39,388 nt of DNA, taken from assembly GCA_902812405.1 (NCBI GenBank), contig CADDZI010000021.1, forward strand, positions 1-39,388, read 5' to 3'. Made by a program: the position numbers and the translations under genes. Source of the stretch: a bacterium. Lineage in GTDB: Bacteria; Vulcanimicrobiota; Vulcanimicrobiia; Eremiobacterales; Eremiobacteraceae. Positions 1 to 39,388 of this stretch are shown here, in pieces; positions within the stretch are counted from its first letter, which is position 1; every line of letters starts with the position of its first letter. The notes beneath the pieces are model-generated. The model saw nothing but the letters and a program-made list of their open reading frames with translations, was not told the DNA's origin and did not search any database.

Positions 1-1
1 C

Positions 2-1048
2 GTCGCGAGCGGTGCGGACGCGGCCGACGACGCCGCCGGCGCTGCGTTGCAAACCGCATGGCCGCGCGCCGTGGGCGAGGACGTCGCGCGGCGCAGCCGC
101 CCCATGAAATTCCGCCGCGGCGTGCTGACTGTGATGACCGCCAGCAGCACGTGGAGCGATCAACTCACGCACCTGGCACCGCGCATTCTGGAATCCCTCC
201 GGCAAGCCGTGCCGCAGGCCAAAGTGCGCCGCCTACGCTTTGTCGTTGCCACCGGCCGCAGCAAGGTGTTGCTGGAAGGCGCCCGCACGCGCGACGCCGA
301 GACCCAAGCGGCAGACATCCTGTCCTCCGCCTCGCGTGCTGGAAGTCCCGTGGTTGCGTCGCCGGGGCTTGCCGCGCAGCAGGGGCAGACTCAAGCGCCT
401 GAAGCTGTGGGCGCCATCCCGGGCGCAAATCCTCGGCAGCCGCGCCTGCAGGCTCCTGAAGCGCTTGAAACTGCCGCGACCGGCGCGCACCCGAATCCCC
501 ACCGCCCGCACCCGCAGGCCGACGTCGAACCGCTGCACATCGTCGCCCACCTGCGGGCCCTGCAGGCGCAGCTCGACGCCGAGCGCGACCGTGCAGGCTG
601 GGCGATCTGCGTCAGTTGCGGCCGCCGCTTTGCACCCCTCAGCCGCCGCAACGTGCGCTGCGCACCCTGTGCGGCGGCACGCAGCGCAAGGGTGCTGGCC
701 CGCATGGAACGCCTGCTCGTGGAGACGCCGTGGCTGGACGAGATGGCTGTCCTCTCGCGGGTGCCGCACGCAAGCTCGCGGGCCTACGAACGCGCGCGCC
801 AGCGCCTGCTCGCGCGCTGGCAACAGGAGATCGCGGCGGCCACGCGCCGTCTGCGCCGCGGCATGCCGACGGCCGCCGACCGCGTCATCGCCTGGAGTTA
901 CGTCATGCTTGCGACGGGTCTGCCTGAGCGCGCCCTGGGCCGAGCCGTCGTCATCGAGCTGCTGGGCTCCCAATGGGCGGCTGCGCTCTTTGACACGCCC
1001 GCCGGGGGCGTGCAAGAGGCGCGCGTTGCGCCGCGCGAGAAGAGGTGA
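2..1048 (+). CDS. dciA: DciA-like DUF721 protein with C-terminal zinc ribbon (5' partial)
   Basis: Seen: the reading frame is open from base 2, so the gene most likely begins upstream of the window; an internal TTG at 47 is the first start-like codon inside. The N-terminal part reads like a DUF721 domain: a Trp-Pro..Val-Gly-Glu core, then RRGVLTVMTASSTW, then a leucine-rich helix and an RLRFVV strand. Known: DUF721/DciA proteins load or assist the replicative helicase DnaB in bacteria lacking DnaC, and the gene often sits beside recF and gyrB, as here. After a Pro/Ala/Gln-rich linker (about residues 95-160, counted from the TTG) comes a four-cysteine motif, C188-x2-C191 and C205-x2-C208, which looks like a zinc ribbon, followed by an Arg/Ala-rich helical tail. 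The ribbon is not part of the basic DUF721 domain. The role is inferred from the domain and from gyrB downstream. Confidence 0.72.
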   Translation, partial: VASGADAADDAAGAALQTAWPRAVGEDVARRSRPMKFRRGVLTVMTASSTWSDQLTHLAPRILESLRQAVPQAKVRRLRFVVATGRSKVLLEGARTRDAETQAADILSSASRAGSPVVASPGLAAQQGQTQAPEAVGAIPGANPRQPRLQAPEALETAATGAHPNPHRPHPQADVEPLHIVAHLRALQAQLDAERDRAGWAICVSCGRRFAPLSRRNVRCAPCAAARSARVLARMERLLVETPWLDEMAVLSRVPHASSRAYERARQRLLARWQQEIAAATRRLRRGMPTAADRVIAWSYVMLATGLPERALGRAVVIELLGSQWAAALFDTPAGGVQEARVAPREKR

Positions 1049-1165
1049 GCAACACGATTCAGACCGGCCGGAGCGCGCACGTTTGGAACGCCGCGCCACG
1101 TTTGGCCGTGCCCGCCGGGGTGTCCCCGCGGCGGCCCGCAGCCCTGCCCCACAGGATACGCGTGA

Positions 1166-3079
<1,914 letters not shown>

Positions 3080-3137
3080 CCCTCGCCCTTTGGATACGCG
3101 CATTTTTCCGTACCGGCCGCGCCCATATTTTTTATCG

Positions 3138-3270
3138 TAGCGGTCGCGCTTGCGCGACCGAGAGAACGCATCATTTTTCACGCATCCTCAAAGACACGCC
3201 ACCCGTGGCGGTCGCGCTCGCGCGGGCGAGAGAACCTCACACTCTTCCTGTAGCGGTCGCGCTTGCTGAG
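3138..3270. repeat. GC-rich palindromic short repeats downstream of gyrB
   Basis: Three copies of a unit close to AGCGGTCGCGCTTGCGCGAC, each followed (where complete) by a C/G step and GAGAGAAC, begin near 3139, 3207 and 3252. The first copy holds a perfect 9-bp inverted repeat (3141-3149 against 3152-3160). The second diverges in its right arm and the third is cut short after the left arm. A fourth partial match to the core lies near 3372, inside the 3' end of the minus-strand gene. They may act as a terminator or REP-like element between the convergent gyrB and its neighbour. No T-run directly follows the first hairpin, so a terminator role is only possible. Confidence 0.6.
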
Positions 3271-3350
3271 TAAGCCCGATGGCGATTTTGTTCCTCGAAG
3301 GAACTCAGCTCACGCTCATTCTACACACCCGTTTGGACGTGGCCATGCCC

Positions 3351-4004
3351 TCACGACGCAAAGCCGGGCGAGGCGGTCGCGCTCTGTGTCGCATCAATGT
3401 GCACGTCGTGGTCCACGAACATGTCAAACACGCGATCCGTCGGAATCGTTACGTCCTTGCCGCGTACGAAGTTGTGTGCAAACAACCCCAGCGGGCCGAG
3501 AATCAGGTACGTCACAATGGTCGCCGTGGAAGCGGCGCCCTTTTGGTCTCCGTTTTCGCTGTTGGCCGATACGTTGGTCAGCTGAATCTTCTCGCCGTCG
3601 GCGCCAAAGACCCAGTCAAAGGTTAGGGCAATCTTCCCTCCCTGGCCGTTGCCGCCGGCCCGTTCGACCGATGTCACCGTCGCCTGACCGTTGGCCCCCT
3701 TGGGGATGACGACAAAGCCGTTGACGTCCACCTCTTTAGTAACCACGATGCCGACCGCGTCGCCGACATTGGCCGTGGCCGAGGATATCGGCTCCGCCAG
3801 TGACACAAAGACGCTCGTTCCGCCTGGCACCAGAACAGTGGTCGACCCAGGGATGTGGGTCCGTACCGGCTGCGGGGAGGCGGTGTTAACGGCTGGGGCC
3901 CCTGTCGGGACCGACGTCGGATCGCCCAGAACGAGCGTTTGGCAGGCTAGGCTGACCGCCACGCCTGCTGCCGTGACCAGACTCAGTAATCTACTCTTTC
4001 GCAT
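3351..4004 (-). CDS. Exported protein of unknown function
   Basis: A 217-residue protein with an N-terminal signal sequence (MRKSRLLSLVTAAGVAVSLA, with a Cys at 21 that could be a lipobox, though its context is weak). The start ATG (reverse complement of 4002-4004) is preceded by TAGGAGATTAG, a good ribosome site. A Pro/Thr/Ser stretch to about residue 60 leads to a compact domain with SVFVSLAEPISS, NGFVVIPKGANGQATVTSV and KIALTFDWVFGADGEKIQL. This pattern resembles beta-rich periplasmic proteins in which an IPKG turn precedes a beta strand, as in the C-terminal part of TrbI/VirB10-like proteins. That similarity is only impressionistic. A hydrophobic segment near residues 162-178 (TATIVTYLILGPLGLFAHNF) may be a membrane hairpin. 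It is convergent with gyrB and stands alone. The function is not recognised. Confidence 0.8.
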   Translation of the reverse strand: MRKSRLLSLVTAAGVAVSLACQTLVLGDPTSVPTGAPAVNTASPQPVRTHIPGSTTVLVPGGTSVFVSLAEPISSATANVGDAVGIVVTKEVDVNGFVVIPKGANGQATVTSVERAGGNGQGGKIALTFDWVFGADGEKIQLTNVSANSENGDQKGAASTATIVTYLILGPLGLFAHNFVRGKDVTIPTDRVFDMFVDHDVHIDATQSATASPGFAS

Positions 4005-4383
4005 ATTGACTAATCTCCTATAACTGTACTCTGTCTAACTTGCCGCGGGTGGGGCGGTTTTGGTTAGGTTTTGGCCATCTGAATTGTAGGCGTCGCCGAG
4101 AGGCAAGCGAAAGACGTGCAAAAGCCAACCCGGTCAGAAACCGACCCGGTTTGACCTCATTCGCCTCCTCGCCACTGCGCTGCTTCAGGGTGCTGCCTTG
4201 ATCGTCGCCTCGGCAGCTAGCCCAGGGTTCTCGTAAAAAGGTCAACGCGGATGGGTGACGGACCTGATGCCACACCCTGTGGAGGGATTTGCCACTGATG
4301 GGTTCGCAACTGACGGTGCAGAGTCATGGCACCGGGGACCGTACGATGACAACCCATCGCGGGCAATTCATGTGATATGGTGA
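4005..4383. other. Non-coding or decayed spacer
   Basis: No convincing gene on either strand. The part nearest 4004 should hold the promoter of the minus-strand exported protein. A few open frames exist, but their translations have the mixed Arg/Ser/Pro composition of non-coding high-GC DNA. Confidence 0.5.
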
Positions 4384-4644
4384 CGGGCTACTCACGAGCT
4401 TGAATGGTTGCGCTCCACCCTGGGCCGGATTGTGCGTGGTGGAGTGTACCTTCTTGGAGGGCAACCAGGGATCGGTAAATCGACCCTGGCGTTGCAGCTA
4501 GCGCTTGACTTGGGAAGGCGCGGAATCCAAAGCGTCGATGTGCTGACTGAGCAAAGTCGGGAAGAGGTCGCTGGCCGAGCCTGCCAACTGTGCTCGGCGT
4601 GGGACTCCGAGGCGCGTCAGAGAGAGCGGCCCGCGCGTTGTTGA
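4384..4644 (+). pseudogene. RadA/Sms-like P-loop ATPase fragment
   Basis: A short frame after a stop at 4381 contains GGVYLLGGQPGIGKSTLALQ, a Walker A motif in RadA-like context (RadA typically has PGSVVLLGGDPGIGKST). It continues with an LTEQSREEVAGRACQL stretch that lines up with the RadA block EES..Q...RA.RL. Known: RadA/Sms is a RecA-fold helicase that processes recombination intermediates and is about 450 residues long. Here the N-terminal zinc finger and everything after the RA.RL region are missing, and the frame ends in low-quality sequence at 4644. No convincing continuation was found in other frames. It is therefore read as a remnant of a RadA-like gene. A stand-alone small P-loop protein is possible but less likely. 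Confidence 0.5.
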
Positions 4645-5063
4645 CTGCCGAGCGAGCGGCAGCGCCTGCTGGAACCGCAAGGCCTGTTCGTCTTCGGTGA
4701 ACCACGGGCGATTATAAACAGCCGAAACGCTGAGCGCGGCTAGATCACCGGCTGCGCCGGTTTGACGGTATTCAGCAAGAGCTGTGTCAGCGGGATACAC
4801 AGGCACCGCGGTGTTGAGAGGCACCCGGTTGTCGGAAAGGACCTTCATGTCGGGATCGATGCCCGAGCCTGCGCCTGTGGCAGCCAGTTTCAACGGCTGA
4901 AAGGGGGGCAGCAGGGCAAAGCGAGTGTTGCCGGGAGCGGAAATCTGCAAAAGTGGGAGCCGCCCGGCGCAGCCCGCCGCCTGGCCGACTTTTGCGGGCG
5001 CGCAAGATACCACCGGCCGGGGATAGGCTGCGCACTTCCTGACGGCGAAACGATAACAAAAGG
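4645..5063. other. Spacer with an uncertain minus-strand open frame
   Basis: The only notable frame is on the minus strand, 5085 to 4498 (195 codons). Its middle part has a fairly natural composition, for example FALLPPFQPLKLAATGAG and VYNRPWFTEDEQALRFQQ. It overlaps the RadA-like fragment on the other strand, has no clear ribosome site, and belongs to no family I recognise. It could be part of another decayed gene. I do not call it as a gene. Confidence 0.35.
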
Positions 5064-5702
5064 ATGCCAAGGGTGCGCTTGTCACTTCTCGCAGTTGCGC
5101 TGCTCTGCGCGGCAGTCGCCGACCCGTCTGTTGAAAGCATCGCCAACCTGGGCTGGTTTGGCCCTACCTACCGCGACCACAACCACCTCGGCGTCATCCC
5201 AACGCTGTGCTTCGGCGGCATCCTTGCCCTCGTGGCGCTGTTCGGCCGTTTGCGCGACCTGCTCGAGCACCGCAGCGCCGTCCGGCGATGGTCGGTGGTT
5301 GATCTTGCAATCTCGGTGGCCCGCAGCAATTGGGTGCGCCTACTGCCGCTTCTCATCGCGCTCGAGCTCGCAACGGTTCTGGCCATGGAATGCGCCGAAG
5401 CCGTGGCTGCGGGCGCGCCTCTTCCGTTGCCGCTTGCGTGGCTGGGTGCTCCCGTGCTCGTTGCACTTGCGGCCCACGCCCTCTGCGTGGCGGCGGCCCT
5501 GTTCGTGCTCGCGCGCTTCGGCAAGGCGCTGCTTTCCGCCATCGCTCACTTCATCCGCCGGGCCATCGCCTGGTGGATGCATCTGCGTCCCTGCGAGCCC
5601 GGACGCTACGCTGCCAATCCCAGTTTTGCGTCCGCTTTTTCGTCTCGCCTTCTCCTGCGCACGTCAGGCGAGCGCTCTCCTCCGCAGGCGGTGCGTATCT
5701 GA
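5064..5702 (+). CDS. Small multi-pass membrane protein of unknown function
   Basis: A 212-residue protein with about four hydrophobic segments: residues 5-20 (signal or first helix), 43-62 (GVIPTLCFGGILALVALFG), about 92-112 and about 122-152. A polar, Arg/Ser/Pro-rich tail follows. The loop YRDHNHLGVIP, with two His residues, precedes the second helix. The start is ATG at 5064. The nearest ribosome-like bases (AAAAGG) touch the ATG, so an in-frame GTG at 5073 or TTG at 5079 could be the true start. It lies 106 bp upstream of the TonB-dependent receptor on the same strand and may be co-transcribed with it. No family recognised. The composition of the hydrophobic segments is more convincing than any conserved motif. 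Confidence 0.6.
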   Translation: MPRVRLSLLAVALLCAAVADPSVESIANLGWFGPTYRDHNHLGVIPTLCFGGILALVALFGRLRDLLEHRSAVRRWSVVDLAISVARSNWVRLLPLLIALELATVLAMECAEAVAAGAPLPLPLAWLGAPVLVALAAHALCVAAALFVLARFGKALLSAIAHFIRRAIAWWMHLRPCEPGRYAANPSFASAFSSRLLLRTSGERSPPQAVRI

Positions 5703-5808
5703 CCTACGCCCGCTGGGGCTGCACGGCCGGACAGATCGCACGCACGCTTGCGTCTTGCCGCCGGCAGTCCCAAGGCAGCTCCGCACTCGCCTCATCAGGA
5801 GGTTTCTC

Positions 5809-8577
5809 ATGCGCCGATATGTTGTTCGTCGAAGTGCTGCAGCGGCCGTGACCTGTCTTGGCATCAGCCTGAGCCTGCTGGCAGCCTCACAGAGCCCCGT
5901 TCGCGCCGCCGAGCCGACCACCGGAACCATCACGGGCACGGTCCTCGATGCCCAAGGTCACCCGGTTGCCAAAGCCGTCGTAACTGTGAGTTCCGTGTCC
6001 CATGAGGCCACCACGACATCAGATAGTGCCGGCCGCTTCGTCGTTCCCGGTTTGCCGCCGGACACGTACACGGTGTCGGTCCACGAGCCGGCGCTTGGCG
6101 CCGCCCTGCGCCAAGGTGTTGTCGTTTTGGCCGGCTCGGTTGTGCGCATCAGCGTCCAGCTTGCGCGCCAGCCCACGACGCTGGCGACCATTCGCGTCCA
6201 GGCGCCGCCCTATCGGCCCGGGTCGTCCACCGATTCCTTCCTCGTCGTGGCACCCGGTTCGCGCGCCATCGCACCACCTGTGTCTTCATCCGGCTTGGCC
6301 AACTACGCCGCGGGAACCGTTCAGGGCGCCATCGCTCCCGTGCCGGGCATCGTCCTCGATCCCTTCGGCAATGCGATCCTGCGCGGCAGTCAAATCGACG
6401 ATGCAGCCTTCGAATACGATTCGGTTCCCATTCCGCAAGGGCTGGTTGCCGAACCGGGCGGCAACATCGCCGGCGCGCAGCTGCCCACCGTCGGTCTTGG
6501 GTCCACGCTCGTCACACTGGGCGGGTACGAGAGCCAGTCGGAAAATGCGCTGGGCGGGGTGGTGGACGAAATTCCCGCGCAGGGCGGCTACCCCGGCTCG
6601 AGCTCGCTGTCGTATGGTTTCGGGTTGACGCACGCCAAGTACAATCGCACCGACTTTGATGAGCGCGCTGCCACCAGCGATCTGCGCTTTCGGTATGCCG
6701 TCGCCGCTACGACCTCCAGCGAGTGGTTTCCCTACGGCGACGGCGTGACGTTTTACCCGGCCGAAGCCGCCACGTACGGGCTGTCGCTGCAGACGCGCGG
6801 TCAGACGTGGCTTGAGACCAACATGCAGCTGCGTACCGGGCGTCGGGATGAGGTGTCGTTTTTGGCCCTCGCCGGCCAGGCCGCATATAATCAATACGGG
6901 TCGCCCTATGCGGGCGAAACGGTCGGCGCCTTCGACGGCAGCGTGCTCCACTATCCCAACGGCGGGAATCCCAACGCGCCTGTGACCTGGGCCTCCGGGC
7001 TACGCGGCACGATCGGGCTTGTGAAGCTCGGCTGGTCGCGCGCAAGCCAAACCGGCTTCCTGCGCGTGCAGGTCTATCGGTCCCGCTACGGGTCGAACGC
7101 GGGCGGTCCGTTTTGGGACGAAAACGGATTCCCCAACGGGGGTTTTTCGCTCATCTCCACACAATACCAGGCGGATACGGGGATCAGCGCGGATGCCGAC
7201 CGGTTCGTCAGCGACCGCCACCATCTGCGCTACGGCGGCGAGTACCGGGTCAACACGGCCTATCTTCATCAGATCGTGCCGACCTTCGACGAGATCGTTC
7301 GCTCCCAGCCGGTCTTGTCGACCGTGATGGCGTACGTCGGCGATGCCTGGACGCCGGGCAGCCGCTTTTCGGCCATGGCTGCGCTGCGCTTTTTCCACAC
7401 GCACGTCGTGCCCAGCACGGGTGCACCCTACGACTTGGCCGCCATGGATCCGCACGTCGGCCTTGTCTATCGCCTCGGCGCCGACATGGCGCTGCGCCTG
7501 ACCGGCGACCACAATACCGTTGCCCCCAAGCCGCTGGAGGCCGACCGCTTCGATTCGGTCAACGTTGGCGCCAACGGTCAGCCGCCGCCCTTCCAGCCGC
7601 TCAGCCCCGAGCGCGGCGACGATCTCGGCATTTCGCTGGAAGGCGGCGGCGGGTTTAGCTACCGCATCGCGGGGTTTGCCCAGTGGGATCGGGACCGCAT
7701 CGACATTCTGCCGGCCAACTTCCGCGCGGCGTTGGGGAGTGAAACTCTACCCAGCGGGCCCGGCATTCCCACCAACGTCGGTCAGCTCCAGGTGCACGGT
7801 ATTGAGGCGGATCTGCGCGCCGGTCATCTGACCTTCGATGCCACCTACGTGCATGCGATTTCGTCAAGCGCCTCGCAGTTTGCGCTCAACTTCCTCAACG
7901 TGCCGGCGGCCGCTGCCGGCCACCTCTTCCCCCAGGGATACGTGCCCGATTTCTCCGCCACTTTGGGGTACGACATTGCGCTGGCAGCAGGCCGCTTGCG
8001 CGTGGTGCCGTCGCTGGCCTACGAGAGCGGCTACCCGTACGGTGTCGGCCGCGATGTTTTCGTGTTCGATCCCGTCACACACCGGCCGATTCAGGTGCTC
8101 AACGACAACTACTGGAACCCCGGTGCCAATTACTACTTCCTGCGCGATCCGTCACAGCCGTACAATCCGGTGACCAATCCCTACATCGGATCGCTCGGCA
8201 CGCCCGAGGGCAGCGATCCCAACACGCTGCGCGCGCCGGCGGAGGCGTACCTCAACCTGCACATTCAGGCCGACGTGACGGCGCACATGTCGGTCGAACT
8301 GGATGCCGCCAACCTGCTGGGCAACGCCGCTCCGGTTGCCTACCAGAGCAATCCGTATCTCATCGGCCCGCCGGGCTACCGGGGCGGCAACCCGCTCTAT
8401 GCCGCGTACTACCAGACGATCGTCGGCGGCAGCAGTCCGTATGTTCTGGGCAACGGGGTGCCGACCAACGACGGGATGCATCAATCTGTGCCATGGTCGT
8501 ACGGGACGGCGGGGTACGTGCCGCAGAGCTACCCGTTTGGCCGCACGGTGCAGCTGCGCCTGACGTTCCACATGTAG
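5809..8577 (+). CDS. TonB-dependent receptor with N-terminal CarboxypepD_reg domain
   Basis: A 922-residue outer-membrane receptor. The start ATG at 5809 follows AGGAGG at 5797-5802. The frame stays open upstream to 4762, but that extension is Ser/Arg/Cys-rich shadow sequence. A signal peptide ends near residue 33 (SPVRA, then AEPTTG). Residues about 38-118 form a carboxypeptidase-regulatory-like beta sandwich (TGTITGTVLDAQGHPV, DSAGRFVVPGLPPDTYTVSV). A plug-like region follows (GIVLDPFGNAILRGSQIDD, about 180-200), then a long Tyr/Gly-rich beta-barrel. The final residues are LRLTFHM: the aromatic residue is third from the end instead of last, a small departure from the usual BAM recognition signal. 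Known: such receptors import bulky substrates using TonB energy, and this architecture is common in Acidobacteriota and Eremiobacterota. No TonB box is evident and the substrate cannot be told; no siderophore or vitamin genes are adjacent. Confidence 0.88.
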   Translation: MRRYVVRRSAAAAVTCLGISLSLLAASQSPVRAAEPTTGTITGTVLDAQGHPVAKAVVTVSSVSHEATTTSDSAGRFVVPGLPPDTYTVSVHEPALGAALRQGVVVLAGSVVRISVQLARQPTTLATIRVQAPPYRPGSSTDSFLVVAPGSRAIAPPVSSSGLANYAAGTVQGAIAPVPGIVLDPFGNAILRGSQIDDAAFEYDSVPIPQGLVAEPGGNIAGAQLPTVGLGSTLVTLGGYESQSENALGGVVDEIPAQGGYPGSSSLSYGFGLTHAKYNRTDFDERAATSDLRFRYAVAATTSSEWFPYGDGVTFYPAEAATYGLSLQTRGQTWLETNMQLRTGRRDEVSFLALAGQAAYNQYGSPYAGETVGAFDGSVLHYPNGGNPNAPVTWASGLRGTIGLVKLGWSRASQTGFLRVQVYRSRYGSNAGGPFWDENGFPNGGFSLISTQYQADTGISADADRFVSDRHHLRYGGEYRVNTAYLHQIVPTFDEIVRSQPVLSTVMAYVGDAWTPGSRFSAMAALRFFHTHVVPSTGAPYDLAAMDPHVGLVYRLGADMALRLTGDHNTVAPKPLEADRFDSVNVGANGQPPPFQPLSPERGDDLGISLEGGGGFSYRIAGFAQWDRDRIDILPANFRAALGSETLPSGPGIPTNVGQLQVHGIEADLRAGHLTFDATYVHAISSSASQFALNFLNVPAAAAGHLFPQGYVPDFSATLGYDIALAAGRLRVVPSLAYESGYPYGVGRDVFVFDPVTHRPIQVLNDNYWNPGANYYFLRDPSQPYNPVTNPYIGSLGTPEGSDPNTLRAPAEAYLNLHIQADVTAHMSVELDAANLLGNAAPVAYQSNPYLIGPPGYRGGNPLYAAYYQTIVGGSSPYVLGNGVPTNDGMHQSVPWSYGTAGYVPQSYPFGRTVQLRLTFHM

Positions 8578-8753
8578 GGCCAATGGCACGGTGCCTGCTT
8601 CGGCATCTCGCGCCGACAGCCGCGCGGCGAACCGGGCTGGGACCATCCGATGGCGAGCGCGCGCAAGGCTGCCTGCGCAGGGGCCGCCCGTGTGCTCCCA
8701 AAAAGTGGTGACTGGGCCAAAGGCGTGTCACTGTGGGTTTGCGGGAGGCTGAC

Positions 8754-9962
8754 ATGGTGAAGATACGTTGTATTTCGCTCGGCTTGGTCTTGGCAGTGGC
8801 TGCGGCCGTGGCGGCTTGTAGCTCAAACGCCGGCAGTGCGGTTCCTCCGCCACCCAATTCCGGCGGGCAACCTCAATTCGTGCAGTTCGCGGGCCGTCCG
8901 CCTCTGCATCCCGGCCCTGCCGTCCATGTGTGCGGCGCTGTTCCCATCGGCTTTGCACGCTGCACTTCGCTCGTCCGCACCGATATTGCGGGCATACTGC
9001 GCGGCTCGACCGCGCCGGCAGGCTATTTCCCACACGACCTGCAGACGGCTTACAATTTGACGACGGCTTCGGCCACCAAAGGTTCCGGCATTACCGTCGC
9101 GATCGTAGATGCGTTTGATGACCCCAACGCAGAGTCCGACCTGCAAGTCTATCGCAGCACGTTTGGTCTTCCGGTGTGCAGTTCGTCCAACGGCTGCTTC
9201 ACCAAGGTCCGATTCGGCAGGCGGACCAACATCGCGTGGGCGGAGGAAATCTCGCTGGACGTGGATATGGTCTCGGCGATCTGCCCGAACTGCCGCATCC
9301 TGCTCGTCGAAGCCAAAACGAACTCTATTGCGGACCTGACGACCGCGGAGCAGTATGCAACCGCGCACGCCTTCGCGGTCAGCAACAGCTGGAGCGGCAA
9401 TGAGGGCACCACAGCGTACGACAGCGCCTACAATGTGCCGGGCGTCGCCATCACCGCTGCCAGCGGTGACTCCGGATACAACACGACTGCGCAGTGGCCC
9501 GCCATTTTGCCCTCGGTGACGGGTGCGGGTGGCACGACACTCTCCTCGGTAAGCCCCAGAGTCGAGAGCGCCTGGAGCGGGGCTGGCAGCGGGTGTAGCA
9601 CAATCTACGCCAAGCCGGCCTTTCAGAGCGGCATCAATACCGGCTGCGCCAAGCGAGCCCAAGCGGATGCCGCGGCCGACGCGGACCCCAATACCGGCGT
9701 TGCGGTCTACGACACCTTCCACGAACCCGGTTGGCTCGTCTTCGGCGGGACGAGTGTCGCTTCGCCTATCTTGGCCTCGGTCTTCGCGCTGGCGGGCGTG
9801 GCATCGGACAACAACAACTCGCACCTCTACAGCCACACCAGCAGCCTCAACGACATTACCAGCGGAAGCAATGGCGGTTGCGGTGCTCCGCTCTGCACTG
9901 CGGGGGTAGGCTGGGATGGTCCCACCGGCTTGGGCAGCCCCAACGGAACGGGCGCGTTTTAA
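8754..9962 (+). CDS. S53 (sedolisin-type) serine protease, lipoprotein
   Basis: A 402-residue secreted protease without the usual propeptide domain. The start is ATG at 8754, preceded by GGGAGG at 8743-8748; an upstream in-frame GTG at 8733 lacks such a site. The signal LVLAVAAAVAAC ends in a lipobox-type Cys22, so the protein is likely lipid-anchored. S53 catalytic features are visible: E165 and D169 in EEISLDVD, the oxyanion Asp D239 in AASGDSG, and the nucleophile S334 in GGTSVASP. The late GWDGPTGLGSPNG block is also typical of the family. Known: sedolisins are acid-active subtilisin-fold proteases, normally made with a long N-terminal pro-domain of about 150-190 residues. Here only some 90 residues precede the catalytic domain. 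Many paired Cys residues suggest disulfides. It is the second gene after the receptor and ends at a strong hairpin. Confidence 0.88.
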   Translation: MVKIRCISLGLVLAVAAAVAACSSNAGSAVPPPPNSGGQPQFVQFAGRPPLHPGPAVHVCGAVPIGFARCTSLVRTDIAGILRGSTAPAGYFPHDLQTAYNLTTASATKGSGITVAIVDAFDDPNAESDLQVYRSTFGLPVCSSSNGCFTKVRFGRRTNIAWAEEISLDVDMVSAICPNCRILLVEAKTNSIADLTTAEQYATAHAFAVSNSWSGNEGTTAYDSAYNVPGVAITAASGDSGYNTTAQWPAILPSVTGAGGTTLSSVSPRVESAWSGAGSGCSTIYAKPAFQSGINTGCAKRAQADAAADADPNTGVAVYDTFHEPGWLVFGGTSVASPILASVFALAGVASDNNNSHLYSHTSSLNDITSGSNGGCGAPLCTAGVGWDGPTGLGSPNGTGAF

Positions 9963-9979
9963 AACCAGCTGACGACGAA

Positions 9980-10007
9980 CCGCCGGCAGGATAGCTCCTG
10001 CCGGCGG
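9980..10007. terminator. Bidirectional hairpin between convergent genes
   Basis: A perfect 12-bp inverted repeat (CCGCCGGCAGGA against TCCTGCCGGCGG) with a 4-nt TAGC loop lies between the stop of the S53 gene (9962) and the stop of the minus-strand DUF4382 gene (10036). Position and symmetry fit a shared terminator for both strands. There is no clear T-run on either side. Confidence 0.7.
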
Positions 10008-10035
10008 AAGGGGCGGCCACGAGAGCCGGCTGCGG

Positions 10036-10950
10036 CTACTCTGCTATGTTGACCTGCGTGACCTGGCCGTTCGTCACCGTCACGCTGTTGGGATCGGTGA
10101 CCGAAACGGCCCCGTTGCCGTTGACCGCGGTGACGGTTTGTCCGGCTTGGGTGGTGTACGTGTTATTGACGACCAGGGTGTACGTGCCCGCGGCCAACGC
10201 ATTGATCTGGTAGTGACCGCTGCTGTCGGTGATGCCCGAATTGATCACGACTCCACCTTGTTCGGCTACGACCTCGGCATTCTGGACCGGATTGCCGTTG
10301 GAGGAGTTTGTGACGGTTCCCGCTATCGCGCCCGACGTCGCCTGTACGGTCGCGACGAGGACCGGCTTCATGACGAACTGACCGGGTTGCGGCTCGAGGA
10401 TCGACTCAGCGGCGTTCCAATCGATCAACCATCCGTAGGTGAAGCCGCCCTGGGCTGTAAAGTGAGCGTTGACTTTCACCCCGGCCGTCCCAATGCCGTC
10501 TCCTCCGTCAACCGAAGTATTCCCCCCGAAGCCCATCGCCGTTGCGCTGGGGATGCTCAGGGGATAGGTCGTGCCGTTCACGGTGATGGTGGTTTGGTTG
10601 GACGAGGTGTCGAGGACGAAGCGGAGCTGTTGGTAGACGCCTGCGGGGATGGCAGCCGAAGCGACCGTGAGCGGGGTTGTCTGATAGTCAAGGAGATTTA
10701 TCACCTTAGCCGGCGAGTAGGTGGCCAGCACCTGTGGTCCATGACCGCCGCTGCCGATGAGTTCGACTTTTTCCACGGCGATGTTGACCGCGGAGACCGT
10801 CTGACCGCTCAGGGAAAATGGAGCGTCCATGACGGCGACGTTAAGCGTGGCACTCGAGGGATTAAACGCACCGCCTGCGCTGCAGCCCGCAACGAGGAGG
10901 CTCAGCAAACCAAGGTGCGCAAGGGATGCGACGCGAGGAGCGGCTTTCAC
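10036..10950 (-). CDS. DUF4382 lipoprotein with C-terminal carboxypeptidase-like repeat
   Basis: A 304-residue lipoprotein: the signal ends LLSLLVAGC, a clear lipobox. Residues about 35-200 match the DUF4382 pattern: LNVAVMDAPFSLSGQTVSAV, VEKVELIG, VINLLDYQTTPL, and AIPAGVYQQLRFVLDT. Residues about 208-304 form a carboxypeptidase-regulatory or Cna-B-like beta sandwich (AIAGTVTNSSNGNPVQNAEV, SGHYQINALAAGTYTLVV). The start is GTG (reverse complement of 10948-10950), with an AGGAGGG ribosome site just upstream. Known: DUF4382 proteins are exported and of unknown function, often in Acidobacteriota and other soil diderms. Both the receptor upstream and this protein carry the same kind of regulatory-like beta sandwich, which suggests a surface role but not a shared substrate. 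Confidence 0.85.
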   Translation of the reverse strand: MKAAPRVASLAHLGLLSLLVAGCSAGGAFNPSSATLNVAVMDAPFSLSGQTVSAVNIAVEKVELIGSGGHGPQVLATYSPAKVINLLDYQTTPLTVASAAIPAGVYQQLRFVLDTSSNQTTITVNGTTYPLSIPSATAMGFGGNTSVDGGDGIGTAGVKVNAHFTAQGGFTYGWLIDWNAAESILEPQPGQFVMKPVLVATVQATSGAIAGTVTNSSNGNPVQNAEVVAEQGGVVINSGITDSSGHYQINALAAGTYTLVVNNTYTTQAGQTVTAVNGNGAVSVTDPNSVTVTNGQVTQVNIAE

Positions 10951-11074
10951 AGATTGATTCCCTCCTGGAACGGATCTCCCAACGGTCTACGGGTTTTGCC
11001 TAATGTGTTGCCTATGTACTAAAACGGAAGGCTTGGTCACCTTGTTCCGGTTGTGACCGGCATCACATATGATT

Positions 11075-11341
11075 TCATAAGGTCGCTTGCCTGGCAGTCC
11101 GCGAAGCCTGGCAATGCAAGCAACCAATCTGACCGCGCAGCCGGTCGTTGAGTATGCCTCGAGCCTGATCCACCCTGTGGTTGAAGTTAGCGTCCTCGAC
11201 GCGGGCCAGGACGGTCAGCAGACCTTGCAACTGGTTGCTGACCCTGAGATGCCGCAAGTGAATGACCGCCGCAATGGCGGTGGCGGCTATGACGATGAAA
11301 GTGCCGACCGCGGCGACCGAGTCGATGAGCTGGAACGACAT
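11075..11341 (-). CDS. Truncated single-pass membrane protein
   Basis: An 88-codon frame with a strong ribosome site (AGGAGG at 11351-11356, read on the minus strand) and one N-terminal transmembrane helix (SVAAVGTFIVIAATAIAAVI). A basic juxtamembrane stretch and an amphipathic segment (LRVSNQLQGLLTVLARVEDA) follow. This helix-plus-linker layout is like small membrane proteins of the DUF4760 type, which usually run to about 150 residues or more. Here the C-terminal 20 or so residues lose that character (CLHCQASRTARQ), and neither other frame gives a convincing continuation. The gene start looks real, and the product is probably truncated by a deletion or frame change. The function is unknown. 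Confidence 0.55.
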   Translation of the reverse strand: MSFQLIDSVAAVGTFIVIAATAIAAVIHLRHLRVSNQLQGLLTVLARVEDANFNHRVDQARGILNDRLRGQIGCLHCQASRTARQATL

Positions 11342-11501
11342 AGTCTCGGACCTCCTAGCCGAAGGCCAGAACCGGGTGAGCGAATGTCTATGCTAGGATC
11401 GGTCGTTTGTACTTCTTGTCTGGCATAGGCAAGCAGGCGACTCCAATCCCAAGCCTCGTCATTCTTGGCCTGCTGCGGCCGAGATCCCACAAGACAGAGC
11501 G

Positions 11502-11524
11502 GTCAGGGCGGCGTGCGCCCTGAC
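11502..11524 (-). terminator. Hairpin after the broken minus-strand gene
   Basis: A perfect 9-bp inverted repeat (GTCAGGGCG against CGCCCTGAC) with a 5-nt loop lies 9 bp beyond the stop (11533) of the frameshifted gene on the minus strand. A moderately T-rich stretch (CTCTGTCTTGT) follows on that strand, as expected for an intrinsic terminator. Confidence 0.6.
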
Positions 11525-11532
11525 GTCACACC

Positions 11533-12370
11533 TTACTGCAGGGCCCAAAACTGCACGATGAAGTCGATTCCTTGTACGAGACTGTAGCCCGTGGGGTTTT
11601 GCACAGTCGTCTGGATGTAGTGCCGCGGGGCCAACAACCCGGCTGCACGACCCAACAACAGCGGCGGCTTTGGTGTCGGCGACGGCGCCTTTGGAATAAA
11701 GATCCGAGACGGCGGAATGGCTACCGCAGTTAGCGAGCGCATCCTTGCAAGCGTCGGCTGGACGATGATATGCGTGGCGGAGCGGGAGGCCAGCAGCGAA
11801 GCTAGAGGTAGGATAGTGATCTGCCCGCTCCACACCGTCGGGAGCCGCTCATGTAGCCTCCGCCCCAGCCGGTCCACGCCGTCGTGGTCGCAGTGACGAT
11901 CAAGGGGACATGATAGGGCAGATGTGACAACTCATACCGGCACGAGTACGTATCGCCGTTTCGCGCCAAGCCGGAAGCCGCCGTCGATGCGACGAGCTGC
12001 GGGGCGTGCCCAGTCTAAATTTGAGGTAGTTTTTCGGAATGATGAAATCGATGAAATCGATGTGGATCCCAGACGCAGTTCCGGAAGCGTCAAACACCGC
12101 CTGTGACGCGTCGCCCATGTTGCAGGTGATGTTGTACAGGGTGTAGCCGTGGCCCGCGCCGTCGGGTTTGCCCAAGGCAGCAGTACGTTGCGAGCAGATG
12201 GTGTCGCTGTTTTGTGCCCAGCCGTGCTGGATGGGGTACGTAATGACGCCGTTGGCTGCGTATGCGCCAGAACAGCCCGGGTAGCCGGCGGCAATCGGGC
12301 CAACAGCATGCTCCCAAAGTGCGGCGCGTCCCGCCGCGCAGGAAGTGGCCGACGGCGGCGTGAACGCTCC
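11533..12370 (-). pseudogene. Frameshifted gene for a Cys-containing protein of unknown family
   Basis: Three consecutive minus-strand frames join into one coherent protein if one base is restored at each of two points. Segment 1 (about 12370-12000) contains PGCSGAYAANGVITYPIQHG, GYTLYNITCNMGDAS and FIIPKNYLKFRLGTP. Segment 2 (about 12000-11850) contains NGDTYSCRYELSHLPYHVPL and TATTTAWTGWGGGYMSGS. Segment 3 (about 11850-11533) contains RLPTVWSGQITILPLASLL and ends TVQNPTGYSLVQGIDFIVQF, then WALQ and a stop. The style is consistent across the joins, with paired cysteines and Tyr/Thr/Gly-rich strands like an exported beta protein. The 5' end runs into the neighbouring plus-strand gene and no signal peptide was found, so the N-terminus is probably lost. 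A 9-bp tandem duplication (12042-12059) gives IDFIDF. The family is not recognised. Confidence 0.65.
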
Positions 12371-12410
12371 GGGCCGGACCCGCATCATCAGGCTCTTGGG
12401 AGTCCAATGG

Positions 12411-13274
12411 ATGACCCTTATCAAAGGCCGCACTGCGCTATTGTTGGCGCTCACATGCGTCACCCTCGCAAACTGCGGCGGGGTGCGTTTGGCCCAGGCA
12501 GCACCCGTGCCGACGCCCATGCCGGCGCAGATGACGCCGATGCCCATGCAGATGCAGATGCCCATGTCGATGCCCCCGGGGGCGAGTCACGCCGGGCAAC
12601 CGATGGACATGTCGGAGAACGAGCCCGCCAACCCCCTCAACGGGACGCAGTGGTCCATCCTCAACCACCGCGGTGCGGGATTCTTCGTTCTGCTGTGGGG
12701 CCTGAGCGCCGCGCTCGTAGGGCTGCAGTGGCCGCGCCGCACGTGGTTTCGCTTCGTACCGCCGCTGACGTTGTTCGCCCTGGCCGAATTCTTGATTATC
12801 CGCAACGACCCGAAGACATGGCCCATTGGGCCCATCGGGTTTTGGGTGAGCTTCCGCGATCCAGCGGTCTTCGAGCACCGCATCTTCGTGCTGATCATTA
12901 TCGCCATGGGTGTCGTGGAATTGCTGCGCGCCGCAGATCGCCTATCTCCCGCTCTTCAGAAGTTCGCGCTGCCCAGCCTCGCCGTCACAGCCAGCATCCT
13001 CCTCTTCTTCCACCACCACGGGGGCCTCGAGATGGAACAGATGATGGCGCATGCTAACGATCCGTCGGTCGCGGCCAGCCCGGCCTTCACGAGCATGCTG
13101 AAGTCGATGACCGTCATCAAGCACGAGCACCTGTGGTTTTCCATCGTGGGGCTCTGCCTTGCCGCGGCGAAGCTGGTCGCCGATGCCGGCGTGATCAAAG
13201 GGCGCTTGGGCGCCACCTTGTGGCCGCTGTTTGCAGTTGCTCTGGGCGCTTACATGCTGGGGTACACCGAGTAA
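12411..13274 (+). CDS. Met-rich polytopic membrane protein, probably copper-related
   Basis: A 287-residue protein. The start ATG at 12411 has GGGAG 8 nt upstream; the longer frame from 12345 overlaps the broken minus-strand gene and lacks a site. A signal-like helix (TALLLALTCVTLANC) is followed by AQAAPVPTPMPAQ and a Met-rich stretch (PMPMQMQMPMSMPPG, then HAGQPMDMS) about residues 35-70, typical of periplasmic copper-handling proteins. Six hydrophobic helices follow, including GAGFFVLLWGLSAALVGLQW and IFVLIIIAMGVVELL. Between helices 4 and 5 sits a His/Met motif, FFHHHGGLEMEQMMAH, a plausible metal site. The layout recalls CopD/PcoD-type copper membrane proteins, but I do not see a diagnostic CopD signature. 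It is convergent with the multicopper oxidase, supporting a copper role by context. Confidence 0.72.
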   Translation: MTLIKGRTALLLALTCVTLANCGGVRLAQAAPVPTPMPAQMTPMPMQMQMPMSMPPGASHAGQPMDMSENEPANPLNGTQWSILNHRGAGFFVLLWGLSAALVGLQWPRRTWFRFVPPLTLFALAEFLIIRNDPKTWPIGPIGFWVSFRDPAVFEHRIFVLIIIAMGVVELLRAADRLSPALQKFALPSLAVTASILLFFHHHGGLEMEQMMAHANDPSVAASPAFTSMLKSMTVIKHEHLWFSIVGLCLAAAKLVADAGVIKGRLGATLWPLFAVALGAYMLGYTE

Positions 13275-13407
13275 GGCCCCCCACACGGAAGAGTTAGAGA
13301 CGCCAACCACCGCGTAGACACGCAAAAAAGGCCGGACAGTCCGCGAAAGACCGCGCAGACACGCCGCTCGGCACGGCGCCGGCGACGGATGTGCGCCAAT
13401 CAAGTCT

Positions 13408-13458
13408 GTGCGGGGCATCCCGCCATTGTCTACCTCCCGTCTTTGCGGTGCCCCGCAC
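13408..13458. terminator. Long-loop inverted repeat between convergent copper genes
   Basis: Arms GTGCGGGGCA (13408-13417) and TGCCCCGCAC (13449-13458) pair perfectly over 10 bp around a 31-nt loop, between the stops of the Met-rich membrane protein and the multicopper oxidase. It may be a shared terminator. The long loop and missing T-run make this uncertain. The same spacer has two near-copies of CCGCGYAGACACGC (near 13310 and 13351). Confidence 0.35.
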
Positions 13459-13478
13459 TGCGCAAGGGGTGGCCCTGC

Positions 13479-15038
13479 CTAGCCTGAGGGCAGGTAGCGC
13501 ATGACGGTCGCTAGCCCCCCGCTCAGGTGCAGATCGTTGTGACAGTGGAACAAAAACGACCCCGGGTTGTCGGTCACGACGTCAATGGAAATCGACCCCA
13601 TCCTGGGCTGCACGACGACCGTATCTTTGAAAATGCCGGTGCTGGCTTGCCCGTTGACGCTCGTAACCTCGAACGTGTGGCCGTGAAGGTGCATCGGGTG
13701 TTCCATCATGCTCATGTTGTGCATCGTGATGCGGTAGCGCCGGCCGGCCTGCACGGCTAGCGGTTTGGCACGCGGGTAGGGTAAGCCGTTAATCCCCCAC
13801 ACCTCGGGGTGCGATGACAGCTGACGCAGACGTAGGACAAACTCGCCCTCCGCTCGCACGGGTGAGGCTCCCGTGCTGAAAGCGCTGTACGACCAGTTTG
13901 CGGGTCCGGCCGGTTCCCACACGGGCGGACCGCTTCGGCCCGCGTACTCCACGACGATGCCCAACCCACGCCGGCGGTATTGGTCCTGCGTGCTCCCCAG
14001 CACCCACACGCCCGGCTCGTCCATCGTAACGATCGCGTCGACGCGTTCGGCCACGCCAAGCTCAATCGCGTCGAATGTGCGTGGCGCGGCAACCGGGTTA
14101 CCATCCAGAGCCACAACTTCAAAGGCGTGGCGGGGCAGTGCCAAACGGTGCGTCAATGTGGCGCTAGCATTGAGGATGCGAAACAGGACGCGCTCGCCGC
14201 GGCGCACCCGGATCGGCTCACCGAAGCCCAGCGCTTTCCCATTGATGGAAAAGAGCGCATAATCGGCTTCGAGCATGCTCATCGCGCCCATCATCGACAT
14301 GCCCCCACCCGGCATGGGCATCATCTCTTGCATGCCACCCATCCCGCGATGCGCAGGGCCAGCGGGAGACTCGGAGGTTGGACCGCCCACCATCATCATC
14401 GGCATGGTCATGCCCATCGCAGGTTGCGTGAGACGGGGTGATTGCGGTGTCGGCGTGTGGCCCGCCATTCGGTAGAGCGTGCCCTCCCACTCATGGAGTA
14501 CCAGGAACACCTCGCGGTCGTACCGCCCGGGATCGTTGCGCGGCTCGACGTAGACCACGCCTAACTGCCCGCTGAAGATTCCCTTGTTCGTGTCGAAGTC
14601 GCTGGCAGTGTGCGTGTGATACCAGCGCGTTCCGGCCGGCCGGGGCGTGAACGTGTAACGGCGCCGCCCTCGGGCGGGAATCGGCGGCGTGCCAAGCTCC
14701 GCCACCCCATCCACCGTATCGGGAACGATCTGCCCATGCCAGTGGATGAGCTCGTCGTGGTTTGTGTGGTTGCGCATCTCCACGCTGATGGATCGACCCT
14801 CCCGCATGCGCAAAAGCGGTCCCGGCACCTGGCCGTTGTACGCGATCGTGCGGATGTAGCGGCCGGGCGCCACCTCGATCCTGACGTGATCGATCTCGAG
14901 CACGATGTCGGCTTTGCGCGAGGCAGGCGTGGCGGCAGGAACGCCGGCCGGGGATTGGCGGCTACAGGCGGCCGGCACGAGAGCCGAGCCAAGCAGGGAC
15001 AGAAATTCGCGGCGTTGCACGGGCTGGTCTTCCATCAT
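13479..15038 (-). CDS. Multicopper oxidase (CopA/laccase-like), Met-rich
   Basis: A 519-residue periplasmic three-domain multicopper oxidase that would oxidise Cu(I) or phenolic/metal substrates while reducing oxygen to water. The copper ligands are visible: HWHG (99-102), HTH (141-143), HPMHLHGH (from 447) and HCHNDLH (498-504, with type 1 Cys499). The N-terminus QRREFLSLLGSALVPAAC is a twin-arginine-like signal with a possible lipobox Cys25. A Met-rich loop between domains 1 and 2 (about 207-255, some 16 Met in 49 residues, with GMGGMQEMMPMPGGGMSMMG) resembles the copper-binding insert of CueO and CopA. The start is the first of two ATG codons (reverse complement of 15036-15038); there is no strong ribosome site, and the frame extends upstream only as Arg/Ser-rich shadow. 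It is divergent from the S53 protease gene and convergent with a Met-rich membrane protein. Copper tolerance is the likely role. Confidence 0.93.
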   Translation of the reverse strand: MMEDQPVQRREFLSLLGSALVPAACSRQSPAGVPAATPASRKADIVLEIDHVRIEVAPGRYIRTIAYNGQVPGPLLRMREGRSISVEMRNHTNHDELIHWHGQIVPDTVDGVAELGTPPIPARGRRRYTFTPRPAGTRWYHTHTASDFDTNKGIFSGQLGVVYVEPRNDPGRYDREVFLVLHEWEGTLYRMAGHTPTPQSPRLTQPAMGMTMPMMMVGGPTSESPAGPAHRGMGGMQEMMPMPGGGMSMMGAMSMLEADYALFSINGKALGFGEPIRVRRGERVLFRILNASATLTHRLALPRHAFEVVALDGNPVAAPRTFDAIELGVAERVDAIVTMDEPGVWVLGSTQDQYRRRGLGIVVEYAGRSGPPVWEPAGPANWSYSAFSTGASPVRAEGEFVLRLRQLSSHPEVWGINGLPYPRAKPLAVQAGRRYRITMHNMSMMEHPMHLHGHTFEVTSVNGQASTGIFKDTVVVQPRMGSISIDVVTDNPGSFLFHCHNDLHLSGGLATVMRYLPSG

Positions 15039-15211
15039 AGCAAGGCGGGCCGGCCCGGGCAAGGTGCCGGCTGTTCTCGGGTTGTTATACCCGTCAGCGT
15101 AGGATGCCGCGTATGGCGGCGCTGTGGCAAGCAACTCTGCTGGCCGGCGACGGGACCGTCGAGTGGCCTCCGTGTTATCTGTCTGTTCGCCCCTTGTAAT
15201 CGGCGCTCGGG

Positions 15212-15217
15212 TATGCT
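15212..15217 (+). promoter_or_regulatory. Possible -10 element for the S53 gene
   Basis: TATGCT in the context GGGTATGCTG lies 46 nt before the ATG at 15264. The next secreted-protein gene (17402) has the same hexamer at 17351-17356, 45 nt before its ATG. No convincing -35 is seen at the usual spacing. Assigned only because of the shared sequence and spacing. Confidence 0.25.
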
Positions 15218-15263
15218 GAAGTGTGCCCTTGGGTCTGCTCCTGGAAAGGAAGGTGCTTGTGCA

Positions 15264-17183
15264 ATGAGATTGATGAGATTGGGGAGGGTCGCCGCCGCCC
15301 TGGCGCTGCTTGCCTGTGCTGTACCCGCGTGGGCGGCAGGCACGTGGCGGGGTCCCACTGCTGCCGTGACGACAACGTCCCTGTGGGCCGGCACGGCGAC
15401 GCATGCCGTGAATCTGGCCGCGATGGCGGGCGCAAGAAGCCTCATCATGGCGAGGCTTTCGGATGCGGTGCCTTTGCGCATCATCGTCGGCCTGGCCAGC
15501 AATCGTGCAGCCGCCACTGCTTTCCTGCGCCATCAAACAACACCCGGTGATCCGCTCTTTCACACATTCCTGACGCCGGCTCAGTTCACGCAGATGTTCA
15601 ATCCGTCACGCACGCAGGCGCTCGCCGTCGCAACCTACCTGGCGCGCGAAGGCTTCACCGACATCGCCATCGAGCCCAATAATCTCATCGTCAGCGGTGT
15701 CGCCCCGCCCTCGCGTGTCGAGGCGGCCTTTCACACGACGATCCAGGCCACCGTCGTCAACGGCAGGCTGCTGTATGGCAACGTGACACCGGCCCTCGTT
15801 CCCGCATCGCTGCGAGGTTTGGTCGTCGCCGTTCTGGGGCTCAACAACGTCTACCGCATGCACACTCACATTCTGCCGATGAGCAGGCTCGCGGTGCGGC
15901 GGCTTGCGATCTCTCCGCAGCCCCTGCAAAGCGGCGCCGCGCACACCCCGCCTCCCTGCCTTGTCGTGAACGCGCAAAATGTCTGCACGTTCGGCGAGTA
16001 TGGCCCGGTGCAGTACCAACGCGCGTACGACGCCTGCCCGACGACCTGCACGGGGTACAACACGACCATCGCGGTCATGGCCGAAGGCAACGTCAGCCAG
16101 GTGCTCAAGGACCTGCGGACCGCGGAAAGCTACTGGGGTTTGCCGCACGTTCCGTACAGCGCGATCCAGGTCGGCGTCTCCAGCGTCGACACGTCGGGGC
16201 TGGATGAATGGGACTTGGACACGCAGGTCGCCAGTGGCATCGCACAGACGGTCAAGCATCTCTACGTGTACCACACGACGACGTTGACCGACTCGGACAT
16301 CACGCTCGAGTACAGCCACTGGGTCAACGATGATCTAGCTGTTGCCGGCAATTCGTCGTTCGGAGAGCCGGAGAGCTTTGCCTACGCCGACGGCTCGATG
16401 GAAATCGACGACGCGCTCTTCAACCAAGCCGCCGCGCAGGGGCAGACCATGTTTGCGTCCACCGGCGACAACGGTGAAGGATGCCCGGTGCTGGCCGCGA
16501 CGGGTGTGCCCAACAGCGGCACACCTGAGGTGTGCTATCCGGCGTCGTCTCCATACGTGGTGGCAGTCGGCGGCACGACGCTGGATACCAACGCGGTCGG
16601 GGCCAAAGGTCCGTGTACGAACTGCGGCCAGCCGGGCACGTATTATGGCGAGCACGTCTGGATCGGCACCGGCGGCGGCGTAAGCGCGTTTGAGAGCGCT
16701 CCCTACTGGCAGACAAACGGCATCGTCGCACTGGCCGCGGCCGGGCGAGCGATCGCCGACATCTCCATGTGCGCGGATAACAATGGCTGCCCGATGGACG
16801 TCTTCGTCAACGGAGCCCAAATCGGCGTCGGCGGCACGAGTCTGTCGTCGCCGATGTCCATGGGCGTGTGGGCCCGCTTGGAGACGATGCACGGCAATAA
16901 GTTGGGCTTTGCCGCTCCCGTCTACTACGGCATCTACGGCAAGTACGAACCCTGCCCGCTGGGCTCGACGGCGTGCACGCCGTCGGAATTTCCGACGGCC
17001 AACACCGCCGCGCTGCCGCCCGACACAACCGAGCCCATTGGCGGGTTCCACGACATCCTCTTCGGCAGCAACGGTATCCCCTCCAGCGCGGCGCCGGGCT
17101 GGGATACGCCCACCGGTCTGGGATCGGTGGACATTTGCGTGATGCAAAAGGACATCGCGAACTCGATCTTCTCCGGCCACTGA
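15264..17183 (+). CDS. Pro-kumamolisin S53 serine protease
   Basis: A 639-residue secreted acid protease of the sedolisin family, this one with the pro-domain. The start ATG at 15264 follows GGAAAGGAAGG. The signal peptide is RVAAALALLACAVPAWA, then AGTW. The activation domain is about residues 55-200: PLRIIVGLASNRAAATAFLR, TPAQFTQMFNPSRTQ, and PSRVEAAFHTTIQ are typical pro-kumamolisin blocks. The catalytic domain has E315 and D319 in DEWDLD, D402 in STGDNGEG, and nucleophile S526 in GGTSLSSP. A late GFHDILFGSNG block fits the family's calcium site, and GWDTPTGLGS follows. Known: the propeptide is removed autocatalytically at low pH. The second S53 in the window (8754-9962) is a short, lipid-anchored form without this pro-domain. 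Confidence 0.95.
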   Translation: MRLMRLGRVAAALALLACAVPAWAAGTWRGPTAAVTTTSLWAGTATHAVNLAAMAGARSLIMARLSDAVPLRIIVGLASNRAAATAFLRHQTTPGDPLFHTFLTPAQFTQMFNPSRTQALAVATYLAREGFTDIAIEPNNLIVSGVAPPSRVEAAFHTTIQATVVNGRLLYGNVTPALVPASLRGLVVAVLGLNNVYRMHTHILPMSRLAVRRLAISPQPLQSGAAHTPPPCLVVNAQNVCTFGEYGPVQYQRAYDACPTTCTGYNTTIAVMAEGNVSQVLKDLRTAESYWGLPHVPYSAIQVGVSSVDTSGLDEWDLDTQVASGIAQTVKHLYVYHTTTLTDSDITLEYSHWVNDDLAVAGNSSFGEPESFAYADGSMEIDDALFNQAAAQGQTMFASTGDNGEGCPVLAATGVPNSGTPEVCYPASSPYVVAVGGTTLDTNAVGAKGPCTNCGQPGTYYGEHVWIGTGGGVSAFESAPYWQTNGIVALAAAGRAIADISMCADNNGCPMDVFVNGAQIGVGGTSLSSPMSMGVWARLETMHGNKLGFAAPVYYGIYGKYEPCPLGSTACTPSEFPTANTAALPPDTTEPIGGFHDILFGSNGIPSSAAPGWDTPTGLGSVDICVMQKDIANSIFSGH

Positions 17184-17242
17184 ACGGTCTGGCGGTCGAG
17201 TACCCGATGCCCCCTTGAGGGCATCCGCATGAAGCAAGCGAC

Positions 17243-17264
17243 GAGGCGGCTTTCGGGCCGCCTC
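17243..17264 (+). terminator. Terminator after the pro-kumamolisin gene
   Basis: A perfect 8-bp stem (GAGGCGGC against GCCGCCTC) with loop TTTCGG lies 59 bp after the stop. A short T-run (ACGCTTTGG) follows. It is placed as expected for an intrinsic terminator. Confidence 0.6.
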
Positions 17265-17350
17265 ACGCTTTGGTGCCTGAAAGCCTGCGTTCGCAGGGTC
17301 GAGATGCGGCCTCACAGGGTCGTTTGGACGCCTTTTGGACGGCGACCCGG

Positions 17351-17356
17351 TTATGC
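17351..17356 (+). promoter_or_regulatory. Possible -10 element for the 17402 gene
   Basis: TATGCT in the context CGGTTATGCTG, 45 nt before the ATG at 17402, matches the element before the S53 gene at 15212-15217 in sequence and distance. No clear -35. Confidence 0.25.
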
Positions 17357-17401
17357 TGTCTTCCGTAGCAGCCGGCACAGGTCGGCTTTGGAGGAAGACG
17401 G

Positions 17402-19312
17402 ATGAGCGGCTCTCGGGTTCGACTTCTGTCAGCACTGGCCGCCGTGGTGTTGCTGCCAACGGCGGGCGACCGGAGCATGGCCTGGCCTTCACTGCCGGGT
17501 GTGCCGGGCGTACCGACGGTGAAACAAGCCGCCAAGGGCGTGCTCTCCAACGAACTTCTCAAAGAATTCGGTACCTGGTTCAACTACAATCGCCCGGTGT
17601 ACGTCAGCGGCAACGACGTCTTGCCGACCGTTGCGACCCTGCCCGGCGGGCCGTGGCACCCGGTGAGTCTGGCACGCGAGCTGGAGCTGGTGAAGCCGTC
17701 GCACACGCCGGTCGTCCACCTGCCTCCGGGCGACTACAACGTGGCCGTTGTGACGTACTGCATGGGGCACAACAATCAGGGTCCGTGGCGCAACAAGTTC
17801 CTGCTCGCTCCCGTCAAGGGTGCGTGGGCCGACATTCTCGATGCGCTCAACTACCGGGCGTACGGCTCGCCCTTTGCCGCCCCCGAGATCCAAGGAGTGT
17901 CGTGGGCCATGCAGGCCGGCATGAGTTACGACGAGATGAGCCCCGCACAGAAGCACATCGTCGACGTCTTGCTCCCCGACTACAAGTCGAGGCTGCACAA
18001 AGACTTCTACGATAGCGCACGGGACGAGTGGAATGCGCTGGCGTCGAAGGTGCCGGGCACACCGACATTCGAGGCCGCGCTCGGCCGACTCGGCGACGTG
18101 GGCACAGCGCTGCTCGCGATCGAGAATGCACGCGAGCAGATCATCAGCGACGGCAACAACTTCAACGCGATGGTCGCGCAGTTCGCGCACGTGGGGCAAC
18201 TGCGGCCGAGCGACGTTCTGTCCTCGACGCCGTGGAGCATCGTCGCGCCCGGCGTCTACGCCCGCCTGCGCACCCGGGGCACCTTGCTCACGCCGGGCGT
18301 CCTGCAGATCCGCATCACGGCACAGGCCGCGTACCGCAGTTTTGAGCTGGCGTCAACCCAGCTCCGCGGGCTGGGCGGCGGCGTGGCCTCGCTTTTGGGT
18401 GGCTTCAGTCTTCCCTGGAACTTGGCCGGGTTCTTGAACAACGGCACGCAGCCTCTCTCGTCCTCGCCCATCGGAGGGCCCCCCGACCCCGGCCAGGCAG
18501 GCGGCGGTAATGACAATCAACCCAACTTTTACGTCGTTGGTTCCAGCTGGCATTCCCGCAGCGGCTCCAACGGGAACAACGGCAACCCTCATGGTTCCAA
18601 TAACAACAACGGCAACAACAACGACGACAACGATAACAACGATAACGGTAACAACAATGGCGGCACGACGAACAACGGCGGCTCGGGCCACCCGGTCAAC
18701 GCGACAAACCCGGGCTCGACGTCCGTCGACCTGAGCCCGTGCGATCCGCCGGGCAACACCTTCGGTGTGGCGCACGGAGTCGTCGTCGCGAGCACCTCGA
18801 CCTCGCTCACGGTGGGGCGCGGCACGGGGGGCGGCACCGTCTGCTTGCTGCTGCGGCCCTACGTTCAGATGAGTGCGCTGGGACTTGCCGGCGGCACGGC
18901 GTCGGTCAGCTCCGGAAACGCGAGCTACAACCTGCCGAATGCGCCGATCGTTCCGGGCCACGTTGTCATTCTTGCGCGCTACGTCGTGGGTGGCTGTCTC
19001 ACGCCTCTCGTACCGAAGGGGCCGGTCCCGTCGTGTACGATCACCGCAGTGATCGATTTTGCAGGGGTCGGTCCCTTCTGCCCGGACCTCGTCCACACGA
19101 TCGCGTTGGGCAAGGCGCCGCTGGGTGATCCTGCCTCGAATTGGCTCAGCAGCGCGTCGCTGGAAAACCGGCTATGCATCACCACCATGCTCGGTCCGAC
19201 GCTGAGGATCCAGGCCTGGGTCGCCGCGACCAAGATGTTCACCCCGACGACGCCGCTGCGGGCGGTCGACCCACAAAACTTTGTCTACGATGATGCTTGG
19301 GGTCACATGTAA
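17402..19312 (+). CDS. Large exported two-part protein with Asn/Gly/Asp-rich linker
   Basis: A 636-residue exported protein. The start ATG at 17402 has GGAGGAAG at 17389-17396. A signal peptide (VRLLSALAAVVLLPTAGDRS) precedes a folded N-terminal part, about residues 40-360, with distinctive blocks: ELLKEFGTWFNYNRPVYVSG, VVTYCMGHNNQGPW, GVSWAMQAGMSYDEMSP. A low-complexity linker (about residues 396-440) made almost only of Asn, Gly, Asp and Thr separates it from a C-terminal part (about 445-636) with Cys pairs and beta-rich sequence (VAHGVVVASTSTSLTVGRGT). It follows the S53 protease on the same strand, with its own promoter-like hexamer. No family recognised. The layout suggests a surface or extracellular structural protein; an adhesin or matrix component is speculation. 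Confidence 0.8.
   Translation: MSGSRVRLLSALAAVVLLPTAGDRSMAWPSLPGVPGVPTVKQAAKGVLSNELLKEFGTWFNYNRPVYVSGNDVLPTVATLPGGPWHPVSLARELELVKPSHTPVVHLPPGDYNVAVVTYCMGHNNQGPWRNKFLLAPVKGAWADILDALNYRAYGSPFAAPEIQGVSWAMQAGMSYDEMSPAQKHIVDVLLPDYKSRLHKDFYDSARDEWNALASKVPGTPTFEAALGRLGDVGTALLAIENAREQIISDGNNFNAMVAQFAHVGQLRPSDVLSSTPWSIVAPGVYARLRTRGTLLTPGVLQIRITAQAAYRSFELASTQLRGLGGGVASLLGGFSLPWNLAGFLNNGTQPLSSSPIGGPPDPGQAGGGNDNQPNFYVVGSSWHSRSGSNGNNGNPHGSNNNNGNNNDDNDNNDNGNNNGGTTNNGGSGHPVNATNPGSTSVDLSPCDPPGNTFGVAHGVVVASTSTSLTVGRGTGGGTVCLLLRPYVQMSALGLAGGTASVSSGNASYNLPNAPIVPGHVVILARYVVGGCLTPLVPKGPVPSCTITAVIDFAGVGPFCPDLVHTIALGKAPLGDPASNWLSSASLENRLCITTMLGPTLRIQAWVAATKMFTPTTPLRAVDPQNFVYDDAWGHM
18589..18690 (+). repeat. AAC-rich low-complexity coding tract
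   Basis: Imperfect AAC/GAT/GGC triplet repeats encode the Asn/Asp/Gly linker of the large exported protein. Such tracts can expand or contract by slippage without breaking the frame. Confidence 0.8.
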
Positions 19313-19334
19313 GGAAACCTATAAGGAGAGGATC

Positions 19335-20396
19335 ATGCACAAGAATACATGTCGCTTCTGGGTCGTGCTCGGGGTCGCCGCGTGGTGCATCGCCGTGACG
19401 CGCTCGGCTGGTCTGGCGGAGGCAGCCAGCCGCCAAGGCTGTATGAACCAATGGCTCTTCAATGGCGTCTGGCGCGTGCGCGTGACTGCCATTGAACCGT
19501 CCATGAACGGCGGCCAGCAACAGGGCTGGCAAGTCACGGAAGTGTGGCGCAACGGCACGGCGCAGGAGCTGGCTCCGAGCGATTCGGTGCTGACCAATCA
19601 AAAATTGGAGCTGCAAAACGGAGCGATCACGGCGAGTGAGACCACCGGCGGAACGTTATCCCTGCAGTCCGTGACCTTCAACAACTTTCCGCCGGCCGGC
19701 GAGTTCACCTACAAACAGATCTTTTTGGCGCCCAATCTGCAAGCGGATTCGTCCAACAAACCGCAGGGCCTCCTGATTACGTTCAACGGCGCTCAGCTCG
19801 CTCAAATGAAGAGCAAGCCGCAATTCAGCACGTCGCAGTATAACTTTCACTTCAGATTCGGATGTGTCGCAACCGGCGCGGCCGCAGAGGCCGAGGGCGG
19901 GTCAAACCAGTTGGCCGCGCGACCCGGCTGCCTGAACGAATGGATGTCCAACGGCGTGTGGAAGATGCGGGTCACCGCTCTCGACACGTATCCCGTGGTC
20001 TTGAACAAGCCGCAAGATCAAATCGGCTGGCTTGTCACCCAAACGTGGGTCAATGCCTCGGGTCGCGGGATCGTTCCTCGCGGATTCTGCGATCAATGTC
20101 CGAAGTTTGCCGGCACGGGGGTCACAGATGAATATCTCGCGACGCAAGGCGGGAAGAGCGGTTCATCCGCCAACGCCGTGGGCGGCTTTAAGATCTCCGC
20201 CAAACCCGGGTACGACTGGCTTCCGGGAGAATCATGGACCTTCCAACAGTACTTCACCTGGGGCAATTTCGATCCAACCGACAAGCCGGTGCGTCTGCTC
20301 GTCACGTTTGACGACAAGACGCAGAACGCGACGCCCGGGGTCCCCCACTACCGCAAGCCGGCCGACTTCCGGATCGACCTCACCTGCAGCAAGTAA
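19335..20396 (+). CDS. Exported protein with two tandem copies of one domain
   Basis: A 353-residue exported protein. The start ATG at 19335 follows AAGGAGAGG; the frame extends to 19281 inside the previous gene's end, but without a site. After a signal peptide (VVLGVAAWCIAVTRSAGLAEA) the protein is an internal duplication. Copy 1 begins RQGCMNQWLFNGVWRVRVTA near residue 33; copy 2 begins RPGCLNEWMSNGVWKMRVTA near residue 196. Both have a later GEFTYKQIF or GESWTFQQYF strand, a KPxxLLxTF strand, and end at a Cys (FRFGC; DLTC). The first and last Cys of each unit probably form a disulfide. Copy 2 also has CDQC. It lies 22 bp after the preceding large exported protein, so the two are likely co-transcribed. 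No family recognised. Confidence 0.82.
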   Translation: MHKNTCRFWVVLGVAAWCIAVTRSAGLAEAASRQGCMNQWLFNGVWRVRVTAIEPSMNGGQQQGWQVTEVWRNGTAQELAPSDSVLTNQKLELQNGAITASETTGGTLSLQSVTFNNFPPAGEFTYKQIFLAPNLQADSSNKPQGLLITFNGAQLAQMKSKPQFSTSQYNFHFRFGCVATGAAAEAEGGSNQLAARPGCLNEWMSNGVWKMRVTALDTYPVVLNKPQDQIGWLVTQTWVNASGRGIVPRGFCDQCPKFAGTGVTDEYLATQGGKSGSSANAVGGFKISAKPGYDWLPGESWTFQQYFTWGNFDPTDKPVRLLVTFDDKTQNATPGVPHYRKPADFRIDLTCSK

Positions 20397-20438
20397 CACC
20401 GTGCGGGGCGGCGCGCGCCACACCGACAAGGAGAGAGC

Positions 20439-21206
20439 ATGGATCATCGTATCGTTGGCACCACACAGCCCGTTTTGGAAATGACCTTGCAGCCGGGCGA
20501 GATGATCATCGCCGAGCCGGGCGAACTGTCCTGGATTACGGGCAGCATTCAAATGAAGACCACGCCCATGACCGCGGGCGCCAAGAGCGTGCTCGGCCTG
20601 CTCAAACGTGCGGTCTCCGGCGGCGGCCTGTTCATGACGGAATACACGGCCCAAGGGTCGCCCGGCATGGTGGCATTCGCCACGAAGCTGCCAGGCCAGA
20701 TCCTTCCGGTCGACGTCCAGCCCGGCAAGGGCTACCTCATTCACCGCCACGGTTTTCTGTGCGCGACGCAAGGCATCGAACTCAGCATGGGATTCCAGCG
20801 TTCACTCGGCGCGGGCGTCTTCGGCGGCGACGGGTTCATCCTGCAGCGCATCAGCGGCACGGCGCAAGCCTGGATCGAGCTTGACGGTGAAGTTGTCACC
20901 TACGACCTGCCGGCTGGCGGCTCGCTCCTCGTCCACCCTGGTCACGTCGGGATGTTCGAGGAGAGCGTGAACTTCGACATCACCATGGTGCCGGGGATCG
21001 CCAATGCGCTCTTCGGCAACCAGGGTTTGTTCCTGGGCCGCCTGACGGGCCCGGGGAAAGTCTGGCTGCAATCTCTGACGCTGCCGGGGCTTGCGCATGC
21101 GTTGAGCCCGTACGTCGGCAAACACGAAGCGCCGGCCGCTGCGGTCAGCGGCGGCGTCGGCGGTGCCGTTGCCAGCCAAGTGCTCAAAGACATCTTCGGA
21201 GGTTAA
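20439..21206 (+). CDS. AIM24 family protein
   Basis: A 255-residue cytoplasmic protein of the AIM24 (DUF124, TrpRNA-like beta fold) family. The start ATG at 20439 follows AAGGAGAGA. Family hallmarks are LEMTLQPGEMIIAEPGELSW near the N-terminus, SGGGLFMTEYTA (about 60-71), LPGQILPVDVQ, the GYLIHRHGFLCAT strand, LEGR-like AWIELDGEV, and the closing GPGKVWLQSL motif. Known: AIM24 was named for a yeast mitochondrial protein, and bacterial members are widespread with no settled biochemical role. The Gly-rich tail (AVSGGVGGAVASQ) is typical. It is 42 bp after the duplicated-domain exported protein and 6 bp before a broken small exported gene, so it belongs to the same transcription unit by spacing. 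Confidence 0.93.
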   Translation: MDHRIVGTTQPVLEMTLQPGEMIIAEPGELSWITGSIQMKTTPMTAGAKSVLGLLKRAVSGGGLFMTEYTAQGSPGMVAFATKLPGQILPVDVQPGKGYLIHRHGFLCATQGIELSMGFQRSLGAGVFGGDGFILQRISGTAQAWIELDGEVVTYDLPAGGSLLVHPGHVGMFEESVNFDITMVPGIANALFGNQGLFLGRLTGPGKVWLQSLTLPGLAHALSPYVGKHEAPAAAVSGGVGGAVASQVLKDIFGG

Positions 21207-21212
21207 GGTCGC

Positions 21213-21573
21213 ATGCTCGCGCCTGTCACTTCCTTTGTGCGAAGTCAGTTGCGTGTCGGACAGGTCTTCGCACACGCCGTGCGCTCCGGCGTGGCCCTCG
21301 CGGCACTTGCCGCTGCTCCCCTGGCGCTCGCCTTGCCGGCCAACGCAGGCGTCATCACGGGGGTGACGGCAAGCGTGCCGAGCCCGGCGGTCCGTGGGTC
21401 GGCTACTATTACGCCGTGTGGGCCGTGTGGAACCACGCGATGCCGTCGACCGAATGCGCTACGGGTTGGGCCAGTTGACAGATTATGGTGTGCGGTACAA
21501 GGCGGATTCGTGGTCGTGTCCGAGCAGGGACCACAACCGCTCAACGAACCCGCGCGACAATCACGTTTCCTGA
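21213..21573 (+). pseudogene. Frameshifted small exported protein
   Basis: The start is well supported: ATG at 21213 with GGAGG at 21198-21202 overlapping the AIM24 stop, and a signal peptide (SGVALAALAAAPLALALPANA). After GVITGVTASVP the starting frame becomes Cys/Arg/Pro-rich. Two other frames carry on as a natural-looking protein: WVGYYYAVWAVWNHAMPSTE then CATGWAS (about 21392-21473), and LTDYGVRYKADSWSCPSRDH (from 21475) running to a TGA at 21571. Each join requires one restored base (near 21380 and at 21474-21475). The reconstructed product would be a mature protein of roughly 90-100 residues with two Cys. The family is not recognised. The starting frame alone gives 124 residues to 21587, an unlikely protein. 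Confidence 0.55.
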
Positions 21574-21707
21574 GCCCCGAGGGCTGATAACGGTCGTCTC
21601 CTGCGGACCAATGCGGCGGCTCTCCGGTTGAGCTCCTCGCGTCTTGAGGGCTGCCGGAGTGATGCGGGGAGAAAGGACGCCGCAGTGCAGCGCTAAATTC
21701 TCTCAGC

Positions 21708-23582
21708 ATGCAATTGTATTGCGGATCGTCGCGTCAATTTGTTGACGACACGACGCTCAACCGTGTCGCGCGCCTTATGCAGGATTCGTGGTCAGCATAC
21801 TTCGGCTATCCCCCTCCCATTTCGGAAATGCGCGCCTGGGAAAATTCGCTTCGGGCCCTCGCCTTGCAAATTAGCTATTCTAAACTGCTGGATCACGGTG
21901 TCGTGCTCGAAATGCGCTTGCCTCTGACATCTGCCCGGCTGGATTGTCTTCTCACAGGCCATGACCAGGGTGGTAGAGAGCAAGCTGTGGTTATTGAGCT
22001 CAAGCAGTGGGAGCGGGTTCAGGACTCGGATATCGACGAGTGTGTTGCCACTTTCATCGGCGGCTCGGTGCGCGCAGTCAGTCACCCCTCAGTTCAGGTG
22101 TACCATTATCAGCAGTATCTCGTCGATACGCTGACCGCTTTTCAGGACGACGGCGTGCCCGTGGCCCTCTCGTCGTGCAGCTATCTCCACAATATGCGCT
22201 TTGACCCTCTATCGCCGATTTTTGCGCCGCGATTCGACAAGGTGCTTAAGGTCGCGCCGGCCTTCACGGGGGACCAGGGAGATAAGCTGTCGACATTTCT
22301 CCGCAGTCGGCTCGCCGCAGGCGCCGGCACGCCGGTACTTGATAAAGTTATACACAGCAAATACCATCCGTCGAAGAAGCTACTCAACCATGTCGCGGAC
22401 ATGGTTCGTGGGAGCGCGGTCTTCGTGCTTCTGGACGATCAAATTGTTGCATACAACACCATCATAACCTACGTTCGCAAAGGCCTGCGGTCGAAGAAAA
22501 AGACGTGCATCCTCATTAATGGAGGCCCGGGTACCGGCAAGTCTCTGATCGCTATCAACGTCATGGCAGAACTCTCGCGCCAGGGGATCAACGCGCAGTA
22601 CGCTACCGGATCCCGAGCCTTCACAACTAACTTGCGACGCCGTGTCGGCAGCCGGGCTGCGGCTCAGTTCAAGTATTTTAACAGCTACGGTCAAGCCGAT
22701 CCGGACAGTATCGATGTTCTCTTGATGGACGAGGCTCATCGTATTCGAGAATCGAGCAATAGCCGGTTTACCGCCCGCGTGCAGCGATCGTCACGGACCC
22801 AGATCCAGGAACTCGTGCAAGCGGCAAAGGTTAGCGTCTTCTTCATCGACGACGCCCAGGTCGTGCGGCCCGGCGAGGTCGGATCAAGCGAGCTCGTGCA
22901 GGAAACGGCGGCTGCGACGGGTGCAAAGCTCGTACAAGAGCGTCTCACGGTGCAATTTCGGTGCGCCGGATCCGACGGCTTTGTCCGTTGGGTTGAAGCG
23001 TTGTTACAAATCGGTGATCACCCTCAGAAGCTCGAACCTTATACGGAGAGCGCCGACTTTGACTTTCGCATTGTCGACACGCCGTACGTGCTTGAATCAC
23101 TCATCAGAGAACGCGTGAAGGAAGGCAATACGGGGAGAATCGTTGCCGGTTTCTGCTGGCATTGGTCAGACCCAAATCCCGACGGTACTCTCCAAGACGA
23201 CGTGGTCATCGGGGAGTGGCGAAGGCCATGGAACGCAAAACCGGAAGCCGCCAAGTTAGTCAAGGGTATTCCCCGCGCTGAACTATGGGCGACCGATCCC
23301 GGTGGGATCGACCAGATTGGCTGCGTGTACACCGCACAGGGATTTGAATTTGATTATGTTGGTGTGATTGTCGGTAAAGACGTGATTTGGGACCCTATTG
23401 CCGGCCGGTGGCGCGGTCAACCGGAATATTCGTGTGATAGCCGGGTCAAAAGATCCGGCGAACGCTTCGTATCCTACATCAAAAATGTTTACCGGGTTCT
23501 GCTAACGCGAGGTATGAAAGGCTGCTATGTCCTGTTCCTCGATGAGGGAACGCGCAAATACGTGGAGGACCATATCGCGTAA
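21708..23582 (+). CDS. Nuclease-like plus DUF2075 (Schlafen-group) helicase
   Basis: A 624-residue predicted ATP-dependent nucleic-acid enzyme. Residues about 60-140 look like a PD-(D/E)XK nuclease fold: D79 (RLDCLLTG), E97 and K99 (VVIELKQWE), then a Gln-rich helix (QVYHYQQYL). Residues about 260-624 are a superfamily 1-like helicase of the DUF2075 type: Walker A NGGPGTGKSL (271-280), Walker B DVLLMDEAHR (D341-E342-A343-H344), FFIDDAQVVRPGE, an arginine-bearing TVQFRC motif, YTAQGFEFDYVGVIVG, and YRVLLTRGMKGCYV near the end. Known: this architecture recurs in prokaryotic defence loci. The start ATG at 21708 has no ribosome site. Codon and base composition differ from the flanks (lower GC). 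It is first of four genes on one strand, 73 bp before the SNF2 gene. The nuclease role is inferred from motifs only. Confidence 0.88.
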   Translation: MQLYCGSSRQFVDDTTLNRVARLMQDSWSAYFGYPPPISEMRAWENSLRALALQISYSKLLDHGVVLEMRLPLTSARLDCLLTGHDQGGREQAVVIELKQWERVQDSDIDECVATFIGGSVRAVSHPSVQVYHYQQYLVDTLTAFQDDGVPVALSSCSYLHNMRFDPLSPIFAPRFDKVLKVAPAFTGDQGDKLSTFLRSRLAAGAGTPVLDKVIHSKYHPSKKLLNHVADMVRGSAVFVLLDDQIVAYNTIITYVRKGLRSKKKTCILINGGPGTGKSLIAINVMAELSRQGINAQYATGSRAFTTNLRRRVGSRAAAQFKYFNSYGQADPDSIDVLLMDEAHRIRESSNSRFTARVQRSSRTQIQELVQAAKVSVFFIDDAQVVRPGEVGSSELVQETAAATGAKLVQERLTVQFRCAGSDGFVRWVEALLQIGDHPQKLEPYTESADFDFRIVDTPYVLESLIRERVKEGNTGRIVAGFCWHWSDPNPDGTLQDDVVIGEWRRPWNAKPEAAKLVKGIPRAELWATDPGGIDQIGCVYTAQGFEFDYVGVIVGKDVIWDPIAGRWRGQPEYSCDSRVKRSGERFVSYIKNVYRVLLTRGMKGCYVLFLDEGTRKYVEDHIA

Positions 23583-23655
23583 TGATGCTCTGACGGAGTA
23601 GTCGGATTCCTCGGGTGGCGCTTCCCATTTTTATGCCGTCATCCGCCAGCCAATT

Positions 23656-25098
23656 GTGTGTTCTGCTCAAGGCTTTGGCTCATATGAAATGGTGACGACG
23701 CCACTTTCTGCCGATCCGATTCAAGGCCGCGCCAAAGTTCCAGCTGGGTTAAAGAGTCTTAGCAAAATGCCGAAGACAGTGATGGACTCACGAAAAATGC
23801 CACCAGCACTGCGGAAGTTCCAAGAGCAAGGTGTCAAGTTCCTACTCGAGCACACAGGTGCTTTGTTGGCGGACGAGATGGGGCTGGGGAAAACCGTCCA
23901 GGCAATTGCAGCATTGCTAAGATTGTACCAGGCGAAGAGGCTGAGACGAGCTGTCATCGCTGCCCCCGCATTCCTCCTCCCCAACTGGCAGGAAGAACTC
24001 GCGCGATGGGCTCCCAAGGTGTGGTGCGAGACAGTTACGGGTACCAAGGTCCAACGTCTGGAAACGTGGCATGGCGATGCCACTATCTTTCTGGTCAGCT
24101 ATGAAACGTTGCGTCAGGACATCGATGCAATCGTCAATCGCCACTTTGACGTGCTCATCCTGGATGAGGCGCAGCGTGTTAAGAACATTCGCGCCCAGAC
24201 GCACAAAGCTCTTGAAAGAATCCGTGCCCACCGCAAGTGGGGTCTGACCGGTACGCCTGTGGAAAACGGATTCGACGAGTACGTCGCGATCTTCCAGATC
24301 CTCGCTCCCGAGATCGTCGATCCGGACCTTCGCCTGGAGCCATGGGAACTGAGGGCTAGAATGCTGGATCGTACCCTGCGTCGCAAACGGGCGGACCAGC
24401 TCGACTTACCACCCCTTGAGCGCAGGATTGTACACCTCGAGTTGCTGCCTCGGCAGCGCCAAAGATACGAGGCATTATTTCGCCAGGCAATTCATGAGTG
24501 TCGGCTGCAGCCAAGCTTAACCCATCAATTGGCGTGGCTGACAAAGCTCATGCAGGTATGCAACTGGGACCCGTATTCTGGCGAGTCGTCGAAAGCTGAA
24601 TATCTACAGAACAAACTTAAGGAACTCGAGGGATCGGACGCCGGGGTTCTCATTTTTTCGTGTCAACCGCACAAGAGCTTCGGCTTCCTGAAAGAGCGTT
24701 TGCGCTGGGCGCAGCCGATCGTTATCACCGGTGCCGACGACGTGGCTACCCGTCAGCGTCTCGTACAACGCTTTCAGAATAGTTCAAGATTTGTCGTAGC
24801 ACTTGTGTCGACGAAGGCCTCGGGGCTGGGGATCAATTTCACACGGGCCAACTACGTCATCCACTACGATCACTGGTGGACAGCGTCCGCGAGGGATCAA
24901 GCTGAAGGTCGGGCGCATCGCCTAGGTCAGCTAAGGCCTGTGCTCGCGTGGGGTCTGTGCACGACGGCCACTGTCGAGGAAAAAGTTTTGAAGATTGTGG
25001 ACGAAAAGGCGGATAGTGTTGAGCGCATTCTGACCGGCGACGGCATAGAACTGCCCTTGACAAAGCAGAAACAGCTCGTCAAAGTTCTGGAGGTGTAA
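23656..25098 (+). CDS. SNF2-family ATPase/helicase
   Basis: A compact 480-residue SNF2 (SF2) DNA translocase. The motifs are complete: DEMGLGKT (73-80), AAPAFLLPNW, LILDEAQRVKN (DEAQ 170-173), LTGTPVEN (198-204), then in the second RecA lobe LIFSC, STKASGLGINF, YDHWWTASARDQAEGRAHRL and the following GQ. It lacks the N-terminal SWIM, HIRAN or chromatin-reader domains of larger members, so it is little more than the motor. The start is uncertain: GTG at 23656 gives the longest form, ATG at 23689 is another option, and the motor itself begins near residue 47; none has a good ribosome site. Known: SNF2 proteins move along duplex DNA and occur in DISARM, dpd and other defence loci. It lies 7 bp before the DGQHR gene, so the two are co-transcribed. 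Confidence 0.93.
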   Translation: MCSAQGFGSYEMVTTPLSADPIQGRAKVPAGLKSLSKMPKTVMDSRKMPPALRKFQEQGVKFLLEHTGALLADEMGLGKTVQAIAALLRLYQAKRLRRAVIAAPAFLLPNWQEELARWAPKVWCETVTGTKVQRLETWHGDATIFLVSYETLRQDIDAIVNRHFDVLILDEAQRVKNIRAQTHKALERIRAHRKWGLTGTPVENGFDEYVAIFQILAPEIVDPDLRLEPWELRARMLDRTLRRKRADQLDLPPLERRIVHLELLPRQRQRYEALFRQAIHECRLQPSLTHQLAWLTKLMQVCNWDPYSGESSKAEYLQNKLKELEGSDAGVLIFSCQPHKSFGFLKERLRWAQPIVITGADDVATRQRLVQRFQNSSRFVVALVSTKASGLGINFTRANYVIHYDHWWTASARDQAEGRAHRLGQLRPVLAWGLCTTATVEEKVLKIVDEKADSVERILTGDGIELPLTKQKQLVKVLEV

Positions 25099-25105
25099 CT
25101 GGCCA

Positions 25106-26656
25106 ATGAGCGACGACATACGTATTCGGGAGTTACCCTCGAGTAATGGTGCGGAACTATGGGAGGTGGAAGATCCACGCAGACAGGGGCGCACATGGCG
25201 CATAGAGCTGGTCGCAGAGGACGATGGGACCTGGAGAGCTCGTGAGCTCGGGACCGGGACGACCACAGTCTTTCAGCCTATGCAAGATCTCCCAGGCATC
25301 GTGTATACCCCTGTTCAGATTTACGACACCGACGGCAATCGTCAACGTGCTCTCAACTACGGTGACCTACCGGATCACTATGCTTTTGGTCAGAATCTGG
25401 GTGCCCGGGTCGAATACCTCGAGGACCCCGCAGCGAGTGACGGACAGACGGGAGACGTGCTGGTCTGGAAAGTGCGTGTCGACAAGCCGGCCTTGATGGC
25501 TGCACTCCACGTTTTACAACGACACTGGAACGAGGCTCGAAGAGCCACTGCAACTCAGTCGCAGCGGGAGTCCGCGCCGAGGTCACACATTGTGCTTCAT
25601 GGGCTAGGCTTCAGTCAACATGGACACAGATATGTCAGTTTTGTCGCCACGGCGGCGGAGTTGCTTAAATTTGTTGAAGTTATCCCGAACACGGAGCAAC
25701 ACCCCAACTACCCGCAGCGTCCTGTCGACGCCAAGCGGCTGCGCCGTATCGGCGATTTCGTGGTTGGCGGCGGAGCACTTTTGCCGTCTATCATCGTGAA
25801 CTTCTATGACAGCGTGGATGTGGACTTCCAAGATAACAATGAAGTCTGCATCTCAATCCCCAACGATGGGGGCAAACACGCATACTGTATAGACGGTCAA
25901 CACCGCCTCTTTGCATTTGACCCAGAGAAGAGTCCGCATTCGGAAGAGGAACTCGGTGCAGATCGTATGGAGCTGCCAGTCACGGCAATGGTGCGCGAGC
26001 CCGAAAAGGTATGGGTTGATCAGTTTCTGGTGATCAATACCAAGCAGGTGCCCGTCAATAGAGATCAGATCCTGGGCTTACAACAGTACTACGGAGAGAC
26101 CTCGAAAAGCGAAGGATTGGCGGTTGAGATAGCGAGGAAGCTCAACGCGTCGCAGAGCTGCGCACTTTTCGAAAAGATCTTTATGAGGCCAGGCGAGAGA
26201 AACCGGATGATCAAATTGCGCAACTTCGTGCGCCTGCTGAAAGGCCATCTTGAGGAAAACAGCACCTTCTGGGACCACCGGACCGGTTCGCCGAATGCAG
26301 ATCTTCTCGCAGCGCTCTTAGAGAACTATGTGAACGCGTGGCGTGATTTGTTTCCCAATGAATGGGATAGTAACCAACACGTACTGACAAAAACCGCCGG
26401 CTGGGAGGTTATGTTCTCACCGGCCGGTGTGCTATCCAAGGCCTTCGAACGTCTGAATAGGTCTTACAGGGCGACGCTAGAGGACTGGAAACGCGTTCTC
26501 AAACCACTGCGTAGCCTGGAAATATCCCTGCGCAATAGAGACATCCCGCTGACCTGGGAGAGTCACACCTTCCGGCCTTACTGTTCGGGTAGAGCCAACA
26601 TCGACAACTTCGTCCGTGCCGTGCACAGGGCGTACAGCGAACGAATCACGGAGTGA
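25106..26656 (+). CDS. DGQHR-domain (DndB/DpdB-related) protein
   Basis: A 516-residue protein with the diagnostic motif AYCIDGQHRLFAF (DGQHR at 263-267), followed by LPVTAMVREPE and VDQFLVINTKQVPVNRDQIL, the typical continuation of DGQHR proteins. Residues 1-150 are an extra N-terminal region (RQGRTWRIELVAEDDGTW and onward) not part of the basic domain, and the C-terminal 150 residues are helical. Known: DndB, the regulator of DNA phosphorothioation genes, and DpdB in the 7-deazaguanine DNA system share this domain; it is ParB/Srx-related. No dndCDE, dndA, dpdA or other modification enzyme lies in the window, so a role in those pathways is not supported here. The start ATG at 25106 follows GGAGG at 25088-25092, at a long spacing of 13 nt. 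It is third in the cassette. Confidence 0.92.
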   Translation: MSDDIRIRELPSSNGAELWEVEDPRRQGRTWRIELVAEDDGTWRARELGTGTTTVFQPMQDLPGIVYTPVQIYDTDGNRQRALNYGDLPDHYAFGQNLGARVEYLEDPAASDGQTGDVLVWKVRVDKPALMAALHVLQRHWNEARRATATQSQRESAPRSHIVLHGLGFSQHGHRYVSFVATAAELLKFVEVIPNTEQHPNYPQRPVDAKRLRRIGDFVVGGGALLPSIIVNFYDSVDVDFQDNNEVCISIPNDGGKHAYCIDGQHRLFAFDPEKSPHSEEELGADRMELPVTAMVREPEKVWVDQFLVINTKQVPVNRDQILGLQQYYGETSKSEGLAVEIARKLNASQSCALFEKIFMRPGERNRMIKLRNFVRLLKGHLEENSTFWDHRTGSPNADLLAALLENYVNAWRDLFPNEWDSNQHVLTKTAGWEVMFSPAGVLSKAFERLNRSYRATLEDWKRVLKPLRSLEISLRNRDIPLTWESHTFRPYCSGRANIDNFVRAVHRAYSERITE

Positions 26657-26660
26657 TGTT

Positions 26661-26935
26661 GTGGACGGATACGAGGAAGTTGACACGGTACAAGCAGCCC
26701 ATGCCGAAATTGTGATTTCCATACGACGACGCGGCGATAAGAAGTGGTCGTTTTGGCGCCCCGCAAGAGTTATTACGACCGGGAGGACGGTGAGAGAAAG
26801 ATGTACGTTCCCCGCGGTTCATCAATTGAATTGAGCGAGCACGACCAGGTTCAGGAGTTAATTGAAACACTCATGGAGGTGAGTGCTGCTGTATTCGGCT
26901 CGTCCGTTTATGGGTTCGATTCCCAACAACCTTGA
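26661..26935 (+). pseudogene. Small fourth cassette ORF with a single frame break
   Basis: A GTG at 26661, 4 bp after the DGQHR stop and with GGAG nearby, starts DGYEEVDTVQAAHAEIVISI, then RRRGDKKWSFWRP. The frame then turns into Thr/Arg-rich sequence and stops at 26832-26834. From the same point the -1 frame gives RKSYYDREDGERKMYVPRGS, then SIELSEHDQVQELIETLMEV, ending at 26935. Reading one extra C in the CCCC run near 26760 joins the halves into a protein of about 92 residues (RPRKSYY). This could be a sequencing undercall, a mutation, or a slippage site. The product is small, charged and unrecognised. Spacing and composition tie it to the cassette. Confidence 0.5.
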
Positions 26936-27101
26936 CCGATAGCGCAATGAGCCGCCAACGCGGTCACATTGCTTGCGCGTCGGGACAGATCCTTTACGAC
27001 GTCTAGCACCCTCGCCGTACCGGTGTTCGCCCGCACGGCATAAAGCGATAGTCCGGGAACCGCCGCAAGAGACCACGTTAGAACCGAAACGGCGCCTGAT
27101 G

Positions 27102-27124
27102 CGCCCGCGTTACGATAACGGGCG
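27102..27124. promoter_or_regulatory. Imperfect inverted repeat upstream of tamB
   Basis: CGCCCGCGTTA (27102-27112) pairs with TAACGGGCG (27116-27124) apart from a two-base bulge, leaving a 3-nt loop. It lies between the cassette and tamB and could end cassette transcription or regulate tamB. There is no T-run until GTTTTTTGG at 27141. The 26936-27177 spacer holds no gene. Confidence 0.3.
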
Positions 27125-27177
27125 TCACCGTGCGGCCTGGGTTTTTTGGCCGGCGGAGGGGAATACTAGGGGTATCG

Positions 27178-30100
27178 ATGCGCGCCGTCCGTGCCGTCCT
27201 CATCAGCCTCGCAGGCCTAGTCGCCCTGGCCGGATTGGCTCTTTTGCTCTGGGCATTTCCTGCTACCCGCTCGGCGGTGCTGGGCCTCGCCGCACGCGGC
27301 GCCGTTCGGGCGACCGGGTACCATCTGGTTGCGGGTAGTATCACCTACGCCCACGGACAGCTCACCCTGGATGGCCCGATCGTCACCGACGACCGCGGTG
27401 AAACTTTCTTCATGGCGCACCAAGTCCGCGCGTCGCTGGACCCCGCGGGCATCCTGGGTCGCAGCGACCGCTTCTTGGGCCTGCATTCACTCGACCTCGT
27501 TGCGCCGGACGTGCGCCTCATTCACCGCGCCGACGGCACGTGGAACTTCGAGCGACTCATCCCCCGCAAGGTGCCTCAACCCGCAACGCCGCGGGCGCAA
27601 GGTCCGCCGTTGCGCATGACCCTCAGGATCGAGCACGGCACAGTCAACGTCATCGACCCGCAAGCCGCCATCCAGATGGGACGTTCGCTCTCGCTTGGCG
27701 GCGTCAACGGGTGGTTGCGTTTCGATCGGGGCGCCCAAAGCAGCGGCCGCTTGGCGGCAACGCTGCGTACGGTTCGCGGCTCGGCGCCGCTGCGGGCGCA
27801 GTTGTGGGAGGATGACCGCATCGCGTGGGCCCGGGCCACTGTTGAAGCACCGCAGATGCCCGTCGCTCCGGTCATCGATGCCTTCGTGCCGGCGCGCGAT
27901 TTCATTATGGCAAGCGGCCGGGCTGACGTCCACCTGACGCTCTTCGATCTCGGCTACGATCCGCAGCAAGGGCCCCACTGGCAGGTCAGCGCTTTGGCCA
28001 AAGTGCGCGGCGTCTCGCTGCGGGTCAACCCGCTCATTCAACCGATTGAGAATCTGACGTGCGACCTCTTTTTGGCCAACGGTCTGCTCTCCAGCAACGA
28101 CCTGACCGCGCAGACCGGGGGTGTTCCGCTTGTGGGCCGCGGGGTGTTGCGCATCGTCAACGGCACGCAGGTTGCATTTGCCGTGCGTCTGCAAGGCCGC
28201 CTGGAACAGGCGCGCGCGCTCTTCCAGGCGACGCACAATCAGGATCTTGCGGGACCGTTTACCGCGATCGTGCGCATCACCGGGCCCTTGAGCGACATCC
28301 ACGTCGCGGTCGGCGTCCACGCCCGCGGTGCGCGCTTCGCTCAAGCCTCGCTGCCGGACCTGACGACCGGTCTGTTCTACCAGGGCGGTCACATGACGCT
28401 GACCGCCTTCGACCACCCGTCCGGCGGCGGCTCTCTGTGGGCGCACGCTGATCTGGACCTGAACAGCCCCGGCGTCACAACCCATGCTCTCCTAACGGCC
28501 TCGCTGCCCGCCGCGCACTTGCCGTTCGTGGCCAATCTGGCACCCGGATCCGTCGTCCACGCGTTTGCCACGGGCGAGGGCCCGTTTCTGCAGATGCAGG
28601 GCGACGGCTTTGCCATTCTCCACGCTCCGCGCGGAGAGACCATGCGCTTCTTTGCCGGTGTCGATCCGCACGTCCTGACGCTCGGGCCGCTCCTCGTGCA
28701 AGCGCGCACGGGCGAGGCGCTTGGCGTCTTTCAGCGGTCGCAAGATCCCACACACGTTACCCAGATCCAGCTCTACGCATCCCATATCCCGCTTGCCCTG
28801 CGGGGCGGCCAGGTGGCGCTGGCGGACGTGCCGGTCATCAGCTACGCGCTGCCCGAGATGAGCGGTATCCTCAACGGAAGTGCGTTCGTCATCTCGGACG
28901 CGCGCAATACGCCGCTTGCTTCGATCGACGCCCGCATCACCGGTGCGTCGTATGAAGGGCTTGACCTCGGGTCGGCGAGCATGAACGCGGTGGCGGCCCG
29001 GGGCGTGCTGAAGATCGCGCACCTGGGCCTGGCAGGCCCCACGGCAGATCTCGCAGCCCACGGTGTCCTGCGCATGGGCCATAATCTCAATGTCCAATCG
29101 GGTGCCATCACGGGAAGCGCCAGCGCCAATCTCGCGCACTTCGTGCCCGTCCTCGCCGCCCTCCACCCCGCCGGAGCAACCAGCGGTACCTTCAGCCTCG
29201 CCTTCGAACCCGGCGCATGGATCGGAGGGGTACACGTGGATAGCGCGGGAGTCCATCTGGCGGGCGTACCCCTTGGTAGCGCGCTGGCTTTTGCAGGCGG
29301 TACGGGCGACGCGGCCGCAATCGTGGGAAGGCTAGGGATCGCGGGTTCCCAGGTGTGGGCCGTTGGGTCGTTCACGCGGCCTCCGGCGGGTGCGGTCTCA
29401 CGCGCTGCAGTCGATGCCTTTGTGCCCTCGCTGGATGTCTCCACCATACCCGCTGCAGCCCATGCCGGGGCGCGCGGAGACATCACGGGTTTCGGTTCGC
29501 TCACGCAAGACCCAGCCGGCCTCGGTCTGCAGCTTGCCGCGGCGGCCCAGGGCACGTACCGCAACCTGCCCTACGCGGGCGACCTCGACGTAACCTACGC
29601 AAACGGCACGCTGCACTCGCACGACAGCCGCCTGACCTTGGAACGCAATCGGGTCATCGTCGGCGGAGCAATACGAAATTTTGCCTTTGCCGATCCGCTC
29701 GCGCACGCCACGTACGCGCTCTCTCTACACGTCCGCGAGGGAGACCTGGCCGCGCTGAGCCGTTTCACCGGACCCAACGCGCCCGTCACCGGCTCCTACG
29801 ACGCGAACGCAGCGCTTGACGGTCCGGCCAGCCATCCCAACGTCGATGCATACCTGGACACCGACCTCGGTACGATCCGCGGCGTTGCCTTCAACGAGCT
29901 GCACGGCGTGCTGCGCGTCCGCCCGGGCAGCATCCGCTTGCAGGGCGCCTCGGTGCAGCTGGGCACCTCCGCGTTTCGTCTGGATGCTGTGAGCGCAGGA
30001 CACACATTTCAGATCGCGGCCTTCAGCCCGCACGTCGACATGAGCGATTTCAACGACTTCTTCGGCGGCGCCGACGTCTTTGCGGGAATCGGTACCTTTG

Positions 30101-32394
30101 GCATCGCGATTGCCTCCAGCCACAATGGCCTGAACGCCGCAGGCCAGGCCACGCTCGACCAGGCGGCCTTCCATGACTATCCCCTCGGGCACATCAAAAC
30201 CGTTTTCTCGAGCCGCCGCGGCGGTCTGCACGCGGTGATCGATCAAGACGGCCCGGCCGGCGCCATTGACGCCTCCGGAACTTTGCGTCTGCCGCAAACC
30301 ACCGGCGACCCAATCGACCTGCGGGCCGCGCGCTACGGCGTGCGCGCCCATTTCCACGACGTGCAGGTCGACCGCATCTTGTCGTTTGCGGGGCGCGAGT
30401 CGTTTGGTCTCACGGGTTTACTGGATGGCAGTGCGGATCTGCACGGCACGCCGAGCCGACCGGTTGGCCGGGCCTCGCTGGCCTTGCACGACGGCTACCT
30501 GCGCGGCATCCCCCTGAACTCGTTTGCCGCCGACCTCACCTTCACGTCCGACGGCATCGCCGTCTCACAGAGCAGCCTCATGCTGCCGTTTCTCTCCGCG
30601 CAGGCCTCGGGGCGATACGAACTCGCCGATCACGCCCTCCTGGCTCAGGCGCACGTGGACGTGCCCCACCTGGAACGGCTGGCGGACGCCCTGCGCGTTC
30701 CCGGCGCCCTGGCCGGCGAGGGCACGGCGGACATTGCCGCTTCAGGAACCTTGGCTGCGCCCCACGTCGTCGCCGATCTGGACGCCCGCAATGCTACCTT
30801 GGGGGGCATGGCCTTTGACGAGGCCCGCCTGCGCGCTCAGTACGCACCCGGCGAAGTCAGCTTCGGCGACAGCTCGTTTGACCTGGCCGGCGACCGCGGG
30901 ATTATCTCGGTGAACGGCACGCTGCCGGTGATCTTGCATCCGCTGGCACTGGGTCCCAGAGAGAGACCGGTCAACTTGACCCTGACGGCTCACGACGTTG
31001 ACCTGAGCGCGCTCGACCCCCTCACTCGGCGTTTCGCGAGCCTGACAGGTCGTTTGGATGCGACGGCCAGTCTCACCGGCACGGCAGGCAACCCCGTCGG
31101 CAAGGGCAGCGCGCGCATCGTTGGCGCGACGGCGCAGTCACCCATCGAAACCGTCGCTCTCACCAACGCTTCGGCCAACCTAACCTTTCAAAACGATACG
31201 ATCACGCTGGACAGCTTGCACGGCGAGCTGGGCCGAGGCACCATTGACGCCCAGGGCGCCGCGCACATCGTGCCCGCCGTCGGTCTGCGGACCTACGCCG
31301 GTCTGCAATTCTGGGCCCGGGTCGTCGCGCGCGGGGCGCAGGTCAACGTGCCGAATTGGCTGACGGGGACTCTCAATGGCACGTTGAGCGTGACGCGCTC
31401 CGGGCAGACGCCCTACGTTGCCGGCAACATCGGTCTGGAAGATGCCGTCATTCCGTTTGCCGCTATTTACCAATTGGCGCAGGGCGGCGTCGGAGCTCCC
31501 GCGCAGCCCGCACAAGCGCCGGGCGTCCCGCCTCTCAAGCCTGGCCACACGATCGTCTATGGCGGTTCCGCCTGGGGACAGCAGACCCACGTCCTGACGA
31601 CGATCGGGCACCCCACCCCTGCGCCAACCGGCCTCGTCTTGCCGCCCCTCGATCTCAACGTCGCGGTCAATGCAGGCAACAATGTGCGCATTCTGGGCGG
31701 CAGTACGGTCAACCTGACGACGCGCGGCAACCTCACGATCGCGGGCAACCTGCGCGCCCCAAAGTTGAGCGGTCAATTCCAAGCCGTGCGCGGCCAGGTC
31801 GGCTACTTCGACACCACCTTCCGCATCGTCTCGGGCAGCGTCACCTTCGATCCCGTCTCGGGGATCCTGCCGACGCTTGATGTCGTGGCGGTCACCAACG
31901 TCAACGGGACGGAGATTACCCTGACCGTGACCGGCCGGGTGGACAACCTGACGACCGATCTCTCGTCCCAGCCCGCGATGTCGCGCGATGAGATCATCGC
32001 GACCCTCCTGCACGCGCCACAACTGGCGTCGCTGACCGGCGGCGGGGGGGCGTCGGCCCAGAGCACCCTCGTCCAGACCGCCCAGAGCTACTTCAACGCC
32101 CAGCTGACCCGCAGTCTGCTCTACCCTGTGGAATCCGCCCTCGCCCAGGAGTTGAACCTGGAGTCCATCTCGCTCATTTTCAACCAGTTTGGCAACCTGG
32201 CGGTTGAGGTACGGACCCGCTTCTCGCAGAATATTTCGGCCGTGTACCAGTCCTCGATCACAGCGCCGGTCACGACCGCCTACGGCGTCTCCTACAGGCT
32301 CCAGGATTTTCTCGCTCTGGATGTCCTGCAATCCGAACAGCCTGGGTACGGCCTGACCAGCACCGTCTTCAACCTACACTATATATTCCGCTGA
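27178..32394 (+). CDS. tamB: TamB (AsmA-like translocation and assembly module, DUF490)
   Basis: A 1738-residue inner-membrane-anchored periplasmic bridge protein. The start ATG at 27178 has AGGGG 5 nt upstream; the frame extends to 27130 but without a site. One N-terminal transmembrane helix (AVLISLAGLVALAGLALLLW) is followed by an AsmA-like start (YHLVAGSITYAHGQLTLDG) and a very long run of beta-strand repeats with the alternating pattern of a beta-taco tube. The C-terminal DUF490 region is clear: RGNLTIAGNLRAPKLSGQFQ, GYFDTTFRIVSGSVTFDP, AMSRDEIIATLLHAPQL, and a final YRLQDFLALDVLQSEQPGYG. Known: TamB cooperates with a BamA-family protein in outer-membrane assembly and lipid transport; bamA follows here after 138 bp. 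It is longer than the 1259-residue E. coli protein. The uninterrupted frame argues for good local sequence quality. Confidence 0.93.
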   Translation: MRAVRAVLISLAGLVALAGLALLLWAFPATRSAVLGLAARGAVRATGYHLVAGSITYAHGQLTLDGPIVTDDRGETFFMAHQVRASLDPAGILGRSDRFLGLHSLDLVAPDVRLIHRADGTWNFERLIPRKVPQPATPRAQGPPLRMTLRIEHGTVNVIDPQAAIQMGRSLSLGGVNGWLRFDRGAQSSGRLAATLRTVRGSAPLRAQLWEDDRIAWARATVEAPQMPVAPVIDAFVPARDFIMASGRADVHLTLFDLGYDPQQGPHWQVSALAKVRGVSLRVNPLIQPIENLTCDLFLANGLLSSNDLTAQTGGVPLVGRGVLRIVNGTQVAFAVRLQGRLEQARALFQATHNQDLAGPFTAIVRITGPLSDIHVAVGVHARGARFAQASLPDLTTGLFYQGGHMTLTAFDHPSGGGSLWAHADLDLNSPGVTTHALLTASLPAAHLPFVANLAPGSVVHAFATGEGPFLQMQGDGFAILHAPRGETMRFFAGVDPHVLTLGPLLVQARTGEALGVFQRSQDPTHVTQIQLYASHIPLALRGGQVALADVPVISYALPEMSGILNGSAFVISDARNTPLASIDARITGASYEGLDLGSASMNAVAARGVLKIAHLGLAGPTADLAAHGVLRMGHNLNVQSGAITGSASANLAHFVPVLAALHPAGATSGTFSLAFEPGAWIGGVHVDSAGVHLAGVPLGSALAFAGGTGDAAAIVGRLGIAGSQVWAVGSFTRPPAGAVSRAAVDAFVPSLDVSTIPAAAHAGARGDITGFGSLTQDPAGLGLQLAAAAQGTYRNLPYAGDLDVTYANGTLHSHDSRLTLERNRVIVGGAIRNFAFADPLAHATYALSLHVREGDLAALSRFTGPNAPVTGSYDANAALDGPASHPNVDAYLDTDLGTIRGVAFNELHGVLRVRPGSIRLQGASVQLGTSAFRLDAVSAGHTFQIAAFSPHVDMSDFNDFFGGADVFAGIGTFGIAIASSHNGLNAAGQATLDQAAFHDYPLGHIKTVFSSRRGGLHAVIDQDGPAGAIDASGTLRLPQTTGDPIDLRAARYGVRAHFHDVQVDRILSFAGRESFGLTGLLDGSADLHGTPSRPVGRASLALHDGYLRGIPLNSFAADLTFTSDGIAVSQSSLMLPFLSAQASGRYELADHALLAQAHVDVPHLERLADALRVPGALAGEGTADIAASGTLAAPHVVADLDARNATLGGMAFDEARLRAQYAPGEVSFGDSSFDLAGDRGIISVNGTLPVILHPLALGPRERPVNLTLTAHDVDLSALDPLTRRFASLTGRLDATASLTGTAGNPVGKGSARIVGATAQSPIETVALTNASANLTFQNDTITLDSLHGELGRGTIDAQGAAHIVPAVGLRTYAGLQFWARVVARGAQVNVPNWLTGTLNGTLSVTRSGQTPYVAGNIGLEDAVIPFAAIYQLAQGGVGAPAQPAQAPGVPPLKPGHTIVYGGSAWGQQTHVLTTIGHPTPAPTGLVLPPLDLNVAVNAGNNVRILGGSTVNLTTRGNLTIAGNLRAPKLSGQFQAVRGQVGYFDTTFRIVSGSVTFDPVSGILPTLDVVAVTNVNGTEITLTVTGRVDNLTTDLSSQPAMSRDEIIATLLHAPQLASLTGGGGASAQSTLVQTAQSYFNAQLTRSLLYPVESALAQELNLESISLIFNQFGNLAVEVRTRFSQNISAVYQSSITAPVTTAYGVSYRLQDFLALDVLQSEQPGYGLTSTVFNLHYIFR

Positions 32395-32532
32395 TGGGCA
32401 AACAGGCAGGGGCAGGAATAGCGCGCCGGGCATCGGAACAGAACGTCCCGTTCCCCGGTCGCATGACGAGTGCCCCACTGCTCCCTCGGGCGGGGCCACC
32501 CCAACCGAGAGCTATGAGGAGCGTTTCCATCG

Positions 32533-34746
32533 TTGTCTAACGGTTTGCGGCTCGCCCTCGCGGTGACGGCCGTCCTTGTCTTGGGCCTGGCGTGCGGCGT
32601 TACGACGACCGCCGCTCCTCAGCCCATCGTTACCGCGGTCAACATCCGCGGCAACAACCACGTGCCCACCGCGACCATTGCGGCCGTCATCCGCGTCCAG
32701 CCCGGAACGCCCCTGAACAACAAGCTGGTCGCGGCCGATCAGCAGGCCATCCTCGGCCTGGGGTACTTCACCGACGTGCGGGCCGACATCCACCCGACAC
32801 CCGGCGGTGTCGCCGTCTCCTACATCGTCGTGGAGAATCCGGTCGTCACGAAGATCGATTTTAGCGGCAACAAGCAGGTTTCCGACGACGTCCTCATCGC
32901 GCTCATGGATACGACGATCGGCTCGGTGCTGAACACGAACACCCTGCGCGACGACATCCAGAAGATCAACTCGTACTACGACCGGCTGGGGTACATCGGC
33001 ACGCGCCACGTCCAGGACATCCGGATCGACCCGAGCGGCGCCCTGCACCTTGCGATTAAGGAAGGCGTCACGGTCACCAAGGTCAACATCACCGGGAACA
33101 CGGTCTTCCCGACGGCGTTCCTTTTGGCGCACATGAAGACCAAGCCGGGGACGGTGTTTTCGGCCGACACCTTCAACAGCGACTTGACCGAAATTCAAAC
33201 GCTGTACAAGGACGCCGGCCTGTCGGTCGTCGTCGACGGGTCGCCGGATATCGACAACCCGGGCGTCGTCAACGTCAAGTTGTGCGAGGCGCGCGTCGGG
33301 GCCATCGAGATCGCCGGCAACTCGGTCACCAAGGACTACGTCATCCGCCGCCTGCTGCGGCTGCGCCCGGGCGAGCTCATCACGGATGCCGCCTTGCGCC
33401 GGGATTACGAGGCGATCAACAACACGCAATTCTTCAAGTCGGTGGACCTCTCGACCAAGCCGTTCGGTGATGAGTGCGGCGTCGAGACGCTGGTCTGGAC
33501 GGTCGTCGAGCAGCGCACGGGTACGGCCGGCGTCAACGTCAGCTACGGCGGCGGCGGCCAGTTCGGCCAAGGAGTGGGCTTTGGTCTCTCGTTTGCCCAG
33601 AACAACTTGGGCGGCACGGGCAACAGCGCGTCGCTCAATCTGCAGCGCGGCCAGTTCTTCAGTCAGGTCAACCTCGGCATCGGCATTCCCTACCTGTACA
33701 AGTTCAAAGCCGATTCGTTGAGCTTCAACGTCTTCAACAACCTGGAGTTCAACCAGCCGCGCCCGGTGTACAAGATTCCGGGCAACAATCCGTTCTACTC
33801 GCTGACCCCGACGACGCCGACCGTCAACACCTCCTTGGGTAGCTCGATTATCCCGGTCACCGGGGGGCCGTGCACGGCGAACGGCAATCCATGCACGAAT
33901 CAATTTGCGAATTATACGGCCCGCGACGCCGGCTTTGCGATTACCTTCGGCCACCCGGTCGCCGACTACACGCGCTTGAGCTTCGGTTTAACCTCGACAC
34001 GGCTGTACCAGAACGTCGCGGCCTCCGGCTTCCCGCAGGCGTTTTTGGCCCTGGAGGGCGCCAACTTGGCGGGCACGACCGGCACCAACCAGCTGGGGAC
34101 GACGACCCTGCGCAGCTTCACGCCCTCCATCTATAAGGATAACCGCGACGACGTCGCCAATCCGCGCCACGGCGGCACGATCGGCTTCTCGGACGAGCTC
34201 TCGCTGCCGTTCTTGGGGTCCGACTACACCTTTGGCAAAGCCGATTTTGACTGGACGCACTTCTGGCCGATCCGGCGCAATTCAACCTTCGGTCTGCATT
34301 TCAATGTCGGCTTCACGTCGGGGGCCCCCAACGCGCTGCCGTACAGCGACCTGTTCAGCCTCTCCGACCAGCAGCTGCGCGGCACGCCGTACGTTTTCTA
34401 TGGTAACCGCGAGATCTTGGGGCAGGCCGAGCTGCGCATCCCGGTGACGAGCGACAAGAAGTTCGGGGTGGCCCTGTTTGCCGACACCGGCGACGTGCCG
34501 TACGTGACGCCGGTGCTGGGGCCGACCCCGGGGCCGACGCCGCAGCCGCCCTCCAATCCCCACGCCCCATTCTTCACGCCGGCACCCCTGCCCGTGACGT
34601 ACGTCAACGCGCCCTTCCAGTTGCAGTCCGACTACGGCATCGGCATCCGCGTCCAGACGCCGCTCTTGCCGCAGGTCATCCGGCTGGACTTCGCCATCGG
34701 CAAACAGGGCGCCCACACCGTGTTCGGCATCGGTCAGTCGTTTTGA
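32533..34746 (+). CDS. bamA: BamA/Omp85-family outer-membrane insertase
   Basis: A 737-residue outer-membrane assembly factor. The start is TTG at 32533, with GAGGAG at 32516-32521; the overlapping ATG at 32514 is out of frame and stops at once. A signal peptide (ALAVTAVLVLGLACGVTTTAA) is followed by four POTRA repeats, each beginning with a V.NI.GN-type strand: VTAVNIRGNNHVP, VTKIDFSGNKQVS, VTKVNITGNTVFP and GAIEIAGNSVTK (about residues 30-340). The Omp85 barrel follows, with SIYKDNRDDVANPRHGG as its conserved block and a terminal Phe (GIGQSF), the BAM recognition end. A Pro-rich loop (GPTPGPTPQPPSNPHAP) inserts near the end of the barrel. Four POTRAs is one fewer than in proteobacterial BamA. 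With tamB upstream, a TamA-like role is also possible; the skp and lpx neighbours favour BamA. Confidence 0.92.
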   Translation: MSNGLRLALAVTAVLVLGLACGVTTTAAPQPIVTAVNIRGNNHVPTATIAAVIRVQPGTPLNNKLVAADQQAILGLGYFTDVRADIHPTPGGVAVSYIVVENPVVTKIDFSGNKQVSDDVLIALMDTTIGSVLNTNTLRDDIQKINSYYDRLGYIGTRHVQDIRIDPSGALHLAIKEGVTVTKVNITGNTVFPTAFLLAHMKTKPGTVFSADTFNSDLTEIQTLYKDAGLSVVVDGSPDIDNPGVVNVKLCEARVGAIEIAGNSVTKDYVIRRLLRLRPGELITDAALRRDYEAINNTQFFKSVDLSTKPFGDECGVETLVWTVVEQRTGTAGVNVSYGGGGQFGQGVGFGLSFAQNNLGGTGNSASLNLQRGQFFSQVNLGIGIPYLYKFKADSLSFNVFNNLEFNQPRPVYKIPGNNPFYSLTPTTPTVNTSLGSSIIPVTGGPCTANGNPCTNQFANYTARDAGFAITFGHPVADYTRLSFGLTSTRLYQNVAASGFPQAFLALEGANLAGTTGTNQLGTTTLRSFTPSIYKDNRDDVANPRHGGTIGFSDELSLPFLGSDYTFGKADFDWTHFWPIRRNSTFGLHFNVGFTSGAPNALPYSDLFSLSDQQLRGTPYVFYGNREILGQAELRIPVTSDKKFGVALFADTGDVPYVTPVLGPTPGPTPQPPSNPHAPFFTPAPLPVTYVNAPFQLQSDYGIGIRVQTPLLPQVIRLDFAIGKQGAHTVFGIGQSF

Positions 34747-34805
34747 CAGGATACGATTCGCCTGTACGCGATCTCCCATCTCCTTCCCATGGAAAGGTAC
34801 TCCCC

Positions 34806-35609
34806 ATGACGTGGCTCCATCGCACACCGCGCGTGGCCGGCATCGTCCTCGCGCTGCTCGTCTGCCTGGGTCCGCAAGCACTAGCGACCACCGACATCAG
34901 CGACATCGGGTTCGTCGATCAGGCGGCGCTCGGGCAGCTGGCGCCCTTTGCGGCGGCCCAGCAGCAGTTTGCCCAGTACCAGCGCAGCTTGGCCGCGCAA
35001 TTCCAAGCCGCCATCAAGGGCAAAAGTCAAGCCGACACGCAGCGGATCTACCAGCAGTTCAACGCCCAGGCTGCGGCCAAACAGCGCGAGATCTTCGGCC
35101 CCTTGCTGGCGCGCGCGCAGACTGCCATCGCCGCCGTCGCCGCCGATAAGGGGCTGTCAGTCGTCGTCGACAAGTCGATCGTCATCTACGGCGGGCTGGA
35201 CATCACGCAAGACGTCATCAACATGATCAACCAGCCCGGGCCGGTCGTGCCGCCGATCAACTCGCCGCCCCCGTCCGAGGTCGGCTACGTCGATCAGCAG
35301 CAGCTCGACCAGACGCCCAAGCTCAAGAGCGCCAACGACCAATTCATGGCGTTCCGGCAGAATTTGGCCGTCCAGCTGCAGGCCGCGCTGAAGGGCAAGA
35401 GCCCGGACCAGCGCGCGCAGACCGTCCAGAGCTTCAACAACCAGTTGAGCGACGAGCAGAAAAAGGTGCTGCAGCCGGTCATCGACGCGGCCAACGCCGC
35501 CATCGCGCGGGTCGCGAAGAGCAAACACCTGCTCTTCGTCGTCGATGCGACCGACCGCGTCTACGGTGGGACCGATATCACGCCCGACGTCGTCAAGGCA
35601 TTGCAGTAG
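34806..35609 (+). CDS. Skp/OmpH-like periplasmic protein with two tandem domains
   Basis: A 267-residue exported protein. The start ATG at 34806 has AAAGG about 9 nt upstream; the frame runs back to 34743, overlapping the bamA end, without a site. After a signal peptide (VAGIVLALLVCLGPQALA) there are two Skp-like units. Each begins with a strand (IGFVDQAALGQL; VGYVDQQQLDQT), has a Gln/Ala-rich helical hairpin, and ends with VVDKSIVIYGGLDITQDVIN or FVVDATDRVYGGTDITPDVV. A Pro-rich linker (GPVVPPINSPPPSE) joins them. Known: Skp trimers hold unfolded outer-membrane proteins, and skp usually follows bamA and precedes lpxD, as here. A covalently doubled Skp is unusual. It is 59 bp after bamA. Confidence 0.88.
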   Translation: MTWLHRTPRVAGIVLALLVCLGPQALATTDISDIGFVDQAALGQLAPFAAAQQQFAQYQRSLAAQFQAAIKGKSQADTQRIYQQFNAQAAAKQREIFGPLLARAQTAIAAVAADKGLSVVVDKSIVIYGGLDITQDVINMINQPGPVVPPINSPPPSEVGYVDQQQLDQTPKLKSANDQFMAFRQNLAVQLQAALKGKSPDQRAQTVQSFNNQLSDEQKKVLQPVIDAANAAIARVAKSKHLLFVVDATDRVYGGTDITPDVVKALQ

Positions 35610-35622
35610 GCGGGAGCAGCGC

Positions 35623-37011
35623 ATGACGCAGGGCGCCCGGCGCGCACTCGGCCTGTGGCTGGCGGCACTTGCGGTCGCCACCGCGGCGGCGTGCGCCCAG
35701 CGCGCGGGCGGGCTGGGAATGGGTGCAGGTCAGCCGGCCGCCGCGGGCCGTGTCGGCTACGTGGACATGAACGCGGTCATCGCGGCACACCCGCTGCATG
35801 CCCAGCTGCAGCGCCTGCAAGACCAAATTGCGATTCTCCAGCAGGAAGCGTCCGTGCAGCCCACGGGCATGACGCCCGAGCAGGCCGCCGCGTACGAGCA
35901 CTTGCAGCAAGCCTTGGCTGCGGCAGCGGCGCAATTTCAGACGCAGCTCGCGCAACGCCGCGCCTACTACGAACAGCAGGAGGCGCAGGCCATCAGCCGG
36001 CTGCAGGCTGCTACGCTCGGCAGCTCGGGAGGCGGCAACGTCGTCAGCCGGCTCCAGCAGGAGTACGGTGCGCAGGCGCAGGCGATGCAGAAAGCGGCGC
36101 TTGCGACCTTGACCCAATACCGCGCCCAGCTCTTCAAACAGGACGCCGACCACCTGCGCAACGTCCAGCAACTCCTGGCCGCCGACCTGCGCGGCAAGCT
36201 GCGGCAATTCGAAGCGCAGCAGGCAAGCGCCGAGACCAAGTACCAGATCGCGCTCGTCAAGGCCGACCAGGACGAGCGCCTGAACCTGCAGGCCAAGCTC
36301 CAGAACTTGGCCCTGAGCGCCCAGGAGCGCAAGCAGTACACGGCACAGCTCAACGCGATCCAGCAGGCCGAACAGCAGAAGATCGATGCGCTCAAAGCGG
36401 CCGACAACGCCAAGCTGCGCGCCTTCGAGAAGCAGCTGGAGAGCGAGGCGGCGGCCAAGTACAACGCGGCGCGGGCGCAGGCCCAGGCTGCGACGCAAGC
36501 CAAGCTCGTGGCGCGTCAGAGGGAGTTGCAGTCTCAGATGCAGCCCCAGCTTGTGGCCCTTGGCGGCAAGTTCCAGCAGCGGCTCAACGCGGCCAATGCG
36601 CAGCTGGCGTCGAATGCCGCCTACCAGGCCCGCGTGCAGGCCATCCACAACCACATGCAGTCCGCCTACGTGGCGGAAGCCAGCCGCGCCAATGCGGCCT
36701 ACGATGCGACACGCAAGGCGCTGGTCGCCAAGTACAGCGCCATCGCCCACATGCAGTTTGAGGATACCCAAGGTTTGAACGAGCAAGCGGACGCCGTCGC
36801 AGCGCAGCGCCGGCAGCTGCTCGACAAGATCATGGCGCAGATCGGCGCCCAGGTGGCCCAGATCGCGCAGCGTGACGGTCTGTCGCTCGTCGTCAGCAAC
36901 GTGCTTGCCGACGGGACGGCCGTCGATCTGACGGCACAGGTGATCCGTGCCGTATCCGCACTTCACACCGCAACGGCCGCTCCGGCGGCCACTCCGACGG
37001 GGGGATCATGA
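35623..37011 (+). CDS. Long coiled-coil Skp/OmpH-like protein
   Basis: A 462-residue exported protein. The start ATG at 35623 has GGGAG at 35612-35616. The signal (LWLAALAVATAAACAQ) ends in a possible lipobox Cys. The Skp-like start is VGYVDMNAVIAAHPLHAQLQ and the Skp-like end is LSLVVSNVLADGTAVDLTAQ. Between them lie about 330 residues of Gln/Ala/Glu/Lys-rich coiled coil, against about 90 in ordinary Skp, so the helical arms would be several times longer. Known Skp proteins are about 140-180 residues. The gene is 13 bp after the doubled Skp gene and its last four bases overlap the next start, so it is in the same operon. The lengthening may let it reach further across the periplasm; that is inference. 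Confidence 0.85.
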   Translation: MTQGARRALGLWLAALAVATAAACAQRAGGLGMGAGQPAAAGRVGYVDMNAVIAAHPLHAQLQRLQDQIAILQQEASVQPTGMTPEQAAAYEHLQQALAAAAAQFQTQLAQRRAYYEQQEAQAISRLQAATLGSSGGGNVVSRLQQEYGAQAQAMQKAALATLTQYRAQLFKQDADHLRNVQQLLAADLRGKLRQFEAQQASAETKYQIALVKADQDERLNLQAKLQNLALSAQERKQYTAQLNAIQQAEQQKIDALKAADNAKLRAFEKQLESEAAAKYNAARAQAQAATQAKLVARQRELQSQMQPQLVALGGKFQQRLNAANAQLASNAAYQARVQAIHNHMQSAYVAEASRANAAYDATRKALVAKYSAIAHMQFEDTQGLNEQADAVAAQRRQLLDKIMAQIGAQVAQIAQRDGLSLVVSNVLADGTAVDLTAQVIRAVSALHTATAAPAATPTGGS

Positions 37012-37439
37012 CCACACGCTTCCTGCGGCTCGCCCTGGTGGCGGCGTGCGCCGGCGCAGCCCTGCTGAGCGGCTGCGCGCGCACCCACTCGAGCGTCGCC
37101 GTTGTCGACATCCTGGCGCTCGAACAGCGCTGGCCCAAGTTCATCAATTACTACCGGCAGTTGCAGGCCAATTACGTCGCCATCAACGAGAGCAAGATCG
37201 GTCCGCAGGCCAAGCGTCAGGCATTGTTGCAGTGGCAGCAGCAAAGCCGGCGCTGGCAGGACGAAGTGACCAACGACGTCCGTAACGCGGTCCAGCAGAT
37301 CGCGCAAGCCAAGCACTACCAGCTCGTCCTCACGCACCAAGGCGTCGTGTACGGCGGCGACGACATCACCCTGGACGTGGAGAAGGCGCTGAAGATCGAC
37401 GTCTCGGCATCGCCGCCTGCCGCGCCGGTCTCGCCCTAA
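37008..37439 (+). CDS. Skp/OmpH-like lipoprotein
   Basis: A 143-residue protein. The start ATG at 37008 overlaps the previous stop by four bases (ATGA), so it is translationally coupled. The signal ends in a strong lipobox (GAALLSGC), giving a lipid-anchored product. The mature part is a short Skp-like unit: VAVVDILALEQRWPKFINYY, a helical hairpin (QALLQWQQQSRRWQDEV), and the closing KHYQLVLTHQGVVYGGDDIT, then LDVEKALK. The short length is ordinary for Skp, but a lipid anchor is not; classical Skp is soluble. It is the third skp-like gene in a row and lies 6 bp before lpxD. Confidence 0.85.
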   Translation: MTTRFLRLALVAACAGAALLSGCARTHSSVAVVDILALEQRWPKFINYYRQLQANYVAINESKIGPQAKRQALLQWQQQSRRWQDEVTNDVRNAVQQIAQAKHYQLVLTHQGVVYGGDDITLDVEKALKIDVSASPPAAPVSP

Positions 37440-37445
37440 AGCGCC

Positions 37446-38489
37446 ATGCCGGCCGCACGCCGGTTGGACGAACTGGCTCGCCTGGTCGGGGGCAGCGTCG
37501 TCGGCGACGAGAGCCTCGCGGTCGATCACGTCGCGGCGGTGGATGACGCCGGGCCGGGTACGCTGACCTTTGCAGTGGACCAGCGCTGGCTGGAGCGCGC
37601 GATTGCCTCTCCGGCCGCGGCCATCATCGCCCCGGCGGATGCGGCCGACGTCGAGCGCCGCGGCAAGACGCTGCTCGTCGTCGGCAACGTGCGCGCCGCG
37701 CTGGCGGCCATCTTGGCCGCGTTTGCGCCGCCCGTGCCGCGCGGCGAGTACACGCACCCCAGCGCGGTCATCGAGGAGCGCGTGACGCGCGAGCCCGACG
37801 TGTACGTCGCGGCCGGCGTCATCGTCTGCAGCGGAGCGCGCTTGGGGCGCGGCTGCACCCTGCTCGGCGGCTGCTACGTCGGCCGCAACGTGACCCTGGG
37901 CCCGGGCACGCTCGTGCATCCGCGCGCCGTCGTCCTCGACGACTGCGTTGTGGGCGAGAACTGCGTGCTCAACGCAGGCTGCGTCATCGGCAGCGACGGT
38001 TTCGGCTTCGCGCGCGTCGGGAACGAACAAATCAAGATCCCGCAGATCGGCAACGTCGTGCTGGGCGACCGGGTCGAAATCGGGGCATGCACGACGATCG
38101 ACCGCGCCGTGACCGGCTCGACCGTCGTCGGGCGCGGGACCAAGATCGACAATTTGGTGCAAATCGGCCACAACGTGCAGATCGGCGAGGACTGCACGAT
38201 CTGCGCCCAGACCGGCATCGCGGGCAGCACGAAGCTCGGCAACCGCGTCGTGCTGGCGGGTCAAGTCGGCATCGTGGACCACGTGGAGGTTGGGGACGGG
38301 ACGGTGGCCGGCGCAAGCACGAAGATCATCAGTTCGTGGCCCGCCGGATCGTACATTTCGGGCGATTACGCGCAGCCGCACCACGAGCACATAAAACAGC
38401 AGGTTCTGCTGCGCAAATTGCCTAAGCTCTTCGACCAGGTCCGCGCGCTGATGGCGGCGCACGACGAGGCATCCCGCAAAGCCCAGTGA
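37446..38489 (+). CDS. lpxD: UDP-3-O-acylglucosamine N-acyltransferase
   Basis: A 347-residue enzyme of the third lipid A step: it adds the second (N-linked) acyl chain from acyl-ACP to UDP-3-O-acylglucosamine. An N-terminal substrate-binding domain (about 1-100; [14 protein letters not shown]) is followed by a left-handed parallel beta-helix of hexapeptide repeats ([20 protein letters not shown] and on to about 300). The conserved GSDGFGFA lies at 182-189 and the catalytic His at H242 in QIGHNVQIG, matching H239 of the E. coli enzyme. A C-terminal helix follows (about 315-347). The start ATG at 37446 is 6 bp after the skp-like lipoprotein gene. The order skp, lpxD is the classic arrangement in diderms; here lpxC follows directly instead of fabZ and lpxA. 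Confidence 0.96.
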
Positions 38490-38495
38490 CGCCGG

Positions 38496-39341
38496 TTGGT
38501 GGAAGTGGAATATCAACACACTCTGGCTCGTGAGATCTCCCTCTCCGGCGTCGGCCTCCACACGGGCTGCCACGCCACCGTCACCATAGCTCCCGCGCCG
38601 GCCAATGCCGGCTTTTCCTTCGTTCTGGCCGACGGCTCGCGCGTTCCCGCCACGCCGGATGCTGTGCGCTCGACGGTGCGCTGTACACGCCTTGGCTCGG
38701 CAACCGCGGCCGTCAACACGGTCGAGCACGTGCTGGCCGCGCTCTTGGGCATGGACGTCGACAATGCGCAGATTGTCGTGGACGGCGAGGAAATCCCCAT
38801 CATGGACGGCAGTGCGCTGCCCTTCGCGCAGGCCATTGCCGAAGCCGGCCGCCGCGAGCAGCGCGTGCCGCGCCGCATGCTCCATTTGCGCGCGCCCTTC
38901 TGGCGCCGCGACGGCGACAAGGTGCTGGTGTGCGTGCCCGCGCCGCGCTTCAAGGTCAACTTCTTCGTGGCGTTTCCGCCGCCGGTCGGCAATCAGTTCT
39001 TTGAAAGTCAACCTCTCACGCCGGACTACTTCTTGCGCGAGATTGCACCCAACCGCACGTTCGGATTTCGGTCCGAAGTCGAGACCTTGTACTCGCAGGG
39101 CTTGGCCCGCGGCGGCTCGCTCGACAATGCCGTCGTCATCGACCGCGACGGCTACTTGGGTCCACTGCGTTTCCCTGACGAAATCGTGCGGCACAAGGTG
39201 CTCGACCTCATCGGCGATTTTGCCCTCCTCGGGTCGTATCCGTGCTGCGAAGTCATTGCGCTCAAGTCCGGCCACGCGCTCCACGTGGCGGCCGCGCGCG
39301 AGTTACGGGCGCCGCTGGCGGCGGCGGCCAGTGCCCGCTAG
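38496..39341 (+). CDS. lpxC: UDP-3-O-acyl-N-acetylglucosamine deacetylase
   Basis: A 281-residue zinc amidase, the first committed step of lipid A synthesis. The zinc ligands and catalytic residues are present: E77 and H78 in NTVEHVLAAL, H233 and D237 in HKVLDLIGD, D241, and H260 in KSGHALH. The N-terminal LAREISLSGVGLHTG block is canonical. The start is uncertain: TTG at 38496, GTG at 38499 and GTG at 38505 all fit; the last brings the start closest to the usual QHTL beginning. No good ribosome site is visible. It lies 6 bp after lpxD, so is likely co-transcribed. The stop codon (39339-39341) falls inside the left arm of the perfect inverted repeat that ends the window. The length is that of short LpxC proteins such as the Aquifex type. 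Confidence 0.96.
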   Translation: MVEVEYQHTLAREISLSGVGLHTGCHATVTIAPAPANAGFSFVLADGSRVPATPDAVRSTVRCTRLGSATAAVNTVEHVLAALLGMDVDNAQIVVDGEEIPIMDGSALPFAQAIAEAGRREQRVPRRMLHLRAPFWRRDGDKVLVCVPAPRFKVNFFVAFPPPVGNQFFESQPLTPDYFLREIAPNRTFGFRSEVETLYSQGLARGGSLDNAVVIDRDGYLGPLRFPDEIVRHKVLDLIGDFALLGSYPCCEVIALKSGHALHVAAARELRAPLAAAASAR

Positions 39342-39388
39342 CGTCCACGTCGCGCCGGTGACCGCACGGCGCGACGTGGACGCTAGCG
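39336..39388. repeat. Perfect 22-bp inverted repeat at the window end
   Basis: The left arm 39336-39357 (starting CGCTAGCGTCCACG) and right arm 39367-39388 (ending CGTGGACGCTAGCG) are exact reverse complements around a 9-nt loop, GTGACCGCA. The left arm includes the lpxC stop codon and the right arm ends exactly at the last base. It could be an intrinsic terminator for the lpxD-lpxC operon, but no T-run can be seen because the window stops. A fold-back assembly artefact at a contig end would look the same. Confidence 0.75.

Follow-up and report, generated by a model that had tools for sequence, protein, structure and literature searches.

Nhi is an immunity protein in which a single chain carries a nuclease domain and, after it, an SF1 helicase. 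Repair is a further process in which RecB-type nuclease-helicases and SNF2 motors take part. Dpd, the 7-deazaguanine DNA modification system, includes both a DGQHR protein (DpdB) and an SNF2 ATPase (DpdE). The DGQHR domain is also carried by DndB, and the DndB protein of Salmonella has been reported as a DNA-binding transcriptional regulator (PMC4507180).

The locus described here brings these three protein classes together. The window, the whole stretch of DNA that was analysed, is one entire contig (C21) of 39,388 nucleotides from the 2.32-Mb genome of an uncultured bacterium, a genome that is 96.65% complete and assembled in 110 contigs. A preliminary description of this DNA had proposed that three genes, encoding a nuclease-DUF2075 helicase (P1), an SNF2 ATPase (P2) and a DGQHR protein (P3), form a self-contained immune module. 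The acquired patch is read here, with moderate confidence, as two independent units, namely a stand-alone P1 and a coupled P2-P3 pair.

Organization and composition of the locus

Three well-formed genes on one strand had been described, and P1, P2 and P3 are indeed three intact + strand ORFs that lie side by side and span 21708-26656. P1 (21708..23582, 624 aa) is a RecB-type PD-(D/E)XK nuclease fused to a DUF2075/SLFN-g3 SF1 helicase. P2 (23656..25098, 480 aa) is a compact SNF2 ATPase, and P3 (25106..26656, 516 aa) is a DGQHR protein of the DndB/DpdB type with an orphan N-terminal extension of ~165 aa. The gene classes named earlier are borne out by matches to PF09848, PF00176 and TIGR03187, together with the invariant nuclease residues of P1. 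From P1 to the listed start of P2, for which an in-frame ATG at 23689 is an alternative, the gap is 73 bp. P2 and P3 are 7 bp apart, and a GGAGG ribosome-binding site before the ATG of P3 overlaps the P2 stop region. With this tight junction, seen at a single occurrence, the reading of P2-P3 as a translationally coupled pair survives.

A fourth small ORF had also been listed. It exists on the + strand (26744..26935, 63 aa), but its status as a gene is doubtful, and it is possibly a gene fragment or a non-gene. Searches against NCBIfam and PADLOC gave it no family, Pfam returned no significant match, its start codon stands directly after an in-frame TAA stop, and a 72-aa ORF in another frame (26616-26834) overlaps it.

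The GC content is 0.558 for P1, 0.556 for P2 and 0.549 for P3, compared with 0.641 for gyrB, 0.639 for the AIM24 gene and 0.666 for tamB in the flanking regions. The P2 value, measured from 23690, one base out of the frame of the listed ORF, is sound. The three genes form a single low-GC patch (55-56% vs 64-67%), so that the GC dip and the foreign composition noted earlier are real, and the genes were probably acquired.

The patch is the tamB-side end of a 24-kb stretch (3080..27129) bordered on the left by gyrB (1184-3079) and on the right by tamB (27130-32394). This stretch is absent at the same site in five genomes of the same family (L176, L178, L179, L180 and L181), in which gyrB is 82-90% identical and a DciA-domain gene, gyrB and tamB are mutually adjacent. 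Other contents of the stretch are a multicopper oxidase, carboxypeptidase-regulatory-domain proteins, a pro-kumamolisin-domain ORF and the AIM24 gene (20439-21206), which has a second copy on contig C19 (G000:C19:25351-26115, 87%). A short ORF with a signal-peptide-like start (21213-21587) is probably the decayed exported gene mentioned in the preliminary description. Since P1, P2 and P3 make up the low-GC end of the variable stretch, their acquisition may have been an event distinct from that of the other genes. No tRNA was found in the window, and the scanned window genes include no integrase.

The nuclease-helicase P1 and its family

P1 matches PF09848 over residues 265-612 (1.3e-87), with 294.8 bits passing the curated cut-off of 24. 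Its nuclease half matches no Pfam nuclease model. The residues of the nuclease core, D79, E97-x-K99 and Q130xxxY134, are invariant in 12 aligned homologues, as are the Walker A (272-278) and DEAH (341-344) motifs of the helicase. For the predicted structure, the best fold matches are the human proteins SLFN11 and SLFN14, and Dna2 and RecD2 are further matches; the AlphaFold model is modest (mean pLDDT 74.5), and these matches serve as supporting evidence only. PDB sequence searches with P1 gave no match, and a literature search did not find DUF2075 together with 'defense'.

Among 149 genomes searched in the phylum, 13 others carry a P1 homologue, and 10 of these homologues are clear (46-68% identical). 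Nine cover the query at 48-68% identity, a contig end truncates another (46%), and three are short or weak. In the 11 loci whose surroundings were examined, some of them on short contigs, neither P2 nor P3 was found near the P1 homologue. Relatives of P1 also occur on plasmids of bacteria and archaea, and within the DUF2075/SLFN-g3 family (PF09848) P1 can be aligned over its full length with bacterial, archaeal and viral-contig proteins, the identity being about 30-68%. The family is widespread and sporadically distributed. In Hymenobacter and Priestia, R-M genes are among the neighbours of the P1 relative. In one genome (G015, L027:140-5047), dndA, dndE, dndD and dndC lie ~4 kb from the P1 homologue, without an adjacent dndB. 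Other P1 loci have ordinary neighbours.

A MazG-like pyrophosphohydrolase gene directly adjoins the P1 homologue in six loci (L031, L200, L201, L203, L204 and L206) and lies further off in L052. Loci that combine a MazG-like gene with a DUF2075 nuclease-helicase span bacteria, one archaeal plasmid and IMG/VR contigs, and may represent a two-gene unit. In contrast to the six loci, the window contains no MazG-like gene, and the whole genome gives only a match with an E value of 0.02.

The SNF2 ATPase P2 and the DGQHR protein P3

P2 matches PF00176 (3.7e-40) and PF00271 (2.2e-14). Its nearest relatives are other SNF2 proteins, with 33-39% identity; among solved structures, a nearest relative of comparable size is 1z63. 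A viral scan with P2 alone found nothing. Compact SNF2 genes related to P2 adjoin genes for PF10923 BrxC/D-like ATPases in three genomes (L194, L195 and L196), which is a recurrent pairing.

P3 matches the TIGR03187 DGQHR model (3.5e-27), a DpdB model (1.3e-16) and PF14072 DndB (8.8e-10). An initial genome-wide scan and an initial viral scan, both with P3 alone, found nothing, and PDB sequence searches gave no match. When 84,980 species genomes were scanned for the motif A[WY][IVC]IDGQH, which is present in P3, 337 stretches were returned, and the best 80 relatives were kept. Among these best 80 of 337, the top identity is 33%, over a segment only, and no alignment reaches P3 residues 1-146. 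Judged by sequence, P3 is a divergent DGQHR protein for which the searches found no close relative.

A D12-type adenine methyltransferase gene neighbours the P3 relative in 35 of the best 80 loci, and for L226 and L228, which are related loci, Pfam verified the D12 type. Methyltransferases of the PF02086 (D12) and PF01555 (N6_N4) families are absent across the whole genome that carries P3. The pairing of a long DGQHR protein (about 760-820 aa) with a D12-type adenine methyltransferase was observed in L058, L064, L065, L066 and L067 as well as in these 35 loci, and also on viral contigs.

The preliminary description had proposed structure prediction for the 624- and 516-residue proteins. It yielded the SLFN11 and SLFN14 matches for P1 and, for P3, a top match to the ParB-like protein PadC, with a probability of 0.99 but an E value of 0.02. 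Like that of P1, the P3 model is modest: its mean pLDDT is 75.4, residues 50-127 are below 50, and beyond residue 160 the model is mostly confident. By analogy with Salmonella DndB, the reported DNA-binding regulator (PMC4507180), P3 may plausibly bind DNA.

Co-occurrence of the three genes

Homologues of all three proteins within a few genes of each other, the co-occurrence suggested earlier, were looked for and not found beyond the present genome. The search covered 149 phylum genomes, 388 relatives, the P3 motif scan of 84,980 species genomes, plasmids and phages; the genome-wide scans are built on short motifs and may leave out records very close to the present genome. No two of P1, P2 and P3 occur together as close relatives in any other genome searched, gene calls in the loci compared being mechanical ORFs. 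Within the phylum, the genomes with P1 and those with a DGQHR protein overlap only in the present one (G000).

A compact SNF2 gene lies near the DGQHR gene in three of the best 80 loci, all of which contain a seven-gene module, and one more locus has a long SNF2 gene (L118). In L227, genes for a DGQHR protein and an SNF2 protein lie on opposite strands, ~1 kb from each other. In the literature searched, DGQHR and SNF2 appear together in a single paper, an isolate genome survey.

Two Nitrospirae MAGs and Geobacter argillaceus share the seven-gene module with identical gene order (L080:5982-13112, L086:6066-13177 and L128:5981-13329). Its genes encode a 338-aa protein (ParB-like by eye), a 135-aa protein (REase-like by eye), a compact SNF2 protein, a 347-aa protein, a DGQHR protein, a 278-aa protein and a radical-SAM-type protein; Pfam backs the SNF2, DndB and, barely, Radical_SAM assignments in L086. 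As in the present locus, the SNF2 protein is compact (475-479 aa) and encoded near a DGQHR protein, in the module two genes away. However, the other five genes are absent in the window. With a different gene set and an SNF2 protein only 22-24% identical to P2, the three loci were rejected as relatives.

Interpretation of the locus

The division into a stand-alone P1 and a P2-P3 pair draws on the intact genes, their domains and catalytic motifs, the independence of P1, the tight P2-P3 junction and the foreign composition. We infer the defence role from protein families and gene neighbourhoods, and with it each biochemical step and the substrate. The helicase half of P1 would load on and unwind foreign or damaged nucleic acid, which the RecB-type nuclease half would cut, probably as an anti-phage or anti-plasmid effector. 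The P2 SNF2 translocase would move on double-stranded DNA. The ParB-like DGQHR protein P3 would bind DNA or nucleotide, directing or licensing the P2 motor. One occurrence cannot show that P2 and P3 work together.

The common strand, the close spacing (73 and 7 bp) and the matched composition also fit one co-acquired operon. They would suit a three-gene immune module in which P3 would recognise non-self DNA, P2 would travel along this DNA or remodel it, and P1 would destroy it. SNF2 and DGQHR proteins do co-occur in Dpd, and P2 and P3 match the DpdE and DpdB models. Such a module is nevertheless unlikely. The triplet is missing from every collection searched, and P1 stands without P2 or P3 at every P1 locus examined. 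The self-contained module of the preliminary description is therefore not upheld, P1 being found alone or with MazG and the relatives of P2 and P3 with other partners. It is likewise improbable that P2-P3, with or without P1, is an immune module not yet named that works without a DNA-modifying enzyme and whose minimal SNF2 motor is steered by a ParB-like DGQHR protein bearing a unique N-terminal extension.

P2-P3 could also be the relict or part of a modification-dependent system whose DNA-modifying enzyme was lost or never present. Adenine methyltransferases adjoin most of the distant P3 relatives (35 loci, D12-type), and the genome lacks PF02086 and PF01555 enzymes. The P2 and P3 genes are intact, however, and the enzyme could be unassembled, since the genome is 96.65% complete and in 110 contigs; the relict reading is very unlikely. 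A role of the three proteins in DNA repair or mobile-element maintenance instead of defence would accord with the part that RecB-type nuclease-helicases and SNF2 motors play in repair, and with a Providencia plasmid that carries a DGQHR gene surrounded by ParAB and umuDC genes. The sporadic distribution, the low GC content and the plasmid and defence-gene neighbourhoods of P1 argue against such a role, and little probability is given to it. If the patch is two independent units, as favoured here, defence-type genes lying together need not form one system.

Comparison with known systems

With Dpd, the locus shares a DGQHR protein plus an SNF2 ATPase. P2 and P3 match the Dpd models far below their NCBIfam equivalog cut-offs (DpdB, 54.2 of 300 bits; DpdE, 59.1 of 500 bits), and P2 has 480 aa vs 856-1293 for the matched DpdE models. 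Neither the dpdA transglycosylase gene nor other dpd genes were found among the window genes scanned with Pfam. P3 resembles DndB in carrying the DGQHR domain (PF14072). It missed the cut-off of the Dnd-associated model TIGR04172 (48.8 vs 450 bits), and dndACDE were not found among the window genes scanned. Similarly, P2 missed the cut-offs of DISARM DrmD (69.6 of 950 and 59.1 of 610 bits) and the equivalog cut-off of ZorD of Zorya type I (145.2 of 1500 bits), and the window genes scanned include no drmA, drmB, drmC or DNA methyltransferase gene. The statement made earlier that methyltransferase, dnd and dpd enzymes are missing from the window agrees with these scans.

P1 has the nuclease-then-SF1-helicase single chain of Nhi and AbiO, with weak PADLOC matches to both (Nhi, 2.6e-11; AbiO, 9.7e-11). 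However, the match covers ~140 residues around Walker A/B, that to Nhi being confined to residues 250-392 (40.8 bits) and not full-length, and P1 differs in length and sequence. The anatomy of the P1 family is that of an invariant RecB-type nuclease core joined to a Schlafen-like helicase, recurrently beside MazG. If P2 and P3 did act as a pair, they would constitute a DGQHR system without a modification enzyme.
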